Part shown: positions 1 through 64,000 of the stretch, one piece after another | Layout of the letters: each line of letters opens with the position of its first letter | Numbering within the stretch: position 1 is the first letter of the stretch | DNA from: Deltaproteobacteria bacterium | GTDB taxonomy: Bacteria > Desulfobacterota > DSM-4660 > Desulfatiglandales > Desulfatiglandaceae | Direction of reading: 5' to 3' | Assembly: GCA_019307945.1 (NCBI GenBank) | Contig: JAFDIS010000011.1 | Location: forward strand, 1-64,000 | Length of the DNA stretch: 64,000 nt | Notes under the pieces: generated by a model | Told to the model about the DNA's origin: nothing | What the model saw: only the letters and a program-made list of their open reading frames with translations | The model's database searches: none | Made by a program: the position numbers and the translations under genes

Positions 1-999
1 GGGATTTCCGAGATCCGAAAGTACGAATCCCATTCATTTGAAAGCACGTCCAAGATCCACATCTATTTCAATACGGAGCTTTCCGAGTACGGTGTGGACC
101 AGGCCATGCAGGAGTTGGCGCACGTCCGTTTGGTACCGGGGTTCCATGACATCTACCACTACAACGGCCGTCAGACCGTGCGCCTGACCGCCAACATCCG
201 GGACGAGGCGGCCGTGAAGAAGGGCCTGGGCGGCTTTCTGTCCAACATCCGCGGCGATCGCATGACCTCGGTGAAGGCCAATGCCATCGCCCGTCGGTTT
301 TTCGACCGGATCAAGACTGAATACCCGGGAACCACTCTTATTGCCGGAGGCCTTCAGGACGAGACGAACAAGTCCCTCCGGGAGCTGGGCAACGCGGCGA
401 TCCTGGCCCTTTTTCTCATCTTCTTCATCCTGGCCCTGCAATTCAACTCCTTCACGCAGCCGCTGATCATCATGATCACCATCCCCTTCGTGACTCTTGG
501 GGTAATGGTGGGCCTACTGGTGAGCAATAATCCCCTCACATTCGTGACCCTCATCGGGCTCCTTACCCTGAGCGGTATCGTGGTGAACGACTCCCTGGTG
601 CTCATCGACTTCATCAACCGCTACCGGAAAGAGCATCCGAAGCAGCTCTACCGCGCCATCGTGAGGGGCTGTCATGTGCGCATGCGACCCATCATCCTGA
701 CATCGCTTACCACCATATTCGGACTGGCGCCCATGGCCTTCGGCATCGGGGGAAAGTCCATATTCTGGGCACCGCTGGCCACGGCCATCATGTGGGGCCT
801 GGGGTTCGGGACCGCCCTGATACTGTCCATGGTGCCCGCCTATTACGCGATCCTGGAGGACATGCGGTATCTTATCCGCCACAGGCGGCGTCGGAAAGCG
901 GACACCCTGCGGGAGATCGAGGAGGCCTTCGGGATACAAGAGCTCAAACCCTATCTGAAGAAAACCTCCGGTGAAACGAATGAGGAGATTGAAGGATGA
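1..999 (+). CDS. RND efflux permease, C-terminal part (5' end outside window)
   Basis: The reading frame is open from base 1, so the gene starts upstream of the window and only the last 332 codons are visible. The visible part holds the end of a periplasmic porter domain and then the second membrane bundle: about five hydrophobic helices, including ALFLIFFILALQFNSF and the segment around LLTLSGIVVNDSLVLIDF, which is the conserved fourth-helix region of the HAE/HME RND superfamily (AcrB, CusA). The RPIILTSLTTIFGLAPMAFG stretch is also typical. The protein would be an inner-membrane proton-driven exporter that works with a membrane-fusion protein and an outer-membrane channel; neither partner is in view, so the substrate cannot be told. 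Its stop overlaps the next start as ATGA. Confidence 0.9.
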   Translation, partial: GISEIRKYESHSFESTSKIHIYFNTELSEYGVDQAMQELAHVRLVPGFHDIYHYNGRQTVRLTANIRDEAAVKKGLGGFLSNIRGDRMTSVKANAIARRFFDRIKTEYPGTTLIAGGLQDETNKSLRELGNAAILALFLIFFILALQFNSFTQPLIIMITIPFVTLGVMVGLLVSNNPLTFVTLIGLLTLSGIVVNDSLVLIDFINRYRKEHPKQLYRAIVRGCHVRMRPIILTSLTTIFGLAPMAFGIGGKSIFWAPLATAIMWGLGFGTALILSMVPAYYAILEDMRYLIRHRRRRKADTLREIEEAFGIQELKPYLKKTSGETNEEIEG

Positions 1000-1310
1000 G
1001 TCAGGTCGAAAATGAAGAAAAATGGGTGTGGGTTATCGTACAGGACCCGGGGGGCGAGGAACGCTTCCTGGGTCAGCGTTACGAAGAGAGCGGAGAGCAA
1101 TTCATTCCGGCGTTTTTTGAAAAGGATGAGGCCCGTGATGGCCTCCGTCTCCTGGCCAGGGAGCAAGGGCGGAAATATGAGGTCCAGGCCATTGTGCTGT
1201 CCCATCTGTTGAAGCGCGCGGCAAAGGAGGGCATGGCGGTCTTCCTCTTGGACGCACAGGGTAGGATCCTGGAGAAACGGGGGACCCGGCCCCCCGGGGG
1301 TGGGGACTGA
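996..1310 (+). CDS. Small conserved hypothetical protein coupled to RND permease
   Basis: A 104-residue soluble protein whose ATG overlaps the RND permease stop (ATGA), so it is probably translationally coupled and part of the same operon. It begins MSQVENEEKWVWVIVQ and has alternating beta-like and helical stretches, with an acidic N-terminal half and the segment RYEESGEQFIPAFFEKDEA in the middle. No signal peptide, membrane helix or metal motif is visible. I do not recognise the family; the coupling suggests an accessory role to the exporter, but that is inference only. No clear terminator follows before the convergent frdB. Confidence 0.7.
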   Translation: MSQVENEEKWVWVIVQDPGGEERFLGQRYEESGEQFIPAFFEKDEARDGLRLLAREQGRKYEVQAIVLSHLLKRAAKEGMAVFLLDAQGRILEKRGTRPPGGGD

Positions 1311-1421
1311 GCCTGAGCGAAGCTATGGGGAAGAAACGCCGGGAATGAGGCGCTTATGAAAGCATGCCGCAATGAGGCAGGGTGAGGGTAACGCAGTAGA
1401 TGGGCGTTTTCCCGGAGCCTC

Positions 1422-2162
1422 CTAACCCATCCGGAAGAGGTGCTTGACGGCCTGCCAGCCCATCTTGCGCCGGAGGATGCCCAGCTGGTCCTGCAGCGGC
1501 AGATTCTTGGGGCAGACGTCCTCGCAGGCCAGCAGACCCATGCAGCCGAATATGCCCTCGTCCGTGCCCACCACCTCGAAGTATTCCTTGGAGGATCGTT
1601 CGTCGCGGGGATCCATCATGAAGCGGGCGATCCGGTTGAGGGCCGACGCCCCAAGAAAGTCTTCCCGCATGTTGGCCGTGCCGCAGGACGCCACGCAGCA
1701 CCCGCACTCCACGCAACGCTCCAGCTCATAGATTTCCTCGGCCAGTGCGTTGTCCATGCGCTGTTCCTCGGCCCGGGGGTCGAAGCTCCTGTGCGTGTGG
1801 ATCCACGATTCCACTTTTTCGTTCATGGCCCGGTACCATGTGCCCGTATCCACGGAAAGATCCCCGATCAATTTGAAGACAGGAAGCGGCAGGAGGGTGA
1901 TCTCGGAAGGTAGCTCGCGGGTAAGGGTCTTGCAGGCAAGCCCGGGCCTGCCGTTGATCATCATGGCGCACGATCCGCAGATGCCGGCCCTGCAGCAAAA
2001 GTCGAATTGAAGCGAGGGATCCTGCTCTTCACGGATCCGGGTGAGCGCGATGAACAGGGTCATACGTTCGGTTTCTTCCAGATGAAAGGTCTCCATATGC
2101 GGTACGGAGTCCTTGTCCTCCGGGTTGAATCGGAATATCTCGAAAGTCAGATGTCTGCCCAT
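1422..2162 (-). CDS. frdB: Fumarate reductase/succinate dehydrogenase iron-sulfur subunit
   Basis: A 246-residue iron-sulfur subunit that carries electrons between the flavoprotein and the cytochrome b. The N-terminal ferredoxin-like domain has the [2Fe-2S] ligands in CCRAGICGSC (residues 56-65) plus Cys77. The C-terminal domain has CVECGCCVASC (about 150-160) and CEDVCPKNLP (about 215) for the [4Fe-4S] and [3Fe-4S] clusters. Length is normal for FrdB/SdhB. It is the last gene of frdC-frdA-frdB, 47 bp after frdA. In Desulfobacterota such complexes can run as menaquinol:fumarate reductase or as succinate dehydrogenase; sequence alone does not decide. Confidence 0.95.
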   Translation of the reverse strand: MGRHLTFEIFRFNPEDKDSVPHMETFHLEETERMTLFIALTRIREEQDPSLQFDFCCRAGICGSCAMMINGRPGLACKTLTRELPSEITLLPLPVFKLIGDLSVDTGTWYRAMNEKVESWIHTHRSFDPRAEEQRMDNALAEEIYELERCVECGCCVASCGTANMREDFLGASALNRIARFMMDPRDERSSKEYFEVVGTDEGIFGCMGLLACEDVCPKNLPLQDQLGILRRKMGWQAVKHLFRMG

Positions 2163-2209
2163 CCTGATCTATCCCTCCAAAGAACTGGTCGGCCCCGAAT
2201 ATGCGCGTG

Positions 2210-4051
2210 CTACCCTCTGTCGATGATCTCCCCGTCGCACGTAATGATTTTGGATGCGCCGTAGCCGCGGTCTCCCGGCGGGAGCGGCATGGACGGGGAG
2301 GCGGGCTCGTATTCCAGCGCGGGAAGGTTCGCCCCCTCCTTCCAGGTAGCCAGCGTGCGGTTGAGCCAATCCCGGTCGTTTCTGGCCTGAAAATCCTCCC
2401 TCGCGTGGCATCCCCGGCTCTCCGTACGCTGAAGAGCCCCGTAGGCCGTGCAGAGAGCCAGCTTCACCATGCCCTCGATCTTGAGGGCCAGAGTGAGTTC
2501 CGGGTTGGCGCCCAGGCCGGAGGAGCGCAGCCCCACACGGCGGGCCCGCTGCAGAATTTCCTGAAGGTTGTCCACGGCCTGCTGCAGGTCCTTACCGTTG
2601 CGGAAAATGCCCACCCGCTCCATCAGTTCGTCCTGCATGGCCGAGCGTACTTTGAATGTATCCTCCTTGCCGTCTTTGCAGCCGATGAGCCGATCGATCC
2701 GCTCCTGGTCGCGACGCACGCGGTCGCGAACGACGCCGGTGTCAAAGCGGGCTTCATGGCCCTTGAGGTACTCCACCACCTTCTCGCCCACGATCTTGCC
2801 CGCCACCACGGTCTCGGCCAGTGAGTTTCCTCCCAGGCGGTTGAATCCGTGAAGGTCCCAGCAGGCGGCTTCTCCTGCGGCGAATAATCCTTTCAGGCCG
2901 TAAGCGGCGCCGTCCTTGTTGGTCCGGATACCCGCCATGGTATAGTGCTGCGCGGGACGCACGGGAATCAACTGTGTGACGGGGTCGATGCCCAGGAAGT
3001 TGTTGCAGATCTCTTCCACCTCGCGAAGTTTGGTCTTGATGTGGGCGGCCCCCAGGTGTCGGATGTCCAGCCACAGGTGATCCCCGTAATGGCTCGGCAC
3101 GCCCAGGCCCCGGCGAATGTGGTGGGTCATCCAGCGCGAAACCACGTCGCGGGAGGCCAATTCGGCCTTGGCGGGTTCATACTCGGGCATGAACCGCTCT
3201 TCGTTCACATCCAGCAGGGTGCCGCCGTCGCCCCGGCAGCCCTCGGTCACCAGGATATTGGTGGGAACGATTCCCGTGGGGTGGAATTGGATCGCCTCCG
3301 GGTTGCCCAGAGGAACGATCCCCGTGTCCAGGGCAATGATGGCCCCCCCACCGTCGTTGATCACGGCGTTGGTGGTCTCCCGGTAGATCCTGCCGTAGCC
3401 GCCGGTGGCGATCAGGGTCGCACGGGCCAGATACACCCTGAGTTTGCCGGTCTTGAGACAGCGCGCCACCGCGCCCATGCAGTTTTCCCCGTCGTGGATC
3501 AGGGAAATCGCCTCCATGCGGTCGTGCACCGTCACACCCAGTTCCACCACCTTGTTGTCCATGGTATAAAGCAACGTGTGGCCGGTGCCGTCCGAGGTAT
3601 AGCAGGTCCTCCACTTGGCCGTGCCCCCGAAATCCCGAGCAGTTATCAGTCCCTCTTTTTCAGGAGCTTCCACCTTTTCGTACTGCTTCCCGCCCTTGAA
3701 ATAGGTGCTCTTTCCGGCCACCACCCGGTTCCAGGGAATGCCCCAAAAGGCCATTTCACGAACGGCTTCGGGGGCCCGTTCCACAAAGAGGCGTGCAACT
3801 TCCTGGTCGCAGCCCCAATCGGAGCCCTTGACCGTGTCTTCGAAATGCACATCGGGGCAGTCTCCTTCCCCCATACAGGAGTTGCCCAGGGAGGCCTGCA
3901 TGCCCCCTTGGGCGGCAGAAGAATGAGAGCGCCTCGGCGGTACAATACTCAAACAGATGGTGGAAAAACCGGCGGCGGCCGCCTCCACCGCCACCCGCTC
4001 TCCTGCAAGCCCCGCACCGATACACAAAAGATCCGAAACCACAGTATCCAA
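2210..4051 (-). CDS. frdA: Fumarate reductase/succinate dehydrogenase flavoprotein subunit
   Basis: A 613-residue catalytic subunit that interconverts fumarate and succinate with covalently bound FAD. The N-terminal dinucleotide-binding motif is GAGLAGERVAVEAA, the FAD-linking histidine lies in SHSSAAQGGMQASLGN (about residues 42-57), and the active-site region RPAQHYTMAGI sits near residue 365. The start codon is TTG at 4051-4049, preceded by a GAGGAG Shine-Dalgarno sequence; no in-frame ATG in this position would keep the Rossmann motif intact. It follows frdC by 13 bp. Length is within the usual 580-660 residues of the Wolinella-type FrdA. Membrane-associated on the cytoplasmic face. Confidence 0.95.
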   Translation of the reverse strand: MDTVVSDLLCIGAGLAGERVAVEAAAAGFSTICLSIVPPRRSHSSAAQGGMQASLGNSCMGEGDCPDVHFEDTVKGSDWGCDQEVARLFVERAPEAVREMAFWGIPWNRVVAGKSTYFKGGKQYEKVEAPEKEGLITARDFGGTAKWRTCYTSDGTGHTLLYTMDNKVVELGVTVHDRMEAISLIHDGENCMGAVARCLKTGKLRVYLARATLIATGGYGRIYRETTNAVINDGGGAIIALDTGIVPLGNPEAIQFHPTGIVPTNILVTEGCRGDGGTLLDVNEERFMPEYEPAKAELASRDVVSRWMTHHIRRGLGVPSHYGDHLWLDIRHLGAAHIKTKLREVEEICNNFLGIDPVTQLIPVRPAQHYTMAGIRTNKDGAAYGLKGLFAAGEAACWDLHGFNRLGGNSLAETVVAGKIVGEKVVEYLKGHEARFDTGVVRDRVRRDQERIDRLIGCKDGKEDTFKVRSAMQDELMERVGIFRNGKDLQQAVDNLQEILQRARRVGLRSSGLGANPELTLALKIEGMVKLALCTAYGALQRTESRGCHAREDFQARNDRDWLNRTLATWKEGANLPALEYEPASPSMPLPPGDRGYGASKIITCDGEIIDRG

Positions 4052-4064
4052 AACCGCTTCTCCT

Positions 4065-4718
4065 CTAAATGGGCAGTGTCCAGAACCGCACGATGGTGAT
4101 GAGGCCGATCAGGATGAACATCGCGGTAAGCCCGTTTTCGAAACGTTTTAGACCCTTGCGCTGAGAGCGTCCGGCGAGCCCCCACTTCACCGCGATGCGA
4201 TAAAAGCCCACTCCCACGTGGAGTTCCACCATCGGCAAGAGGATCAGGTAAAATACTCCCCAGAATCCTCCCTGGATCCTGGCGGCGCTTTTGGCCGCCG
4301 TGATGGGAAGATCCGTCAGCACGGTCCACATGTGAATGGACCCCATGATCAGTATCACCATGGCCGTGAAGGCCTGCACGAGCCACAGCCAGGTATCCGT
4401 GTGTTTGATAAGCCGTGCATGCTTCCAGATCGCCCGTTGCTGTTCGGTCCTGAAAGGTACCTTGCGCGCGGCCAGTACGAAATGGAGGAGAAAGGCCGCC
4501 CCGATAAGCGGGCCGCCCACCTGTGCCATGTATGTGTCCTCGAAAAACCGGGCGATTGTGTTCATCGCACCGGCGCCCAGGTTCACGCTGGCCACCAGGA
4601 CCATGTGGCTCCACATGAAGAGAATCAACCCCGCACCCGTCAACATCTGGAGCCAGTCCAAATAGGCCGACGTCCGTGTGGGGAAAGACCTCTCACGGGT
4701 CATTGCCGCCGTCTGCAT
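4065..4718 (-). CDS. frdC: Fumarate reductase cytochrome b subunit
   Basis: A 217-residue integral membrane protein with five hydrophobic helices, the single-subunit diheme type known from Wolinella FrdC. Candidate heme ligands are His residues in FMWSHMVLV, LLHFVLAARK, the KHARLIKHTDTW region, GSIHMWTVL and MVELHVGVGFY. It anchors FrdAB and exchanges electrons with menaquinone. The chosen ATG at 4718 has GGGAGG about 10 bases upstream and begins MQTAAMTRERSF; an in-frame extension to 4850 has no hydrophobic or conserved content. First gene of the operon, with a candidate promoter at 4822-4850. Confidence 0.92.
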   Translation of the reverse strand: MQTAAMTRERSFPTRTSAYLDWLQMLTGAGLILFMWSHMVLVASVNLGAGAMNTIARFFEDTYMAQVGGPLIGAAFLLHFVLAARKVPFRTEQQRAIWKHARLIKHTDTWLWLVQAFTAMVILIMGSIHMWTVLTDLPITAAKSAARIQGGFWGVFYLILLPMVELHVGVGFYRIAVKWGLAGRSQRKGLKRFENGLTAMFILIGLITIVRFWTLPI

Positions 4719-4821
4719 TTCTTCTTGCCTCCCGTCGCTGCGTCCGAAAGGTGGCCGTCCCGGCCGGGGAGAGGCCGCCAGGAATTCAGGACTCCCGTAA
4801 ATAAACCCTTTCAGGCTGCCA

Positions 4822-4850
4822 TAAATAACCCCGGCCATTGGACCTGTCAA
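4822..4850 (-). promoter_or_regulatory. Candidate promoter of frdCAB
   Basis: On the minus strand TTGACA (4850-4845) is followed after 17 bases by TATTTA (4827-4822), about 100 bases before the frdC start. The -35 hexamer is perfect and the -10 matches three of six. It is a sequence-only prediction. Confidence 0.5.
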
Positions 4851-5040
4851 GACTAAATACCCCCAGTGTACGGGGCCTGCAGAATCCGCAGGGTGCGTCC
4901 GGGACCGCGTCGTGACTGCCGGTAGCAGTCTGGGAGAACATCTCCGAATGATCCTTCACCCAGTTGAGAGGCGGTCCGGAACTCATTAAAATTAAAGTAA
5001 TATTCTGAAATGAGCATGGCGTTGAAATGATATTTTTTTC

Positions 5041-5069
5041 TTGACACCCACCCTCATTTTGTCTATAGA
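5041..5069 (+). promoter_or_regulatory. Promoter of the dsrMKJOP operon
   Basis: TTGACA at 5041-5046, a 17-base spacer and TATAGA at 5064-5069 give a near-consensus sigma70 promoter. It lies about 145 bases upstream of the RsbRD-domain gene and is the strongest promoter-like sequence before the operon. Confidence 0.65.
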
Positions 5070-5212
5070 CCAGCATCAACCGGCGGTTCCGGGCGGACGG
5101 CCGGGTCTGGGTTTGGCCCGCCAAGGGCGGGACCGAAACGCCCCGGGGATGAGGGGACCGGGGGAGGGGGCGTGGGCGCTTCAAGATGCGGGTGAGGGGC
5201 CGAAAGGATTAG

Positions 5213-5746
5213 GTGCCGATGGATCTTCAACGTCAGTTGGAGGAGAAAAAGTCCTCCATTCTCAAGAAATGGCTGGAATTCATTATAGGATCTTATCCCC
5301 GTGAGTCCAGGCGTTTCCTGACGAAAGAAAAAGACCGATTTTCCAATCCTGTGGGTCAGGTAATCGCCGAGCGAACCGAGGCCCTCTATGACGGACTGAT
5401 CAGCGGGGGCGACGAGCAGGTAATCGTCCCCTGCCTCGAAGACATCCTCCGAATCCGCGCCGTTCAAGACTTGAAGCCCTCCCAGGCGGTGGGTTTCGTA
5501 CTCCAACTCAAACAGGTCGTTCGCCAGGTCCTTCAGAAAGGGGTCGATGGCGCGGTGCCTTCTGCGGCGCTCCGGGAGTTCGAAAACCGGGTCGATGAGA
5601 CGGCGCTGCTGGCCTTTGACGTCTATACCAGGCACAAACAGAAAATCTACAATATTCGTGTCGACGAAGTGAAGCGACAGGTGACCAGATTGCTGAAGAG
5701 GGCCAATCTGGTGTACGAGATTCCGGAGATGGGACCGGATCTCTAA
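5213..5746 (+). CDS. RsbRD N-terminal-domain protein leading the dsr operon
   Basis: A soluble, mostly helical protein of 175-177 residues. The start is either GTG at 5213 or ATG at 5219; both lie close behind an AAGGA sequence, so I cannot choose firmly. The pattern LEEKKSSILKKWLEFIIGSY at the N-terminus, followed by helices ending near residue 150, fits the globin-like RsbRD sensor N-terminal fold. Such proteins are known as the first gene of dsrMKJOP in several sulfate reducers. There is no STAS domain, so it is the sensor part alone. It lies 43 bp before dsrM in the same direction and is probably co-transcribed; a regulatory or redox-sensing role is inferred. Confidence 0.75.
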   Translation: MPMDLQRQLEEKKSSILKKWLEFIIGSYPRESRRFLTKEKDRFSNPVGQVIAERTEALYDGLISGGDEQVIVPCLEDILRIRAVQDLKPSQAVGFVLQLKQVVRQVLQKGVDGAVPSAALREFENRVDETALLAFDVYTRHKQKIYNIRVDEVKRQVTRLLKRANLVYEIPEMGPDL

Positions 5747-5789
5747 GTGTGCAAATCGTTCAGCGTTATTCGAAGCGAGGTAGTAGTTT

Positions 5790-6854
5790 ATGAATTTCAT
5801 CGTAAGCATCCTCATTTCTTTGATCGCGGTCAGTATCCTGGTCCTGATCCCCTGGATCGGGGTGGGGGCCTTGGATTTGCGTATCATCTTCGGGGTCGTC
5901 GTGCCTTATGCCGCCCTGTTGACCTTCATCGCGGGCATCGTGGTGCGCGTACTGGACTGGGCACGCTCCCCGGTCCCCTTCCGCATCCCCACTACCGCGG
6001 GGCAGCAGTGGTCTTTCCCCTGGGTCAAGCACAGCCGCATCGACAACCCCAAGGGGACGGTGGGCGTGGTGGTCCGGATGATCTTCGAGGTGCTCCTTTT
6101 CCGGTCGCTGTTTCGCAACACGCGTCTTGAATACCGCAGGACCGAAGGAGGGCCCAAACTGGACTACGAATGGGAAAAGTGGCTCTGGCTGGCGGCCCTT
6201 GTCTTCCATTACTCCTTCCTGGTGATTTTCCTGCGCCACTTCCGCTTTTTCATGGAGCCGATTCCGGGTTTCGTCCACCTGCTGGAAAGCCTCGACGGAT
6301 TCATGCAGACGGGGGTGTTGCCCCTAACGGGGCTGGGAGTTCCCGGTGTGTACCTCACGGACATGCTGCTCATGCTGGCCGTCACATACCTCTTCGTCCG
6401 TAGAATATACGTCCCCCAGACCCGATACATCTCTTTGCCCCAGGACTATTTTCCCCTGTTCCTGATCCTGGCCCTGGGCACCAGCGGCATCCTGATGCGC
6501 TATTTCATCCGGGTGGACATAACTGCGGTCAAGGAACTGGTCCTGGGCCTTATCAAGTTCGGTCCAAGCACGGAATCGCTTCAGGGAATCGGTGTCATCT
6601 TTTATATACACCTCTTCCTGATCAGCGTGCTCATCGCATATTTTCCTTTCAGCAAGCTCATGCACTTCATGGGGGTCTTCCTCAGCCCCACGAGAAACCT
6701 TTCCAACAACAGCCGTTTCGTCCGCCATATCAATCCCTGGAACTATCCCGTCAAATACCACACCTACGAGGAGTACGAGGACGAATTCAGGGAACTGATG
6801 GTGGAAGCGGGACTCCCGGTGGAAAAGCAGCCTCAACCCTCTGCCGAGGAATAA
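5790..6854 (+). CDS. dsrM: DsrM, menaquinol-oxidising cytochrome b of the Dsr complex
   Basis: A 354-residue membrane protein of the NarI-like diheme cytochrome b family. It starts MNFIVSILISLIAVSIL, has about six hydrophobic helices, and carries several membrane histidines (for example in LAALVFHYSFLVIFLRHFRF and near FYIHLFLISVLIA) that could ligate two b hemes. With DsrK it forms the core module that moves electrons from menaquinol towards the cytoplasmic DsrC/DsrAB sulfite reduction system. It sits 15 bp before dsrK in the canonical order M-K-J-O-P. A GAGG sequence precedes the ATG. Confidence 0.95.
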   Translation: MNFIVSILISLIAVSILVLIPWIGVGALDLRIIFGVVVPYAALLTFIAGIVVRVLDWARSPVPFRIPTTAGQQWSFPWVKHSRIDNPKGTVGVVVRMIFEVLLFRSLFRNTRLEYRRTEGGPKLDYEWEKWLWLAALVFHYSFLVIFLRHFRFFMEPIPGFVHLLESLDGFMQTGVLPLTGLGVPGVYLTDMLLMLAVTYLFVRRIYVPQTRYISLPQDYFPLFLILALGTSGILMRYFIRVDITAVKELVLGLIKFGPSTESLQGIGVIFYIHLFLISVLIAYFPFSKLMHFMGVFLSPTRNLSNNSRFVRHINPWNYPVKYHTYEEYEDEFRELMVEAGLPVEKQPQPSAEE

Positions 6855-6869
6855 TAAAAAGGAGTCGTC

Positions 6870-8498
6870 ATGGCAAAAAATCCGAAACCAGAAGAACTCG
6901 TTCAGATTGAACATAAACCTCCTCTGATGAAGGGCTGGATGGAGACGCCCGTCGAGTTGAAGGAGGGGATTTACTGCTACGGCGCCAAGGCCAAGAATCT
7001 GGCGGCGGTGGAGATGCCCAACGCCAGGGACTGGAATCCGGCCGAGGAAGACTGGAAACTGCCCGAGGACTGGAAGGAGATCATCGAGGAAGGTTTCAAG
7101 GACCGCCTGGACAAGTTCCGTTCCCTCAAGCTGTTCATGGACATCTGCGTACGGTGCGGGGCCTGCGCGGACAAATGCCATTTCTTCATCGGCTCCGGGG
7201 ATCCCAAGAACATGCCGGTACTGCGGGCGGAGCTGCTTCGGTCCGTGTATAGGAAAAAATTTACCACCGGCGGAAAGCTCCTGGGCAAATTCGCGGGCGC
7301 CAGGGACATGACCTACGATGTCCTGAAGGAGTGGTGGTATTACCTGTACCAGTGCACGGAATGCAGGCGCTGCTCCCTTTTTTGCCCTTACGGAATCGAC
7401 ACGGCGGAGATCACCATCCTGGGCCGGGAGATGACCAATCTGTTGGGACTCAACACGGACTGGATCGCAGCGCCCGTGGCCAACTGCAACCGTACGGGCA
7501 ACCACCTCGGGATCCAGCCCCACGCCTACAAGGACATGATCGACTTCTTCGTGGACGAAATCGAGGAAGTCACGGGCATTCGGGTGGAGCCCAGCTTCAA
7601 CCGCAAAGGCGCCGAAATCCTCTTTATCACTCCTTCGGGCGATGTCTTCGCGGACCCCGGCACCTACACCTGCATGGGGTATCTAATGCTCTTCCACTAC
7701 CTCCAGGAACAGGGCCTGGACATCACGTGGAGCACCTATGCGTCGGAAGGGGGCAATTTCGGATACTTCACCTCGCATGAGATGGCCAAGCGCCTCAATG
7801 CCAAGATGTACGCAGAGGCCAAACGCCTGGGCGTCAAGTGGATCATGGGCGGTGAGTGCGGTCACATGTGGCGGGTCTTGAACCAGTACATGGACACCTT
7901 CAACGGGCCGCCCGATTTCCTGGAAGAGCCCGTGAGCCCCATCACGGGGACCAAGTTCGAGAATGCCAAGACCACCAAGATGGTCCACCTGGTGGAATTC
8001 ACGGCTGATCTGATCAGGCACAACAAGCTGAAACTGGACCCCAGCAGGAATGACCACCTCACCGTGACCTGGCATGATTCATGTAACCCGGCCCGCGGAT
8101 GGGGTTTCCTCGACGAACCACGCTACGTCCTGAAAAACGTGTGCAATAATTTTTATGAGATGCCGCCCAACACGATCCGTGAGCAGACCTTCTGCTGCGG
8201 GAGCGGGGCCGGGCTCAATGCAGGCGAAAACATGGAACTGAGAATGCGAGGAGGCCTGCCCAGGGCCAACGCGGTCAAGCATGTTCATGAAAAATACGGG
8301 GTGAACATGCTGGGTTGCATCTGCGCCATCGACCGGGCGGTGTTTCCGACATTGATGGATTACTGGGTCCCGGGAGTCGGAGTCACGGGGCTTCACGAGA
8401 TGGTGGCCAATGCTTTGGTTTTCGAGGGTGAAAAGGAGAGGACGACGGATCTTCGCGGTGAACCCCTCGCCGGAATGGAGGAAGAAGAGGATGTATGA
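6870..8498 (+). CDS. dsrK: DsrK, HdrD-like catalytic iron-sulfur subunit
   Basis: A 542-residue cytoplasmic-facing subunit related to HdrD. Two [4Fe-4S] motifs are visible, CVRCGACADKCHF (about residues 92-104) and CTECRRCSLFCPYGID (about 162-177). The C-terminal half has a CCG-type domain with HDSCNPARGWG and QTFCCGSGAG for the noncubane [4Fe-4S] site that is thought to reduce the DsrC trisulfide. Length is normal. Strong AAAAGGAG site before the ATG. Its stop overlaps dsrJ by eight bases, indicating translational coupling. Confidence 0.96.
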   Translation: MAKNPKPEELVQIEHKPPLMKGWMETPVELKEGIYCYGAKAKNLAAVEMPNARDWNPAEEDWKLPEDWKEIIEEGFKDRLDKFRSLKLFMDICVRCGACADKCHFFIGSGDPKNMPVLRAELLRSVYRKKFTTGGKLLGKFAGARDMTYDVLKEWWYYLYQCTECRRCSLFCPYGIDTAEITILGREMTNLLGLNTDWIAAPVANCNRTGNHLGIQPHAYKDMIDFFVDEIEEVTGIRVEPSFNRKGAEILFITPSGDVFADPGTYTCMGYLMLFHYLQEQGLDITWSTYASEGGNFGYFTSHEMAKRLNAKMYAEAKRLGVKWIMGGECGHMWRVLNQYMDTFNGPPDFLEEPVSPITGTKFENAKTTKMVHLVEFTADLIRHNKLKLDPSRNDHLTVTWHDSCNPARGWGFLDEPRYVLKNVCNNFYEMPPNTIREQTFCCGSGAGLNAGENMELRMRGGLPRANAVKHVHEKYGVNMLGCICAIDRAVFPTLMDYWVPGVGVTGLHEMVANALVFEGEKERTTDLRGEPLAGMEEEEDV

Positions 8499-8967
8499 TG
8501 GTGGTAAGATAATCGTCGGACTGATTGCCTGCCTGGCATTCTTTCTATCCCCTTTTATTTACGACGCGGGGACGGCCGCGAAGGCCCCGAAGCCCGTGCT
8601 CACGGAGAAGGCGAAAGAGGCCGGGGAATGTGTAAACTCCACGCCGTACATGAAGGCCTGGCATATGCACCTGCTGGACACCTGGCGTCACACGGTGGTA
8701 CGGAATGACGAAAGGTATTACAGCCCGAGAAGGGAGGCCCGGATGGCCCGGCTGGACAAAAACCTATTCGACCAGTGGCGCCATTTTGTCAGCGACGGGG
8801 CGAGACGATATGTCCCCAAAGAGGACAAGGTGTATTACAAGAGCCTGCAGGAGACTTGCCTGGACTGCCATTCAAACAAGTCGAAATTCTGTGACGAGTG
8901 CCACAACTATATGGGCGTGACGCCGTACTGTTGGGACTGCCACATCCAGCCGGAGGAGAAGAAGTGA
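8491..8967 (+). CDS. dsrJ: DsrJ, periplasmic triheme cytochrome c
   Basis: A 158-residue protein with an N-terminal hydrophobic anchor (IIVGLIACLAFFLSPF) and three CxxCH heme-binding motifs, CLDCH, CDECH and CWDCH, clustered in the last 50 residues. The GECVNS and WHMH region ahead of them contains the Cys and Met residues expected for the unusual His/Cys and His/Met heme ligation of this family. I place the start at 8491 because it gives a signal anchor directly; a longer frame to 8410 lies wholly inside dsrK. The stop overlaps the dsrO start (TGATG). Confidence 0.93.
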   Translation: MYDGGKIIVGLIACLAFFLSPFIYDAGTAAKAPKPVLTEKAKEAGECVNSTPYMKAWHMHLLDTWRHTVVRNDERYYSPRREARMARLDKNLFDQWRHFVSDGARRYVPKEDKVYYKSLQETCLDCHSNKSKFCDECHNYMGVTPYCWDCHIQPEEKK

Positions 8968-9782
8968 TGGGCGTGAACAGAAGGGACTTTCTAAAGATTG
9001 CCGGAATCGCCGGCCTCTTCGGCTTGAGCGGAAGAGCGGCTATGGATATCCTGGCCCCGGGCGAACTTGAGGCAGCAGAGAAGCCCGTAGCCCCGCCGGG
9101 GGTGAAACGTTGGGCCATGGTGGTGGATTCCAGGAAGATGGACGAGGCGTTGATGGACAAGTGCATCGAGGCCTGCCACCGGGAGCACAACGTGCCGAAC
9201 TACGGCAACCCGAAAGAGGAGATCAAGTGGGTATGGAAGGAGGACTACCATCACTCCTTTCCCGGTCAGCAGCATGCATTCATAGAGGAGGACCTGAAGC
9301 ACAAGGAGTTCCTGCTCATGTGCAACCACTGCTCCAATCCGCCCTGCTGCAGGGTATGCCCCACCCAGGCCACGTTTCAGCGTGAGGACGGCATCATTAT
9401 GATGGATATGCACCGGTGCATCGGATGCCGGTTTTGCATGGCGGCCTGTCCTTTCGGGGCTCGGAGCTTCAACTGGGGCGATCCGTGGCGAGTGACCCGC
9501 GTTGAGGAACTGAAGAAGTTGAACCCGGACTTTCCCACGAACCGGACCTACCCCACCCGCTCCAAAGGTGTGGTGGAAAAGTGCACGTTCTGCGCCTCCA
9601 GGCTTGCCAGAGGAGAAGTGCCCGCCTGCGTGGAGGCGGCCAACGAGGTGACGGAGGGCGCTTTGATCTTCGGTGACCTCAATGACCCGGAATCGGGTGT
9701 CAGGGAGGCCCTGAGAAAACACTATTCGATTCGCAGAAAGCCCGAACTGGGAACCGAACCGAATCTATACTTCATCGTGTGA
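8967..9782 (+). CDS. dsrO: DsrO, Tat-exported iron-sulfur protein
   Basis: A 271-residue periplasmic ferredoxin-like subunit. It begins MGVNRRDFLKIAGIAGLFGL, a twin-arginine signal. Cysteine clusters for several [4Fe-4S] centres follow: CNHCSNPPCCRVCP, CIGCRFCMAACPFGA and CTFCASRLARGEVPACVEA, as in DmsB/NrfC relatives. It would pass electrons between DsrJ or a periplasmic donor and the quinone-reactive DsrP. The chosen ATG overlaps the dsrJ stop. Length matches the family. Confidence 0.95.
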   Translation: MGVNRRDFLKIAGIAGLFGLSGRAAMDILAPGELEAAEKPVAPPGVKRWAMVVDSRKMDEALMDKCIEACHREHNVPNYGNPKEEIKWVWKEDYHHSFPGQQHAFIEEDLKHKEFLLMCNHCSNPPCCRVCPTQATFQREDGIIMMDMHRCIGCRFCMAACPFGARSFNWGDPWRVTRVEELKKLNPDFPTNRTYPTRSKGVVEKCTFCASRLARGEVPACVEAANEVTEGALIFGDLNDPESGVREALRKHYSIRRKPELGTEPNLYFIV

Positions 9783-9789
9783 GGTGGTC

Positions 9790-10947
9790 ATGCTTGATAC
9801 CGCATTGAAAGGAAGACAAGGATATTGGAGCTGGCTTATTTTTCTGTTGGCCTTGATGGGAGTAGGGCTGGGCTGCTATCTCTACCAGTTCCAGGAAGGC
9901 CTTCGGATTACCGGGATGAGTCGGGATGTGTCCTGGGGTTTTTACATCGCCCAGTTCACCTATCTCGTCGGGGTGGCGGCCTCGGGCGTGATGGTGGTGC
10001 TGCCTTACTACCTTCACAACTATAAGGCGTTCGGCCGCATCACCGTCCTGGGTGAGTTCCTGGCCATCGCGGCCATCACCATGTGCCTGCTGTTCATCTT
10101 CGTGGACCTCGGCAATCCAGTCAGGATCCTGAACGTCATCCTGTACCCCACGCCCAATTCCATCCTGTTCTGGGACATGATCGTGCTCAACGTGTACCTG
10201 CTTTTGAACCTGTTTGTAGGATGGAACGTCCTGAGCGCGGAACGGAAAGGGATCCCTTACCGTAAATGGGTCAAGGTCCTGGCCTACATCTCCATTCCTT
10301 GGGCCTTCAGCATCCATACGGTGACCGCGTTCCTGTACGCCGGGCTTCCGGGCAGGCACTTTTGGCTCACTGCAATCATGGCGGCACGTTTTCTGGCCTC
10401 GGCCTTCTGTTCCGGTCCCGCCCTGCTGATCCTGCTCTGCCTGATCGTGCGAAAGGTCTCCCGGTTCGATCCGGGAAGAGAGCAGATCCGCACCCTTTCG
10501 GGGATCGTGGCCTACGCCATGATTCTGAACGTCTTTTTCTTCCTGCTGGAACTCTTTACGGCTTTTTACAGCCAAATTCCTTCGCACAAGATCCACTTTA
10601 TATTCCTGTTTGCAGGGCTTGAGGGATACGGGAAACTGGCACCATGGATGTGGACCGCTACGGGCTTCGCCATACTCTCCCTGATTCTCCTGATCGTGCC
10701 GGCCACAAGGAGAAACCTGGATACCCTGGCCGTGGCCTGTGCTGCGGTGGTGATCGCCACCTGGATCGACAAGGGTCTGGGGCTCATCATCGGCGGATTT
10801 ACCCCCAACCCCTTCGAGCGTGTGACGCCCTACTGGCCGACGACGCCTGAGATTTTCATCACCGTGGGCGTCTGGGCCACGGGTTTCTTCGTGCTCACGG
10901 TACTCTACAAAATGGCCGTGAGCGTGAAGGAGGAAGTGGGAGCGTAG
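9790..10947 (+). CDS. dsrP: DsrP, NrfD-family membrane quinone subunit
   Basis: A 385-residue polytopic membrane protein with about ten helices, of the NrfD/PsrC/HybB family, that exchanges electrons with menaquinone next to DsrO. The early region WSWLIFLLALMGVGLGCYLY and the later GRHFWLTAIMAARFLASAF are typical. I use the ATG at 9790 rather than the GTG six bases earlier because GAGGTG is correctly spaced ahead of it. It is the last gene of dsrMKJOP, seven bases after dsrO, and is followed by a C homopolymer and a terminator. Confidence 0.95.
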   Translation: MLDTALKGRQGYWSWLIFLLALMGVGLGCYLYQFQEGLRITGMSRDVSWGFYIAQFTYLVGVAASGVMVVLPYYLHNYKAFGRITVLGEFLAIAAITMCLLFIFVDLGNPVRILNVILYPTPNSILFWDMIVLNVYLLLNLFVGWNVLSAERKGIPYRKWVKVLAYISIPWAFSIHTVTAFLYAGLPGRHFWLTAIMAARFLASAFCSGPALLILLCLIVRKVSRFDPGREQIRTLSGIVAYAMILNVFFFLLELFTAFYSQIPSHKIHFIFLFAGLEGYGKLAPWMWTATGFAILSLILLIVPATRRNLDTLAVACAAVVIATWIDKGLGLIIGGFTPNPFERVTPYWPTTPEIFITVGVWATGFFVLTVLYKMAVSVKEEVGA

Positions 10948-10950
10948 TCT

Positions 10951-10984
10951 CCCCCGCCCCCCCCCCCCCCCCCCCCCCCCCCCC
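10951..10984. repeat. 28-nt C homopolymer after dsrP
   Basis: Five C, one G and then 28 consecutive C residues (10957-10984) begin three bases after the dsrP stop codon. The opposite strand is a G tract able to form quadruplex structure. It lies between the stop and the terminator, so it is outside coding sequence. It could be a slippage-prone element or a sequencing/assembly artefact. Confidence 0.9.
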
Positions 10985-11020
10985 AGGGAACCAAGGGAAA
11001 CGGTAATAAGAAGAGAGGGA

Positions 11021-11066
11021 AAAAAGGGGTCCTCGTCCCGCTCCTGGGGCAAGGACCCCTTTTTTT
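11021..11066 (+). terminator. Rho-independent terminator of dsrMKJOP
   Basis: The arms AAAAAGGGGTCC (11021-11032) and GGACCCCTTTTT (11053-11064) form a perfect 12-bp stem closed by a 20-base loop and ending in a T run. Confidence 0.85.
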
Positions 11067-11486
11067 GGTCAGCATCGGGCCACTCCAAAAAGGCCGGAAG
11101 GCCCTGTCCCCAGGGTCTCGAAAAGGTAGTGTCTATAACCGGGCTTGCCCAGACCTGCTACGAGCCTCATACCCGGGAGGTCACGGGATGGTGCTGTCCA
11201 TGTGGCCCGTCAGCATGGCCAAGGTGGTGGATGCCCTTGAAGCGGATCAATGTCTACTCCACGGGCCCTGGCGCCTGCGGAAATGCCTTTGGGTGTTCAA
11301 GACCGTCGGTTCAGGATCGGCGGCGCGCCGCGGGTGGCACCCCCCGGTGGTTCCATGGTCAAGGCCGGCATTTGACAGATGTTTGAAATCGCCGGGCGCC
11401 GCACCCTTTCGAGGACCATGGATAACTGCCTCATTTCCTTTGTAAGACCAAGTATTACATATGGTTTTGGGGGTCCACAAAAATGC
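11067..11486. other. Gene-free spacer between dsr operon and ferredoxin
   Basis: About 420 bases after the dsr terminator without a frame that has a plausible start, ribosome site or recognisable protein. The short open frames on both strands here are rich in Arg, Pro and Gly, as expected for noncoding high-G+C DNA. I see nothing else definite. Confidence 0.5.
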
Positions 11487-11515
11487 TTGACAGGCCCTTT
11501 GGACTCTGTTAAAAA
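11487..11515 (+). promoter_or_regulatory. Candidate promoter of the ferredoxin gene
   Basis: TTGACA at 11487-11492, a 17-base spacer and TAAAAA at 11510-11515. It lies about 150 bases upstream of the ferredoxin start, leaving a long leader that contains small hairpins. Confidence 0.5.
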
Positions 11516-11518
11516 AGC

Positions 11519-11573
11519 CCGGCAGACTTGCCGGAAGGTGTGCTTCGGCGGTCTGATCATATCTCAATATGAT
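11519..11573 (+). promoter_or_regulatory. Structured leader of the ferredoxin mRNA
   Basis: A perfect hairpin CCGGCA-GACT-TGCCGG (11519-11534) starts at the expected transcript 5' end. Its right arm could instead pair, with one bulge, into GCC(G)GAAG-GTGTG-CTTCGGC, so the two folds exclude each other. A second inverted repeat, ATCATAT-CTCA-ATATGAT, lies at 11556-11573. They may protect the mRNA or act as a protein site; no known riboswitch was recognised. Confidence 0.35.
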
Positions 11574-11663
11574 GTATTTCGCGGAAGTCGGTGAACGAGA
11601 AATTGGAGAGGCCGATCTTTTTTTACACGATCAAATCAAACAAGATGGAGGAGGGAAGGGAAC

Positions 11664-11852
11664 ATGCCTTATGAAGTTGTGGTCGACGCTGACAAGTGCG
11701 AAGGATGCGAAGAGTGCATAGAAGTCTGCCCCGTGGACGTCTATGAAATGCAGGACGACAAGTCCGTTCCCGTGAACGCAGAGGAGTGCCTGGGTTGCGA
11801 AAGCTGTGTGGAAGTCTGCGACCAGGAGGCCATCACGGTCACGGAGGTGTAA
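11664..11852 (+). CDS. 2[4Fe-4S] ferredoxin
   Basis: A 62-residue cytoplasmic electron carrier with two complete cluster motifs, CEGCEECIEVCP (from residue 12) and CLGCESCVEVCD (from residue 43). The protein is very acidic, as usual for bacterial ferredoxins. Good GGAGGGAAGG ribosome site upstream. It is monocistronic, with its own promoter and a terminator right after it, placed just past dsrMKJOP. Likely partners are the Hdr flavoprotein or pyruvate-type oxidoreductases, but no specific partner is shown. Confidence 0.93.
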   Translation: MPYEVVVDADKCEGCEECIEVCPVDVYEMQDDKSVPVNAEECLGCESCVEVCDQEAITVTEV

Positions 11853-11887
11853 GCGCCTTGAAGGCATAACCGCGCCAGCGACAACCG

Positions 11888-11922
11888 GCCGTCGTCCCGC
11901 AAAAGGGGCGGCGGCTTTTTTT
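11888..11922 (+). terminator. Terminator of the ferredoxin gene
   Basis: GCCGTCGTCCC (11888-11898) pairs with GGGGCGGCGGC (11905-11915), allowing two G-T pairs, followed by seven T residues. Confidence 0.8.
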
Positions 11923-11949
11923 GGGGTCTCCTCCAGGGCCGCACAAGGA

Positions 11950-11980
11950 AAGGCCGCTCCCCCTTGGAGGGGGCGGCCTT
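11950..11980 (-). terminator. Terminator of the cytochrome c3 gene
   Basis: On the minus strand a GGCCGCCCCC arm pairs with GGGGGAGCGGCC with a one-base bulge, followed by TTTCC. It lies just past the cytochrome stop and faces the ferredoxin terminator. Confidence 0.6.
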
Positions 11981-12007
11981 GGAGGATTATCATTCAGGTT
12001 TTTCCCG

Positions 12008-12427
12008 TTACTTCTTCTTCTGGTGGCAGTTGTTACACTTTTTGTAAGGAGCCTTCTTGGACTTGCCCGCCTTGACCAGGGCCTTGTGGCAGGTCTTGCA
12101 GTTCTTGTGATAGGCATTCTGCAATTTGGGGACCTTGCCCTGCTTTTTCTTCGGGTTGTGGCAGGCGGAGCATTTCTTGACGGGGTCTCCTTCCTTCCAG
12201 ACGTTTTTGCCGTTCTGATAGTCATGATGGCACTCGGCGCAGGCGACCTTGTAGTCCGCGTGATGCTTCTTGTGGTGAAGAATCACGGGGCCCTTCTTGT
12301 CTTTCTTATACCCCGTGTTGCTGATCTTCACGCTGTCCGGCACGTCAGTGGCCGTCAATACACCCACGGCGAGAAAGAGCATTCCTGAAAGAACAACCGT
12401 CAAGATGGTCAACAGTTTCCTTTTCAT
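12008..12427 (-). CDS. Tetraheme cytochrome c3 (class III)
   Basis: A 139-residue periplasmic cytochrome. The N-terminus is a signal peptide (MKRKLLTILTVVLSGMLFLA) and the mature part has four heme motifs, CAECH, CSACH, CKTCH and CNNCH, plus the extra histidines HHKKHH that supply axial ligands. It is lysine-rich, as usual for type I cytochrome c3, which docks to hydrogenases. I choose ATG 12427; the AGGAGGTGA sequence ahead of it is a near-perfect anti-SD match, while the GTG 12 bases earlier lies inside that site. It lies next to the periplasmic hydrogenase genes, its likely electron donor. Confidence 0.92.
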   Translation of the reverse strand: MKRKLLTILTVVLSGMLFLAVGVLTATDVPDSVKISNTGYKKDKKGPVILHHKKHHADYKVACAECHHDYQNGKNVWKEGDPVKKCSACHNPKKKQGKVPKLQNAYHKNCKTCHKALVKAGKSKKAPYKKCNNCHQKKK

Positions 12428-12513
12428 TCCCAATTTCACCTCCTTTCACCAAAAGATCAGAACTCATCCTCATATGAAAAAGCCTGATCAGTATTTTATG
12501 AAATCCTGTCGGA

Positions 12514-12543
12514 AATATATTCAAAATTTCTGAGAACTGTCAA
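12514..12543 (-). promoter_or_regulatory. Promoter of the cytochrome c3 gene
   Basis: On the minus strand TTGACA (12543-12538), an 18-base spacer and TATATT (12519-12514), about 90 bases ahead of the ATG. Both boxes are close to consensus. Confidence 0.6.
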
Positions 12544-12573
12544 GAAAATAGCGCATCACGCTCATGAGGAATC

Positions 12574-12795
12574 CTACTCCACAAGCGATGCCATCTCCCT
12601 TAAAATCCTAATAGATTCCATCGCTTCGGCCTCATCGATTCGGTGGATGGCAAACCCTGCATGGACGATCACGTAGTCGTTCACACGAGCGTCCTCCAGG
12701 AGCAGGAGACTCACCTGCCGTCTCGTACCCTCCATGTCGATGGTGCCCATGTCGCCTCGAATCTCTACGATTCGGGCTGGTATGGCCAGGCACAT
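12574..12795 (-). CDS. hypC: HypC/HupF hydrogenase assembly chaperone
   Basis: A 73-residue OB-fold chaperone that starts with the diagnostic MCLAIPA; the Cys at position 2 binds the Fe(CN)2CO precursor together with HypD and hands it to the large hydrogenase subunit. Its ATG lies 31 bases inside the 3' end of hyaD, so the two are translationally coupled. It is the last gene of the hydrogenase cluster. The other hyp genes are not in the window. Confidence 0.94.
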   Translation of the reverse strand: MCLAIPARIVEIRGDMGTIDMEGTRRQVSLLLLEDARVNDYVIVHAGFAIHRIDEAEAMESIRILREMASLVE

Positions 12796-13295
12796 GATTC
12801 ATTCTCCGTCTGTTCGTATCCGCATCCGAGACGTTCCAGCTCCGCCAGAACCATGCCGATCAGATCATCCACCCGTTCCGCAATGACGGGGCTGAGTTCG
12901 ATACTGAGGGTCTCGATATCGAGTGGCTCCACCCCCAGGATCACCGTTTCAGGGACCTTTCCCAGGGCCTGGCATAGGGTGAGGGCCTCCAGCAGATCCA
13001 CCTGGTGCAGGGAGTTTTTGGCCAGAATCCTCCTGGGAATCTGTTCCCCTTCCAGGCGGTAAAGGGCGCCGGGAGTGCCCCCGTTGCGCACGGCGTCCAC
13101 CACGATGAGGTGATCGGCCTCCGAAATAATACCCAGCAACTGGACTCCAAGAGTGCCCCCGTCAACGACCGTGACGCCCTCGTCAAACCGATAGCAATCC
13201 CTGAGCTTTTCGGCCACGCGGATTCCCACCCCCTCGTCCGCGAAGAGGATGTTTCCAACGCCCAGAATCGTTATGTTTTTTGTATTTTTTTCCAT
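12765..13295 (-). CDS. hyaD: Hydrogenase maturation protease (HyaD/HynC type)
   Basis: A 176-residue endopeptidase that clips the C-terminus of the [NiFe] large subunit after nickel insertion. The N-terminal ITILGVGNILFADEGVGIRV holds the conserved Asn-Asp/Glu nickel-sensing motif of the family, and DAVRNGGTPG matches the second conserved region. Its substrate is probably HynA, which ends in the expected cleavable tail. It is separated from hynA by a terminator and an RND fragment, so it may need its own promoter. Overlaps hypC. Confidence 0.92.
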   Translation of the reverse strand: MEKNTKNITILGVGNILFADEGVGIRVAEKLRDCYRFDEGVTVVDGGTLGVQLLGIISEADHLIVVDAVRNGGTPGALYRLEGEQIPRRILAKNSLHQVDLLEALTLCQALGKVPETVILGVEPLDIETLSIELSPVIAERVDDLIGMVLAELERLGCGYEQTENESCAWPYQPES

Positions 13296-13389
13296 GGGTT
13301 GCCGTGAGGTCCGGGTGCCCTTATACCTTCAAAACCGCTCGTATTTCAAGGCCTTTTTGGTCCGTAAACACCCCGCGAAAAGGATTTTC

Positions 13390-13758
13390 TCAGGCGTCAG
13401 GGGGATCCCTTGGTACTCGAGTGAATCTCTTGACGCGGTTTTTTCCCATGGCCTTGGCGCATGAAAGGGCGTCGGAGAGTTTCTCCAGGGAGCGGAAAGT
13501 CGTCTCTTCGAACACGCCGCTCGTTCGGGCCACCACGAGGATGATCTCCTCGCAGCCGAACATCTTTTTGAATTCTCGGTACCGCTTGGTCTCGGACAAA
13601 TCTTCGATGGCCAGGTCATAATAGATGGATGTCTGGAAACGAAGTTCCGGGAGACGGGAGCCCAGGAACAGGGTCAGGACAATGACGGGTACTATCACAC
13701 GCCAGGGATGATCCACGGCGTAGCGCAGCCAGTAGTGGAGATAGACACCGGGACTCAC
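13390..13758 (-). pseudogene. N-terminal fragment of an RND/MMPL-type exporter
   Basis: A 122-codon frame with a good GTG start (13758) and an AGGAG site. It shows the typical N-terminus of the MMPL/Patched-like RND superfamily: one membrane helix (WRVIVPVIVLTLFLGSRLPEL) followed by the short linker and the start of a porter domain (MFGCEEIILVVART). Family members run to roughly 750-900 residues with twelve helices, but here the frame ends with TGA and no matching continuation is found in any frame before hyaD. It is therefore best read as a truncated gene left between the hydrogenase structural genes and their protease. Whether the short product is made is unknown. Confidence 0.7.
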
Positions 13759-13794
13759 GGCAAGCTCCTCCCTTCAGGGGAGGTGGGATGCGGG

Positions 13795-13843
13795 AAAAAG
13801 CCCCCCCCTTTGCGCCCCGGGGATGCCGGGCCGCAAAGGGGGG
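13795..13843 (-). terminator. Terminator after hynA
   Basis: On the minus strand CCCCCCTTTGCG pairs with CGCAAAGGGGGG, enclosing a smaller CCCGG-type hairpin, and is followed by CTTTTTC. It ends hynBA before the RND fragment. Confidence 0.8.
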
Positions 13844-13863
13844 AAGGGACTGTTCTTGGACTC

Positions 13864-15504
13864 TTACAAAACCTTCACTTTGTATACCTGGTTGGAATCG
13901 GGGTCGATTACATGCACCGCGCAAGCGATGCAGGGATCGAAGGAGTGCACCGTCCTGAGGATTTCCAGGGGGCGCTTGGGGTCCGCTACCGGTGTTCCGA
14001 TGAGCGATTCCTCCACCGGGCCCAGCTTGCCGTTGGCACAGCGGGGACCAAGGTTCCATGTGGAGGGGACCACGTACTGGTAGTTCTTGATTTTCTTGTC
14101 CTCGATCTGGATCCAGTGACCGAGGGATCCTCGGGCCACGTCGTTCAGGCCCACGCCCATGCCGCTCTTGGGCACGGTCCACGGGGCGTAGGTGTCGCCT
14201 TTGCCCTTTTTCAGGTTGCCCACCAGTTCCATGATCCACCCTTCCATGGCGTCTCCGATGACAACCGTCTCCAGTGCGCGCGCAGCGGTCCGTCCAAGGG
14301 TGGAGAACAGGGCGGTCACCGGGATACCGAGCTTGGAAATGGTGTCATTGACGACCTTCCGGATCTCCTTTTTGCCGCGGGCATATGCCACAAGGACACG
14401 GGCAAGGGGGCCCACCTCACAAGACTGTCCTTCATAGCGCGGGGCTTTCAGCCAGGAGTACCTGCCGGCGGTGTCATAGTCGCCGTGACGCGGCTTGGTC
14501 TCGCCCTCGTGGGGATGAAGGTCGGCCTTGCCCTCGTACCAGGAATGGGCTACATGTTCGGTCACCTTGGATTCCTCGGCCATCTTGACGCCCTTGAGGT
14601 CCCTGTTCATGATGATGCCACGGGGCAGGAAGAGGCTCTCAGGCTCATTGGCCGACAATGGAAGGTCGCCCCAGGCAAGGAAATTGGTGGTTCCGCCGAT
14701 ACCGCCCCAATCCTTGTAAAAGGAGGCCACGGCCAGGATATCGGGTAGGTAGACCTTCCTGACGAAATCCTGTGTTTCCTTCCAGAGGAAGAGGAATTCA
14801 CCGATTCGATCCGGGGTCAGATCCTTTGCGCATGTCACGCCTCCCACCACCAGGGTCTGAAGGTGGGGATTCTTGGCTCCGAAGACGGCGTGCATCCGTG
14901 CGGTCTTGGCCTGAAGCCTCAGCGCCTCGAGATAATGGGCCGCGGCCATCAGGTTGCCCTCTGGAGGCAGTTTGTAGGCCGGATGGCCCCAGTAGGCGTT
15001 GGCAAAGGGACCGAGCTGTCCGCTGTCCACGAAGGTCTTGATTCGCTGCTGGACCTGGGTGAAGTAAGCGGTTCCGCCCCAGGGTGCCTCACTCACCTGG
15101 TCGGCCAGGGCGGAGGTCTTCTTAGGGTCCGCTTTCAGGGCGCTTACCACGTCCACCCAGTCGAGGGCATGGAGGTGGTAGAAATGGACGATATGGTCGT
15201 GCTGAAACTGTGCTCCATGAAGGAGGTTCCTGATGATGCGGGCATTGTCGGGGATCTGCACGCCCACGGCGTTTTCCACCGCTCTGATGGATGCAAGATA
15301 GTGGGTATAGGTACACACGCCGCACGAGCGCTGGGTAAAGAGAGGGGCGTCCCGTGGATCCCTTCCTTGCAGGATGATCTCGAGCCCCCGGAACATCTGG
15401 CCGGAACTCCAGGCGTTGACCACTTTTCCCCCCGAGACTTCCACCTCGATGCGGAGATGTCCTTCGATTCTGGTAATCGGATCGATCGTGATTCTTTTAC
15501 CCAA
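13864..15504 (-). CDS. hynA: [NiFe] hydrogenase large subunit
   Basis: A 546-residue catalytic subunit of a periplasmic uptake hydrogenase. The two nickel-binding motifs are RSCGVCTYTH (near residue 59) and DPCIACAVH (near residue 527), both with cysteine, so it is a standard [NiFe] and not a [NiFeSe] enzyme. Fifteen residues after the last His form the tail removed by HyaD. The start is TTG at 15504, eight bases after GGAGG; the protein begins GKRITIDPITRIEGHLRIE, fully conserved. It follows hynB by 68 bp and would be carried out of the cell with HynB by the Tat system. Confidence 0.96.
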   Translation of the reverse strand: MGKRITIDPITRIEGHLRIEVEVSGGKVVNAWSSGQMFRGLEIILQGRDPRDAPLFTQRSCGVCTYTHYLASIRAVENAVGVQIPDNARIIRNLLHGAQFQHDHIVHFYHLHALDWVDVVSALKADPKKTSALADQVSEAPWGGTAYFTQVQQRIKTFVDSGQLGPFANAYWGHPAYKLPPEGNLMAAAHYLEALRLQAKTARMHAVFGAKNPHLQTLVVGGVTCAKDLTPDRIGEFLFLWKETQDFVRKVYLPDILAVASFYKDWGGIGGTTNFLAWGDLPLSANEPESLFLPRGIIMNRDLKGVKMAEESKVTEHVAHSWYEGKADLHPHEGETKPRHGDYDTAGRYSWLKAPRYEGQSCEVGPLARVLVAYARGKKEIRKVVNDTISKLGIPVTALFSTLGRTAARALETVVIGDAMEGWIMELVGNLKKGKGDTYAPWTVPKSGMGVGLNDVARGSLGHWIQIEDKKIKNYQYVVPSTWNLGPRCANGKLGPVEESLIGTPVADPKRPLEILRTVHSFDPCIACAVHVIDPDSNQVYKVKVL

Positions 15505-15572
15505 TATTTTATCCTCCCGTTCCCTAGAGGTTCATGTCCACATTCTTTCAAGAGAAATATCCCGGGGGGCGG

Positions 15573-16517
15573 CTATTCGCTCGCCTCGAAGAAGGGGCTC
15601 ATCTTGTCCCAGAAATCCGGTTCACTGCAACCGATGCATGGATGTCCGGCCTCCACCGGCCAGCTCGTGCCGTCATTAAATTTCGCGATGGGACAATTGT
15701 TGTAGGTATCCGGTCCCTTGCAGCCCATTTTATAAAGGCAGAAGCCTTGCTTGGCTTCTTCGGAACCGAACTCCTCCACGAACTCGTCGTGCTCGTAATG
15801 CGATCTTCTGGGGCACTGGTCATGAATGGAGGTACCGTAGGCGAAAAGTGGTCTTCCTATATCATCCACGGCAGGCAATTTGCCCAGGAGGAGATAGTTT
15901 GCGATGGTACCCACCAGGTTGATCGGATTGGGGGGACAGCCGGGGATGTTTACCACGGAGATTCCGAGGGCGTCACCCACGCCCTTGTACCCGCCCGGGT
16001 TGGGCTTGGCGGCCTGTACCCCGCCGTAGGCGGCGCAGGTGCCTAGGGCGATGACCGCCTTGGCCTTCCGGCATACGTCGTCGGCGATCTCGAGGAAGGT
16101 GCGGCCGCCGATCTTGCCGTACACGCCGTTGTCTTTAGTGGAGATTGCGCCTTCCACGACGCAGATGAATTCTCCCTCGTATTTTTTCGTTGCCATACGG
16201 AGATTGTCTTCCGCCTGATGGCCCGCCGCCGCCATGATGGTCTCATGGTATTCGATTGACAGGACTTCGAGGACCAGCTCGTCGATCCAGGGGTACATGC
16301 TTCTCAGAACCGCCTCGGAGCAACCCGTGCACTCCGCAAAGTGAAGCCAGATCACGGGCGGCCGCTGCTTGGGAGCTGCGAACACCTCGGCCACCCTGGG
16401 AACGAAGGATGAGGCCAGGCCCATGGTCGCAGTGAGAAATCCGCAGTACTTCATGAAGTCCCTTCTCGAGATCCCCTTCTCCAACAGCCTTTGATCAAAG
16501 TCTCTTTCCAGTGTCAT
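15573..16517 (-). CDS. hynB: [NiFe] hydrogenase small subunit, Tat-exported
   Basis: A 314-residue electron-transfer subunit with three iron-sulfur clusters. The twin-arginine signal is GISRRDFMKYCGFL. Cluster ligands are seen in ECTGCSEAVLR (proximal), GTCAAYGGVQ, PGCPPNP, the CPRRSHYE-to-KMGCKGPDTYNNCP region (distal) and GHPCIGCSEPDFWD. There is no C-terminal membrane anchor, so the enzyme is soluble in the periplasm, consistent with the neighbouring cytochrome c3 as acceptor. AAGGAGG ribosome site. A promoter is seen at 16591-16619. Confidence 0.96.
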   Translation of the reverse strand: MTLERDFDQRLLEKGISRRDFMKYCGFLTATMGLASSFVPRVAEVFAAPKQRPPVIWLHFAECTGCSEAVLRSMYPWIDELVLEVLSIEYHETIMAAAGHQAEDNLRMATKKYEGEFICVVEGAISTKDNGVYGKIGGRTFLEIADDVCRKAKAVIALGTCAAYGGVQAAKPNPGGYKGVGDALGISVVNIPGCPPNPINLVGTIANYLLLGKLPAVDDIGRPLFAYGTSIHDQCPRRSHYEHDEFVEEFGSEEAKQGFCLYKMGCKGPDTYNNCPIAKFNDGTSWPVEAGHPCIGCSEPDFWDKMSPFFEASE

Positions 16518-16590
16518 TCGGCACCTCCTTGCTGGGGTTGGTTAAACGATACGAACTGGCGGAAGCAAGCCGCGGACAAAATTACCGGGT

Positions 16591-16619
16591 ACTCTAGTCT
16601 GGGGTTAACGGGACGTCAA
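16591..16619 (-). promoter_or_regulatory. Promoter of hynBA
   Basis: On the minus strand TTGACG (16619-16614), a 17-base spacer and TAGAGT (16596-16591), about 75 bases before hynB. Confidence 0.55.
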
Positions 16620-16798
16620 TGATTTTTTTGCTTTTTCGTGAAGGAATTCAGATTATTCGGGTGAAAAAGCGCATAAAAATCGGCCTGGCGGCCCGCAGTT
16701 CGGTCTCAGGGCTTCAAACAGGGTCAAGAGACGACTTTGGACTACCAAAGGAGAGACTTGCTGTCGAATGGAAAGGCGTAAAACAAGGTGCGCCATGG

Positions 16799-19700
16799 TC
16801 AGATTTCCTGGATCATGGCCAGGATTTGGTCTTCGCCGAAACCCTTAAGGTTGATGGCACCGGACCGGCACGATGAGACGCACAGGCCGCAGCCTTTGCA
16901 CAGGGCCTCGTTGATCCGGGCGGTGCCCGCTGGAGGGCCTTCGGCGGCGAGGGCCGGGGCCCCATAGGGGCATAGACTGACGCATACTCCGCAACCGCTG
17001 CATGCGGCGGGATTTACGCCGGCCACCGTGCCTCCTACCTGAATTGTGCCCCTGGACAGGAGCCTGGCGGCCCGGGAGGCGGCCGCCTGGGCCTGGGCGA
17101 TGGACTCGTCGATCGACTTCGGGTAATGGGCCATCCCGCAAAGAAATATCCCGTCCACGGCGAATTCGGCAGGCCCGAGCTTTGCATGGGACTCCACAAA
17201 GAAGCCGTCCTCGTTTGTCGGGAGCTTGAAAAACCGGGCCGTCTCTTCCGAATCACGCGGTACTATGGCCGAAGCGAGCGCCACCAGGTCCGCCGTCAGG
17301 GAGATCTGCTTTCCCAACAACGGGTCCTCGAATCGGACTTTAAGTCCATCTTGGGCGGGCGAGACCGAGGGCTTTCGGTCCGCTTCGTATGGAATAAACA
17401 GTACGCCCGCCTCCCGAGCGGCGCGGTAGAGCATTTCCCGTTCGCCGTAGGTGCGCATGTCCCGGTAGAGGATGTAGACCTTTGCATGGGGATTCATCTT
17501 TTTCAGGTAAAGAGCGCTTTCCACGGCGTGGGTGCAGCAGACCCTGGAGCAGTAAGGTCTTTCGGGTTCCCGGGAACCAACGCACTGGATAAAAACGGCA
17601 CATCCCAGGGTACGCAGGTCCTCATCCTCCCTCATGAACTTCTGGTCCAATTCCAGGTGGGTGACGATCCTGGGGTCCTCCCCGTAGGCGTACTCTCGTG
17701 GTTCGGCCTCCCGGGCCCCCGTGGCGATTACCACGATGCCGTGTTCCAGCACCTCACGGCCATCCCTGCCGTCGAGCGTGGTCTTGAAGTTTCCGACAAA
17801 CCCATCAACTTCCGCCACGCGTGTCTCCAGGCGCAGATCGATGTGCGAGTGGTTCTTTACGGCCTCCACCATCTCGGCCAAGCGTTGCTGGACCGGGTCC
17901 CCCTTCCAGGTCCGGAAGAGCTTTCGCGCCTGCCCGCCGAGAGTCTTCTCCCGCTCCACGAGACAGACCTCGAATCCCTGCGCAGCCAGGTTCAGGGCGG
18001 CCGCCATGCCCGAGATGCCTCCTCCCAGCACCAGGGCCCGCTGGTTGAGATCCAGTTCCGACTCCTCCAAAGGTTCCAGCAGGGCCACCTTGGCCACGGC
18101 CATGCGTACGAGATCTTTGGCCTTTTCCGTGGCGGCCGCCGGATCGTCCTTGTGCACCCAGGAGTCCTGGTTGCGGATGTTGGTCATTTCGAACAGGTAC
18201 TTGTTGAGCCCCGCGTTGACCAGGGTCTCCTGGAACAGAGACTCATGGGTCTTGGGCGTGCACGCGGCCACGACGATCCGGTTGAGACCCTGTTCCCGTA
18301 TCATGTCGGCCATGGTCTCCTGGGTGTCCTGGGAGCAGGTGTAGAGGTTGTCGGTGACAAAGGAGACGTATGGAAGACCCTTTGCGTACTCCACGACGGC
18401 CGGTACGTCCACGACGCCGCTGATGTTGATTCCACACCGGCAGACGAAGACGCCGATCCGGGGCCTTTCGCCCGTTACGGGCCTATACTCGACGGGTTGG
18501 GCTGCTGCCGTCTCCGCGTGTCGCGCTTCCTGGAGCAGGGCCCCGGCCTGGGCTGCGGCCGCCCCCGCCTCGATCACCGACTGCGGGATGTCCTTGGGAC
18601 CCTGGAAGGCGCCGCATACGAAGATCCCGGGCCGGTTGGTCCGCGTGGGCTGAAAGGTCTCCGTGTCACAGAACCTGCCGGGGGTAAGACGGAGTCCCAG
18701 CTTTTCCGCGAGGGCCAGTGAACTTGCCTCCGTTTCCATGCCCACCGACAGGACCACGAGGTCGAAATCTTCCCGCACGGTCTCCTCTTGTTGGTTCACG
18801 TAAGGGATGATCAACCTCCCTTTTCCGGGATCGGACTCCACCGTGGGGACACGCGAGCGGATGAATCGGACACCGTGTTTGTCCCGGGCTTCGATGAAAT
18901 ACCGCTCGAAGTCCTTCCCGTGGGTGCGCATGTCCATGTAAAAGATGGCGCAGTCCAGGGGTCCTGTAGCGTGTTCCTTGGCGATAACGGCCTGTTTGAC
19001 CGCGTACATACAGCAGACGGAAGAACAATAAGGGTTGTCGCAGCGGTTGAGGTCCCGTGATCCCACACATTGGATCCAGGCGATTTTTCGGGGTTCAGAG
19101 TGGTCCGAAGGCCGCAGGAGATGGCCCTCCGTAGGACCTGAGGCGGAAAGGATCCTTTCGAATTCCATGGCCGAAAGGACGTCGGGATGGGCCGAATACC
19201 CGTACGCAGTGATGCGGGCCGGGTCGAAGGGTCGAAAGCCCGGGGCCAGCACCACGGCTCCGACCCGGAGGTCCACTGTTTCGGCCTTCTCGGCATGCGT
19301 TTCCCGGGTCACCGCCCCGGCACCGCAGGCTTCCACGCACAAGTAGCATTCCGAGCAGATTCCGCAGGAAAGACACCGCTCGGCCTCGGCTACCGCTTGT
19401 TCCTCGGAAAAACCGAGTTGCACCTCCTGAAATCCGGAGATGCGTTCGGCCGGGGCAAGGCGCGGCATGGGGTTCCGGGCCACCGGCTCTCTGCCCGCAA
19501 GGGGCGGTTCGGCCACGGGTCCGGTCGTATCTTCACGGCCTTCACGAAGGTCCCGGCCCCGGAATAAGCGATCTATGGAAAGAGCGGCCTGCTTACCGGC
19601 CTCGATGGCCTCGATCACGGTCTTGGGTCCGGTAACCGCGTCTCCCCCTGCGAAGATGTCCGGGTCGTCCGTCTGAAGCGTCAGAGGATCAACACGCATG

Positions 19701-21235
19701 GTACCCCAGTCGGTCAGGGAGCAGGCGCATTCGGGGGTAAGGCAGGACCAGTCCGATTCCTGGCCTATGGCCTGAATCACCCCGTCTACCTCCAGAACGA
19801 ATTCCGAGCCGGCCACGGGGACGGGCCTGCGCCTTCCACTTTCATCCGGTTCTCCCAACTTCATACGGACGCATTCCACGGCCTTGACCCTGCCTCCCTC
19901 GCCTATGATGCGGGTGGGGTTGACAAGGGTGCGGATTTCGATCCCCTCTTCTTCGCATTCCTCCACCTCTTCGGCGTTGGCGGGCATCTCCTCCAGGCTC
20001 CTGCGATATAGAATGAAGGGCTCGCGGGCCCCGAGCCTCTTTGCCGTGCGCACCGCGTCCATGGCTACGTTCCCGCCGCCGATCACCGCGATCCGGTCAC
20101 CGAGAGTGACATGTCGGCCCAGGTTCACGTCCCGCAGGAAATCCACGCCGGAAAGGACACCCTGAAGATCCTCTCCCTCGATACCCATGCGCTTGCATTC
20201 CTGGGCGCCGATGCCGAGGAAAAAGGCCCCATATCCCTCTTTCCGAAGCTGTTCCACCGTAACGTCCCGGCCAAGTTCCACGCCGGTGCGGATTTCCACG
20301 CCCAATTGCCGTATAACGTCGATTTCCGCCTCAATAATGTCCCTGGGCAGCCGGTAGGCGGGGATCCCTACGGTGAGCATGCCGCCGGGTACGGGCAATT
20401 TTTCGAATATGGTGACCGCATACCCTTCCACGGCAAGATAATAGGCACAGGAGAGCCCGGCTGGGCCAGACCCGATCACGGCCACCTTTTTCCCTTTGAG
20501 TTCCTTTCGTTCAGGCACGTAGCGGGTCTCCGAATGAAGGTCCAGGTCCGCCACGAACCGCTTGATGAAATCGATGGCCAGGGGTTCGTCCACCTGGCCC
20601 CTGGCGCAGGCCTCTTCGCAGGGATGGTGACATACCCTGCCGCAGATGGCGGGGAGCGGATTTTGCTCCTTGATGAGTTTCAGCGCCTCCCGGTATTTTC
20701 CACGGGCCACCAGGGCCACGTATCCCTGGACGCTTATATGGGCAGGGCAGGCGGCCTTGCACGGGGCCGTGCCCCGCTTGGAGATGGCGTAGGCGCCGGG
20801 GATGGCCTGGGCGTATTTCTTGAAGATGGCCTTTCGAGACTTCAGGCCCTGCTCATGCTCCGCGGGCAGGGAGACGGGACACACCGCCTCGCAGTCACCG
20901 CAACCCGTGCAACGGGAAGGGTCGATGTAACGGGGATTCCTGTGGACCCTGATCGTGAAGTTCCCGGGCTCGCCGCTGATGCCTTCCACCTGGGCGCAAG
21001 TAATAAGGTGAATGTCCGGATGCCGGCCGACCTCGACCAGTTTAGGCGAGATGATTCACATGGCGCAGTCGTTGGTGGGGAAGGTCTTGTCCAGCGCGCT
21101 CATCACACCGCCGATGGCGGAAGATTCCTCCACCAGGTACACGCGATAGCCCGAATCGGCGAGGTCCAGGGCGGCCTGCATGCCCGCGATGCCGCCTCCC
21201 AAGACCAGAACGGATCCACTCACGTCTCGTGACAT
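16799..21235 (-). CDS. hdrA: Selenocysteine-containing HdrA-GltD-HdrA fusion flavoprotein
   Basis: A 1478-residue protein if the in-frame TGA at 21058-21056 is read as selenocysteine (residue 60). Residues 1-59 hold the HdrA FAD motif [12 protein letters not shown] and end TFPTNDCAM; directly after the TGA the frame continues [17 protein letters not shown], the normal HdrA sequence where other members have Cys or Sec. A ferredoxin motif [12 protein letters not shown] is at 109-120. Then comes a GltD-like NAD(P)H module (about 150-590; CKAACP at 159, GSGPAGLS at 255), a [13 protein letters not shown] cluster region and the rest of the first HdrA unit. The second HdrA unit starts around 925 with [14 protein letters not shown], has [14 protein letters not shown], and ends in two [4Fe-4S] motifs, [12 protein letters not shown] and [11 protein letters not shown]. 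Likely a cytoplasmic electron-bifurcating or -confurcating hub with HdrBC and ferredoxin. Without readthrough the start would be lost or a 1396-residue product would lack its FAD loop. Confidence 0.88.
21023..21040 (-). promoter_or_regulatory. SECIS-like stem-loop after the hdrA TGA
   Basis: In the mRNA, 15 bases after the UGA, CUGGUC pairs with GGCCGG (two G-U pairs) around the loop GAGGUC. Bacterial SECIS elements lie at this distance and show a GU in a small apical loop; the AGGUC here is also present in the E. coli fdhF loop. This is a fold by eye. Confidence 0.55.
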
Positions 21236-21281
21236 GGAACACTCCTTGTCAAAAAGGTGGATGGGGACGCCGAGAAATGGC

Positions 21282-21303
21282 TACAATGTAATTATAATAT
21301 AAC
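21282..21303 (-). promoter_or_regulatory. Tandem 11-bp operator-like repeat near hdrA
   Basis: Two contiguous 11-base units, TACAATGTAAT (21282-21292) and TATAATATAAC (21293-21303), lie 47 bases upstream of the hdrA start. A matching pair lies near hdrC at 21546-21567. An 11-base period is one helical turn, as in PhoB/OmpR-type sites. Confidence 0.55.
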
Positions 21304-21335
21304 CATAAACCCGCATCACGATCAACCAAAAATTA

Positions 21336-21482
21336 GTCACGCCGTATCAGCTCAATAATTAGGGGGATAACAGCGAACATACCACCGGGGCAGGAGGATT
21401 TTTCTTCCGCTCCGGGCCTCCGGGCTGGTCTCTTCAGAAAAACCTTCCTGCCCCTATTTATTGAGCTATTACGTCACGCCGT
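21336..21482. mobile_element. MITE-like hairpin element between hdrA and hdrC
   Basis: A long imperfect inverted repeat spans 21349-21467: the outer arm AGCTCAATAATTA pairs with TATTTATTGAGCT, and the inner arm GGGGCAGGAGGATTTTTCT pairs with AGAAAAACCTTCCTGCCCC. Ten bases, GTCACGCCGT, occur directly repeated just outside at 21336-21345 and 21473-21482, like a target-site duplication. No transposase is present. It could also be a structured intergenic repeat. Confidence 0.45.
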
Positions 21483-21545
21483 TGAAAGGATGGGGAAATC
21501 GTTTCTTTTGTCTTTCTTCTCCGGTTTTTGAGGTTGCCATGTGGC

Positions 21546-21567
21546 TACAATATAGTTACAATATAGT
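21546..21567 (+). promoter_or_regulatory. Tandem 11-bp operator-like repeat on the hdrC side
   Basis: Two perfect contiguous copies of TACAATATAGT (21546-21556 and 21557-21567). Like the pair near hdrA, it is preceded by TGGC. The same orientation and near-identical sequence on both sides of the divergent region suggest joint control of hdrA and hdrCB. Confidence 0.6.
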
Positions 21568-21857
21568 TTCTAAAATGAGCGTTTCAAATTTTGATGAAAT
21601 AATTTTGTTATAAATTTCAACCAGATAAATCCTATTATCGCATGGTGTATTGTCACCCGTAAGGTGGACACCGTGTGAGTCATTTCTTGGGCAGAACATC
21701 AAGATTTGAAACCCAACAGGATTTCCGGTTTTACGGGATCCGCCGCGTTGCCCGCCTGCGCCCCGGGCGGGTTTCCGGGAAACTCGGAAATCGCTCAATT
21801 TGGGCGTTATGTGAAAAAATGCCCCGCGTGACTCAGCGGACAGAGAAGGAGAGGCCC

Positions 21858-22322
21858 ATGGAACGGATCGATCTGGACGCTGCGGACCCGGGTTTTGCCG
21901 AGGCACTGGCCTCCCAACCCGGTGGGGAGCGTATCGCCGCCTGCTTCATGTGCCGCACCTGCGTGGCCAGTTGCCCCATTTCCGCTGTGGACCGCAGATT
22001 TCACCCCTTGCGGATCATACGCTTGGCCCTCTACGGCCTGAAACAAGAGGTCCTGGCCAGCGATTTCATTTGGCTCTGCTCCAGTTGCTATGCCTGCCAG
22101 GAGCGGTGCCCCCAGGGCGTGAAGATCTCCGATTTCATGACGCTCCTCAAGAATCTCGCGGTGAAGGAAGGCCACGTGCCCAGGGGGATAAGGGCCCAGT
22201 TGGATCTCATCCGGGAGCATGGCCGGATCTATCCCATCGACGATTTTGACAACAAGAAACGAAACAAGGCCGGACTGCCTTCCCTGCCCACCTCCTGCGA
22301 CGTAGTCGCTAAGCTGGCTTGA
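21858..22322 (+). CDS. hdrC: HdrC-like heterodisulfide reductase iron-sulfur subunit
   Basis: A 154-residue protein with two [4Fe-4S] motifs, CFMCRTCVASCP (about residues 31-42) and CSSCYACQERCPQ (about 75-87), the HdrC pattern. It would carry electrons between the HdrA flavoprotein and HdrB. I choose ATG 21858 because AAGGAGAGG precedes it; the longer frame upstream has no conserved content. HdrB follows after 39 bp. It is transcribed away from the large HdrA gene, unlike the usual single hdrABC operon. Confidence 0.9.
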   Translation: MERIDLDAADPGFAEALASQPGGERIAACFMCRTCVASCPISAVDRRFHPLRIIRLALYGLKQEVLASDFIWLCSSCYACQERCPQGVKISDFMTLLKNLAVKEGHVPRGIRAQLDLIREHGRIYPIDDFDNKKRNKAGLPSLPTSCDVVAKLA

Positions 22323-22361
22323 GGCGGCGTCCCGCCGTAAGACGGCGCATGAGAAGATCAT

Positions 22362-23237
22362 ATGAATTACGCCCTTTTCCTAGGCTGTACGATCCCCGCC
22401 CGGTCTAGAAACTATGAGATGTCCGCCAGGAGAGTGGCGGAAAAGGTAGGCCTTTCCCTGGTGGACGTGGAAGAGTTCGTTTGCTGCGGTTTCCCGGCCA
22501 AGAACAGTGACCGGGAGTTTTCGGAGACACTCGGGGGCTACAACCTCGCCCTGGCGCAGCAGCGCGGAATGGATATCTGCGTGCTTTGCAGTTCCTGCGC
22601 CTCGGCCCTTACCGAGACGGCCCACAGGCTCTCCTCCGATCCCAGGGCACGCGATCGTGTCAACGGACGCATCGCCGCCGCCGGCCTTCGTTACGACGGG
22701 GACGTGCGGGTGAGGCATTTCGCCCGTCTGCTCCTGGAGGATGTGGCTCCAGAGACCATCACCTCCCGTTGTGAGAGGGATCTCACGGACCTCAGGGTTG
22801 CGGTCCATTACGGATGCCATTACTTGAAGCCGTCCGAAATCTACGACGGGTTCGATGACGTTGAGGCCCCCGACTCGGTGGAAGCCCTGTTGCGGCTCGC
22901 AGGGGTGGACGTGGTGGATTACCCTTCCAAGAAGATGTGCTGCGGGGGCCCCGTGCTTCCCGTTGACGAAAAGCTGGCCCTGGCCGTTGCGCACGAAAAG
23001 CTGACCCAGCTCCGGGATGCGGGTGCGGAGGCCCTCTGCCTGGTCTGCCCCTTCTGTTCCGTGATGTATGACGGGAACCAGAAGGGCATCGAATCGGAAT
23101 TCGATGAGAGTTACGGCCTGCCCGTCCTCTACCTCACGCAGATACTGGGCCTGGCCATGGGGTTCGGCCGGAAAGAACTGGGCCTCAACATGAACGTGGT
23201 GAAGACCAAGAAACTCCTGGCGCGCTATTTCGAGTGA
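22362..23237 (+). CDS. hdrB: HdrB-like heterodisulfide reductase catalytic subunit
   Basis: A 291-residue protein starting MNYALFLGCTIPARSRNYE. It carries the two CCG-domain signatures expected for HdrB noncubane clusters: EEFVCCGFPAKN with a following CSSCASAL, and YGCHYLKPSEI with KKMCCGGPV and CPFCSVMYDGNQ. In methanogens this subunit reduces the CoM-CoB heterodisulfide; in sulfate reducers the thiol/disulfide substrate is not established and might be a DsrC-like protein. Probably co-transcribed with hdrC and perhaps with glpK downstream. Confidence 0.9.
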   Translation: MNYALFLGCTIPARSRNYEMSARRVAEKVGLSLVDVEEFVCCGFPAKNSDREFSETLGGYNLALAQQRGMDICVLCSSCASALTETAHRLSSDPRARDRVNGRIAAAGLRYDGDVRVRHFARLLLEDVAPETITSRCERDLTDLRVAVHYGCHYLKPSEIYDGFDDVEAPDSVEALLRLAGVDVVDYPSKKMCCGGPVLPVDEKLALAVAHEKLTQLRDAGAEALCLVCPFCSVMYDGNQKGIESEFDESYGLPVLYLTQILGLAMGFGRKELGLNMNVVKTKKLLARYFE

Positions 23238-23402
23238 TGCGAGTGGGTTAGGCCCGACTTTTCCTTGAAAGGGGCCGGAGTCCTTTCGATAGGGGAAAAG
23301 GTCGGAATCCCACCCCCTGAAGGGGCCGGCCATCTTTACCGAAAAAATCGTGGAAATGGGTATTCGGTTCTGTTGAGGGCGGGGATTCCGGGAGGTACGA
23401 AT

Positions 23403-24911
23403 ATGGGTGGATGGGTCGGGGCCGTGGACCAGGGGACCACGAGCACGAGATTCATGATCTTTGACCGCAGGGGCCGGGTTGGGGGCATGGCCCAAAAAGA
23501 GCACCGCCAGATTTTTCCCCGGCCGGGTTGGGTGGAACACGATCCCATGGAGATCTGGCGGAACACGGTCGAGGTCGTCTCCGAGGCCCTGGCGTCTTCG
23601 GGGATCAGGGGCGGCGATCTGGAGGCCGTCGGGATCACGAACCAGCGCGAGACCACCGTGGTCTGGGACCGTGCGACAGGGAAGCCCTTCAGCAATGCCA
23701 TTGTGTGGCAGTGCACCCGGACCGAGGAGATTTGCCGAAAGCTGGCGGCGGAGGGCATGGAGGACCGGTTCAGGGAAAAGACCGGGCTGCCTGTTGCCAC
23801 CTATTTTTCAGGTCCCAAGATCCGATGGGTCCTGGATCATCACCCAGAGGCCCGGCGGGCCGCCCGGGAAGGTCGCGCCTGCTTCGGGACCATCGACTCC
23901 TGGCTCATCTGGCGGCTTACGGGCGGGCCGGGAAAAGGGACCCATGTCACCGATGTGACAAATGCCTCCAGGACCATGCTCATGGATCTGCGTTCCTTGC
24001 AGTGGGACCGGGAGATCCTGGATCTTATGGAAATCCCCGAAGATATCCTGCCCCGGATTGTCCCTTCCAGTGATGGCGAACCCTGGGGGTATACCAGGGA
24101 AGAGGGACCCTTCGGCGCACGGATTCCCGTCTGTGGTGCAGTGGGAGACCAGCAGGCGGCGCTCGTGGGGCAGACCTGTTTCCGGGAAGGAGACGCCAAG
24201 AACACTTACGGTACGGGCTGTTTTCTATTACTCAACACGGGCTCTGATCCCAGACCCTCGGCTCACGGCCTGATCACCACCGTGGGTTATCAGGTAAGCG
24301 GTCAAGCCCCCGTGTACAGCCTGGAAGGCTCGGTGGCAGTGGCGGGGGCACTGGTACAATGGCTCAGGGACAACCTGGGACTCATCTCCACAGCCTCCGA
24401 GGTGGAGGATCTGGCGCGGTCCGTTAAGGACAACGGCGGCGTTTACATCGTCCCCGCCTTCTCGGGACTCTTCGCACCCTACTGGCGGCCGGACGCCAGG
24501 GGCGTAATCACGGGGCTCACCCGATACGCTGATAAGGGACACCTGGCCCGCGCCGCTCTGGAAGCCGTGGCCTACCAGACCAGGGACATCGTGGATGCCA
24601 TGGAGAAGGATTCAGGGGTTTCCCTCAAGAGGCTCAAGGTGGACGGCGGCATGGTGGCCAACGAACTCCTCATGCAGTTTCAAAGCAATATCCTGGGGGT
24701 CCCGGTGATCCGGCCGAGGGTGTCGGAGACCACGGCCCTCGGCGCCGCCTATATGGCGGGTCTTGCCGTGGGGTTCTGGAAGGGCCTGGAAGAATTACAA
24801 TCCAACTGGTATGCGGACAAGACCTGGCGGCCTGCCATGGGGGAGGAGGAGCGACGGGCGGGCTACAGGGGATGGAAAAAGGCGGTGGAACGGTCCCTGG
24901 GGTGGATCTGA
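23403..24911 (+). CDS. glpK: Glycerol kinase
   Basis: A 502-residue FGGY-family kinase that phosphorylates glycerol to glycerol-3-phosphate with ATP. Key features are the N-terminal phosphate loop [16 protein letters not shown], the substrate region with [12 protein letters not shown] and [19 protein letters not shown], and the ATP-binding [11 protein letters not shown]. Length is normal. The ATG at 23403 has GGGAGG ten bases upstream. It lies 165 bp after hdrB; no glycerol facilitator or dehydrogenase is nearby, so its pathway role here (glycerol use or recycling) is not fixed. It converges on the giant gene on the other strand with 43 bases between stops. Confidence 0.94.
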
Positions 24912-24954
24912 GCCCACACCCCCCTCCCGGTCCATGCACTTCCAGGCCCACACC

Positions 24955-27900
24955 CTATGGGCCGGATCGCGAAGCGGGCAGGGCGCTCAATCTTTCCAGT
25001 GCCAGATCAAACTTCCTGGCGATCAGGTTTTCGAATTCCTTTCCCAGGTAGGGCCGGTTTTGCTGAAGGTACCACTTTATGCTGTTCCAGTAGTCCCTCA
25101 GTTCTTCGGCGTCGTTGATGGAATCCAATATCACTTCGATTTCCCTCAGTTTTTTCCGCCTCAGGTTGTCCTTTCTTATCTCATAGAGATCCTGGAGGCG
25201 GTGACGCTGTTCACTGGAAAATCCCATGTCCAGGGAGCGCATACCGAGGTCCTGGGCCAGGTGATGTAATTCGGCGAAGTCCTGAATGAGTTCCATTTGT
25301 TTGGCGGCCTTGGCCAGGGTGCTGTCGATGATCCTTTCGAGCCGTTCTTCAAAGGCCCGCTCCAGGGCCAGTTCGTAGTCCTCGGTGGGGAACGGGTGCT
25401 TTCGGAGAGACCTCAGGCTGTAATGGAAATAGTTCTTGAGTTGGTCAAGGTCGTCGATGGTCTGCATGTAGGAGACCTTGCGCTCCATGTGGATTTTGTC
25501 TTGGAATTCCACGGAAAGGACGCGGCCCCCAGGGCCGGTCTTGAGAAGGACCCCTGACTTTGCCTTGAAGAGGCGGCTTGGTCTGGCCTTGTTCGCCCAG
25601 ATCCTTTCCATGGGAATGCCGTTGAGGAAGTCGTTGACCGCCTCGTAGCGCTTTTCGATGACGTCGGCCATGCCCGTGTAGTTGATGCAGATGGATCCAT
25701 CTGTCTCCTCCATGGCCGTGGTGCCCACAAGTCCCGCCAGGATGAGTTTCAACTGGTTTTGGTAGCTCAAGAAATCACTCACCTTTTCGTAGCCGAAAAC
25801 ACGTACCCGGTCGCGCAGGAGGCGATCCAGCATGAAGTGCCGAATGGATTCGTCCAGGTTCTGGAGCGTTCGGTAGATTCGGAAGGCCTCGTACACCTCC
25901 CTTTCGTAGGATGCGTACCCTATGCTGGAAAGCTTTCTCTTCTTGTAAATGAATTTGAGAGGCACCTTGACCATGAGGTTGACCAAGTCCACGAACTCCA
26001 CGTAGCGAATTCCGTGAAGGCGGAAGAGGCGCTCCATGGCGAAGATGCGCTCCCCCGCCCGTAGGGTCTCCTCGTCCGATTTGCCGGGCCAGCGGCCCGA
26101 GTCCAGATAACGGCCTGCCGACACACCTTCCGGCAGGCCGACCCGATCATAATATTGCAGGGCGAAAAAGAGCCCTCCCCTGTACCTGAAGAGTTCCTTT
26201 TGGGCGAGATCCAGGGTGGTCTTGCCTTCCAGGATGTCCCGGCAGAGCCCCCGGATCCGGAAAAGCCGTGCGGCGAGGTCCTCCAGCACCAGATCTTCAC
26301 CCAGGGCGGAGAGCATGATGAAGGAAAGTACGAACAAGGCGTCGAGCAAGTCCGGGTCTGCGGCACGCAAGATGTTCTCCAGCGCAGCGAATCCCATCTC
26401 GCCACGGATCATGTGGTGAAAATCGCTGTGGTGCCTCACCAGGAAGAGAAGGTGGTTCCGGGCCTCCTCGCCCAGCTGGAGTCTTTCCGGGATGCCTTCT
26501 TTTTCGAGAATGACTGCGCCCGCATTTCCCAGATCCGCGGGGTTGATTACGTCACGGTACCTGTCCCGCAGTTCGGGCACCCTGGCAAGGTCCTGGAGGA
26601 CCACGGCCTTGGCCAGGGCTTCGAACAAGGGTGGCGATGCGGCCAGGCCCGCCACGATGTGTTCCAGGGCCTGGATCTGGGATTCATTGACCCCCACGAT
26701 ACCGGTGGCCATTGGACCGAATTCACGCTGGGCGAGGTGATGGAGGAAATGGACGTTTTGAAAATCCTCCCGCCGCCCCCGGATGAGGGCCTGGAGCTTC
26801 CTCGCGGAATTCAGGATGTATTCAGTGACCGAGGTCTTCAAATACAGCCTGCCCGAAAGGTCGGCCTTTCGCAGTGCGGTGAACTCGGGAAGGATGAAAT
26901 TCAGGATGGAGGGCGCGTGTCGGTGTAGCAGGTTTAGATCCGTATATAGGGCCTCGGGCCGAAAAAGGATTTGAAGGAGATCCGACTTGAGGGATTCCCG
27001 CAGCGTGTCGGCCTGCTGGAACCATTTCCGCTGGCGCGCCGGGAGTCGGGAGCGCATCTCTTTATCCCGCGTGAGCCTCAGATGCCCCTGGTAGAAGCTC
27101 TCCAGGTGCGAAAAAAGCGCCTCGATCCTTTCCAGGTCCTCAAGCGGCAGGTCGTTCAACGTGTGTCCCGCCCATTTCCGGGAAAGGACGCGAAGATCCT
27201 CGATGTTTTGATCCAGGTCCACGTAGAGGATCTCCAGGGCCTGGGTGTCACGGTTGACGCGTAGTTGGAAACCTGATCCCACGATGAATGCGGAATGGTT
27301 TTCGTAGACTTGTTTGCTGAATTGTCTGAGCGACTCCAGGTCCAGGTACTGAATGCGGATCCTGGCGGCCTCCTGCTCCACCCGGCGTATCCGCTCCTCT
27401 ATCTGTTCCTCTTGCACATCGGCCAGGATGGGATTGAAGTTGATTACATCTCCCCGGACCACGTTTACCGTGATCCACAGGAGGACGAACACCAGGCCGC
27501 TGTCCATGCGCTGGAAGAGATGTCCCGTGCCGTGAAACTCCATCCCGAGGAATTTCCGGTAAAAGGCGGGCAGTTCCACCGGATCCAGCTTCAAGTGTTG
27601 CTGCTCCACCAGTTCGATGGTCTCAAGGAGATGTATGATGCTTTCGATTCTGGACACCTGCGCTTCGTCATAGTCGGCCAGGGCCTCTTTTTCCATGGGA
27701 CCCTTTTCCCGCAACTCCGCCCAATTGTCCAGAAACTCGAAGTGGTTGGCCATTTTCAGAATTTTCCGGACGATCTTGTTATGTATTCCTCCCAATGAGC
27801 TGATACGCTCATCGAGGAGGCCGTCCCAGTCCAGTTCCCGGTTCGTGGCCACGCGGACAGTGGCCTCGTACAGATCGAAGAGTTCCGCCAGTTGGCCCTG

Positions 27901-29685
27901 GTTGAGTTCCCTGCCCCGCGCGGCCACCGTCTCCGCCATGGTCATCAGGCGGCAGTAGCGCAGCAGATTCAATCCGTGCTCGGCATCGTATCGTCGGGCC
28001 AGGTCCGAGAGGGGCTTGAGCGCCTTTTCGTTCATTTTTCCGGAAATGATGCGCCCCATGGCGGTGTGTCCGGTCACGATTAGGAAGATCTCCCTCACTT
28101 CCTCATGGCTGAATCCAAAGAAGGGGAGGGCTTCCAGATTCTCCAGGATTCGGGTGCGGGAGCCCTGGATACCGTCGGGATTCATGTACTTCTTGATCCT
28201 CTCGAGGCGCCCGGCCTTGGATACCAGTTTGACCACTGCGTTGAGCCTGGGGAATCGCCGCTTCTTGTTGTCCAGCGGCTGCTTCAGGCGATCGATGAAT
28301 ACCCGGGGCAGGTGTTCGTACCGGCCCTGCTTCAGCCTTTCCAGGACCTGAAGCGTATCGATTACGTACTCGAAGGAATCCCGATAGTCGGCCAGGAGGC
28401 TCAAGGGGCACCCCGCGAGTTGGGATTCGGACACTTCTTCCTTCAGCTTGGACAGGGTCGTCTTCAAAGGCCGTTTCTGACCCAGGTAGATCAGCATGTA
28501 GTGCGGGGCGAATCCGTGGCACGAGAAGCGCCGGTCCCAGTTCGACCGCACATTGTCCGGGATCAGGGGCTTGAGGAAGATTTGCTGGAAGTAGACGGAG
28601 AGCAGCCTGGACCACGTTTTTTCCTGGTCCACGGTATAGGGTCGATCGCTCAGTCGGAAATCCATGTAGGGGAGATTTTCGATCTCCTCGAGGGTCATCT
28701 CCTCCAGGGTCCGGCCCCCCAGGAGTCGGTTCACCGTCTCCTGTTCCACGTAAAGGTCGCTGAGGTATTGCTGGAAGTCGAACTGGTTTACCTGCATCCC
28801 TCCTCCCCCCGGGCTGCGGTGAAACCTCCGGCGGGTCTTGAATATATGGCTGAAAAGGGCGTAGTTTTTCTCCTCCGCCTCGCTCTTGAACCGCACTTTG
28901 GCCGTTTTGTTGCTCCTGGGGACATAACGGTTTGCGATGATAAAGATTTCACCGTCGGGCTTGAGCCGGTTGAAGATCTCCCAGAGCAGGAACAACGCAT
29001 ACTGTTCCAGGCGGGCCTTGTCCGGTTGTTTCAGGGCGAGAGGGCTGAACCCTTCCATTGTGATCAGCTCGTAGAGGTCGCGCGTCACCACGATCAGGTC
29101 GAGGGTCGCGTCGAGGGCCTTCAGCCGGTCCAGGGAGTCAATGAGGACGAAGTGGTGCTCCTTGAAGCCTGAAGAGAGTTCCCGGAAGATAAGATCGTCC
29201 CGGTGGGTCACCAGTCCGATGTCGTGATGTTCCTGGAGGTATTTCCTCCGGTGGTAGCCGACGATCTTGGAGATCTCATTCACCTTGGACTTGACATGAC
29301 TCAAGGTGGCGGAGACCAGGTGGGCCGGAATCAGGTAGTAGGGCTTGCCGCGGGAGGAAAACCGGATCAGCAGCCCCAGGTTCTTGTAGATCCGGTTGAG
29401 GTCCCGATAATGGAGCCTGACCTGGTCGGGGTCTTCCAGGTTGACGGACTGGAGAAAGTCCATGTCCGCCTTGTTGAGCCGATCATAGACTTCAAAGAGG
29501 CCGAACCCGTAAGCATTGCCCCCGAACCGGCTTATGAGCTGGGCCGGGTGTCTCAGGGCGGGAAAGGTGCCCAGGGGCACGTCCTGCGGATCGATTCCGT
29601 AGAAGTGAAACTCATCCGGCTTAACAAGGCGGAAGGGGCTTTTTATCCATGCGGTTTCGGGAGTGGGGGAAGCGGTGGGTTCCAT
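24955..29685 (-). CDS. 1576-residue protein of unknown function with degenerate HD region
   Basis: A very long soluble protein with no signal peptide; I do not recognise a named family. Around residues 165-280 the pattern LDLIVVTRDLYELITMEGFS, then LLWEIFNRLKPDGEIFIIAN, resembles the late strands of a class I methyltransferase fold. Around residues 1010-1110 KAVVLQDLARVP, LGEEARNHLLFLVRHHS and DPDLLDALFVLSF resemble the HD domain of the PII uridylyltransferase GlnD, but the expected HD pair is LQD, so hydrolase activity is doubtful. The rest is largely helical, with a charged coiled-coil-like C-terminus. It follows livF by 53 bp and could be the last gene of the liv operon. Function unknown. 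Confidence 0.8.
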   Translation of the reverse strand: MEPTASPTPETAWIKSPFRLVKPDEFHFYGIDPQDVPLGTFPALRHPAQLISRFGGNAYGFGLFEVYDRLNKADMDFLQSVNLEDPDQVRLHYRDLNRIYKNLGLLIRFSSRGKPYYLIPAHLVSATLSHVKSKVNEISKIVGYHRRKYLQEHHDIGLVTHRDDLIFRELSSGFKEHHFVLIDSLDRLKALDATLDLIVVTRDLYELITMEGFSPLALKQPDKARLEQYALFLLWEIFNRLKPDGEIFIIANRYVPRSNKTAKVRFKSEAEEKNYALFSHIFKTRRRFHRSPGGGGMQVNQFDFQQYLSDLYVEQETVNRLLGGRTLEEMTLEEIENLPYMDFRLSDRPYTVDQEKTWSRLLSVYFQQIFLKPLIPDNVRSNWDRRFSCHGFAPHYMLIYLGQKRPLKTTLSKLKEEVSESQLAGCPLSLLADYRDSFEYVIDTLQVLERLKQGRYEHLPRVFIDRLKQPLDNKKRRFPRLNAVVKLVSKAGRLERIKKYMNPDGIQGSRTRILENLEALPFFGFSHEEVREIFLIVTGHTAMGRIISGKMNEKALKPLSDLARRYDAEHGLNLLRYCRLMTMAETVAARGRELNQGQLAELFDLYEATVRVATNRELDWDGLLDERISSLGGIHNKIVRKILKMANHFEFLDNWAELREKGPMEKEALADYDEAQVSRIESIIHLLETIELVEQQHLKLDPVELPAFYRKFLGMEFHGTGHLFQRMDSGLVFVLLWITVNVVRGDVINFNPILADVQEEQIEERIRRVEQEAARIRIQYLDLESLRQFSKQVYENHSAFIVGSGFQLRVNRDTQALEILYVDLDQNIEDLRVLSRKWAGHTLNDLPLEDLERIEALFSHLESFYQGHLRLTRDKEMRSRLPARQRKWFQQADTLRESLKSDLLQILFRPEALYTDLNLLHRHAPSILNFILPEFTALRKADLSGRLYLKTSVTEYILNSARKLQALIRGRREDFQNVHFLHHLAQREFGPMATGIVGVNESQIQALEHIVAGLAASPPLFEALAKAVVLQDLARVPELRDRYRDVINPADLGNAGAVILEKEGIPERLQLGEEARNHLLFLVRHHSDFHHMIRGEMGFAALENILRAADPDLLDALFVLSFIMLSALGEDLVLEDLAARLFRIRGLCRDILEGKTTLDLAQKELFRYRGGLFFALQYYDRVGLPEGVSAGRYLDSGRWPGKSDEETLRAGERIFAMERLFRLHGIRYVEFVDLVNLMVKVPLKFIYKKRKLSSIGYASYEREVYEAFRIYRTLQNLDESIRHFMLDRLLRDRVRVFGYEKVSDFLSYQNQLKLILAGLVGTTAMEETDGSICINYTGMADVIEKRYEAVNDFLNGIPMERIWANKARPSRLFKAKSGVLLKTGPGGRVLSVEFQDKIHMERKVSYMQTIDDLDQLKNYFHYSLRSLRKHPFPTEDYELALERAFEERLERIIDSTLAKAAKQMELIQDFAELHHLAQDLGMRSLDMGFSSEQRHRLQDLYEIRKDNLRRKKLREIEVILDSINDAEELRDYWNSIKWYLQQNRPYLGKEFENLIARKFDLALERLSALPASRSGP

Positions 29686-29738
29686 GCGTTAGCCGGACGG
29701 ATGCGCTGCCGCGGGCGTACCACTCGACCGGGAGCGGT

Positions 29739-30542
29739 TCACAGCCAGCGCTTCCTTCTCTTGTATGACTTGACGTCCTTGTATGACTTGAGCGCCCCGG
29801 AGGCGGCTGTTCCGAGATAGAATTCCTTGACGTCCGGGTTGTCCCGGAGTTCCTCGGCCGGACTCTCCAGGACGATTTTCCCGTTCTCCATCACGTACCC
29901 GTAATGAGCGATTTGGAGCGCCATGTTGGCGTTCTGTTCCACCACCATGAGCGTGGTGCCCTGTTCCTGGTTGATGCGACGGATGATCTGGAAGATCTCC
30001 TTAACCAGCAAGGGGGCCAGGCCGAGGGAAGGTTCGTCCAGGAGCAGGAGTTTGGGATGGGCCATGAGGCCTCTGCCGATCACCATCATCTGCAGTTCAC
30101 CCCCGCTACAGTAACCTGCGAGGGATTTTCTGCGGGCCAGCAGGGCGGGAAAGTAGTCGTAGACCATTTTCAGGTCCTGCTGGTAAGGCTTGCCCCAGCG
30201 GGTGGCTGTGCCCACTTTGAGGTTTTCTTCCACCGTGAGGTACTTGAATTCCTGGCGGCCTTCGAGCACCTGGATGATTCCCATGCGGGTGATTTCCTCG
30301 GGAGATGAATTCTGTACCGGCTTGCCGTCGTATTCTATGGAGCCCTCGGTGACCTTTCCGTTTTCCGGTTTCAGAAGGCCCGATATCGCCTTCAGGGTGG
30401 TGGTCTTTCCAGCCCCGTTGCTCCCCAGAAGGGAGACGATCTGCCCCTTCCTCACGGATAGCGAGACCCCCTTGAGGACCTGAATGACGTCCGAGTAAAC
30501 TACGCTGATGTTATTTATGAGGAGGCGAATGTGGTTTTCCAT
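29739..30542 (-). CDS. livF: Branched-chain amino acid-type ABC transporter ATPase LivF
   Basis: A 267-residue ABC ATPase with Walker A GSNGAGKTTTLKAIS, the variant signature YCSGGELQMMVIGRGLM (Cys-Ser instead of Leu-Ser), Walker B LLLLDEPSLGLAPLLV and the switch region MVVEQN. ATG 30542 is preferred over a TTG six bases upstream because AGGGG is well spaced. The C-terminus is extended by a lysine- and arginine-rich tail (SYKDVKSYKRRKRWL) beyond the usual end. Pairs with LivG under the LivHM permeases. Cargo is predicted only at family level: branched-chain amino acids, amides, or aromatic/short-chain carboxylates. Confidence 0.93.
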   Translation of the reverse strand: MENHIRLLINNISVVYSDVIQVLKGVSLSVRKGQIVSLLGSNGAGKTTTLKAISGLLKPENGKVTEGSIEYDGKPVQNSSPEEITRMGIIQVLEGRQEFKYLTVEENLKVGTATRWGKPYQQDLKMVYDYFPALLARRKSLAGYCSGGELQMMVIGRGLMAHPKLLLLDEPSLGLAPLLVKEIFQIIRRINQEQGTTLMVVEQNANMALQIAHYGYVMENGKIVLESPAEELRDNPDVKEFYLGTAASGALKSYKDVKSYKRRKRWL

Positions 30543-30554
30543 GATCAAAAACCC

Positions 30555-31622
30555 CTAATAGGAGAAAGGCCAAAGCCTGAAACTGGATCGGATGATCCGC
30601 CAAACCTCGGCGATACCCTTGGGCTCGAAAATGATGAAGAGTACGATGGCGAGACCGAAGACGAATTCACGCAAAGGGGCCATGGTGATGGCCATGCCTG
30701 TCGCTCCCACGTTCATCAGGTATTCGGTGACATGGCTCAGTACCTCGTTGAGGGCCACGATGAAGACGGTGCCGAAGACCGAGCCGGGCACGTTGCCCAG
30801 CCCACCGATGATGATCATGGCGATGAATTCAATGGACAGCCAAAGGTTGAAGGGTTCCGGGGTGATACTCATCATGTAATACGCATAGAGGCTGCCGGCC
30901 ACCCCGGCATAGAAAGAACTGATGCCGAAAGAGAGAAGTTTGTATGGGAATACGGGGATCCCCATGCCCTCGGCCGCACGGTCGTTGTCCCGGATGGCGA
31001 TGAAGGCGCGGCCGTAGCGGGTCCGGATCAGGTTGACGCCCGTCCAGGTGAGAAAGGCGAAAAGGATGAAGATCACGAAATAAAAGGCGCGGTCGTTGCC
31101 CAGATCGATCCCGAAAAGAGTCGCTCCCCCTACGATGATCCCGTTGGGCCCGCCGGTGAGGCTTTCCCACTCCAGCAGGACGTACTCTATGATGAACTGA
31201 CCCGCCAGTGTGGCGATGAGCAGGTAGAGGTGTTTGAGCCGGGCCGAGGGCAGGCCGAAGACGATTCCCACCGCCGCCGTCACCAGTCCGGCGGCCGGAA
31301 CCACCAGGATGAAGGGCAGACCCACACGTTGGGCCAGAATGGCTCCGGCATAGGCCCCCACGCCGAAAAAGGCGCCGTGACCCAGGGAGATCTGTCCCGT
31401 GTACCCGATCAGTATGTTGAGTCCCACCGCGGAGATGGCATAGATCCCTATGGTATTCAGGACGTACAGCATATACTGGCTGCTCACCCATGGGATCACG
31501 CCGAAAAGCAATACAAGGCCGATCAACACCCAGAGCCTCCCGAAGTCGGTCTCGAAGATGGCCAGCTCTTCCTCATAGGATTCGCGGTAGTTGCCGCAAG
31601 GATGAAAGTGCAGTCTTCGCAT
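30555..31622 (-). CDS. livM: Branched-chain amino acid-type ABC permease LivM
   Basis: A 355-residue inner-membrane permease with about nine helices and the family signature GLNILIGYTGQISLGHGAFF near residue 70. Unlike many LivM proteins it has a 40-residue charged N-terminal extension before the first helix. ATG 31622 is preferred to a TTG at 31649. It lies 12 bp before livF and 40 bp after livH. Works with LivH to form the membrane pore. Confidence 0.92.
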   Translation of the reverse strand: MRRLHFHPCGNYRESYEEELAIFETDFGRLWVLIGLVLLFGVIPWVSSQYMLYVLNTIGIYAISAVGLNILIGYTGQISLGHGAFFGVGAYAGAILAQRVGLPFILVVPAAGLVTAAVGIVFGLPSARLKHLYLLIATLAGQFIIEYVLLEWESLTGGPNGIIVGGATLFGIDLGNDRAFYFVIFILFAFLTWTGVNLIRTRYGRAFIAIRDNDRAAEGMGIPVFPYKLLSFGISSFYAGVAGSLYAYYMMSITPEPFNLWLSIEFIAMIIIGGLGNVPGSVFGTVFIVALNEVLSHVTEYLMNVGATGMAITMAPLREFVFGLAIVLFIIFEPKGIAEVWRIIRSSFRLWPFSY

Positions 31623-31662
31623 GCTGTTTGGGACCTCTTGTCTTTTCAATCAACCATGGGTT

Positions 31663-32541
31663 TCACACGCGTTCGATTTCCACCAGACCGAACAAACCGT
31701 AAGGCTTGACCATGAGAATGATGACCAGGGCGATATAAGGGACCACTTCCCGCAGGGAGGTAGAGATGTAGCCCCCTGTAAAAGTCTCCAGAAGCCCGAT
31801 GATCACGCCTCCCAGGATGGCGCCGCCGATGCTGTCCAGCCCACCCAGAATCACCACGGGAAACACCTTGAGCCCGATGGCGCTCAACTCGTGCACGTTG
31901 ATCCCGTTGATGATGCCCAGGACGATTCCGCTCATGGCGGCCACCAGAAAGGCGATGGCCCAGGACAAGGCAAAGACCCGGCGCACGTGCACGCCGAGGG
32001 AGAGGGCGGCCGGTTGGTTGTCCGCCACGGACCTCATGTAAATGCCCTGGTTCGAATACTTGAAGAAAAAGCCGAAGACGATCAGGAACAGGATGCCCAC
32101 GATAAAGGCCGCCACGTTTACGGACGGGATCTGGACATTGCCCAGCTGCAACGTCAATGATTCGGGCAGAAACCGGGGATAGCTGTGGATGTCACCTCCA
32201 AAGATGAAGAGCAGGAGTCCCTTGAACATGATCCCCAGGCCCAGGGTCATCATGATCACCTCTATGAGGTTTTCTCCTATGAGAGGCCGGAGGAACAGTC
32301 GTTCCACCACGAAACCCAGAGAGAATGTCCCTACCAGGGTCAGCACGAAGGCCACCACGATGGGCAGACCCGCCCAGGCGGACAGGAGGAGAAAGAGAAA
32401 TGCCCCGATGGCCAGCAGTTCACCATGGGCTAGGTTGAGCACGCTGCTGGATTTGAAGATCATCACGAACCCCAGGGCGGAAAGCGCATAGAGAAAGCCC
32501 AGCGACACGCCGTTGATCAGAAGTTGCAGAAAAAATTCCAT
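31663..32541 (-). CDS. livH: Branched-chain amino acid-type ABC permease LivH
   Basis: A 292-residue permease with about eight helices. It begins MEFFLQLLINGVSLGFLYALSAL and contains VLNLAHGELLAIGAF and GGLDSIGGAILGGVIIGLLE, all characteristic of LivH. It is separated from the acyl-CoA ligase gene by only 27 bp, so that ligase and the transporter are probably made from one mRNA. Confidence 0.93.
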   Translation of the reverse strand: MEFFLQLLINGVSLGFLYALSALGFVMIFKSSSVLNLAHGELLAIGAFLFLLLSAWAGLPIVVAFVLTLVGTFSLGFVVERLFLRPLIGENLIEVIMMTLGLGIMFKGLLLFIFGGDIHSYPRFLPESLTLQLGNVQIPSVNVAAFIVGILFLIVFGFFFKYSNQGIYMRSVADNQPAALSLGVHVRRVFALSWAIAFLVAAMSGIVLGIINGINVHELSAIGLKVFPVVILGGLDSIGGAILGGVIIGLLETFTGGYISTSLREVVPYIALVIILMVKPYGLFGLVEIERV

Positions 32542-32568
32542 GGCCTGCTCGATCTCCTCTCCGAAAGT

Positions 32569-34515
32569 CTAGACATCGATGATCTTCACGGTGGTCTCGA
32601 TGGTGCCCACGTGCCCGTCACGGTAGCGGACACGGCCCCTGACGGGAAGTTCCTTTTTCCCGGCATACATGGCGTCGATGAGTTCCTTGTACTGCTCGAA
32701 AACGAATTTGCGCCTCACCTTGCCGGTACGGGTCAGTTCCTGGTCGTCCGCGTCCAGTAGCTTGTAAAGGAGTATTATCCTGACCAGTTGCATGGGCTGG
32801 GGCAACTGGGTGTTGACCTCACGCACCTCCTGCCGGATAAGTTCTTCCACGGCGGGCTGCTGGGACAGGTCCGTGTAAGTGGTGTAGGGGATCTTGCGGT
32901 CCTCGGCCCAGTTGCCCACGTTGCCGAAATCTATGTTGATGAACGCTGTGAGATATGGCTGCCCTTCCCCCCATATCACGGATTCCTTGATATAAGGACT
33001 GAACTTGAGACGGGTCTCGATGAAATCGGGCGAAAAGGCCTCCCCCTCCTTGGTGCGCATGATGTCCTGTTTTCGTCCTATGATCAGGAGGTGGCCGTCT
33101 TTGTCCAGATAGCCCGCGTCCCCGGTGTGGAACCAGCCGTCCGCAAGGGCTTCCTCCGTGGCCTCCTCGTTTTCGTAATATCCCACGAAACAGGACTTGC
33201 TCTTGACAAGCACCTCCTGGTCTTCGGCGATCCTGATTTCGGTACGGGGCAAGGGTTTGCCCACCGTCTCGGGCTTTACCTCGCCGTCGGGCTGCACCTG
33301 AAAGATGCCTCCCGCCTCCGTCAGCCCGTAGCACTGCTTCAGGTTCAATCCGTTGGCTCGGAAGAACCGGATCACATCCGGACTTATGGGATGGCCGCCC
33401 GTGTAGGCGGCCCTGAACCCGAGGCATCCCACTCGATCCAGGAGTGGGCGCGAGACCGTTCGGTGCATGATCCAGCGGAGGAACTTGAGACCCGAAGGGA
33501 CGGGTTTCCCCTCGGACTCCAGGTCAACCACCTTCTTGCCCATCTCCTGGGAGTAATTGTACATGGCGCGCTTTATGAACCCCGCGTCGCTGATCTTGAC
33601 CCGGATCTTAGATGCCAGGTCTTCCCAGAACCTCGAGGATGTGACGATTACCGTAGGGCCGATTTCCCTGAAATCCTCGACCGCGGTTTCAAAAGTCTCG
33701 GGGAAGTTCATGGCCATGCCGCAGCACAGAGTGACACCCACTCCCCACATCTGGTCCACGATCCATGCGGTGGGGGTGATGGAGATCCAGTTGTCCCCCA
33801 CCCCTATGGGGGCCGTTTCAATCCACTTGCGGGCCATTTCCGTGAAGTTTTGGTGACTGAGCATGACCATCTTGGGCTCGCCCGTGGTGCCCGAGGTCAT
33901 GAGCATCAGGGCGACCTCCTTCGGCGTCCCTTCCCATACCTCCCGCGTATAGCGATCCGGCTCCTCCTTGTCCAGGTCCTCGCCCAGTTCCAGGAGCTGA
34001 GCGAAGCTGATGAGCCACGGGTTGTCACGGTAGGACCGCATTCCCGTCGGGTCCAGGTATATGAGGCGTTTTACGTGGGAAAGTCGCTCCCGGCAGCTCA
34101 GGAGCTTGTCCACCTGCTCCTGATCCTGGGCGAAGACGTAGGAGGCCTTGACCCGGTTGAGCCCACCCGCCAGTTCCTCGGCCACGGCGGAAGTGAACAG
34201 GGGTATGGTCACAGCCCCTGCCGACTGAGTCCCCAACTGGGCGAAGAGCCACTCCGGGTGATTGTCCAGCACGAGCCCCACGTTGTCTTCCCTTTTAAGG
34301 CCCAGAGATATGAGCCCCAGGGCGACGAGACGCGTGTAACGGAGATACTCCCGCCAGTTGTAGGTCTGCCAGATCCCATAGGCCTTCTCCCTTACAGCGA
34401 TGCCTTCGCCCAGGCCCTCGGCCTGCCGGCCAAGGATCTGGGGCAGGGTGTACTGTTCGAGGGAATTCAGGGTGTCTTCGTCAATCCGCTTGATGTTCTT
34501 CTCTGTTGCCCTCAT
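32569..34515 (-). CDS. AMP-forming acyl-CoA ligase embedded in the liv operon
   Basis: A 648-residue adenylate-forming enzyme of the long-chain acyl-CoA synthetase type, with the ATP motif LMLMTSGTTGEPK, the acyl-binding motif QCYGLTEAGG, the hinge DGWFHTGDAGYLD and the catalytic-lysine region GRKQDIMRTKEGEAFSP. It activates a carboxylic acid to its CoA thioester, and its place between livG and livH suggests that the imported compound is such an acid. The start is ATG 34515 or a GTG four codons earlier; neither has a strong ribosome site. Chain length or aromatic preference cannot be read from sequence. Confidence 0.88.
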   Translation of the reverse strand: MRATEKNIKRIDEDTLNSLEQYTLPQILGRQAEGLGEGIAVREKAYGIWQTYNWREYLRYTRLVALGLISLGLKREDNVGLVLDNHPEWLFAQLGTQSAGAVTIPLFTSAVAEELAGGLNRVKASYVFAQDQEQVDKLLSCRERLSHVKRLIYLDPTGMRSYRDNPWLISFAQLLELGEDLDKEEPDRYTREVWEGTPKEVALMLMTSGTTGEPKMVMLSHQNFTEMARKWIETAPIGVGDNWISITPTAWIVDQMWGVGVTLCCGMAMNFPETFETAVEDFREIGPTVIVTSSRFWEDLASKIRVKISDAGFIKRAMYNYSQEMGKKVVDLESEGKPVPSGLKFLRWIMHRTVSRPLLDRVGCLGFRAAYTGGHPISPDVIRFFRANGLNLKQCYGLTEAGGIFQVQPDGEVKPETVGKPLPRTEIRIAEDQEVLVKSKSCFVGYYENEEATEEALADGWFHTGDAGYLDKDGHLLIIGRKQDIMRTKEGEAFSPDFIETRLKFSPYIKESVIWGEGQPYLTAFINIDFGNVGNWAEDRKIPYTTYTDLSQQPAVEELIRQEVREVNTQLPQPMQLVRIILLYKLLDADDQELTRTGKVRRKFVFEQYKELIDAMYAGKKELPVRGRVRYRDGHVGTIETTVKIIDV

Positions 34516-34572
34516 GACTCTCTTCACCGCGCCGGGGTGCCGGATCGGTGCCTTGCCCCCAAAAGGAGGGGG

Positions 34573-35403
34573 TCAGTCGATGGTGGCCGTGTCTCCCAGG
34601 TAGGCCTTGATGACTTGGGGGTGATTCTGAATGAAGTCGGGAGAACCTTCCGCCAGTTTCACTCCGAAATCCAGGACCATCACACGCTGGGAGATGCTCA
34701 TCACCACGGACATGTCATGTTCCACCAGGATCATGGTCTGGTTCCAGGCCTCGTTCAACTCCATGAGGAAACGGACCATGTCCTCCTTTTCCTCCAGGGT
34801 CATGCCGGCGAAGGGCTCGTCCAGCACCAAGAGCCTGGGCTCGAGAGCGAGGGCCCGGCCCAGCTCGACACGTTTTCTCAGCCCGTAGGGCAGGGAACCC
34901 ACGGGGGCCTTGCGGATGGACTGCATCTCCAGGAAGTCGATCAGTTCCTCCAGAATCCGTCGGTGCCGGATTTCCTCCCGGCGGACACCCCTGGAGAAAA
35001 CGGATGCGCGGGCCATGTCGTATCTGGAATGAATGTGCCTGGCGAGCAGCATGTTGGACAGGACCGTCATGCCGGGAAAAAGCTCTATGTTTTGATAGGT
35101 CCTTCCGATTCCGATCCGGGTCAGATGATGGGTGGAAAGGTGGGTGATGTTCTCTCCGTTGAAGCGGATTTCTCCCTCCTGGGGTTTGTAGTAGCCGGTG
35201 ATGCAGTTGAGGAGGCTGGTTTTTCCCGCCCCGTTGGGACCGATCACGGCCACCAGCTCTCCCGTGTGCACCTCCAGGTTGATCTTGTTCAGAGCCGTAA
35301 TCCCGCCGAATTTCAGCGTGAGATCCTTCACCTCCAGCTCCGCCCGGATGTCTTCCGGGCGGGCGGAGGCGTAAATGCTCGGTTCACCACGGAAGGCTTT
35401 CAT
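34573..35403 (-). CDS. livG: Branched-chain amino acid-type ABC transporter ATPase LivG
   Basis: A 276-residue ATPase with Walker A GPNGAGKTSLLNC, signature region GSLPYGLRKRVELGRAL (the canonical LSGG is replaced by LPYG, common in LivG), Walker B LLVLDEPFAGMTLEEK and VEHDMSVVMSIS. Its ATG overlaps the livK stop as ATGA, which fixes the start at 35403; a longer frame runs back into livK. Confidence 0.94.
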   Translation of the reverse strand: MKAFRGEPSIYASARPEDIRAELEVKDLTLKFGGITALNKINLEVHTGELVAVIGPNGAGKTSLLNCITGYYKPQEGEIRFNGENITHLSTHHLTRIGIGRTYQNIELFPGMTVLSNMLLARHIHSRYDMARASVFSRGVRREEIRHRRILEELIDFLEMQSIRKAPVGSLPYGLRKRVELGRALALEPRLLVLDEPFAGMTLEEKEDMVRFLMELNEAWNQTMILVEHDMSVVMSISQRVMVLDFGVKLAEGSPDFIQNHPQVIKAYLGDTATID

Positions 35404-36605
35404 TGGAGAATCTTCACCTTCTCTTTGCCGGGTCCCCAGAAATTGGTGAGGGGCGTGTAGGTCTGATCCTCGTTCAACCTCACGATCCTCGCTTTCCACG
35501 ACGCGCTGTGATCGGTGTTGGTATAGGTTATGTCGGGGACCAGGCCGCCGAAGTTCTCGTTCCGAAAGGTCTGAAGCGCCTGGTTGATGGTCCCGCTGTT
35601 TATCTCCCCGAATTTTTCATGCGCCCGCTGAAAGGCCCGTTCCATGATCATGCCTATGACCACGCCTTCCCAGTAAGAAAAATCGAACTTGATCACGGTG
35701 CCGTAACGTCTCCCGAGGTCTTGCAAAAGCCTGACGCCGGGGGAGCGGTCCGCTGGAAGCCCGCCGCAGAACTGGACCGCCATGCGGTTCCGGAGGAGGC
35801 CCTTGGCCCTCTTGAAGAAATCGGGGTCGGTGGAGGTCCAGGTGGCGAAGAAAGGTACGTCATAGTTGACCCGATCGGCGGACTGCAGGGCCATGAGCAC
35901 GGCTGAGGGCAGCACCTGCATCACGACATACTGTGCACCCTTGTTCTTCAGCCTCAGGAGTTCGGTCTTGAGATCCAGCGACTTGGGGGGGAACTGCTCT
36001 ATGGCCACGATGTTGACGTTATACTTGGCCGCATACTCCTTGCACGGGCCGTGGATCGCCTTGCCGTAGGCGTTGTTGTAAGTAAGAAGGCCCACCTTCG
36101 GCACGCCGCCTTTGTGGAGGTTCTTGATGTACTCGAGGATTGCATAACTGTCCATGTTATAGTCGCCGAAGGGGAGGTAGGCATAGTCGATGGGAGGTTT
36201 GAGGAATCCGATGTAGGTCGAATAGTTGATGTCCGGGACCTTGTATTTCTGAAAGATCGGTTTCGCCATGATTCCCGACCCTGCGTCCCAGGTGGCGATA
36301 ATGTCCATCTTGTCCTCGGTGCAGAACTTCTTGACGTATTTCACTGCCTCCGGGACCTTGTAGCCGTGGTCGACCACCGTCAAGGCGATCTTGTTCCCAT
36401 ACACCCCGCCTTTGACTTCATTCACGTAACGAGTGTAGTCCTGTTGTCCCTTTGCATGGTACTGTCCCCAGCTCGATGCCGGGCCGGTGAGGTTTATGAT
36501 GGCGCCGACTTTTACATCCTTGGCGAAGGCGGGTGTTGAGGGTCCTGCAGCGGAAATTCCGAGAGCGATTAGAAGCACCACGGCCCACGTGAAAGGTCTT
36601 CTCAT
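35400..36605 (-). CDS. livK: Periplasmic substrate-binding protein of the Liv-type transporter
   Basis: A 401-residue type I binding protein. It has a Sec signal (MRRPFTWAVVLLIALGISAA, cleavage near AFA-KD) and the two-lobed Peripla_BP_6 pattern beginning VKVGAIINLTGPASSWGQYH. It catches the substrate and delivers it to LivHM. It is the first gene of livK-livG-ligase-livH-livM-livF and lies opposite the TetR regulator, with a promoter at 36716-36744. Substrate cannot be told; the co-transcribed acyl-CoA ligase and the nearby etfBA argue for an organic acid rather than an amino acid. Confidence 0.92.
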   Translation of the reverse strand: MRRPFTWAVVLLIALGISAAGPSTPAFAKDVKVGAIINLTGPASSWGQYHAKGQQDYTRYVNEVKGGVYGNKIALTVVDHGYKVPEAVKYVKKFCTEDKMDIIATWDAGSGIMAKPIFQKYKVPDINYSTYIGFLKPPIDYAYLPFGDYNMDSYAILEYIKNLHKGGVPKVGLLTYNNAYGKAIHGPCKEYAAKYNVNIVAIEQFPPKSLDLKTELLRLKNKGAQYVVMQVLPSAVLMALQSADRVNYDVPFFATWTSTDPDFFKRAKGLLRNRMAVQFCGGLPADRSPGVRLLQDLGRRYGTVIKFDFSYWEGVVIGMIMERAFQRAHEKFGEINSGTINQALQTFRNENFGGLVPDITYTNTDHSASWKARIVRLNEDQTYTPLTNFWGPGKEKVKILQ

Positions 36606-36715
36606 GGCATTCCCTCCTTAGGTTACGGGTTCAACGAATTCTCCCTCGACCAAAAGCAAAACAATTTCTTTTAGTTATCACCCACCTTTCCTCGTGGAAT
36701 CGGAACACAGAAGGA

Positions 36716-36744
36716 ATCTAATGTATTACTTGCAAGGTTGTCAA
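36716..36744 (-). promoter_or_regulatory. Candidate promoter of the liv operon
   Basis: On the minus strand TTGACA (36744-36739), a 17-base spacer and TTAGAT (36721-36716). It lies back to back with the TetR promoter, 19 bases between the two -35 boxes. Confidence 0.5.
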
Positions 36745-36763
36745 GCGATTCAATCAAAAAAGC

Positions 36764-36791
36764 TTGACAGCCTAAAGACTGGATGTTAAAA
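36764..36791 (+). promoter_or_regulatory. Candidate promoter of the TetR gene
   Basis: TTGACA at 36764-36769, 16 bases, then TTAAAA at 36786-36791, immediately before a 28-bp palindrome. A bound repressor would sit over the transcription start. Confidence 0.5.
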
Positions 36792-36793
36792 GT

Positions 36794-36821
36794 CTTTCTG
36801 AATGAATCGTCATTCAGAAAG
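36794..36821. promoter_or_regulatory. TetR-type operator, perfect 28-bp palindrome
   Basis: CTTTCTGAATGA and TCATTCAGAAAG are exact inverted copies around ATCG. The core TGAATGA-4-TCATTCA resembles operators of TetR-family regulators of fatty-acid degradation. It lies between the promoter and the TetR start at 36832 and could also influence the divergent liv promoter about 80 bases away. Confidence 0.75.
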
Positions 36822-36831
36822 GCCCGCATTC

Positions 36832-37458
36832 ATGCCGAAGAGAAAGAATTCCCAAAAATATTACCGGATCATCGAGGCGGCCACCAGGATCTTCGCGGAA
36901 AAGGGTTTTTTCCAGGCCAAGGTATCGGATATCGCCCGCGAGGCCGGGGTGGCGGACGGGACCATCTATATTTACTTCGAAAACAAGGACGACATCCTGA
37001 TCTCCTTGTTCGAGGAACAGATCAAGGTGGTACTCGACAACATGATCCGGGATGTGTCCGGGGAGAAAGGCCCCATAGAGAAACTCCGGCGCTTTGCCCT
37101 GACCCACCTGGAGCTCATCGAAAAGAACAAGAGCATGGCGGAGATCATTCATGTGGAACTGCGACAGAGCAGCAAATTCGTAAAGGAGTACAAGAACGAA
37201 AATTTCGCCCGCTACCTGGACATCCTGGCGGACATCGTTCGGGAGGGGCAGGAGCAGGGGGTTTTCCGCCGGGACGTGATCCCCGGGGTGGCCAAGCGGG
37301 CCATATTCGGAGCCCTGGACGAAATGTCCAGGTTTTGGGTGTTGTCAAGTAAAAGGGAGTATGATATTAAAACCGCTGCTGAACAGATAAGCAGCTATTT
37401 TATCGAGGGCATGTCGGAGAAAAGTGCCGAGGGAGGTGCCCTAAAGACAGGCTCATGA
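36832..37458 (+). CDS. TetR-family transcriptional regulator
   Basis: A 208-residue repressor. The N-terminal helix-turn-helix is typical: IIEAATRIFAEKGFFQAKVS, then IAREAGVADGTIYIYFENKD. The C-terminal domain fits the TetR_C group that senses acyl-CoA esters (FadR/RfaA-like in Gram-positive and Desulfobacterota lineages), but the ligand is inferred. I start it at ATG 36832; the upstream ATG at 36802 lies inside the perfect operator palindrome. It leads into etfBA after 92 bp and likely controls itself, etfBA and the divergent liv operon. Confidence 0.9.
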   Translation: MPKRKNSQKYYRIIEAATRIFAEKGFFQAKVSDIAREAGVADGTIYIYFENKDDILISLFEEQIKVVLDNMIRDVSGEKGPIEKLRRFALTHLELIEKNKSMAEIIHVELRQSSKFVKEYKNENFARYLDILADIVREGQEQGVFRRDVIPGVAKRAIFGALDEMSRFWVLSSKREYDIKTAAEQISSYFIEGMSEKSAEGGALKTGS

Positions 37459-37550
37459 GGCCCCTTGAGGGGCCGCGGCGGGCGGGACCTTAACGGGAAG
37501 CTGAGGAGGTGTTGTCCGTCGCATAATTTGCAGGGTGAAAGGAGGACAAA

Positions 37551-38345
37551 GTGAATATTATCGTATTGCTCAAACAGGTCCCGGACACGGAGACCCAGAT
37601 CAAGATCGCCCCGGACGGGAAATCCATCGTCACCGATGACATCAAATGGATCATGAACCCTTATGATGAATTCGGCGTGGAGGAGGCCCTCCGGATCAAG
37701 GAAAAATTCGGCGGCGAGGTTACGGTTGTGGGCCTGGGGCCCAAAAGAGTGACCGAGTCCATCCGTACGGCGCTGGCCATGGGGGCCGACAAAGGCATAC
37801 TGATCACGGACGACGCCTTGGAAGGCAGCGATTCCCTGGCCGTGGCCAAGGCCATAACGGCAGCCGTCAAAGACCTCGACTATGACCTCATCTTCACCGG
37901 TCAGCGCGGCATCGACGACGACATGGGCGTTGTCGGGGCCTCTGTGGCGGAACTGCTGGGAATTCCCAACATCTCCCTGGGGATCAAGGTGGAAATCTCA
38001 GAAGATCAAAAAACCGTGACAGTTAATCGCCCCGTGGAGGGCCAGACCCTGGTGATCGAGTCCAGTCTTCCCGCCCTGATCACCGCCCAAAAGGGCCTCA
38101 ACGAGCCGCGGTATGCGTCCCTGCCGGGTATCATGAAGGCCAAGAGAAAACCCCTGGAAGAGAAAAGCCTGGCGGACCTGGGCCTTGATGCTTCCGAATT
38201 CGGCACAGAGGCCAGGAAGGTCAAGATCCTCGAACTCACGCCTCCCCCGGAAAGGGCGGCGGGCAAGATCATCGAGGGGGAAACGCCGCAGGAAAAGGCC
38301 GCCGAACTGGCAAGACTTCTTCACGAGGAGGCCAAGGTTCTATAG
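37551..38345 (+). CDS. etfB: Electron transfer flavoprotein beta subunit
   Basis: A 264-residue ETF beta subunit that starts at GTG 37551 behind GGAGG. It begins MNIIVLLKQVPDTETQIKI, and the AMP/FAD-binding region DLIFTGQRGIDDDMGVVGASVAELL is conserved. With EtfA it accepts electrons from acyl-CoA dehydrogenases and hands them to a membrane oxidoreductase. The adjacent TetR regulator and the acyl-CoA ligase operon across the promoter fit that role. No clear bifurcating-type extra features were checked beyond the normal length. Confidence 0.95.
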   Translation: MNIIVLLKQVPDTETQIKIAPDGKSIVTDDIKWIMNPYDEFGVEEALRIKEKFGGEVTVVGLGPKRVTESIRTALAMGADKGILITDDALEGSDSLAVAKAITAAVKDLDYDLIFTGQRGIDDDMGVVGASVAELLGIPNISLGIKVEISEDQKTVTVNRPVEGQTLVIESSLPALITAQKGLNEPRYASLPGIMKAKRKPLEEKSLADLGLDASEFGTEARKVKILELTPPPERAAGKIIEGETPQEKAAELARLLHEEAKVL

Positions 38346-38450
38346 GCTCGCGCCGGTGCCCCCCGGAGATCCCGGTTGCGCGGCCCTGGCTTATTCTTGG
38401 AGCATGCAGTGCAAATATGCAGTTCATTTTAATATAAGGAGTTTCTGAAA

Positions 38451-39434
38451 ATGGCAGAAGGAGTATGGGTAATAGCCGAGGAGAGGGACGGAGAGTTCCG
38501 GAAGATCACATATGAAGTCGTGAGCGAAGGTCGTCGGCTGGCCGACGCCCTAGGGCAGAGCGTCACGGCGGTTGTCCTGGGAAACGGAATGAAGGACAAG
38601 GCGGCGGATCTGGCCCAGTACGGGGCCGACAAGGTCCTGGTGGCCGATGACGCCCGCCTGAGTCCCTACACCACGGACGCGTATGTGGCAGTGATTTCTC
38701 AACTGGTCAAGAACGGAGACCCCGCAGTGCTGCTCATCGGGGGCTCCGTGCAAGGCAAGGACCTGGCTGCCAGGCTCTCGGCCAACCTGGGTGTGGGGAT
38801 GGCCCAGGACTGCACGGGCTTTGCCGCGGAAGACGGAAACCTCGTAATCATTCGGCCCATATATGCGGGCAAGGCCTACGCCAAGGTCACCTTTGAAAAC
38901 AGTTGGCCCCAGATGGCCACTTCCAGGCCCAACGTGCTGAGCATCAACGAACCTGATGCGTCACGGTCGGCCGAGGTCGTTGACGCCGAGTTCAGCCTGG
39001 ATGATGCGGCTCTCAAGACCAAGGTGGTGGATGTTGCCAAGGATGAGAGCGGCAAGATCGATCTCACAGAAGCGGACAAGATCGTCTCCGGGGGGCGCGG
39101 CATGAAAGGCCCTGAAAATTACGAAATCCTGGAAAAACTCGCGGATCTCATCGGGGGTACCGTTGGTGCGTCTCGATCCGCGGTGGACGCCGGATGGCGG
39201 CCCCACTCGGATCAGGTGGGGCAGACCGGAAAGGTGGTCTCACCCAACCTGTACATCGCATGCGGCATCTCCGGGGCCATTCAGCACCTGGCGGGCATGA
39301 GCACCTCCAAGGTCATCGTGGCCATCAACAAGGACCCCGACGCGCCCATCTTCCAGAAGGCCGACTACGGTGTGGTGGCGGATCTGTTTGACGTGGTTCC
39401 GGCTCTGACGGAAGAGATCAAGAAATACCTGTAG
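38451..39434 (+). CDS. etfA: Electron transfer flavoprotein alpha subunit
   Basis: A 327-residue FAD-binding ETF subunit. The C-terminal domain has the ETF alpha signature LIGGTVGASRSAVDAGW, QVGQTGKVVSPNLYIACGIS and VAINKDPDAPIFQKADYGVV. It follows etfB by 105 bp and has an AAGGAG site. A strong hairpin lies 15 bases past the stop. Confidence 0.96.
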   Translation: MAEGVWVIAEERDGEFRKITYEVVSEGRRLADALGQSVTAVVLGNGMKDKAADLAQYGADKVLVADDARLSPYTTDAYVAVISQLVKNGDPAVLLIGGSVQGKDLAARLSANLGVGMAQDCTGFAAEDGNLVIIRPIYAGKAYAKVTFENSWPQMATSRPNVLSINEPDASRSAEVVDAEFSLDDAALKTKVVDVAKDESGKIDLTEADKIVSGGRGMKGPENYEILEKLADLIGGTVGASRSAVDAGWRPHSDQVGQTGKVVSPNLYIACGISGAIQHLAGMSTSKVIVAINKDPDAPIFQKADYGVVADLFDVVPALTEEIKKYL

Positions 39435-39448
39435 AAACCGCATCCGGA

Positions 39449-39488
39449 CGAGGAGTGCCTCCGCCGTTTCGGCGGCGGGCGCTCCTCG
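39449..39488. terminator. Hairpin between etfA and the convergent gene
   Basis: CGAGGAG-GCC-CCGCCG pairs, with small bulges, with CGGCGG-GGC-CTCCTCG around a TTT loop. It lies between two converging genes and may stop both, though no T run follows on either side. Confidence 0.5.
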
Positions 39489-39491
39489 GGA

Positions 39492-40154
39492 CTACAGCAG
39501 ATCCAGGAATTCGGCCAGCGTCAAATCCTCCAGTTCCCTTTCCATTATCGAAACCTCGCCCGGTTCATCCCCGATCTTCGCCTTCGCACGGGAACCCAGC
39601 AGCTCCGAAAGGCACGCCTCGTCCGGATGGTCCATCCAGCGTATCACCAGTTCCGCCGGCGCCCTTACCTCGTCCAGTTCGCGCCACATGGCCTGGGCGA
39701 TGGTGGCGGGACTTCCCCCCGCAAGGTGGGCGGCCGTGAAGAAACGGTCCAGGAGAATCGCCCGGGAGGCCTCGGACTCCTTCTCGATGAGCGATTCGAG
39801 CTTCCGTGCGTAGGCCTCCAGGTACAGGGGGCCGTCCACTTCCGGCGCTTCTTCAGGCAACATTACTCCGTATTTTTTCCTCAGCTCCGAAAAGGGCATG
39901 ACGGGCGCAGGCGCCCACGGGACGAAGGTAGGGTTGACGTCCGGCGCGGAGGACTCTTCAGCTCTGGGGAATCTACCGCAGGCCTTTGAAACGATCTCCC
40001 GGGTAGCGTTGATCCTTACCCGGTCGCCGGGTCTCAGGGGCCGGAAACGGCCGGCCTCGTCCACGACGCCCAGTTCATGATGCCCGCAGGCCGGGCAGAT
40101 TCTGGCCGTCACGGTCCCTGAAAACGAGCCATTGGTGTCCGTCTCAGTGCTCAT
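39492..40154 (-). CDS. Hypothetical protein with N-terminal zinc-ribbon-like motif
   Basis: A 220-residue soluble protein I do not recognise. The N-terminal part contains ARICPACGHHELG, half of a possible zinc ribbon, followed by a basic stretch GDRVRINATREIV. The remainder is helical and acidic, ending ELEDLTLAEFLDLL. No signal peptide or membrane helix. It stands alone, converging on etfBA and divergent from the tRNA gene. Confidence 0.7.
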   Translation of the reverse strand: MSTETDTNGSFSGTVTARICPACGHHELGVVDEAGRFRPLRPGDRVRINATREIVSKACGRFPRAEESSAPDVNPTFVPWAPAPVMPFSELRKKYGVMLPEEAPEVDGPLYLEAYARKLESLIEKESEASRAILLDRFFTAAHLAGGSPATIAQAMWRELDEVRAPAELVIRWMDHPDEACLSELLGSRAKAKIGDEPGEVSIMERELEDLTLAEFLDLL

Positions 40155-40461
40155 ATCGCCTTCTCCATGGATCGAGGGTCAGTCCCGCCTTCAAAGCGGG
40201 ATGAAGGGCCCTGGAATGAATCTCAAACCGGCCTGTACCATGTCCGGTCCGCGGGTGTCAACGACGGCAATGAGTCCAGCCCGGGCAAGGCGCTTTTCGA
40301 GATGGCTTGCCGCAGCGGCGCAACCTGGACAGGGGCGGAGGCTCGTCGGGTATATCGGGACCTCGGGCGTTTTATCCCGCCCCAAGAAAGCTCCCCCCGC
40401 TTCAGCCTTGCATAGGGGCGGTTCCGGGCGTGCGGTCCCTTGGCCGGCCCTCAATATTTCG
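40155..40461. other. Gene-free region before tRNA-Met
   Basis: About 300 bases between the start of the leftward hypothetical gene and the tRNA promoter. Short open frames here lack ribosome sites and recognisable protein content. I see no repeat or RNA structure that I can name. Confidence 0.4.
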
Positions 40462-40490
40462 TTGACAAATCGGGGGATTTCAATCATATT
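40462..40490 (+). promoter_or_regulatory. Promoter of tRNA-Met
   Basis: TTGACA at 40462-40467, a 17-base spacer and CATATT at 40485-40490, ending 19 bases before the mature tRNA 5' end. Confidence 0.6.
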
Positions 40491-40509
40491 ACCTGCTTGA
40501 TCGACCGAT

Positions 40510-40586
40510 GGCGGTGTAGCTCAGTTGGTCAGAGCATGCGGCTCATATCCGCAGAGTCACTGGTTCGAGTCCAGTCACCGCCACCA
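40510..40586 (+). tRNA. tRNA-Met (CAT), elongator type
   Basis: A complete 77-nt cloverleaf with encoded CCA. The acceptor arms GGCGGTG and CACCGCC pair perfectly; the D-arm contains AGCTCAGTTGGTCAGAG; the anticodon stem TGCGG/CCGCA holds loop CTCATAT with anticodon CAT at 40544-40546; the T-arm is CTGGTTCGAGTCCAG. The acceptor stem is fully paired, which argues against initiator tRNA. A lysidine-modified tRNA-Ile with CAT is possible, but the G-start, GTAGCTCAGTTGGT and GTCAC variable region look like elongator methionine. Confidence 0.9.
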
Positions 40587-40666
40587 ATTGAATCCCGGTA
40601 TTGACATTCCCGAAACCGGCCTTATTTTCTGCGAAAATCCTCTCTCCTGGGTGGCGTGTCTCGATT

Positions 40667-41185
40667 ATGCTGAGATGTTTCAGTCATTCAGAACTCACGA
40701 CGCTGGGCGAGGCGCTAGATATCGCCGAAGACCGGACGGGGAATTTTTACAAGTTGTCCCAGGAGCAGTGGAAGCGCCACCGATACGACGTCAAGACCTT
40801 GGCGTCTTTGGGCGAAGAGGAGATCAGTGACCATGCCTTTGCCCTGCTCAACAGGACCACTGAGTCGGCCGATTCGGGGCGGGTCCCGACAAAACGCTGG
40901 GATCTTTATTGGATTTGCCTTCAGGACCACCGGATCCTGAACGCCCTCTCTAGGGACCCGAACCTGGACCTGTTGCCGTTGATGGTCTACACCTTCACGC
41001 ATGAGCTGGTACACATAGTGCGGTTCGGCCGTTTCCAGCAGCGGTTCGAGAGGAAGGACAAAGAGGAGGAGGAAAGCATCGTACACCACAGGACATACGA
41101 AATCCTCAAAGGCGTCTCCCTGCCCGCACTGGACTACGTGTTGGATCGATACCGGGAGCACCGGGTGTGCGAGGTGAATTTCTGA
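40667..41185 (+). CDS. Small HELVH zinc-metallopeptidase-like protein
   Basis: A 172-residue soluble protein. The central TFTHELVHIVRFGRF carries an HExxH motif, and further on EEEESIVHHRTYEIL may give the third zinc ligand, as in gluzincin-type proteases. I do not recognise a named family and cannot tell whether it is an active peptidase. The ATG at 40667 is chosen because the sequence before it has no conserved content; its ribosome site is weak. FmdB and another small gene follow closely in the same direction (45 and 34 bp gaps), so the three may form an operon. Confidence 0.7.
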   Translation: MLRCFSHSELTTLGEALDIAEDRTGNFYKLSQEQWKRHRYDVKTLASLGEEEISDHAFALLNRTTESADSGRVPTKRWDLYWICLQDHRILNALSRDPNLDLLPLMVYTFTHELVHIVRFGRFQQRFERKDKEEEESIVHHRTYEILKGVSLPALDYVLDRYREHRVCEVNF

Positions 41186-41229
41186 GACCAGCGTGGTCGC
41201 GGAAAAAGTAAGGATGGAGGTCGAAAAAC

Positions 41230-41514
41230 ATGCCGATTTACGAGTTTCAATGTGCCAAGTGTGGTCATCAGATCGAGGTGTGGATGAAGTTTTCCGACAA
41301 GCCCCCCGCACGTTGTGAACTGTGCAGCGGAAAAATGAAAAAACTCATCTCCCAGAGCACCTTTCACCTGAAGGGCACAGGCTGGTATGTGACGGATTAC
41401 GCTTCCAAGTCGGGCGGTTCCGGTTCCAAGGCAGATTCGTCCCGGAAGAGCGAGACCAAGGCGGAGACCAAGACCAAGAGCGAGCCCAAAAAGGAAGCCA
41501 AAGGCAAGGACTGA
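41230..41514 (+). CDS. FmdB-family zinc-ribbon protein
   Basis: A 94-residue protein that begins MPIYEFQCAKCGHQIEVW and has a second CELCSGKMKKL pair, forming the four-Cys zinc ribbon typical of the FmdB regulatory family. The C-terminal 40 residues are a low-complexity tail rich in Lys, Ser and Glu. Function in this family is not well established. Good GGAGG site ahead of the ATG. Confidence 0.9.
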   Translation: MPIYEFQCAKCGHQIEVWMKFSDKPPARCELCSGKMKKLISQSTFHLKGTGWYVTDYASKSGGSGSKADSSRKSETKAETKTKSEPKKEAKGKD

Positions 41515-41547
41515 ACCGAGAAATAGAGCGAGCCGCCAGAGATTGTC

Positions 41548-42096
41548 ATGAAAAGATGGGACACGGGACGCGTTCAGGACAAGATAGTAAGGCATCTTGA
41601 AAGACAGGAGAGGCAACGGGCCTTTCAGCAGGATCGATTTTTCCGGCTGAAACTTCCCGAGATCCACAACAAGCTTACCCAGACGCTTCTCATGGAGGGC
41701 ATCGTGGAGACGGACGACGCGGCCGGCTTCTCCGAGGCCCTCCTCAAGGGCCTCAAAAAGGCGGTGTCCAGTTCCGAGTTCGATTTCAAGTATTTCATCG
41801 CGCCGATCCGCGACCTCGTCCCCCGTCCCAATCCCTATTCCCTGTACGTGACCCAGTATATCATGGAAGTGCTCATCGACGACCCGAGCGTGATCGACAT
41901 ATACGGCACCGACACGGAGATCTACCGTGTGGTCAACGATGTCATCAGCCGGATAAATATCCGTTTCGAGAAGGCCGAGGATGAGATCCTCGCCCAGCTC
42001 GCCCGAAACAAGTCCCTCAGACCCGGTTCCAGGCAATATGACATTGCCATGGAACAGCTCTTCCACAAAAAATTCGGGGACCCTCAAAAGGTCTGA
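41548..42096 (+). CDS. Conserved hypothetical protein
   Basis: A 182-residue helical, charged cytoplasmic protein starting MKRWDTGRVQDKIVRHLERQ. There is no signal peptide, metal site or obvious catalytic motif. The dense pattern of conserved-looking helices (LPEIHNKLTQTLL, SLYVTQYIMEVLIDDPSVIDIYG) suggests a real protein of unknown function. It lies 102 bp before fabD and is probably co-transcribed with the HELVH and FmdB genes. Confidence 0.75.
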   Translation: MKRWDTGRVQDKIVRHLERQERQRAFQQDRFFRLKLPEIHNKLTQTLLMEGIVETDDAAGFSEALLKGLKKAVSSSEFDFKYFIAPIRDLVPRPNPYSLYVTQYIMEVLIDDPSVIDIYGTDTEIYRVVNDVISRINIRFEKAEDEILAQLARNKSLRPGSRQYDIAMEQLFHKKFGDPQKV

Positions 42097-42198
42097 TCCC
42101 GGTCCTTGAGGCACAGGGGCCCCCGGCCAAGCGGTCGGGGGGCACAGCACACGGGGGCCTGATCCTATCGATCTTCATATCTCGTGGGAGGAACCACA

Positions 42199-43143
42199 GT
42201 GACACTTAAGAAAATCTCCTTTCTCTTCCCTGGTCAAGGATCCCAGTTCGTGGGTATGGGACGGGACCTGGCCGAGACGATCCCCGCCGCCCGGGAAATT
42301 TTCTCGCAGGCGGACGAGGTTTGCTCCAGGCCGGTATCCAGACTCTGTTTCGAGGGACCCATGGAGGAATTGACCCGCACCGAAAACCTTCAGCCCGCGA
42401 TCACGGCCGTAAACCTGGCCTGCCTGGAGGCGCTGCGTGAGGCCGGAATCAGGGCGGATGTCTCCGCCGGCCACAGCCTGGGCGAATACGCGGCGCTGGT
42501 TTCGGGCGGCGTGGTGTCGGCCCGGGACGCCCTGAGGCTCGTGCGGAAGCGGGGAGAGGTCATGGACCGCGAGGCGCAGGCCCACCCGGGGAGCATGGCC
42601 GCGGTGATGGGCCTGGACCTCGAGACGGTGAAAGAGATCGTTTCCGAGGCCTCGGACGCCGGTGTCGTTGCCGTGGCAAACCACAACACCCCGCGGCAGA
42701 TCGTCATCACGGGGGAGAGGGGGGCCGTCTCAAAGGCCGCGAACCTGGTAAGGGAGCGAAAAGGCAAGGCGATTCCCCTCAAGGTGAGTGGGGCGTGGCA
42801 CTGCAGCCTGATGGCCGAAGGTGTCTCGGAGCTTCGGGAATTCATGGAACAGATCCCCTTCGAGGTTCCGAAGACCCCGATCCTGTTCAATGCCACGGCA
42901 CGAGAGGAAAGCGATCCGGCGGCCATCCGGGACATCATGGCCAGGCAACTCACGGGTCCGGTGTACTGGTACGGCATCATCGAGCGTATGCTGGAAGAGG
43001 GAGTGGATGTTTTCGTGGAGGTGGGGCCCAAGAAGGTCCTGACCGGCCTTCTGAAGAAGATCCTTCCTTCGGATTCTCCGGCCAGGGTCTACAACGTGGA
43101 GGGGAAGGAAAGCCTGGAGCGGGTCGTTCAGGCGCTGGGCTGA
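42199..43143 (+). CDS. fabD: Malonyl-CoA:ACP acyltransferase
   Basis: A 314-residue enzyme of fatty-acid synthesis that moves the malonyl group from CoA to acyl carrier protein. The N-terminal FLFPGQGSQFVGMGRDLAE and the active-site GHSLGEYAAL (catalytic serine near residue 91) are diagnostic; the catalytic His is in GAWHCSLMAEG. I choose GTG 42199 because GGGAGG is spaced nine bases ahead; a GTG at 42184 is less likely. No other fab genes are next to it. The 3' end overlaps the convergent radical SAM gene by 16 bases. Confidence 0.95.
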   Translation: MTLKKISFLFPGQGSQFVGMGRDLAETIPAAREIFSQADEVCSRPVSRLCFEGPMEELTRTENLQPAITAVNLACLEALREAGIRADVSAGHSLGEYAALVSGGVVSARDALRLVRKRGEVMDREAQAHPGSMAAVMGLDLETVKEIVSEASDAGVVAVANHNTPRQIVITGERGAVSKAANLVRERKGKAIPLKVSGAWHCSLMAEGVSELREFMEQIPFEVPKTPILFNATAREESDPAAIRDIMARQLTGPVYWYGIIERMLEEGVDVFVEVGPKKVLTGLLKKILPSDSPARVYNVEGKESLERVVQALG

Positions 43144-44105
43144 GAACCGGGACCCGGACCGGTCATTTCCTCCGCGCCCGGATACCGCCTGCCTTGCCAC
43201 GTATCCCGTTCCGCCAGACGTCTGCGGATCGCCTCCAGGTTGGCCCCCTTGTCCAGGGCCCAGGCGGGGGCCAGTAGCTCCCCGGGCCCAGGATCGCCCG
43301 TTAGTCTCTGGATCACCAACCGGGGAGGCAGGCGTTCCAGAAAATCGGCCACTAGGTCCGCGTACTCTTCCCGTTCCAGGCATCTGAACTCACCCCGCCG
43401 ATACATGTGGGCCAGGGGCGTGTCCCGGACCACGTAGAGCAGGTGGATCTTAACACCCTGGACCGGAAGGGCCGCGAGGTAGCGCGCGGTTCGGCGCATC
43501 ATTTCGCGTGTCTCACCCGGCAGTCCCAGGATTACATGGGCGCACACCTGAATCCCGTGGCCGTGGGCCGCCAAGACCGCCCTCTCGAAGCAGGCCGCGT
43601 CATGGCCACGGTTGATCCGGCGCAGGGTCTCATCATGGGCCGATTGAAGACCCATCTCGAGCCATGTCAGGGCGCGCCCCTTATAGGAGGCCAGGAGGTC
43701 CAGTACCGCCTCGTTGATGCAGTCGGGCCTCGTGGCCACGGAAAGACCCACCATGCCGGGAGGGGCCAGGGCAGTGTCGTAAAGCCTTTTCAACTGTTCC
43801 GGGGGGGCATAGGTATTGGAAAAGGACTGAAAATAGGCGATGAACTTCCTGGCGCCGTATCGTTTTTCGAGGAAGTTTCGAGCTGATTCTATCTGCTCTT
43901 CAATGGAAGTCCTGCCGGCGGCAAAGGCCCCGGTCCCTGAGCCTCTGCCGTTACAAAAGAAACAGCCTTCCCTGGAGATGGTGCCGTCCCTGTTGGGGCA
44001 GCTCAGCCCCGCGTCAAGGGAGATTTTCTGGACCCGCTCCCCAAAGATCCCGCGCAGATAGCTGTTGTAATCCCGATACCTTTTCACCTCTGGCCGGTTT
44101 CGCAT
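43128..44105 (-). CDS. Radical SAM protein, YhcC/TIGR01212 family
   Basis: A 325-residue radical SAM protein. The cluster motif is the family-specific variant CPNRDGTISREGCFFC (CxxxxxxxxCxxC-like spacing) near residue 36, and the TIGR01212-type features LSVATRPDCI, ILGLPGETREMM and KIHLLYVVRDTPLA follow. E. coli YhcC is the reference member; its substrate has not been settled. Length is normal. It may pair with the LPP20-like gene upstream on the same strand (33-bp gap). Confidence 0.9.
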   Translation of the reverse strand: MRNRPEVKRYRDYNSYLRGIFGERVQKISLDAGLSCPNRDGTISREGCFFCNGRGSGTGAFAAGRTSIEEQIESARNFLEKRYGARKFIAYFQSFSNTYAPPEQLKRLYDTALAPPGMVGLSVATRPDCINEAVLDLLASYKGRALTWLEMGLQSAHDETLRRINRGHDAACFERAVLAAHGHGIQVCAHVILGLPGETREMMRRTARYLAALPVQGVKIHLLYVVRDTPLAHMYRRGEFRCLEREEYADLVADFLERLPPRLVIQRLTGDPGPGELLAPAWALDKGANLEAIRRRLAERDTWQGRRYPGAEEMTGPGPGSQPSA

Positions 44106-44138
44106 CCGCGGAGAGGGCCCCGGGCGGTGTCTCCCGCA

Positions 44139-45254
44139 CTACCTGAGACGGACCACGAGCATGTTGGCGGACTGCCGTTTCACCGTGAAGCGCCTTCCGT
44201 CCAAATTCAGGTTCACCAGATCATTGGCGAGGAAGCGGAGTTTTCCCTTCAACTGCACGTCCAGTTCGGCCCGGGAACCGTCGAAGGATCTCTGGTTTAC
44301 ACGCTGAACGCCGCGGGTTTCCTCTGACAGGATGCTCTTGAGGCGGTTTAACTGGCCATAGGAACTGAGGCCTTCCACCACCAGCACGAAATCGGCGCTG
44401 CCGCCCAGTTCCTTCTGCCACCAGGCCACGGCCTTTTCGGTCAGTTTTTCCGCGAGCTTCTGCGCTGCCCGCTGTAGGGGTTCTTCGTAAGCGTCACGGC
44501 CGCCCGCCAGTTTGTTCTCCTCACTGGCCGATGCCATCACGTCGCCCGTGTCGCTCTTGATGACTCTGGCCGAGACCACGGCCCGGTTCGTGAACATCTC
44601 CACGTCCCCCACCCTGAAGGGGTGACTCGAAGTGCTGACCGTGCCGAGGATCAGTATCTCGGCCCCGTATCGGCGTCCCATCTTGCGGGCGAGAGACTTA
44701 TCGTTGCCCAACTCGCGAAGCTGGCCCGTACCCGTCAGGCGCCTGACCCTGGCCGAGTCCACCACCTTGAACCCTTTGGAAAGGAAGTAGTCCACCATGG
44801 CCCCTTCGGCCACAAAGGCCTCCCTGGACTCTCCAATGAATATGACCATGAGTCTCGGGTTGGACTTTTCCGCGAGCACCGCCTTGAGTACCGTGTCCAG
44901 GTCCTCCTTCAGCTTGGCGGTGCCCACGTCCGCTTCAATGGTGACCAGGTACTCGTCTCCCTTGCGTTTTTCGTCGAGGATTCTATAGCCGTTGATGTAG
45001 CCTGAAAACCGGGAAAAAATCCTGTCATAGACCACCGCATAATTCTGCACCAGGGTCTCGTTCTGGATGAAGATGCGGGTGGACTGCTCCACCGCGAGCC
45101 GCTTGGCATTGTCTATGGCCCGATCCCGCGCGATTCCCACGAGGTTCTTATGAATGGCGGCCGTGCCCACCGCCTTGACCCGGGTCTGGGCCGGGGCCTT
45201 GAGGGGAAAGGCCGCGGCAAGCGCCACTACCGCAAGAAAGACTAATCTTTTCAT
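44139..45254 (-). CDS. Exported LPP20/FlgT-N-like protein
   Basis: A 371-residue protein with a clear Sec signal (MKRLVFLAVVALAAAFPLKA-PAQ). Right after it the pattern KAVGTAAIHKNLVGIARDRA followed by an all-alpha/beta repeat up to about residue 120 fits the LPP20/FlgT N-terminal fold. A central domain (about 130-260; LMVIFIGESREAFVAEG, AEILILGTVSTSS) resembles TolB-N/curli-assembly-like lipid-anchored domains. It lacks a lipobox Cys, so it is periplasmic rather than a lipoprotein. Function in cell-envelope assembly is an inference; no flagellar genes flank it. Confidence 0.7.
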   Translation of the reverse strand: MKRLVFLAVVALAAAFPLKAPAQTRVKAVGTAAIHKNLVGIARDRAIDNAKRLAVEQSTRIFIQNETLVQNYAVVYDRIFSRFSGYINGYRILDEKRKGDEYLVTIEADVGTAKLKEDLDTVLKAVLAEKSNPRLMVIFIGESREAFVAEGAMVDYFLSKGFKVVDSARVRRLTGTGQLRELGNDKSLARKMGRRYGAEILILGTVSTSSHPFRVGDVEMFTNRAVVSARVIKSDTGDVMASASEENKLAGGRDAYEEPLQRAAQKLAEKLTEKAVAWWQKELGGSADFVLVVEGLSSYGQLNRLKSILSEETRGVQRVNQRSFDGSRAELDVQLKGKLRFLANDLVNLNLDGRRFTVKRQSANMLVVRLR

Positions 45255-45425
45255 GGCAAAGTATTGATCCTCAATTTTGGTTGGTGTGCGGTTGGGTACA
45301 AAGCCTAGAATACGCCTCAGAATAGGAAAAAAACAGTGATAAAGTCAACTCAGAAAGACTCCTGAGAGGAGTTCCAGGGAAAATCGGGCCTGCCGGGAAG
45401 GGATCCCGACCCGAAGCACCTGCCC

Positions 45426-45626
45426 TCATTCTCTGCCGCCGGTATCTGCTTCCTGCTCCCGCAGCAGGTTCATCCGGTAGTAGAGGCCCCGGCGCTCCAT
45501 GAGTTCCTCATGGGTGCCCTGCTCCAGAACTCGGCCGCGGTGCAGGAAGATGATTAGGTCCGCCTCGCGGATCGTGGAAAGCCGGTGCGCCACTACCAGT
45601 GTGGTCCTGCTTGAGGTGATGCGGGA
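45426..45626 (-). pseudogene. C-terminal remnant of an ABC exporter ATPase (MsbA-like)
   Basis: Sixty-six codons on the minus strand encode the end of an ABC exporter nucleotide-binding domain: [20 protein letters not shown] (D-loop end and H-loop with the switch histidine) and then [20 protein letters not shown], ending [11 protein letters not shown] and a stop. The Walker A, signature and Walker B parts and all membrane helices are absent. In the same frame a TGA stops the reading 11 codons before RTT, and there is no start codon, so this is a relic left by a deletion. It lies between the LPP20-like gene and citrate synthase. Confidence 0.8.
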
Positions 45627-45865
45627 TCAGGCAATGGATGAGGCCCTCCGGAACGTCCAGCCTCTTCACGCAGAACTCCTCACGCGCGAAAGCCGAAAAA
45701 CCACCCCGACCCTCGTAGGGCCGGTCTCCCTTCTGGATACCACATCCCTCTCCGCGCGGGCAACGGCCAAAGATCTCTCCAGGCGTTTTGCCTTGGAGAG
45801 GGCCTGGGCTTTCTGCTATTATCCAAATTTTCGTAGAGGAAAGTCACGCCGACGGGGGAAGAGGA
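45627..45865. other. Upstream region of citrate synthase
   Basis: About 240 bases after the ABC remnant without a recognisable gene. A weak promoter, TTGGAG (45793-45798) with an 18-base spacer and TATTAT (45817-45822), lies about 45 bases before the gltA ATG. A GGGGGAAGAGG ribosome site precedes the start. Confidence 0.4.
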
Positions 45866-47155
45866 ATGGAACAGACGGTGAAGATCATCCTTGACGGAAG
45901 GACCTATGAGTTTCCCATCATTGAGGGGACCGAAGGGGAACGCGCCATTGACATCAGGAATCTCCGCAAGGAGACAGGGCTCATCACCCTTGATCCCAGC
46001 TACCCCAACACGGGAAGCTGCAAGAGCAGTATCACCTTCATGGACGGAGAGCGAGGCATCCTGCGGTATCGTGGTATCCCTATCGAGCAGTTGGCCGAGC
46101 AGAGTAGTTTCACGGAGACCGCCTACCTCTTGATCAACGGCGAGCTTCCAACCAGGCAGGAATTGAACCGCTTTTCGGTCATGTTGAACGACCACTCCCT
46201 GGTCCATGAGGACATGCGACACTTTTTCGAGAATTTCCCCAGGCGCGCCCACCCGATGGGCATCCTTTCCTCCATGGTGAACGCCCTGCGGGCCTTTTAT
46301 CCGGAACTCCAGGAGCGGACCGAAGAAGAGGAGATCGATATCACTTTCACCAGGCTCCTGTCCAAGGTCAGGACCATGGCGGCCATGTCCTACAAGATAT
46401 CACTGGGTCACAGGGTGGTCTACCCGCGCTATGACCTGACCTACTGCGCCAATTTTCTCAACATGATGTTCGACTCCCCGGTCAGGCCATATGTCATCGA
46501 CCCGGACTTGGTCCAGGCCCTCAATGTGTTCTGGATCCTTCATGCGGACCATGAACAAAATTGCTCCACCGCCGCCGTGCGCCTTGTGGGAAGCGCGCGG
46601 GTGAACCTGTATGCGGCGATTTCCGCGGGCATTTGTGCCCTGTGGGGGCCGCTGCACGGCGGAGCGAACCAGGCCGTGGTGGAGATGCTCATGGAAATCC
46701 AGGCCGCGGGCGGGGAACTGGAGCCTTTCCTGGCGCGCGCCAAGGATCGGGACGATCCCTTCAGGCTCATGGGGTTCGGCCACCGGGTATACAAGACCTA
46801 CGATCCGCGGGCCAAGATCATGAAACGGACCGCCCACCGGGTGCTCGCCAAGCAGAAACGGAGGGATCCCCTGCTGGAGATCGCGCTGCGGCTGGAGGAG
46901 GTGGCCCTGACCGATCCTTACTTCGTGGAGCACAACCTTTACCCCAACGTGGATTTCTACAGCGGCATCGTCCTGCGGGCAATGGGCATCCCCCTGAATA
47001 TGTTTCCGGTGATGTTCGCCATCGGCCGTTTGCCCGGCTGGATCAGCCAGTGGAAGGAGAGCGTGGACGACCCGGGCTGGAGGGTCCACCGGCCCAGGCA
47101 GATATACGTGGGTCAAGGGAAACGGGACTACGTGCCCCTGGAGCAACGCGGATGA
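45866..47155 (+). CDS. gltA: Citrate synthase
   Basis: A 429-residue enzyme joining acetyl-CoA and oxaloacetate. Catalytic residues are in ADHEQNCSTAAVRLVGS (first His), GPLHGGANQAVVEML (second His) and GFGHRVYKTYDPR with the downstream Asp region. Length is that of the regular Si-type GltA. The ATG at 45866 is behind a purine-rich site; upstream in-frame codons to 45788 look noncoding. It would operate in an oxidative or split citric-acid cycle with the frd genes. Confidence 0.95.
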   Translation: MEQTVKIILDGRTYEFPIIEGTEGERAIDIRNLRKETGLITLDPSYPNTGSCKSSITFMDGERGILRYRGIPIEQLAEQSSFTETAYLLINGELPTRQELNRFSVMLNDHSLVHEDMRHFFENFPRRAHPMGILSSMVNALRAFYPELQERTEEEEIDITFTRLLSKVRTMAAMSYKISLGHRVVYPRYDLTYCANFLNMMFDSPVRPYVIDPDLVQALNVFWILHADHEQNCSTAAVRLVGSARVNLYAAISAGICALWGPLHGGANQAVVEMLMEIQAAGGELEPFLARAKDRDDPFRLMGFGHRVYKTYDPRAKIMKRTAHRVLAKQKRRDPLLEIALRLEEVALTDPYFVEHNLYPNVDFYSGIVLRAMGIPLNMFPVMFAIGRLPGWISQWKESVDDPGWRVHRPRQIYVGQGKRDYVPLEQRG

Positions 47156-47210
47156 AATTCCCCATGTAAAGAAGGAAAACGTGATTCTCGGGAAAGGAGG
47201 AGGGAGCGGC

Positions 47211-47738
47211 GTGAATCTCGAACTCTTCGAACGGATGGAGGCCCCCCAACTTCGGAGCTACATCGCATTCCTGCTGTGGCACTATCGCGTGGTGGATGCC
47301 TTCTGGTTCATCAAGACGGCTGAACGATTCGATCTTGGAACCGCCGAGGAACTCAATGAACAGGTATGGTCCCGGGTGGCCGGAATGGCGGCCAGGGATC
47401 TCCTGGAGAGGTTCCCTCCCAAGAGGCGGGGCCTCGAGGGTTTCGTGGAGACCATGCGGTATTTTCCCTGGTGTATCCTGGTGGATTACCGCTTCCAGTG
47501 GAAGGACGGAGAGGTGATCCTGGAAGTACCTTCCTGTCCGGCCCAGGAGGCTCGCCTTCGGCGGGGGCAGGGAGAGTACGTGTGCAAGGAGATGCACCGG
47601 GGTGAATTCGAGGACTTCGCCCGGGAGGTGGACCCCGGCATCCGGGTGGTGTGCGATTTTGCACCCCCGGACCCGCATCCCGACGAGATGTTCTGCCGAT
47701 GGCGGTTCCGGATGGAGGATGGAAAAAACGGCACATAA
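47211..47738 (+). CDS. DUF6125-like conserved protein
   Basis: A 175-residue soluble protein beginning MNLELFERMEAPQLRSYIAF. The pattern LLWHYRVVDAFWFIKTAERF, then CPAQEARLRRGQGEYVCKEMH and DPHPDEMFCRWRF, fits the DUF6125 group found in anaerobes, whose function is unknown; cysteines in the C-terminal half could bind a metal. GTG 47211 is chosen behind GGAGGAGGGAG. It lies 55 bp after gltA in the same direction. Confidence 0.75.
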   Translation: MNLELFERMEAPQLRSYIAFLLWHYRVVDAFWFIKTAERFDLGTAEELNEQVWSRVAGMAARDLLERFPPKRRGLEGFVETMRYFPWCILVDYRFQWKDGEVILEVPSCPAQEARLRRGQGEYVCKEMHRGEFEDFAREVDPGIRVVCDFAPPDPHPDEMFCRWRFRMEDGKNGT

Positions 47739-47827
47739 GGTTTTCGGGCGTTTAAGAGGTAGGCCCAGCCGCGCGTGGGGGGAAAGAATACCTGCAAGCC
47801 TGTGGCATGCTCTACGGAGGAACCCTT

Positions 47828-49174
47828 ATGGCTCAGGATGAAAAGCAGGAACCGGACAGGCTCAAGCGGGAGTTGTTCAGCCTGGAAAGGACCCGACAGG
47901 AGGAACGGGAATGTCTCGTTTCTCTGCTAAGCGCCCTCGGGCTGGTTGCTCGAAAGCATGAGGCAATGGCTGAAAGCGTCACCGCCATCAGCCGAATGGT
48001 GAAAACGGATGGCGACCTGCCAATAGACGCCCTGGAGGAGCAACTCCGTGTCCTGAAGGACGCGCTTCTGGCCGAGGAAAAGGATGCCGCCCGGGAAAAG
48101 TCAACAGCCGAAGGGGCGGCCGAATTGCGCCATCGACTGCTGGAGGCGTGTCGCGATCTGCGAAAGGTGATGGCGACCATTCTGGAAGACTTTTATCCTC
48201 TGCCACGGGAATTGGCGGCCCGGGCCGAGTCGATCCGCATCAAGTGTCCGGAGGATGTCCCCAGGGAGGAATTCGCCAAGGCTACGGAAAGGCTTCTGGA
48301 TTTCGTGGAAACCTTGAAGGAGCGGATTCAGGGGGATCTCCGTTATGTCCACGAGGCCTTTTTTTCTCTCCTGGAGCACGTCAAGGAGATGGAGAAGACC
48401 CTTGCCCGAGAGTTTGCGGGGGAGGAACACCTCAAGCGGATCGCGTACTTCGAGATGGATGTGAACCGCGACATAGGCGCCATCATGGAGTCCTTCGACG
48501 TCTATACCACCATCGCGGGGATCAAGGAGGCCGTCATCCGGAAGCTGGAAAACATAAAGGCCGCGGTGTTCAAGCGGAAGAAGGAGGAGACCCGGCGGGC
48601 GGAGAGGGCGCGGGCCAGCATCCAAAAACTCCGGGAGCGGATCGCGCGCGCGGAAAAGGAGGCGCGCCGCATGTCCGAGACCGCGGAACGGCACAAGACG
48701 GCCGCCATGAAGGACAACCTGACGGGTCTTTACAACCGAAAGGCCCTGGATGAGCGACTCCGTGACGGGCTGGAACGGTTCGCCGGGCAGGGACCCTCGT
48801 TCTGTTTCATGCTGTTCGACGTGGACCGGTTCAAGGGGATAAACGACACCTTCGGTCATGTGGCCGGGGACACGGTGCTGAAAAAGGTGGCCGAGGCCCT
48901 TGTGGAGACGTTTCGGGAAAACGACTTCATCGCGCGGTACGGCGGGGATGAATTCGCCGTGGTGGTGGACGGGGTGGACGAAGAGATGGCCCGGCGCAGG
49001 ATCGGAGATTTCAATCGGAATCTAAAAAAGCGCCGGTTCGTTTCCAGAACCAAGGGTGAAATCTCCGTCACCGCGAGCGCTGGGCATGCGGTATGCCGGC
49101 CGGGAGATCGAGTCGAGGATCTCGTCGAACGCGCAGACCAGGCCATGTATGCCATGAAAAAGAAGGCAAGATGA
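47828..49174 (+). CDS. GGDEF diguanylate cyclase with helical sensor region
   Basis: A 448-residue cytoplasmic protein. Residues 1-300 are long helices with coiled-coil character and no membrane segment. The C-terminal GGDEF domain has DNLTGLYNRKALDERL, FDVDRFKGINDTFGH and the active-site RYGGDEFAVVVDG. An RxxD inhibitory site (REND) lies five residues before GGDEF. It should make cyclic di-GMP from GTP and be product-inhibited. GGAGG ribosome site. The stop overlaps the next small frame as ATGA. Confidence 0.9.
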   Translation: MAQDEKQEPDRLKRELFSLERTRQEERECLVSLLSALGLVARKHEAMAESVTAISRMVKTDGDLPIDALEEQLRVLKDALLAEEKDAAREKSTAEGAAELRHRLLEACRDLRKVMATILEDFYPLPRELAARAESIRIKCPEDVPREEFAKATERLLDFVETLKERIQGDLRYVHEAFFSLLEHVKEMEKTLAREFAGEEHLKRIAYFEMDVNRDIGAIMESFDVYTTIAGIKEAVIRKLENIKAAVFKRKKEETRRAERARASIQKLRERIARAEKEARRMSETAERHKTAAMKDNLTGLYNRKALDERLRDGLERFAGQGPSFCFMLFDVDRFKGINDTFGHVAGDTVLKKVAEALVETFRENDFIARYGGDEFAVVVDGVDEEMARRRIGDFNRNLKKRRFVSRTKGEISVTASAGHAVCRPGDRVEDLVERADQAMYAMKKKAR

Positions 49175-49470
49175 CCGCCCCGACCCCAGCCAGGGACCCG
49201 TCCCCCGTTACGACTTCCCAGGCCTTTCTCAACCATGCAGCTATCTCGCCGCTTCCCCGTGCCGTTGCCCGCGCCGTCAGGGAATTCACGAGCGAGGTCA
49301 GCCGCAGGGGGATGGATCGATACGACGTGTGGATGGCGCGGGTGGAGGAAACAGCGGCCGTCTTCTGCACCCTATGGGTCCCGGAGCATTTGCAGTGGCA
49401 GGAAGGCGCGGGCAACGGGTGGCGGTCCATGATTTCGTGTTGGGGATCCGGGACGGTTCCCTGGAGATGA
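49171..49470 (+). pseudogene. Truncated class V aminotransferase-like fragment
   Basis: The ATG overlaps the diguanylate cyclase stop. The first 60 codons read like the N-terminus of a class V aminotransferase: SQAFLNHAAISPLPRAVARA, then a helix ending VEETAAVF. After that the similarity stops and the frame ends. In the next frame a different fragment begins around 49410 (RVAVHDFVLGIRDGSLEM), which suggests deletion or frameshift. Best read as a decayed gene. Confidence 0.55.
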
Positions 49471-49699
49471 GCCCACGGATTTACGAGGTTTGCGCGGCGA
49501 GGGGGAGGAGACCTTCCCGGAGCTGGTGACCGCTTGCGACGCCGGTGGGGACGGTGCCGGCGTGGCGGGGGTGACATATCGCGGGGAGCAGGGCGGGGAA
49601 GGAATCATGTCCCCCCCTTTCGGGTGGAACGGAAGGGTGCTTTGTGGTGGAAAATCCGGGACCACCGCAACCACTTTGAGTCGATTCGGACCTGTTTCA
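49471..49699. other. Decayed stretch before the MinD-like gene
   Basis: Short coding-looking pieces occur in different frames on the plus strand, including FRVERKGALWWKIRDHRNHF near 49615-49680, which ends at a TGA close to the convergent stop. None joins into a gene. They look like leftovers of one or more small signalling genes. Confidence 0.4.
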
Positions 49700-50452
49700 T
49701 CAAGGCCTGCCGGTGAGCAGGCGTTGGGCCAGGGCCCTGACGGCCCGGGAGGCCTTTCCCTCCGGTGATTCCAGGAGAAAGGGGGCCTGTTTTCGCACCG
49801 CCGCGGGGACCGCCGGGTCCCGGGGGATGAATCCCAGGTAATTCAGCTCCAGTCCCAGGAACTGTTGGGCGGCCCTTGCCAGGGTCTCGAAGACCCTTGC
49901 CGCCTCCTCATCTCCGGCCGCCAGGTTGAGGACCACCCGGAAGTCTTTTCTTTCGTGATGCCTGTTGAGTACCTTGATCAGGGCGTAGGCGTCCGTGAGA
50001 GAGGCGGGGTCCGGGGTCAGGACCACCAGGTTTTGCCGGGCGAAGGTGTTGAACCAGACCACCGAGGAGCCGATCCCGGCAGCCGTGTCCAGGATCACGC
50101 AGTCGAAGTGGCGTGAGAGCTCCAGGATGAATTCCCCCAGCTTCGTCTGTTGTTCAGGCTCCAGCGCCGCCATTTCAGGGACGCCGGAGCTGGCCGGCAG
50201 AATGGCCAGGTTTTCCGCGGGGTACACGACCGAATCCAGCGGTTCCGCGGCCTCTTCCAGGACGTCCCGGATGGTCCTTTCCACCGAGAGTCCAAGCAGG
50301 ACGTCCACGTTGGCAAGACCCAGGTCCCCGTCCACCAGGAGGACACGTGTGCCGTTTCCGCACAGGGCATAGGCCAGGTTAACGGCGATGTTGGTTTTTC
50401 CCACGCCTCCTTTTCCGCTGGAAACGGCAATAATGGGGGGCTCCTGGTCCAT
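49700..50452 (-). CDS. MinD/ParA-type ATPase, FlhG-like
   Basis: A 250-residue deviant-Walker ATPase with SSGKGGVGKTNIAVNLAYAL at the N-terminus, the switch region LVDGDLGLANVDVLLGL and DCVILDTAAGIGSSVVWF. This fits FlhG/YlxH/MinD proteins, which place flagella or septa by nucleotide-driven dimerisation. No C-terminal amphipathic membrane helix stands out. The partner FlhF is not in the window. It lies 20 bp after the second diguanylate cyclase and is probably co-transcribed with it. Confidence 0.88.
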   Translation of the reverse strand: MDQEPPIIAVSSGKGGVGKTNIAVNLAYALCGNGTRVLLVDGDLGLANVDVLLGLSVERTIRDVLEEAAEPLDSVVYPAENLAILPASSGVPEMAALEPEQQTKLGEFILELSRHFDCVILDTAAGIGSSVVWFNTFARQNLVVLTPDPASLTDAYALIKVLNRHHERKDFRVVLNLAAGDEEAARVFETLARAAQQFLGLELNYLGFIPRDPAVPAAVRKQAPFLLESPEGKASRAVRALAQRLLTGRP

Positions 50453-50472
50453 GATTTCTCCCCGCGACCCTC

Positions 50473-51219
50473 CTATTCCTCCATGTCCTCGGCACCCCAG
50501 AGAGCGCGACGTTCCTCGCCGGTGACTTCCGTGGGCATGTCCTTTGCCCGATCCGGATCATAGATGACGCGGTTGCGTCCTTTTGCCTTGGCTTCCAGCA
50601 GGAGGCGATCAGTTCGCTCCAGAAAATCCTCCACGTTGAGGTCCGTCCGCCCCCGGTAGACATCCACGCCGAAACTTGCCGTCAGTCGTATTCGCTGTCC
50701 ATTCAGGTTCGGACGGCGTGCTTCCAGGGATGATCGCAGCCGCTCGGCCGCCGAGATCGCCTGGGCAAGACGCGTTCCGGGCAAAATCACCGCGAATTCC
50801 TCCCCCCCGTACCGGCACGCGATGTCGATCTTACGCAGGTTTTCCCGCCACAGAGTACAAGTGAATCGCAGGGCCCGGTTGCCGACCTCGTGCCCGTAAA
50901 GGTCGTTGATCCGCTTGAAGCGGTCCAGGTCGATCATGATGAGGCTGGTGGAGCGCCCGGTTCTCCGGGTGCGCTCCATTTCCACGGCCAGGGCCTCCCG
51001 GAAGTACCGCAGGTTGTAATATCCCGTCAGGGCGTCCGTGCGCACCAGTTCCTGAAGGCGGTCGATTTCCTCCCGGAGCCGACGTAATTCCCGGTCCACC
51101 GGGCAGTCCTGGACGTTGAGGGGGCAGCCTTTTGCGGGTTCGGAGGTGTAGGCCAAGGTCCAAATCCTCGGAAAGGCCTGCGCCTGGGGGTTCAGACGGA
51201 TTTGCGGCCTTCGGTTCAT
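50473..51219 (-). CDS. GGDEF diguanylate cyclase
   Basis: A 248-residue soluble cyclase. After an N-terminal segment with two Cys (GCPLNVQDCPVD) and a short coiled coil, the GGDEF domain shows DALTGYYNLRYFREAL, IDLDRFKRINDLYGHEVGN and the active-site RYGGEEFAVILPG. The inhibitory-site RKID lies five residues ahead of GGEEF. It should synthesise cyclic di-GMP. It is followed at 20 bp by the MinD/FlhG-like gene, which suggests a link between cyclic di-GMP and surface or motility placement. Confidence 0.9.
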   Translation of the reverse strand: MNRRPQIRLNPQAQAFPRIWTLAYTSEPAKGCPLNVQDCPVDRELRRLREEIDRLQELVRTDALTGYYNLRYFREALAVEMERTRRTGRSTSLIMIDLDRFKRINDLYGHEVGNRALRFTCTLWRENLRKIDIACRYGGEEFAVILPGTRLAQAISAAERLRSSLEARRPNLNGQRIRLTASFGVDVYRGRTDLNVEDFLERTDRLLLEAKAKGRNRVIYDPDRAKDMPTEVTGEERRALWGAEDMEE

Positions 51220-51477
51220 AGGAGGTTAGCAAAGATAAGGTGTTCGTTCAACCGCATATTTCGCGGAGACCCTACGTCACGAAGTGCAGGCCCGTAAATC
51301 CGATCCAGTGATGCGTGTGCCTGATCCCTGGAAAGATGAGGGTTTGCAGGGGATCCAACTTTTTGCTATCCTTAGCATGCTTGACCCTCCTCCAAGATAC
51401 ATTGGGTTGGTCCCGGGGCCTTTCCGGGGTGCCCCGGGGGTGGGGGGCGGAAGACCGATGAAAGTGTAGGGGTGCTC

Positions 51478-51729
51478 ATGAAGATCAAATTGAATGCATA
51501 CAAGTTTGCCGGGACCCTCAAACGGGAATTCTCCTCCATGGAGGAAGCCCAGGGAATCGCCCGGCTCATGTCTGAAAAATACCCTGACATGGTGTTCCAG
51601 CCGCACATCGAACTGACGGACAGTTCCGTGATCGATCTCACCGACATGGAAGAGGACGACACGGAGGAGTTGGTCTGGGACGAGTTGGAAAAGACGGTCG
51701 CGGATCTTAAGGATCTCGAGCAGACCTGA
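51478..51729 (+). CDS. Small conserved hypothetical protein
   Basis: An 83-residue acidic protein starting MKIKLNAYKFAGTLKREFSS. It has a mixed beta-alpha start and a strongly acidic C-terminal half (TDMEEDDTEELVWDELEK). No recognised family. The ATG has AGGGG seven bases upstream; a GTG six bases earlier is less likely. It lies 62 bp before the enoyl-CoA hydratase in the same direction. Confidence 0.65.
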   Translation: MKIKLNAYKFAGTLKREFSSMEEAQGIARLMSEKYPDMVFQPHIELTDSSVIDLTDMEEDDTEELVWDELEKTVADLKDLEQT

Positions 51730-51791
51730 AGGCCGGGGCCCTGCAAGCGGAGGGGCAGGGAAACGCTGAGGGTCCCGATGGAGAGGAGATT

Positions 51792-52583
51792 ATGGCCTAC
51801 GATACCATCGTGCTGGAAAAGAGTGCTCCCGTTGCAACCCTTACTTTGAATCGCCCGGAAAAACTCAATGCCGTGAGCTATGAACTCCTCAGGGAAACGG
51901 CCGCCGCCATTGATGAACTGAACGAGGAGGCGGCGGTCCGTGTGGTGGTGATCCGAGGCGCGGGCAGGGCCTTTTCCTCGGGCACGGACCTCCAGTCGCT
52001 GGGGAGCGGGAAGATCGACCGCTCCCGTCCGGGTTACCGCTATCACCTGACGCGACTTCAGGAGACCTTCAGCAGGATCGAGCGGCTGGAAAAGCCGGTC
52101 ATCGCCCAGGTGCACGGCTACGCGCTTGGCGCGGCCATGGAACTGATGCTGGCGTGCGATTTTCGTATCGTTGCCGCTGATGCGGTCATGGGGCTGCCCG
52201 AGGTCCTCTACGGCATAGTTCCGGACCTTGGGGGGTGCCAGAGGCTCGTACGGGCGGTGGGCCTGCCCAAGGCCAAGGAACTTGTGATGACGGGAAGGCG
52301 GCTGAAAGGCGATGAGGCGGAACGAATCGGGCTCGTGCACAGGGCCGTTCCGCCCGAAGACCTGGAGGGAGAGGTCCGGGCCTGGTGCGAGGAATTCCTG
52401 AGGTTGCCGCCCCTGGCCGTTGGGCTTGCAAAGCGGGTGGTGGACAAGAGCCTGGACACGGACATGATGACATCCCTCGACAGTAATGCCCAGGTCCAGA
52501 GCATGCTGCTTTGCACCGAGGACTTCCGGGAAGCCATAGGGGCCAAGCTGGAAAAGCGCCCCCCTGTCTTCAAAGGCAGATAG
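51792..52583 (+). CDS. Enoyl-CoA hydratase/isomerase
   Basis: A 263-residue crotonase-fold enzyme. The oxyanion-hole segment is GAGRAFSSGTDLQSL, and both catalytic acidic residues of hydratases appear to be kept: the Glu in GYALGAAMELMLACD and the Glu in GLPEVLYGIVPDLGG. It should hydrate enoyl-CoA or isomerise a double bond in a beta-oxidation or aromatic-degradation route; the precise substrate is unknown. GAGGAG ribosome site. Confidence 0.9.
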   Translation: MAYDTIVLEKSAPVATLTLNRPEKLNAVSYELLRETAAAIDELNEEAAVRVVVIRGAGRAFSSGTDLQSLGSGKIDRSRPGYRYHLTRLQETFSRIERLEKPVIAQVHGYALGAAMELMLACDFRIVAADAVMGLPEVLYGIVPDLGGCQRLVRAVGLPKAKELVMTGRRLKGDEAERIGLVHRAVPPEDLEGEVRAWCEEFLRLPPLAVGLAKRVVDKSLDTDMMTSLDSNAQVQSMLLCTEDFREAIGAKLEKRPPVFKGR

Positions 52584-53062
52584 GGTTTGGGCGTGGGCTC
52601 TTGAGGGACTTTTGCCTGAAAGGCATGTTGAATGCTAAGTTGAGATGGTACCGGGGTTATGGGCTTGCCTGGAAATGGGCGTATCTTATCGACAAACCAT
52701 CACCTGAGAAAATTCTAACGGACCATCCATTTTGATTTATCCGCTCTACACGGAGGGGAAGACGCCTGCGGATGCCACGGCGATGTCTTTTTACCTCCGC
52801 CACTCGCTCCCGAGAGCCCTGCGCTGCATGTGGATCGCGGGATCAATGTGCCGGATCAAAGGCCCCCCCGGGAGCCTCAAGCATCACGTGAGGCAGGAAG
52901 AATCGGGCGGGATGCTGGAGGAGGCCGTGAACAGGGAAGCGTGGGGGGATCTGAAAATAGGCCGGTATCCGTCCGAGTGAGAGGTCTTTTACCGGATCGA
53001 TGGGTTGTGGATTCAGGGGGCACAGATCATCGTCGGTCTTCAACAGATGGTGCCGCCGTCTT
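52584..53062. other. Gene-free region between enoyl-CoA hydratase and inositol synthase
   Basis: About 480 bases between converging genes. An 82-codon frame at 52732-52980 has no proper ribosome site and no recognisable content. A hairpin-like GGCCCCCCCGGGAGCC stretch lies near 52862. I see nothing else. Confidence 0.4.
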
Positions 53063-54169
53063 TCAATCGCTCCGTTCCCCACGGATGAAGGCCTCCGTGC
53101 GCGCGTGGGCCTCGGCATCGGTCCATTGCCGCGGGGGATGCTTCATGAAATAGGCGGAAGGTGAGTAAAGAACACCGCCCTTTCCCCTCTCAAGGGCCAG
53201 CTTGCAGCAACGAATTGCATCGATCACCACGCCGCCCGAGTTGGGAGAATCCTCCACGGAGAGCCGGAGTTCGAGGTTCATGGGCACGTCACCGAACAGC
53301 CTCCCTTCCATCCGGATAAAGCAGATCTTGTTGTCCTTCTGCCACGCCACCCAGTCGCTGGGACCGATGTGGATGTTTTCCGCGTCAAGACGGTCCTCAC
53401 CCAACTGGGACTGGACCGATTCCGTCTTTGACCTTTTCTTGGACTTGAGCCGGGACCGGTCCAGCATGTTGAGGAAGTCCGTGTTGCCGCCCGTGTTAAG
53501 CTGGTAAGTCCGCTTGAGCCGAACCCCTCTTTCTTTGAAGAGGTTCGTCAGAACACGGTGGACGATGGTGGCCCCCAACTGGCTCTTGATGTCGTCGCCT
53601 ATGATGGGAAGACCACGTTGTTCGAAGCGCCCGGCCCAGGCCGGGTCGCTGGCGATGAAGACAGGCATGCAGTTTACGAACCCAAGCCCCGCCTCCAGGG
53701 CACACTCGGCGTAGAATCGCGCCGCCTGCTCGGAGCCCACGGGTAGGTAGTTGAGCAGGATCTCGGCCCCCGACTCCTGGAGGACCGCCACCACCTCTTC
53801 GCGGTCGGGTTGCGGCGCGCTCGCAGGGACGAATGTGTATTTTTCATCGTAGTTTTTCATGTGCGGCGCCAGGCCGTCCAGCACCCGGCCCATCCTGACC
53901 TTCACGCCCTTGGGCGGCAGTTGGGGATAGATGGGCCTGGTACAGTTGGGCGGCGCGAAGGCGGCCTCGGCCAGATCCTTTCCCACCTTCCTTTCGTCGA
54001 TGTCAAAGGCCGCGACCACCTCGATATCCCCCGGACGATACCCCCCGATATCCCAGTGCATGAACCCGATGGCGTCTAGTTCCGTTTTGTGCCGGTAATA
54101 TTCGATCCCCTGGATCAGTGCGCTTGCGCAATTGCCCATCCCGACGATGCCGATGTTGATTGTGTCCAT
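53063..54169 (-). CDS. ino1: myo-Inositol-1-phosphate synthase
   Basis: A 368-residue NAD-dependent enzyme that turns glucose-6-phosphate into L-myo-inositol-1-phosphate. The NAD site is GIVGMGNCASALIQGIEYY right at the N-terminus, and the family signature NTGGNTDFLNML is near residue 225. Length fits the short bacterial/archaeal type. The start at 54169 is fixed by the Rossmann strand. It follows the DUF6178 gene by 28 bp in an apparent operon. Products may be phosphatidylinositol-type lipids or inositol-phosphate osmolytes. Confidence 0.93.
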   Translation of the reverse strand: MDTINIGIVGMGNCASALIQGIEYYRHKTELDAIGFMHWDIGGYRPGDIEVVAAFDIDERKVGKDLAEAAFAPPNCTRPIYPQLPPKGVKVRMGRVLDGLAPHMKNYDEKYTFVPASAPQPDREEVVAVLQESGAEILLNYLPVGSEQAARFYAECALEAGLGFVNCMPVFIASDPAWAGRFEQRGLPIIGDDIKSQLGATIVHRVLTNLFKERGVRLKRTYQLNTGGNTDFLNMLDRSRLKSKKRSKTESVQSQLGEDRLDAENIHIGPSDWVAWQKDNKICFIRMEGRLFGDVPMNLELRLSVEDSPNSGGVVIDAIRCCKLALERGKGGVLYSPSAYFMKHPPRQWTDAEAHARTEAFIRGERSD

Positions 54170-54197
54170 TCCCGGTTTTTCTCCTTGCAGGTTCCGC

Positions 54198-55937
54198 TTA
54201 CTGACCGCTTTGCGCGGTCTCCGTGGTCGATATGGTGACAAACGCCGCGTAACGACCGTCCAGGTCCTCCAGGGAAACCCATGCGTATTCCTCCCGGAAT
54301 TCTTCCCAGACGGCACCGAGTGATTCGCGGAGGACCTTTCCCGTGCCGGGGTCCACGCCGTCGGCATGGCGCATGAAGTCTTCCGCGAACCGGCGGTCGA
54401 AGCCCTCCATCCGATACGGCGGTTTCACATCAGCCGCCCGGAGCTTTCGGAAGAGTTCCCGTGTCCGCTCCAGCGAAATGCCTTCAAACGAGGGGGGTAT
54501 GCCCAGAAAGAGCCTCGACCAGAGGTTGAAAAGCATCTGCCGGTACGTGACCTCGCCGGGCCCCGGCACCTCGTGGGGCAGGGCGTAGAGGCCTACCAGG
54601 CGCTCCAAAAGCCCGTCCAGGACCATCACCTTTCTCAAAACGTCCACGCTGGAGGCAAGCTCCGTCATCCGCTCGAAGTCCTTTCCCTTCTCCGCCGGGG
54701 TGGATGGGGACCGGTATAAGGGGCGCTTTGACAGGAGTGCCTGGAGCGTTCCACCCCATCCCTCGCCCCAGAAATCGACCCCGAAGCCCACAGACCTGAA
54801 CCAGCTCCCGTTCAGCCAGCGCTCCGCCTCCCATTTTACTTTGAGCGCCAGGGTTTGGCCGGCCCGGAAGAGGTCCACGAGGCTGTTGGCCCGCACATAG
54901 GCCTCCGCCACGGCCGGATCCTGGTCGCTGAGCCTCTCGAGAGCCAGGTTCAGAAAGGCTGCGGCCCTCGTGCAGGCCCGCGCAATGCTTTCCCAATCAG
55001 GGGCCGTAAGCCCCTCCGCAGACAAGATCTGGTTGCAGAGACCCGCGAATTCAAGACGCAACCGGTCCTGGAACTCGGGATCCCCTTCGCTGTCAAAAAC
55101 CCGCGCCACTAGCCCCCGCCCGCTGGAAAGGGCCATGGGCAGGACCGGGACGGCATCAACATGCCGGGGTGCCACCCCCGGCCCTCCGGCGCTCCCGCGC
55201 CCGGGGGGCGCGAGTCTTTCGGGCTCCAGCGGCGCATAGACAGCCTGGGCTTCCTCAAACGGCAAGAATCCGTGTTCGGCGAGCCGGACGTTCCGAACCC
55301 GGTACATCTGCTCCTCCAGTTCCGCCGGCAGGACAGCACCGAGCCCCAGTAGCATGGCCTCGTAAGCCATCAGGTTTTCATCGGCCATGGCCCGAAGGAT
55401 ATTTTCCACCTCTTCCCGCTTCCCGGCATCCCGCGCCCTGACGTGCACCACGCCGTCCACGCTGAAACACCCCGGGGGCAGGTCGTAGACGTCGTCTTCT
55501 TCTTCCGTGACGATCACTTCAAGCACCCTGGAAAAATGCTGGTAGGCCAGGGCGCTTCCCTGTTCCAACAACCAGCGGGCGAGCCTCTTCGGATCAGCCG
55601 CGAAGAGCCGTTCCAGCCATTTGGACACAGCCGTCTCCTGCGGTCTGCTTCCTTCCCAGATCTCCAGGTCCAGCAGGTACTGTCGCTGCTCGTCCGATGC
55701 GAACCGCAGGAGCACGGGGGCTTCGGCCTCACCCAGTTTCTTGACCAGCCAGTAGAAATCCCCGGGTGCCATCTGCCGGACCAGGGTCTCCGGGTGGCCC
55801 GCCTCCAGGATGCGGTCCAGGATCTTGCGGCCGGAAAGGACCGCCAGGGACCGAAGGGGAACCCCTTCCCCCCTCAGGGCGAGGGCGGTTTCCTTCTTCC
55901 CCGCTTTGACATGATCTTCTTTAGTCGCCATGCCCAT
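54198..55937 (-). CDS. DUF6178 family protein
   Basis: A 579-residue cytoplasmic protein matching the DUF6178 pattern, known mostly from Desulfobacterota: APVLLRFASDEQRQYLLDLE, then ERLFAADPKRLARWLLEQGS and VEVIVTEEEDDVYDLP-like segments. The function is unknown. The ATG at 55937 is chosen because GGAGG lies ten bases ahead; a longer frame to 56012 has no conserved content. It precedes ino1 by 28 bp. Confidence 0.8.
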   Translation of the reverse strand: MGMATKEDHVKAGKKETALALRGEGVPLRSLAVLSGRKILDRILEAGHPETLVRQMAPGDFYWLVKKLGEAEAPVLLRFASDEQRQYLLDLEIWEGSRPQETAVSKWLERLFAADPKRLARWLLEQGSALAYQHFSRVLEVIVTEEEDDVYDLPPGCFSVDGVVHVRARDAGKREEVENILRAMADENLMAYEAMLLGLGAVLPAELEEQMYRVRNVRLAEHGFLPFEEAQAVYAPLEPERLAPPGRGSAGGPGVAPRHVDAVPVLPMALSSGRGLVARVFDSEGDPEFQDRLRLEFAGLCNQILSAEGLTAPDWESIARACTRAAAFLNLALERLSDQDPAVAEAYVRANSLVDLFRAGQTLALKVKWEAERWLNGSWFRSVGFGVDFWGEGWGGTLQALLSKRPLYRSPSTPAEKGKDFERMTELASSVDVLRKVMVLDGLLERLVGLYALPHEVPGPGEVTYRQMLFNLWSRLFLGIPPSFEGISLERTRELFRKLRAADVKPPYRMEGFDRRFAEDFMRHADGVDPGTGKVLRESLGAVWEEFREEYAWVSLEDLDGRYAAFVTISTTETAQSGQ

Positions 55938-56063
55938 GGATTCATTGCCTCCAGCCGCAACACACACCCGGCTATGGTTCCCTGCCCCGCGCCCGGGCGA
56001 TGAGGGTTTCATTTAGTCTGCGTAACCCCGCAAGTCAAGCCGGACTGCCCCCTGCAAAAGGGC

Positions 56064-57413
56064 CTACCGCCTTGTGGGTTTGATATACCCCCACTCCACC
56101 AGTCGGCCGTAAGCGTAGCGGGCCTGCTTACTCTGCCGGTCATAATCCAGGTACCGGGAATAGGCCCGGGCGGCTTCCTTTTTACGCCCCATGCCCTCCA
56201 GGGAAAGCCCTTTCAAGAAGATGGTATTGGGATTTCCCGGGAGGAGTTTTTCGTACTCCTGAAAGGCCTCGTAGGCTTTTGTAAATTTCTTGCCGCGGAT
56301 CATGGCGATCCCTTCCACGTGAAGCGCCTGGGGCTCTTCGGGATCCACGGCCCGGGCCTCCGCGGCGAATCGCTCCGCCTCGGGGTATTGCTTGAGAACC
56401 AACCGGCACTTGGCCATCATGAGAAGGCCCGCGTAATCGGAAGGGGCCTCGCGGAGGGCCTTTTTGAGTGCGTCCTCAGCCTCCTGGAATTTGCGGCGCC
56501 CCATGAGTCGCTCAGCCTTCTGCATCTGTTCAATGGCTCCCCGCAGTTTTCTGAGCCCCGCCGTGTGATCCATGTAACGCTCGCGATACAGGGGAAGACC
56601 CAATGAGGATCGGTACCGGGTCTCGCTCCGTTCCACCGCGGTCCGGTAGCGCTCGTCGCTCATGGGGTGCGTGGCGAACATCATCTCTATGGCGTCGGGC
56701 TTGTGCTTGGAGAGGCTGCGCAGCACCTCCATGAGTCCCACCATGCCTCGGGGGGAATACCCCGCTCTCACCATGTACTCCATTCCGAGGGCGTCGGCCT
56801 GTCGTTCGTCCTGGCGGCTGTATCGGGCCAGCAGCAGCCCCGCGCCGATGCCCCCCAGGCCCGCGGCCAAAGGCGCCAGTTTGCCGGCCCCCACCCGCAC
56901 AACGCCCATGACGCCCGCCATGGCCAGGGAGGTCAGCATCCCCTTGGACATTCGGGACGCCGTATGCCGTGCGTTCACGTGCCCTATCTCGTGCCCCAGC
57001 AAGGCCGCCAGTTGCGCCTCGTTGCCCAGGGCCAGCAGGATACCGCGGGTGGCCGCGATGCTGCCCCCGGGAAACGCGTAAGCGTTCACATAGGTGGCCC
57101 TCACCACCTTGAATGAGTAGGGCATTTGGGGCCTGTGACTCCTCGAGGCCAGGGCCTTGCCGGTGCGATTCAGATAGTCGTTCAGGGCCCGATCCGATAC
57201 CGGCCCGTAATCGGCCGAAAACTGGTGCGGCGAGCTCTTCCGGTCCAGTTCCAGTTCCTGGGCCTCTGAGACGAGCATCACCTGCCTTTCGCCGGTCACG
57301 GGATTGACCGCACACCCCGCGGCAAATCCCGCCAGGGACAACCCGGAAACCGCCAGAAAGCGCCTTCTAGTCATGCTCCCGGCCCGGGAGGGATTGTGGA
57401 TCACCACCCCCAT
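56064..57413 (-). CDS. M48-family metalloprotease with TPR domain (BepA-like)
   Basis: A 449-residue exported zinc protease. The signal region SMTRRRFLAVSGLSLAGFAA ends in a lipobox (GFAAGC), with arginines that may make it a Tat-type lipoprotein. The zinc motif is LLGHEIGHVNARH (near residue 135), with the third ligand region RQADALGMEYM. A run of tetratricopeptide repeats follows from about residue 265. BepA/YfgC relatives check outer-membrane protein assembly. ATG 57413 behind AGGGGGAG is chosen; ATG 57374 is possible. Confidence 0.88.
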   Translation of the reverse strand: MGVVIHNPSRAGSMTRRRFLAVSGLSLAGFAAGCAVNPVTGERQVMLVSEAQELELDRKSSPHQFSADYGPVSDRALNDYLNRTGKALASRSHRPQMPYSFKVVRATYVNAYAFPGGSIAATRGILLALGNEAQLAALLGHEIGHVNARHTASRMSKGMLTSLAMAGVMGVVRVGAGKLAPLAAGLGGIGAGLLLARYSRQDERQADALGMEYMVRAGYSPRGMVGLMEVLRSLSKHKPDAIEMMFATHPMSDERYRTAVERSETRYRSSLGLPLYRERYMDHTAGLRKLRGAIEQMQKAERLMGRRKFQEAEDALKKALREAPSDYAGLLMMAKCRLVLKQYPEAERFAAEARAVDPEEPQALHVEGIAMIRGKKFTKAYEAFQEYEKLLPGNPNTIFLKGLSLEGMGRKKEAARAYSRYLDYDRQSKQARYAYGRLVEWGYIKPTRR

Positions 57414-57741
57414 GCGCTCCCCCTTTCTCGCCACTTCCTTTTGCGGATGCGTCCCAAAACACACTGAAGGACCAAAGGTGTCTTCCGCGCACCCATTCTG
57501 ACCCATTTGGCGCCTCCTGTAAAGGACCGCATGGCTCCCGACTCCCCGCAGCAGGTCATCGGCAAGTTGTTCAAGACCCCGGCCGGCGAAGCTCAAGCAT
57601 GGCAAACATGGCAGAGGAAGATGGCCGGGTCACGCAACAATGGGACCCCTCGGACAAGCCCGTGGCATTACTCGGGTGAAGATGCATCAACCGGGGCGGT
57701 AGGTTTTCAACCGCGTGCCGGGGCACGGAAACGGATTTTCC
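57414..57741. other. Divergent region between M48 protease and rubrerythrin
   Basis: About 330 bases with no credible gene. Frames here extend the protease upstream but show no conserved sequence. The rubrerythrin promoter follows at 57742-57771. Confidence 0.4.
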
Positions 57742-57771
57742 TTGTAAGGAGGGCACGGGACTCCTTATAAC
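57742..57771 (+). promoter_or_regulatory. Promoter of rubrerythrin
   Basis: TTGTAA at 57742-57747, 18 bases, then TATAAC at 57766-57771, about 90 bases ahead of the gene. No PerR box was recognised. Confidence 0.5.
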
Positions 57772-57861
57772 TGGAATCGGTCCATGGATCCGCTTTCATC
57801 CGTCCCGGGGGGGATTTTCGATTCAGAAGACGCCAAGCACCGCCGAAAGGAGGGTAACGCC

Positions 57862-58359
57862 ATGGGAGAGAAGACCGAGAAAAACCTGGCCATCGCATTC
57901 GCGGCAGAGTCCAAGGCGGCCGCCCGCAACCTGGCCTTCGGCCAGAAGGCACAGCACGACGGCTACGAGCAGATCGCCAGGCTTTTTCGGGCCGTAGCCG
58001 ACGCCGAATCAGTCCACGCTCAGCGTTACTTGAGGCTCATGCGCGGCAAGATCGGTTCCACGGAGGAGAACCTCGAAACGGCCTTCCACAACGAAATCAG
58101 GGCGAACGTGGACGAATATCCCAATCTGATCAAGGAGGCCACGGAGGAGGGAGTGAGCGCGGTGGAAAAGGCCTTTTCCCAATCCCGGGACGTGGAAAGC
58201 AGGCACGCCGAACTCTACAAGAAGGCAATGAACGACATGCTTGCCGAACGAGAAACCATCTACCACGTTTGCCAGGTCTGCGGCTACATCGCCGAAGACG
58301 AGGCCCCGGAAAATTGTCCCATCTGCGGCGCCGTGAAAGGAAAGTTCAACCCAAATTGA
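57862..58359 (+). CDS. rbr: Rubrerythrin
   Basis: A 165-residue non-heme diiron peroxidase that removes hydrogen peroxide in anaerobes. The ferritin-like part has the expected Glu/His ligands around FAAESKAAARN, ADAESVHAQRYL, HNEIRANVDEYP and VESRHAELYKKA, and the C-terminal rubredoxin-like domain has CQVCGYIAEDEAPENCPICG. It is shorter than classical rubrerythrins (about 190), as in many Desulfobacterota. Start at 57862 behind AGGAGG. Monocistronic, with a promoter at 57742-57771. Confidence 0.94.
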   Translation: MGEKTEKNLAIAFAAESKAAARNLAFGQKAQHDGYEQIARLFRAVADAESVHAQRYLRLMRGKIGSTEENLETAFHNEIRANVDEYPNLIKEATEEGVSAVEKAFSQSRDVESRHAELYKKAMNDMLAERETIYHVCQVCGYIAEDEAPENCPICGAVKGKFNPN

Positions 58360-58397
58360 GGAGCGCCGGTGAAAACCGGCAGGAGGTCGCTGCTGTC

Positions 58398-58436
58398 CAG
58401 TTAACAACCACCCCTTTTAGGGGTGGTTGTTAACTG
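58398..58436. repeat. 17-bp perfect inverted repeat after rubrerythrin
   Basis: CAGTTAACAACCACCCC and GGGGTGGTTGTTAACTG are exact inverted copies around TTTTA. No T run follows on either strand, so it is not a standard terminator; it may be a palindromic repeat unit or an end of a lost element. Confidence 0.75.
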
Positions 58437-58780
58437 AGAAAAAACCAATCTTCCTGAATACATGGGCCATCACCTCCCGGTGTTTTTCGGGAAATTATGG
58501 CCAAAAATGCATTTTCAAGTCGATGACAAATTTTATCTCTATTTTATACAGCTATTTTAATAGGTTATCTCATCAACGTCAGTTCTTAATTGGACAGTAA
58601 AAAGAAAGTATATCATTTTTTTGGTGTTTTAGGCAAGCAAAATCGCGCGCCTTTTCCAATTAAATCAAAAAGTTATCCTGTTTTTCAGGGTCGTACATAA
58701 GATATCAGGAGAGAAGAGAAAATCTGATGGAGCAATTGAAGCTTGATTTGTAGGTGCGGTGCGGATGGTGCAACTCCTCA
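58437..58780. other. A+T-rich gene-free island
   Basis: About 340 bases clearly richer in A+T than the surroundings, with runs such as TTTTATCTCTATTTTATACAG. No gene with a ribosome site was found. It follows directly on the inverted repeat and could be a remnant of imported DNA. Confidence 0.45.
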
Positions 58781-58834
58781 AGGCTGGCCCCCTTCAGGGG
58801 GCAAGGCCTCGGCCCCCCTATGGGGGGCCCAACA

Positions 58835-58859
58835 AATCCGCGTCCTTTGGGCGCGGATT
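58835..58859 (-). terminator. Hairpin after acyl-CoA dehydrogenase
   Basis: On the minus strand AATCCGCG pairs with CGCGGATT, followed by TGTT. Two more hairpins, built from GGGCCCCCC/GGGGGGCC and GCCCCCT/AGGGGGC, follow within 60 bases, so the dehydrogenase mRNA probably ends here. Confidence 0.5.
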
Positions 58860-58907
58860 CTTTCAAAACGGTGAAACTTCAGCTCCAAGGTTTCGTTGCC
58901 CGATATT

Positions 58908-60071
58908 CTACTTGTTTGCTTTACGGTATCCCAGGGCATCCATGGCGATGATCATCTTTTGAACATTGGCCGATCCCTCGAGAATCTGGTAAAGCTTCGC
59001 ATCCCGCAGAAGCCTCTCCACCGGATACTCACTGGAGTATCCATAGGCTCCCAGGATCCGGAGCGCCCCATCCGCCACCCGGGAAGCCACATCCGCTGCG
59101 TAATACTTGGCCATGCAGGTTTCCAGTGTGTTGCCTACCATTCCCTCGTCCTTTTGCATGGCGCACTTGTAGGTCAGGAGCCGGGCCGCCTCGGTCTCCA
59201 CAATCATACGGGCGATCTCATCCTGCACCATCTGGTATTGGCCGATCGGCCTGCCGAATTGTTCTCTTTCCCTGGCATAGTTCAGGGCCTCATCGATCAG
59301 CCCCTGGCACACGCCCACAGCACCTGCCGCCGCCGTGAGCCTCGTGTTGTTCAGGCCTTCCATGGCACATTCAAAGCCTCTCTCTTCCACGCCTCCCAGG
59401 AGATTTTCTTCGGGAACCTCTACGTCGTCAAAATAGATCTCGCCCGTGGGACAGGCGTTCCAGCCCATCTTTACGGCCGTAGGCCCGGTACCGATTCCCT
59501 TGCTGTGCATGTCCACGATAAAGGCGGACATGCCTTTGTATTTTCTGGATGGATCCGTGTAGGCATAGATGACTCCCACGTCGGCCACCTGGGCATAGGT
59601 GATCCAGTTTTTGGATCCCGAAAGGATATAGGTGTTCCCCTTTTTCACGGCCTTGGTCTTCAAGGACCCCACGTCCGATCCGGCATTGGCCTCGGTAATG
59701 CCGATACAACCCAGGTACTCCGCGCTGACGAGCTTGGGGACGTATTTTAGCTTCTGTTCCTCGGTTCCGAACTGAATGATCTCCCTGGCTGTCCCCATGG
59801 TCTGCATGTTGAAAGCGGCGCGAAGGGAACCGCTCACCTTGGCTACCTCTTCGGTGACCACGGCATGGGCCAGAAAGCCCATGTCGGACCCTCCGTATTC
59901 CTCGGGAATGGGGCAGCCGTAAAACCCAAGTTCACCCATCTTGACCACAAGGTCTCGCTGAAAGGTGTGGTTTTTCTCATCCTCGGCCACCCGGGGCGTG
60001 ATCTCGTTCTGGACAAACCTTCTGGCCGTCTCCTGGATGGCCTTGATATCTTCGCTTAATGTGAAGTGCAT
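58908..60071 (-). CDS. Acyl-CoA dehydrogenase (possibly glutaryl-CoA type)
   Basis: A 387-residue FAD enzyme that oxidises an acyl-CoA and passes electrons to ETF. Domain order is the usual helical-sheet-helical; CIGITEANAGSDVGS and SGSKNWITYAQVADV are the flavin/substrate signatures. The catalytic base region reads YQILEGSANVQKMII, with Leu before the Glu where short-chain and glutaryl-CoA enzymes often have Tyr, and SAN in place of TNE. Together with the carboxyltransferase upstream this would fit a glutaryl-CoA or related dehydrogenase, but substrate is not proven. It is 81 bp after the carboxyltransferase gene. Confidence 0.9.
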   Translation of the reverse strand: MHFTLSEDIKAIQETARRFVQNEITPRVAEDEKNHTFQRDLVVKMGELGFYGCPIPEEYGGSDMGFLAHAVVTEEVAKVSGSLRAAFNMQTMGTAREIIQFGTEEQKLKYVPKLVSAEYLGCIGITEANAGSDVGSLKTKAVKKGNTYILSGSKNWITYAQVADVGVIYAYTDPSRKYKGMSAFIVDMHSKGIGTGPTAVKMGWNACPTGEIYFDDVEVPEENLLGGVEERGFECAMEGLNNTRLTAAAGAVGVCQGLIDEALNYAREREQFGRPIGQYQMVQDEIARMIVETEAARLLTYKCAMQKDEGMVGNTLETCMAKYYAADVASRVADGALRILGAYGYSSEYPVERLLRDAKLYQILEGSANVQKMIIAMDALGYRKANK

Positions 60072-60152
60072 ACTTCATCTCCTTCCGTTCAGGCAATGTC
60101 AAAATCAAAAAGTCAGTTTGACAAAATTTGAAATGCTCAGCTTAAGTACAAA

Positions 60153-61691
60153 TTAAAGAGGAATGTTTCCGTGTTTTCTGGCGGGCCTCACTTCCTTTTT
60201 TCCCTTCATCAGTTCCATTGATTTTATCAGTACCGATCGGGTCTCCCCGGGCTCGATGATATCGTTGATGTGCCGAAGGGAGGCGGCCCGGTACGCGTTT
60301 ACGTAGTTTTCATGATAATATGCGAAAAGGGCCTCCATCTCCTTTTCATCCTTGGCCTTGGCCATCTCCTTTCTGAATACGATGCTGGCCGCGGTCTTGG
60401 GGGCCACGCTGGAGATCTCTGCCCCGGGCCACGCATAGACCAGGTCCGCCCCGATATACTGGCTTCCCATGGCGATATAGGCGCCGGCATAGGCCTTTCG
60501 CACAATCACCGTGACCTTGGGGACTGTGGCCTCGGCGTAAGCATGGAGCAGCTTGGCGCCTTTGTAGATCATACCTCCTTCCTCCATCTCCTTTCCGATC
60601 AGATAGCCCGGGGAGTCCTGAAACGTGACAATGGGAATGTTAAAGGCATCACAGAACCGGACAAACCGGGCCCCCTTCTCGGCAGCCTTGATGTCGATCA
60701 CCCCTCCCAGGTGTTTGGGCTGATTGGCCACGACGCCCACCGTGTTGCCCCCAAGCCTGGCAAAGCCCGTAATCATGTTTGCCGCAAAGGCCGGTTTCAT
60801 CTCCTGAAAGTCCCCGTGGTCGAAAATGGGTGTAATCACCTCGTGCATATCAAAGGGGATCTGGGATGCTTCGGGGACCAGATGATTGAGGGCATCGTCG
60901 TATCGTTGTGGATCATCATCGTTCTCTTTGCGGGGCGGGGACTCGTGGCAATTGAGCGGCAGAAAATCCAGGAGCCTTCGGGTTTCTTCAAAGATCTCTT
61001 GTTCCGTGTCCGTGAGGACATCCACCAGCCCGCTCTTCCGGGCGTGCATTTGAGCCCCTCCCAGCTCCTGATCCGTGATCTCCCGCCCGGTCTGGGCTTT
61101 CACGAAGGCCGGACCTGCGATGTAGACGGCGCTTTCTCTGGTCATCAGGATGAAGTCCGTGAGCCCTGGGGAATAGGCCTGGCCCCCCGCCACAACCCCC
61201 AGGATGATAGAGATCTGGGGCACCACGCCGGAGTACTGGCTGTTTCTCCTGAAAAGCTGCCCGAACATCTCCATGGGGCCCAGGGTCTCATGAAGTCGCA
61301 GTCCGCCCGAATGACAGATCCCGATGACCGGGACCCCCACCTCCGCGGCCATATCCATGAGCGCACAGATTTTCCGGCCGTGCATCTCACCGTAGGTTCC
61401 CCCCAGGGCCGCGAAATCCTGGGCGTACACACAGACCATTCGTCCGTTGATCTTGCCGTAACCTGTGATCACCCCTTCGGCTGGAATCTTCCTCTTGTCC
61501 ATGCCGAATTCCCGGTAATGGTGGGTGGCCAACATATCCAGTTCGAGAAAGCTGCCCGGATCCAGCAGCTTTTCAATTCTTTGCCTGGGCGGGAGCAGGC
61601 CCTTGTCATAGAAAAGCCTTTTCTTGGTTTCCGGATCCCCACCCTCTCTGATCTTTTTCTTTTTTTCTTTCAGTTCCTCAATTCTGTCCAT
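60153..61691 (-). CDS. Carboxyltransferase subunit (acyl-CoA carboxylase/decarboxylase)
   Basis: A 512-residue two-domain carboxyltransferase of the PccB/MmdA family. Two CoA-binding crotonase-like halves are seen: EFGMDKRKIPAEGVITGYGK with GICHSGGLRLHETLG in the first, and VVANQPKHLGGVIDIKAAEK with TFQDSPGYLIGKEMEEGGMI and GAYIAMGSQYIGADLVYAWP in the second. It moves carboxyl groups between biotin and propionyl-, methylmalonyl- or glutaconyl-CoA. Length fits PccB/MmdA better than the longer GcdA. No biotin carrier or carboxylase partner is in the window. I start at ATG 61691, upstream of which the frame has no conserved sequence. Confidence 0.88.
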   Translation of the reverse strand: MDRIEELKEKKKKIREGGDPETKKRLFYDKGLLPPRQRIEKLLDPGSFLELDMLATHHYREFGMDKRKIPAEGVITGYGKINGRMVCVYAQDFAALGGTYGEMHGRKICALMDMAAEVGVPVIGICHSGGLRLHETLGPMEMFGQLFRRNSQYSGVVPQISIILGVVAGGQAYSPGLTDFILMTRESAVYIAGPAFVKAQTGREITDQELGGAQMHARKSGLVDVLTDTEQEIFEETRRLLDFLPLNCHESPPRKENDDDPQRYDDALNHLVPEASQIPFDMHEVITPIFDHGDFQEMKPAFAANMITGFARLGGNTVGVVANQPKHLGGVIDIKAAEKGARFVRFCDAFNIPIVTFQDSPGYLIGKEMEEGGMIYKGAKLLHAYAEATVPKVTVIVRKAYAGAYIAMGSQYIGADLVYAWPGAEISSVAPKTAASIVFRKEMAKAKDEKEMEALFAYYHENYVNAYRAASLRHINDIIEPGETRSVLIKSMELMKGKKEVRPARKHGNIPL

Positions 61692-61978
61692 AAGAGTGCT
61701 ACTCCTCTGTCGATTTGTCACTTCCTGGAAATGGTACTTCTTAACCCGGACGCCCTGCCGGGGAAGAAAACATGGCCCCCGCAATCACCTGATTATTTTT
61801 CTCCGATCAAGGCCACAGGCACATTCAACTGGTCTCAGGAGGCCGCCCCGGCGCGTATTCCCGTAGCACTCTAGCCGTTTAGAACTCCTCTTGTGAAGGG
61901 GAAGGGGCTTGAGCGCGGGGCCTGCCTTCTCATGGATCCCGGGCATGGACTTTCCACGTGCCTGGCATTGAACGAAAC

Positions 61979-63292
61979 CTATTGGATGAGAAGCTGAGGC
62001 AACCAGGTGACCAGACCGGGGAAGACCATCATGAGTATCAGGCAGAAGGCCTGGCAGGCCACGAACGGAACAATTCCTTTGTAGATATCCATCATGGAGA
62101 CATCCTCGGGGACCACCCCCCTCAACACGAAGAGATTGAACCCGAACGGGGGTGTCACATAGGCCATTTCCATATTGATGATGAAAAGGACACCGAACCA
62201 CAAGGGGTCGAAACCCATGGACACCACCATGGGAAGAAAGATGGGTGTGGTGATGAGAATGATTCCTACCGGATCCAGGCAACACCCCAGCACGAAGAAG
62301 AAAAACTGCATACCCGCCAGGATCACCCAACGGTTCACATCCAGACCGGCAATTAAGTCATGGAGCCACCCGGAAACGCCGCTGACGGTGACGATATTGG
62401 TGAAACTTACAGCACCGATGGTGATCCAAAGAATCATGGCCGTCAAGAGCCCGGTGCGCTTGACGGCATGATTGAAGTTGGCCCACGTCAAACGCCCCGT
62501 AAAGGCTGCACAGAGGATGGCTCCCAGAGCGCCCACGGCTGCCGCCTCCGTCGGCGTGCAAATCCCTGTATAAATGGAGCCCAGCACCCCCACTACGAGT
62601 AAGAACGGGGCCAGCAAGGTTTGTAGCATTCGGAGTTTCTCTCTCCATCTCACTCGTTCTTCCGGCGGTAGGGCCGGGGCAAGGCTTGGGTTAATAAAGC
62701 TTCTGACGCCGATATAAATGACGAAGATAAGGGTCAGCACCAGGCCGGGGACCATGCCCCCGAGGAACAGCTGTCCAATGGAAAGCTCGGCCGAGTGTCC
62801 CAGAATGATCATGATGACACTGGGTGGAATCAGAATTCCTAGGGCGCCCCCAGCGGCAATGGTGCCGGTCACGAGTTCCTTGCTGTATCCGCGGTTGAGC
62901 ATGGGAGGCAGGGCCACCAGGCCCATGGTGGCGGCGGCGGCAGTGCTGACTCCCACCATGGCCGCGAAAACAGCGCAGATGATGACCGTGCCGATGGCCA
63001 GCCCGCCATTGAAAGGTCCCATCCATTTGTAGACGAGATCAAAAAGGTCTTCTGCGATCCCGGAGAAGGAAAGGACCTCCGCCATCATGATGAAGAGGGG
63101 GACGGCCAGGAAGACGAAGATGGTCATTTCTCCATAGGCCGTGGTGGCGATCGAGTAAAGCCCCCTGGGCCCCCAGATGAAGAGACAGGACACCGCCGCA
63201 AGCCCGCCACAGGAAAAGGATACAGGCAGACCCAGAAAGAGCGCGAGGAAAAGACCAAGAAATATGATCAGGGCAACCAGCCAGACTTCCAC
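61979..63292 (-). CDS. dctM: TRAP transporter large permease
   Basis: A 437-residue membrane protein with about twelve hydrophobic helices of the DctM/SiaM family. It starts MEVWLVALIIFLGLFLALFL at a GTG that shares a base with the dctQ stop (TAGTG). Family landmarks are SFSGIAEDLFDLVYKWMGPF and the Gly-Ser-rich ILIPPSVIMIILGHSAE. It forms a sodium-driven importer with DctQ and a periplasmic binding protein, typically for C4-dicarboxylates or other carboxylates. The binding protein is probably just outside the window. Confidence 0.92.
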   Translation of the reverse strand: MEVWLVALIIFLGLFLALFLGLPVSFSCGGLAAVSCLFIWGPRGLYSIATTAYGEMTIFVFLAVPLFIMMAEVLSFSGIAEDLFDLVYKWMGPFNGGLAIGTVIICAVFAAMVGVSTAAAATMGLVALPPMLNRGYSKELVTGTIAAGGALGILIPPSVIMIILGHSAELSIGQLFLGGMVPGLVLTLIFVIYIGVRSFINPSLAPALPPEERVRWREKLRMLQTLLAPFLLVVGVLGSIYTGICTPTEAAAVGALGAILCAAFTGRLTWANFNHAVKRTGLLTAMILWITIGAVSFTNIVTVSGVSGWLHDLIAGLDVNRWVILAGMQFFFFVLGCCLDPVGIILITTPIFLPMVVSMGFDPLWFGVLFIINMEMAYVTPPFGFNLFVLRGVVPEDVSMMDIYKGIVPFVACQAFCLILMMVFPGLVTWLPQLLIQ

Positions 63293-63822
63293 TATGCTCC
63301 CCCTTTCCTTACAATCCTCAAGTCACGCCAGAATTTGGCCAGCCCCTGTATTCCAAGGAGAAACCCGCCAATGGGAACCATGGCCTGAGAGGGGTAGAGG
63401 GGCCAGGCCATGGCCTCGGGGGATGTGGTTCCACCCGTAAAGGAGCGCAAGGTCATTTCGGCTCCTTTCCAGACAAGGGCCACGGCAAAGGCAAAAAACA
63501 GCACCGAGGTGAAAAGGTCTGCAAGGGCCTTTCGCTTATCGCTTAGCCGGAGCCAGAACAGGTCCACCCGGACGTGTTGGCCTTCCAGCAGCGCAAACCC
63601 GCCGGACAGAAGAACATAGGCACAGAGCATGTATATGTTCAGCTCGGTAACCCATTTGGTGGGCGAATTAAATACGTACCGTGCGGTAACCTCATAGGCA
63701 ATGGTCCCGATGGCCACCAGGACCAGGTAGGATGCCACTGTTCCAACCCAGGTATTGACCCTGTCCACGAATCCGAATAGTCGATCAACCCACATGAATC
63801 GCTCCTGTCCGTCATCAGGCAT
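63292..63822 (-). CDS. dctQ: TRAP transporter small permease
   Basis: A 176-residue membrane protein with four helices, DctQ-type: VNTWVGTVASYLVLVAIGTI, then TARYVFNSPTKWVTELNIYM and LLSGGFALLEGQHVRVDLFW. The ATG at 63822 follows AAAGGG with good spacing; longer frames upstream look noncoding. Its stop overlaps dctM. Upstream to the window edge (63823-64000) I see no coding sequence on either strand that I can support. Confidence 0.9.
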   Translation of the reverse strand: MPDDGQERFMWVDRLFGFVDRVNTWVGTVASYLVLVAIGTIAYEVTARYVFNSPTKWVTELNIYMLCAYVLLSGGFALLEGQHVRVDLFWLRLSDKRKALADLFTSVLFFAFAVALVWKGAEMTLRSFTGGTTSPEAMAWPLYPSQAMVPIGGFLLGIQGLAKFWRDLRIVRKGGA

Positions 63823-64000
63823 GTTTTTCCCTTTCATCGGCTGTCGCAGGATACCCTGCATGGAGGCAGGGCGGAGTGCTTTTGGCACCCGCTTCGGTTC
63901 GATGCGGCCCTAACGCCAGGCGGATGGCCGCGCCGGAACTCTGGCGAAGACGGGGCATAGTATGGGGACCACGGTTTTACCCGCAGGGCTCCATGTTGGG

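What the first reader, a model, noticed from the sequence alone, without database searches (positions are those of the whole stretch)
21023..21235. In-frame TGA in hdrA reads as selenocysteine
On the minus strand a start at 21235 opens a frame that reads [20 protein letters not shown] and later TFPTNDCAM, then TGA (21058-21056), then [17 protein letters not shown], with no change of frame into the 1396-codon body. Both sides are the conserved HdrA sequence, and the TGA falls exactly on the position where HdrA proteins have a cluster-ligand Cys or Sec. A stem with a GAGGUC loop follows 15 bases after the UGA. Sec-containing HdrA is an established selenoprotein type in methanogens and some anaerobic bacteria. 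Standard annotation would cut off the first 82 residues, including the FAD loop.
Basis: partly seen in the sequence, partly recalled or inferred. Interest (0 to 1): 0.88.

Follow-up and report, generated by a model that had tools for sequence, protein, structure and literature searches.

The report
Selenocysteine-containing HdrA–GltD fusion enzyme
A probably sulfate-reducing bacterium has a gene whose internal stop codon is almost certainly read as selenocysteine in a large electron-transfer enzyme; this kind of enzyme was already known, but the RNA signal for it is strikingly unchanged among the relatives examined.

Summary
ATG 21235 (minus strand), with AAGGAG six bases upstream, opens a 1478-codon frame with one UGA, at codon 60. 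There, all 129 HdrA sites collected have UGA (43) or a Cys codon (86). It aligns with Cys197 of a solved HdrA, and with a non-standard residue in 9sfi. The genome has selA, selB, selD and tRNA-Sec, and seven further HdrA copies with one in-frame UGA. The best new evidence is the RNA: the 18 nt that start 15 nt after the UGA are identical, silent sites included, in 40 of 43 Sec copies, against 83 versions in 86 Cys copies; one further Sec copy in this genome differs. UGA plus the exact 18-mer occurs in 89 of 297 genomes of the phylum. The gene is not a simple hdrA but an HdrA/GltD/HdrA fusion, the type named HdrL in Desulfobacterium autotrophicum in 2009, with Sec versions already reported. Sec60 of the first HdrA unit probably supplies the fourth ligand of the [4Fe-4S] cluster in the second. 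It is a new member of a known kind. No Sec incorporation or activity was measured.

The parts
16799..21235 (-). hdrL-type gene, 1478 codons with UGA at codon 60; HdrA / GltD-like insert / HdrA fusion
21242..21247 (-). AAGGAG ribosome-binding-site-like sequence, 6 nt before the ATG
   Evidence: read from the sequence
21056..21058 (-). in-frame UGA, codon 60, read as selenocysteine (aligns with HdrA Cys197)
21023..21040 (-). SECIS hairpin CUGGUCGAGGUCGGCCGG, 15 nt after the UGA
20780..21235 (-). first HdrA unit, N-terminal part (residues 1-152): FAD loop, Sec60, start of the inserted ferredoxin domain
19337..20773 (-). GltD/NfnB-like NAD(P)H- and FAD-binding insert (about residues 155-633)
18524..19336 (-). 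rest of the first HdrA unit (about residues 634-904)
16802..18523 (-). second HdrA unit (residues 905-1478): N-terminal cluster domain, FAD domain without the Cys197 motif, two 4Fe-4S motifs at the C end
21675..22322 (+). HdrC-like gene, divergent (a later ATG near 21858 may be the start)
22362..23237 (+). HdrB-like gene (CCG domains), divergent
15573..16517 (-). [NiFe] hydrogenase small subunit with Tat signal; neighbour, not claimed to be part of the complex
13864..15504 (-). [NiFe] hydrogenase large subunit, Cys version (DPCIAC); neighbour

Best explanation
The UGA is decoded as selenocysteine by SelB and Sec-tRNA, directed by the hairpin that begins 15 nt downstream (the elements are shown; decoding itself is inferred; the confidence given here is for this step). 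The product is a 1478-residue HdrL-type protein: one HdrA unit without its N-terminal domain but with Sec60 at the Cys197 position, interrupted in its inserted ferredoxin domain by a GltD/NfnB-like NAD(P)H module, and fused to a second HdrA unit that has the N-terminal cluster domain but no Cys197 (shown by alignment). In HdrABC, Cys197 of one HdrA ligates the N-terminal [4Fe-4S] cluster of the other HdrA (PMC9012536), so here Sec60 probably ligates the cluster of the second unit within the same chain (inferred, about 0.75). The protein probably works as a soluble flavin-based bifurcating or confurcating oxidoreductase that exchanges electrons between NAD(P)H (through the GltD module), a low-potential carrier, and a disulfide-type substrate through the divergently encoded HdrC-HdrB (inferred, about 0.55).
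For: Codon 60 is TGA or a Cys codon in 129 of 129 HdrA sites. It aligns with Cys197 of 5odc_A and with X, a non-standard residue, in 9sfi_A. selA scores 612.1 bits, selB 383.5, selD 372.9 (itself with one in-frame TGA) and tRNA-Sec 73.2, each over its cut-off. Eight HdrA copies in the genome have one in-frame TGA. The six codons of the hairpin have synonymous identity 0.95-1.00 in 43 Sec copies against 0.18-0.50 in 86 Cys copies; the next highest among the degenerate codons after the UGA is the AAA just before the hairpin, 0.82. The exact UGA-plus-18-mer pattern is in 89 of 297 genomes of the phylum, and the reversed control pattern in none of the rows; 30 exact matches read in the fetched loci L173-L210 all lie at this HdrA site. 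The second unit lacks the Cys197 motif but keeps the N-terminal domain and its cysteines. An hdrL-hdrC-hdrB order on one strand occurs in L070, HdrC 71% and HdrB 69% identical to those of the window.
Against: No peptide, selenium or activity data. In a 49-nt context the predicted minimum-energy fold is not the SECIS hairpin, and folding is not unusual (z -1.24, 23 of 200 shuffles as good). One Sec-type HdrA copy of the same genome (C67) does not have the 18-mer. Partners are inferred from gene order only; hdrCB is divergent, not in one operon. No MvhD gene lies on the window's contig, whereas the HdrA and HdrL genes of D. autotrophicum, hdrA4 excepted, are followed by mvhD (PMC2702500). The 2025 study of archaeal type III HdrA suggests that the GltD insert may block ferredoxin access (PMC12054007), so the low-potential partner is uncertain. 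The protein scores 951.7 bits on NF040770 (HdrA2), below its cut-off of 1100.
Confidence: 0.95

Rival explanations
1. The UGA is a true stop and the 1396-codon ORF starting at GTG 20989 is the gene.
For: A mechanical ORF finder gives exactly this ORF.
Against: The 82 residues before it are HdrA sequence with the FAD loop, preceded by AAGGAG. UGA and hairpin are conserved together in relatives.
Confidence: 0.02
2. A sequencing error or a fresh nonsense mutation of a Cys codon.
For: The genome is an assembly in 185 contigs; relatives with a Cys codon exist.
Against: Seven further HdrA copies in the same genome have one in-frame TGA, and in 29 of the 30 best rows of the order search, own genome included, the match holds one TGA.
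Confidence: 0.01
3. UGA is a sense codon throughout this genome (altered code), or is read as another residue by a suppressor.
For: The frame is open when UGA is read through.
Against: The gene itself ends in TGA (ATC TGA). The homologous residue is Cys. Sec machinery is present and the hairpin is frozen in UGA copies only.
Confidence: 0.01
4. The UGA acts mainly as a selenium-dependent switch: with little selenium translation ends after 59 residues and Cys paralogs take over.
For: At least one HdrA copy in the genome has a Cys codon at this site (C96, TGC). Replacement by Cys paralogs under selenium limitation is proposed for D. autotrophicum, by analogy with Vhu/Vhc (PMC2702500).
Against: No regulatory evidence; it would be a consequence of Sec coding rather than an alternative to it.
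Confidence: 0.05

Closest known systems
HdrL (HdrL1, HdrL3) of Desulfobacterium autotrophicum HRM2 (PMC2702500, passages read)
   Same: [quoted passage not shown] HdrL1 and HdrL3 are reported as selenocysteine proteins.
   Different: There the HdrL genes are followed by mvhD. Here no mvhD lies on the contig; hdrCB is divergent and a Tat [NiFe] hydrogenase follows. The sequences were not compared directly here.
Sec-containing HdrA of Syntrophobacter fumaroxidans and other Deltaproteobacteria (PMC1794560, passages read)
   Same: Several Sec-HdrA copies per genome (7 in S. fumaroxidans); fused hdrA-hdrA genes and an hdrA_N-unknown-hdrA_C arrangement, which may be the same kind of insert.
   Different: The insert is not identified as GltD in the passages read; the operons described there carry frhD, frhG, frhA and glpC.
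HdrA of HdrABC-MvhAGD (5odc) and HdrA chain of 9sfi
   Same: Residue 60 aligns without a gap with position 197: Cys in 5odc_A, a non-standard residue (X) in 9sfi_A.
   Different: Those chains are single-unit HdrA of 654 and 658 aa; here two units are fused, with a GltD insert.
Type III HdrA (GltD insert) of methane-metabolizing archaea (PMC12054007) and HdrA 9-11 of ANME-1 (PMC9012536), passages read
   Same: GltD/NfnB-like module inserted in the inserted ferredoxin domain.
   Different: Type III is described as a GltD insertion into a type I HdrA; here two HdrA units are fused as well. The NAD(P)-site motif here is GGGNVA (GxGxxA), which by the rule quoted in PMC12054007 points to NADP rather than NAD.

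Membership tests
Sec-HdrA selenoprotein | In-frame UGA aligned with a Cys that is conserved in homologs | tested here: met
   129 of 129 sites are TGA or TGT/TGC; aligns with Cys197
Sec-HdrA selenoprotein | Genome has selA, selB, selD and tRNA-Sec | tested here: met
   each over its cut-off
Sec-HdrA selenoprotein | Sec present in the protein | not testable with these tools
   needs mass spectrometry
bacterial SECIS model (PMC13188914, section 5 read) | 4-16 bp stem, 3-9 nt loop, G in the first two loop positions, loop 16-37 nt after the UGA, energy at most -7.5 kcal/mol | tested here: met
   7 bp, loop AGGU starting 22 nt after the UGA, -9.1 kcal/mol for the 18-mer alone; but the 49-nt minimum-energy fold differs
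bacterial SECIS model (PMC13188914, section 5 read) | SelB binds it | not testable with these tools
   indirect only: synonymous sites frozen in Sec copies, free in Cys copies
HdrL | HdrA domains plus a glutamate-synthase-type NAD(P)H domain in one chain | tested here: met
HdrL | mvhD follows the gene | tested here: not met
   no PF02662 match on the window's contig C103. A context feature reported for D. autotrophicum, so I file the gene as HdrL-type by domain architecture, not as a proven HdrL ortholog
HdrL | Sequence relation to HdrL1/HdrL3 of D. autotrophicum | not tested
   that genome was not fetched
NCBIfam NF040770 HdrA2 | Score over the curated cut-off of 1100 bits | tested here: not met
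   951.7 bits, over 4 stretches
self-complementing fused HdrA pair (as for ANME HdrA3/4, PMC9012536) | One unit has Cys197 and no N-terminal domain, the other the reverse | tested here: met
   The order is reversed relative to ANME HdrA3/4: here the Cys197 unit comes first

The most novel reading that the evidence does not exclude
The Sec-HdrA SECIS is one 18-nt RNA element inherited almost unchanged, silent sites included, in a large part of a phylum, and it locks the protein to LVEVGR where Cys relatives vary. Yet Sec and Cys HdrL genes are intermixed on the tree (4 changes of state). Together these favour one old origin of Sec-HdrA with repeated conversion to Cys, or spread by recombination, rather than repeated Cys-to-Sec gains, the only Sec/Cys direction that the 2006 survey (PMC1794560) counted for HdrA.
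Probability: 0.5. Interest if true: 0.45.

Novelty: new member of a known kind. Interest (0 to 1): 0.3.

Why it matters
Standard annotation loses the FAD loop of this enzyme, and the same will befall other Sec-HdrA genes (exact pattern in 89 of 297 genomes sampled in the phylum). The fixed pattern UGA + 15 nt + 18-mer is a simple way to find and repair such gene models, although it misses copies with another SECIS, such as the one on C67. The freeze of silent sites in two selenoprotein families (HdrA; MvhD) makes SelB recognition in these bacteria directly testable. The fused protein would be a single-chain system for asking what a Sec ligand does to an iron-sulfur cluster in electron bifurcation.

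Tried and rejected
Other UGA-interrupted genes in the window: a mechanical list of same-frame open stretches split by TGA (at least 30 and 100 codons on the two sides) gave many rows. I read it by eye only; some rows are just successive genes, and only the row at 21058 struck me as a broken conserved protein. Sec sites nearer to a gene end would not be listed. The 1576-aa ORF at 24955-29685 has no Pfam match and was not followed.

Is the HdrA SECIS freeze exceptional? Control: the Sec site of MvhD in the same order. 30 loci were given to the script and 29 sites found (L213 gave none); 26 have TGA and 3 a Cys codon. CAT-TAC-CTG-GAA-GGT-AAT is the same in 25 of the 26, with one GAG; the 3 Cys sites have other versions. 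So the freeze is not peculiar to HdrA; I dropped that claim.

SECIS relics in Cys copies as evidence for Sec-to-Cys loss: distances of the 86 Cys cores to the 18-mer run from 1 to 11. Five are within 2 bases: L032 (HdrL, sister of the window gene in the tree, distance 1), L083 at 11432 (1), L057 at 11129 (2), L084 at 5361 (2) and L125 (2). But the Cys HdrL rows next to the other Sec clades (L083 at 6133, L084 at 62, L056, L031, L060, L068, L077) differ by 5-6, like most other Cys copies. I did not test the five against codon usage, so relics are neither shown nor excluded.

Hydrogenase as a partner of HdrL: considered because the hydrogenase genes follow, but the small subunit has a Tat signal and lies 281 nt beyond the hdrL stop, so it is probably periplasmic and a separate unit.

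Limits of the counts. One search kept only sites with a proline soon after the codon and removed duplicates; the unfiltered scan also showed four rows with other codons (three in L055, one in L069) that by inspection are chance matches outside HdrA. The 43 Sec sites are 6 from the own genome, 11 from genome-contig loci and 26 from the order search; two Sec-type copies of the own genome are not among them (C185:9900, which has the exact 18-mer, and C67, which does not). An exact-pattern search shows presence, not invariance: the looser search also lists a few UGA copies with 1-3 differences, for example in G070, G291, G224 and G147. One search dropped proteins under 1250 aa, leaving 79 rows (69 Cys, 10 Sec). 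The probe had a Cys codon at the site, so the Cys:Sec ratio of L030-L109 is biased. Match rows were cut off. The states of the HdrA copies at C10, C183 and C67:56169 were not resolved. A first attempt at hairpins in other selenoprotein genes used the wrong strand for three loci and was redone.

Full report
Observation. On the minus strand ATG 21235 opens a frame with one in-frame TGA at 21058-21056; reading it through gives 1478 residues. The mechanical ORF is 16799..20989, 1396 aa. AAGGAG stands 6 nt before the ATG.

Is the UGA selenocysteine? The own genome (4.16 Mb in 185 contigs, 98.5% complete) has one selA match (612.1 bits, cut-off 267.9), selB (383.5, cut-off 242.25), selD (372.9, cut-off 125, with one in-frame TGA of its own) and tRNA-Sec (73.2, gathering score 47). 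Two other tRNA-Sec matches, at 47.1 and 47.0 bits, just reach the gathering score; they may be other long-arm tRNAs and were not examined. Eight HdrA copies have one TGA: C103 (this one), C118, C110, two on C185, two on C41 and one on C67. The site was read as DKTFPT(N/M)DC(A/S)(M/I)-UGA for seven of them, and the UGA-plus-18-mer pattern lies inside the eighth, C185:9900-10322. At least one HdrA copy, on C96, has TGC at the site.

Homologs. The genome-contig scan kept 80 loci. With the loci of the own genome and of the order search (139 loci scanned), 129 distinct HdrA sites were collected: 43 TGA, 86 TGT/TGC, no other codon. Of 61 genomes searched in the order, own genome included, 60 have an HdrA N-terminal match; in 29 of the 30 best rows it holds one TGA. 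In the PDB, residue 60 aligns without a gap with Cys197 of 5odc_A and with X at position 197 of 9sfi_A. That this X is Sec is my inference; I did not see the entry.

The SECIS. The six codons that start 15 nt after the UGA are CTG GTC GAG GTC GGC CGG in 40 of 43 Sec copies; the other three differ by one base. The 86 Cys copies have 83 different versions. Synonymous identity in these codons is 0.95-1.00 for Sec and 0.18-0.50 for Cys copies. Elsewhere it is lower, though a few codons are also somewhat uniform in Sec copies: AAA just before the hairpin 0.82, an AAG upstream 0.79, CAT just after 0.68. Alone the 18-mer folds to 7 bp with loop AGGU at -9.1 kcal/mol, which meets the bacterial SECIS model as quoted in PMC13188914 (section 5 read). 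In a 49-nt context another fold is predicted to be better, so the evidence rests on conservation, not on folding energy.

How widespread. In the own genome the pattern TGA-N15-18-mer with up to 3 mismatches occurs 7 times (6 exact, 1 with one mismatch), each inside an HdrA match. The eighth Sec-type copy, on C67, has a different downstream sequence, in which GATGTC-GGTC-GACATC can be read by eye as a hairpin. In the phylum the exact pattern is in 89 of 297 genomes (65 of 199 genera), with zero in the reversed-control columns. I read 30 exact matches in the loci fetched by this search and its looser twin, L173-L210, and all 30 are HdrA sites. The looser search (3 mismatches, 133 of 297) includes chance matches, as its control shows, and a few UGA copies with small differences. 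The exact search shows presence, not invariance; the measure of invariance is the set of 43 sites, which were collected by protein similarity, mostly in one order. A control family, MvhD, shows the same kind of freeze (26 Sec sites), so it is a trait of at least two selenoprotein families of this group. I found no report of such a freeze for HdrA in two literature searches (listings only, except that passages of PMC13188914 and PMC1794560 were read). PMC1794560 states, as data not shown, that SECIS phylogenies agree with those of selenoproteins.

What the protein is. Pfam and PDB matches give HdrA residues 1-152, a GltD/NfnB-like module at about 155-633, the rest of the HdrA unit to about 904, and a second HdrA unit from 905. 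The second unit aligns from residue 4 of an HdrA chain (8rvu_a), with the N-terminal domain and its cysteines, but where that chain has TFPTLDCSMC the window protein has TWKG-DPVQQ, so Cys197 is missing. The first unit has Sec60 at position 197 and no N-terminal domain. PMC9012536 (passages read) reports that Cys197 of one HdrA ligates the N-terminal cluster of the other HdrA, and that fused HdrAs have complementary presence of the two. The same logic applies here, with the order of units reversed, so Sec60 probably ligates the cluster of the second unit of the same chain. The NAD(P) site of the insert reads GGGNVA, the GxGxxA type that PMC12054007 (passages read) links to NADP.

Surroundings. 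Divergent hdrC-like and hdrB-like genes lie at 21675-23237. Downstream on the same strand, after a gap of 281 nt, come the small subunit of a [NiFe] hydrogenase with a Tat signal and the large subunit, a HycI-type protease and a cytochrome c3-like gene. DsrM, DsrK, DsrO and DsrP genes lie at 5790-10947, so sulfate or sulfite respiration is likely. No MvhD lies on this contig, while the two other fused copies (C118, C110) each have an MvhD gene with an in-frame TGA beside them. In L070 an HdrL is followed on the same strand by HdrC and HdrB, 71% and 69% identical to those of the window, which supports HdrCB as the partner.

Known or new. Sec HdrL was reported in 2009 for Desulfobacterium autotrophicum (PMC2702500, passages read: hdrL1 and hdrL3 among at least 31 selenoproteins), and seven Sec-HdrA for Syntrophobacter fumaroxidans in 2006 (PMC1794560, passages read). 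So this is a new member of a known kind. The tree of 79 HdrL proteins (FastTree; root not inferred) needs 4 changes between Sec and Cys, all 4 forced by well supported branches. PMC1794560 counted two Cys-to-Sec and no Sec-to-Cys events for HdrA. A nearly identical 18-mer in these Sec lineages fits one origin with losses, or recombination, better than repeated gains. Five Cys copies have hairpins within 2 bases of the 18-mer, but the Cys HdrL rows beside most Sec clades do not, so this stays open.

Overall: the Sec reading is as firm as sequence can make it; the intramolecular ligand (about 0.75) and the NAD(P)H-HdrCB mechanism (about 0.55) are inferences.

Noticed in passing
G000:C3:31471-32397 (L018): The genome's selD itself has one in-frame TGA near its start, so SelD is probably a selenoprotein.
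   Followed up: partly
L152, L153, L155, L156 (C118, C110, C41, C185): Four MvhD-type genes have one in-frame TGA each, at two different sites; the UHPGDCHY-type site of relatives has a SECIS frozen at silent positions.
   Followed up: partly
L161 (C37:3693-5699): Formate dehydrogenase alpha subunit over its family cut-off, with one in-frame TGA.
   Followed up: no
L166 (C55:3630-5057): Weaker Fdh-alpha-like match with an in-frame TGA near its start, followed by a hairpin with an AGGUC loop; Sec coding is uncertain.
   Followed up: no
G000:C67:52185-52616 (L141): A Sec-type HdrA copy whose sequence after the UGA differs from the common 18-mer.
   Followed up: partly
G000:C96:3524-6750 (L142): HdrA copy with TGC at the Sec site and a following stretch with two TGA inside; pseudogene, frameshift or error not resolved.
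   Followed up: no
window 5790-10947 (+): DsrM, DsrK, DsrO and DsrP genes.
   Followed up: no
window 24955-29685 (-): 1576-aa ORF without any Pfam match, with codon-position GC like a coding frame.
   Followed up: no
L032 at 6160: HdrL with TGT at the site but a hairpin one base from the Sec 18-mer; sister of the window gene in the tree, on long branches. Possibly a change from Sec to Cys.
   Followed up: partly
L083 at 11432, L057 at 11129, L084 at 5361, L125: Further Cys copies of HdrA with the hairpin within 1-2 bases of the Sec 18-mer; not tested against codon usage.
   Followed up: no

Follow-up and report, generated by a model that had tools for sequence, protein, structure and literature searches.

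The two pairs of 11-bp tandem repeats in the divergent hdr region are very probably the cores of 28-bp operators for one trans-acting repressor, positioned over the predicted promoters of hdrA and hdrCB. As judged from comparison of the sites and of the genes beside them, the operator is real and conserved, and across a group of anaerobic Desulfobacterota it marks a regulon serving the anaerobic breakdown of aromatic compounds and acyl-CoAs. Searches of open-access papers returned no description of this operator, which is, as far as could be checked, new relative to that literature.

Three half-sites in the divergent hdr region

In the window, that is, the whole stretch of 64,000 nucleotides that was analyzed, positions 21282-21303 were found to consist of TACAATGTAAT/TATAATATAAC, and positions 21546-21567 of two copies of TACAATATAGT, each pair being directly preceded by TGGC (21278-21281 and 21542-21545, respectively). 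When the window was searched with TAYAATRTANNTAYAATRTA at up to three mismatches, five matches were obtained, every one of them in the divergent hdr region, whereas 100 shuffles averaged 0.03 matches and never exceeded 1. By these searches, the repeat pairs and their preceding TGGC, which had been noticed earlier from the letters of the sequence, were present as described and far from chance. The two-unit structure then assigned to them, however, did not stand, since each site was shown to comprise three half-sites (TGGCTA-N5-TAATTA-N5-TAACCA and TGGCTA-N5-TAGTTA-N5-TAGTTT), and TGGC is thus a part of the motif itself, starting the first half-site (TGGCTA). The units do share the same orientation as had been claimed, but this is barely informative because the half-sites are near-palindromic, whereas their placement on one face of the helix was borne out by the 11-bp spacing of the half-sites.

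Side-by-side comparison of the sites found in the same genome by a palindromic-unit search and a looser tandem search yielded the element as a 28-bp near-palindrome, TRRYYA-N5-TARYTA-N5-TRRYYA, in which three half-sites follow one another at intervals of one helical turn (11 bp). Across the whole genome, the former search had identified further sites at C34, C105, C126, and C185, and the latter an additional one at C96. Operator 1 (21278-21305; TGGCTA-CAATG-TAATTA-TAATA-TAACCA), which holds the first repeat pair, matches this motif exactly and lies 43 bp upstream of the hdrA start, and operator 2 (21542-21569; TGGCTA-CAATA-TAGTTA-CAATA-TAGTTT), which holds the second, has one mismatch in its third half-site and lies 289 bp upstream of the hdrC start.

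The genome was found to contain five exact copies of the element against approximately 0.013 expected from base composition, an excess of about 400-fold, and eight copies at no more than one mismatch against approximately 0.55 expected, while the reversed pattern used as a control gave no match at either setting. At up to three mismatches there was no enrichment (43 matches versus 103 in the control), so that weak sites are not callable, and the analysis was restricted to near-exact sites. The dyad identity of the whole site averaged 9.85 of 14 positions and the direct identity of the 11-mers about 7 of 11, both of which follow from the column consensus. Furthermore, 42 of 314 flanks carried a fourth half-site (at least five of six matches at -11) versus a background of about 17; such an extension suggests cooperative binding of repeated subunits.

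The hdrA gene occupies 16799-21235 on the reverse strand, with its ATG start at 21235. Its in-frame TGA at 21056-21058 is probably read as selenocysteine, and open reading frame calls that start at 20989 therefore miss the true N-terminus of the protein; in one related genome (G004), hdrA has an in-frame TGA at the same place, and its divergent start is also kept. On the forward strand, an hdrC-like gene for a 4Fe-4S protein (21858-22322, start ATG 21858), sharing 73% identity with hdrC of another relative (G052), is followed by an hdrB-like gene (22362-23237) encoding two CCG domains. The interval between the two operators has been enlarged by the insertion of a 131-bp hairpin repeat element (21343-21473), further copies of which occur in the genome, and the element is bordered by direct copies of GTCACGCCGT at 21336-21345 and 21473-21482 that are likely a target-site duplication. 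In a larger copy of the hairpin element (C26:17132-17375), the central part holds a different inverted repeat, which is nested. In the Rfam search, tRNA was the sole match.

Conservation of the element and its recurrent neighbors

Among 99 genomes picked by relatedness, exact 28-bp sites were found in 73, amounting to 176 sites as compared with 5 for the reversed control. The motif is thus kept in relatives, where a lack of conservation had been named in the earlier note as counting against the repeats. A stricter pattern run against 84,980 species genomes returned 89 stretches, nearly all of them in Desulfobacterota, and the cultured Desulfosarcina widdelii PP31 was among the genomes having such stretches.

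Occurrences were also observed elsewhere. In the Spirochaetes metagenome-assembled genome Dive96_bin3.202, outside Desulfobacterota, the operator is present at L280:4707-4734 and L346:7629-7656; this genome carries bamB-bamC-bamD homologues together with GNAT and acyl-CoA dehydrogenase genes, and the L280 site adjoins the bam genes. The operator may thus travel with bam genes by horizontal transfer, unless the contig was misassigned through a binning error. In a Thermoplasmata archaeon metagenome-assembled genome, six successive half-sites at 11-bp spacing were found (L315:6929-6989), the adjoining genes having no obvious relation to the regulon.

The recurrent neighbors of the sites, namely bamB, the SDR-Had-Oah operon, a GlcD-CCG oxidase, thiolases, etfBA, and hdr operons, belong to anaerobic aromatic and acyl-CoA degradation. 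With all loci fetched, these gene classes were shown to flank 147 of the 170 unique sites, a figure that describes recurrence across genera and is not an independent test of enrichment, since the classes were built from the site neighborhoods themselves. In the genome under study, the targets in addition to hdrA and hdrCB are the SDR-Had-Oah operon divergent from an IclR regulator (Had and Oah being assigned by the curated models TIGR03201 and TIGR03200), a GlcD-CCG oxidase, a bamB-type aldehyde ferredoxin oxidoreductase with a bamD-like gene after it, a paired GNAT and transglutaminase, an acyl-CoA dehydrogenase encoded divergently from an HdrC-like gene, and a TRAP binding protein. The genes that we take to be bamB, bamC, and bamD were so named from gene order, domain hits (AFOR, 4Fe-4S, and CCG), and what is known of the gene cluster for class II benzoyl-CoA reductase.

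Copies upstream of redox genes, the absence of which had likewise been named in the earlier note as counting against the repeats, were indeed found, for example at hdr operons in seven other genomes. In G004 and G052, an exact site lies immediately upstream of hdrC, and in five more genomes the site precedes hdrB, being exact in G027, G065, G071, and G075 and having one mismatch in G081. Meanwhile, the hdrC homologues of several relatives, at L007, L013, L014, L018, L019, and L023, are without a site; the presence of hdr in the regulon is thus recurrent but not universal.

A gene for a GNAT acetyltransferase (L068:820-1263, with homologues in many loci) was among the commonest first genes beside the operator, and it frequently either diverges from a transglutaminase-like gene or lies upstream of bamB. 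In addition, a class III nucleotidyl cyclase gene together with a metallo-beta-lactamase-like gene (L087:1919-3787 and L365:2159-3997) was observed upstream of bamB in the genome under study and, in G018, on the contig that carries the bam genes. This pair was considered as the regulator and rejected, as the products are not DNA-binding.

Promoter overlap and candidate regulators

All promoters referred to here were predicted by consensus. In one orientation or both, an exact TTGACA occurred between -43 and -7 at 131 of the 157 sites, as compared with 5 of 157 control windows, and its offsets clustered at -8, -26, and -36/-37, implying that the sites either cover the spacer and the -10 box or begin at or just after the -10 box. 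In the window, the predicted hdrC promoter, TTGCCA-17-TACAAT (21534-21562, forward strand), is a consensus match that places its -10 box inside operator 2 and its -35 box at the common -8 offset of the family, and the predicted hdrA promoter, TTGATC-18-TATATT (21296-21325, reverse strand), is a weak consensus match with its -10 box inside operator 1. By prediction, therefore, the sites overlap a promoter or transcription start; since they lie over or just downstream of predicted sigma-70-like promoters, where repressors bind, they look like repressor operators, and the protein that reads them would most likely act as a repressor.

In the mechanism that we propose, this protein would occupy the three half-sites, which are phased along a single helix face, and block RNA polymerase, and an aromatic or alicyclic acyl-CoA intermediate would release it, so that production of the Hdr module would be coupled to that of the pathway it serves. 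The hdr genes are thus probably switched jointly with the aromatic-degradation pathway by one regulator. A regulator shared by both repeat pairs, as had been suggested, is supported by the common motif, the copies at redox genes, and the conservation. Among the regulator genes beside the sites, none recurs consistently.

The earlier note had pointed to the pattern used by PhoB/OmpR-type regulators and to a shared regulator or a looping complex; in the corresponding model, a response regulator of this type would bind 11-bp direct repeats at both ends of the divergent hdr region and activate or loop it. The 11-bp spacing on one helix face, the presence of two sites in one divergent region, and the average direct-repeat identity of about 7/11 between adjacent 11-mers would all suit such a protein. 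However, the sites were found to contain three near-palindromic half-sites instead of two directional units, although symmetry by itself does not decide the protein family of the reader, and they lie over the -10 box or just past it; no response-regulator cluster recurs near them, although an unlinked one may exist. The looping complex was not supported either: the majority of targets have only one site, each of the two in the window coincides with a predicted promoter of its own, and the interval between them was altered by the 131-bp insertion, because of which the looping phase between the operators was dropped from consideration. The response-regulator model as a whole is thus unlikely.

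The FadR-like TetR regulator encoded at 36802-37458 (forward strand), followed by etfBA, was first favored as the reader on synteny, responding to acyl-CoA: in many relatives its gene and hdr are linked, one family of loci (f4) has the site between hdrB and tetR-etfBA, and TetR operators often overlap promoters. It was dropped once its own FadR box was seen. A classical FadR box lies at the start of the gene in the window (36799-36816), the box TGAATGAN4TCATTCA is present at the gene in most relatives and absent from the hdr sites, and an orthologue is missing from four genomes that do have exact sites (G010, G013, G037, and G025). That this protein reads the sites is accordingly very unlikely.

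Comparably improbable as the reader is the BhcR-like IclR regulator divergent from the SDR-Had-Oah operon of the genome under study. An exact site does occur in its divergent promoter region, and regulators of the IclR family commonly control aromatic pathways; its orthologues in other genomes, however, rarely have a site, and four genomes with five to six exact sites (G081, G036, G069, and G027) have no close orthologue. The candidate thus fails the distribution test, in which an orthologue should be found wherever the motif is. PaaX, located beside one site in G074, was rejected as well, its only clear match being in G074 and one marginal match, just above the cut-off, in G059, as were GntR and XRE-cupin regulators, each near one site. 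Finally, although TACAAT and TATAAT resemble -10 boxes, a chance run of AT-rich promoter DNA that carries duplicate -10-like boxes and has no dedicated regulator is practically out of the question given the roughly 400-fold excess of exact matches in this genome and the near-zero controls in the 99 genomes, and it would leave the taxonomic restriction and the recurrent gene classes unexplained.

Beyond the repressor reading of the two hdr operators, we tentatively put forward, as possible rather than probable, an order-wide regulon for class II benzoyl-CoA degradation in Desulfobacterota, in which at least three palindromic half-sites, each a helical turn from the next, would be read by a regulator of an unrecognized kind, and Hdr and Etf modules dedicated to the pathway would serve as electron partners. 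One searchable 28-bp site linking bam, had/oah, etf, and hdr names candidate electron partners of the pathway, and it provides bait for isolating the regulator.

Comparison with known systems

In Azoarcus sp. CIB, the operators of MbdR, a repressor of the TetR family that is released by aryl-CoA, span the -10 and +1 positions of several promoters of an anaerobic aromatic pathway (PMC4424350). The 28-bp element is similar to those operators in its location at promoters of an anaerobic aromatic pathway, predicted ones in the case of the element, whereas the MbdR operator, ATAC-N10-GTAT, is an 18-bp dyad of two half-sites and the element has three at 11 bp. Known regulators of benzoyl-CoA genes in obligate anaerobes include BgeR and BamVW of Geobacter. 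FadR (YsiA) of Bacillus and its relatives regulates acyl-CoA oxidation and is linked to etfBA; the centers of its half-sites are 11 bp apart as in the 28-bp element, but its box, TGAATGAN4TCATTCA, differs from the element and is separately present in the window.

The ribbon-helix-helix proteins ParR, Arc, and MetJ bind arrays of short palindromic subsites at fixed spacing, sometimes with one further subsite. By analogy, the 28-bp element appears to resemble these arrays, with its repeated short palindromic subsites, their fixed spacing, and the further one that is sometimes present.
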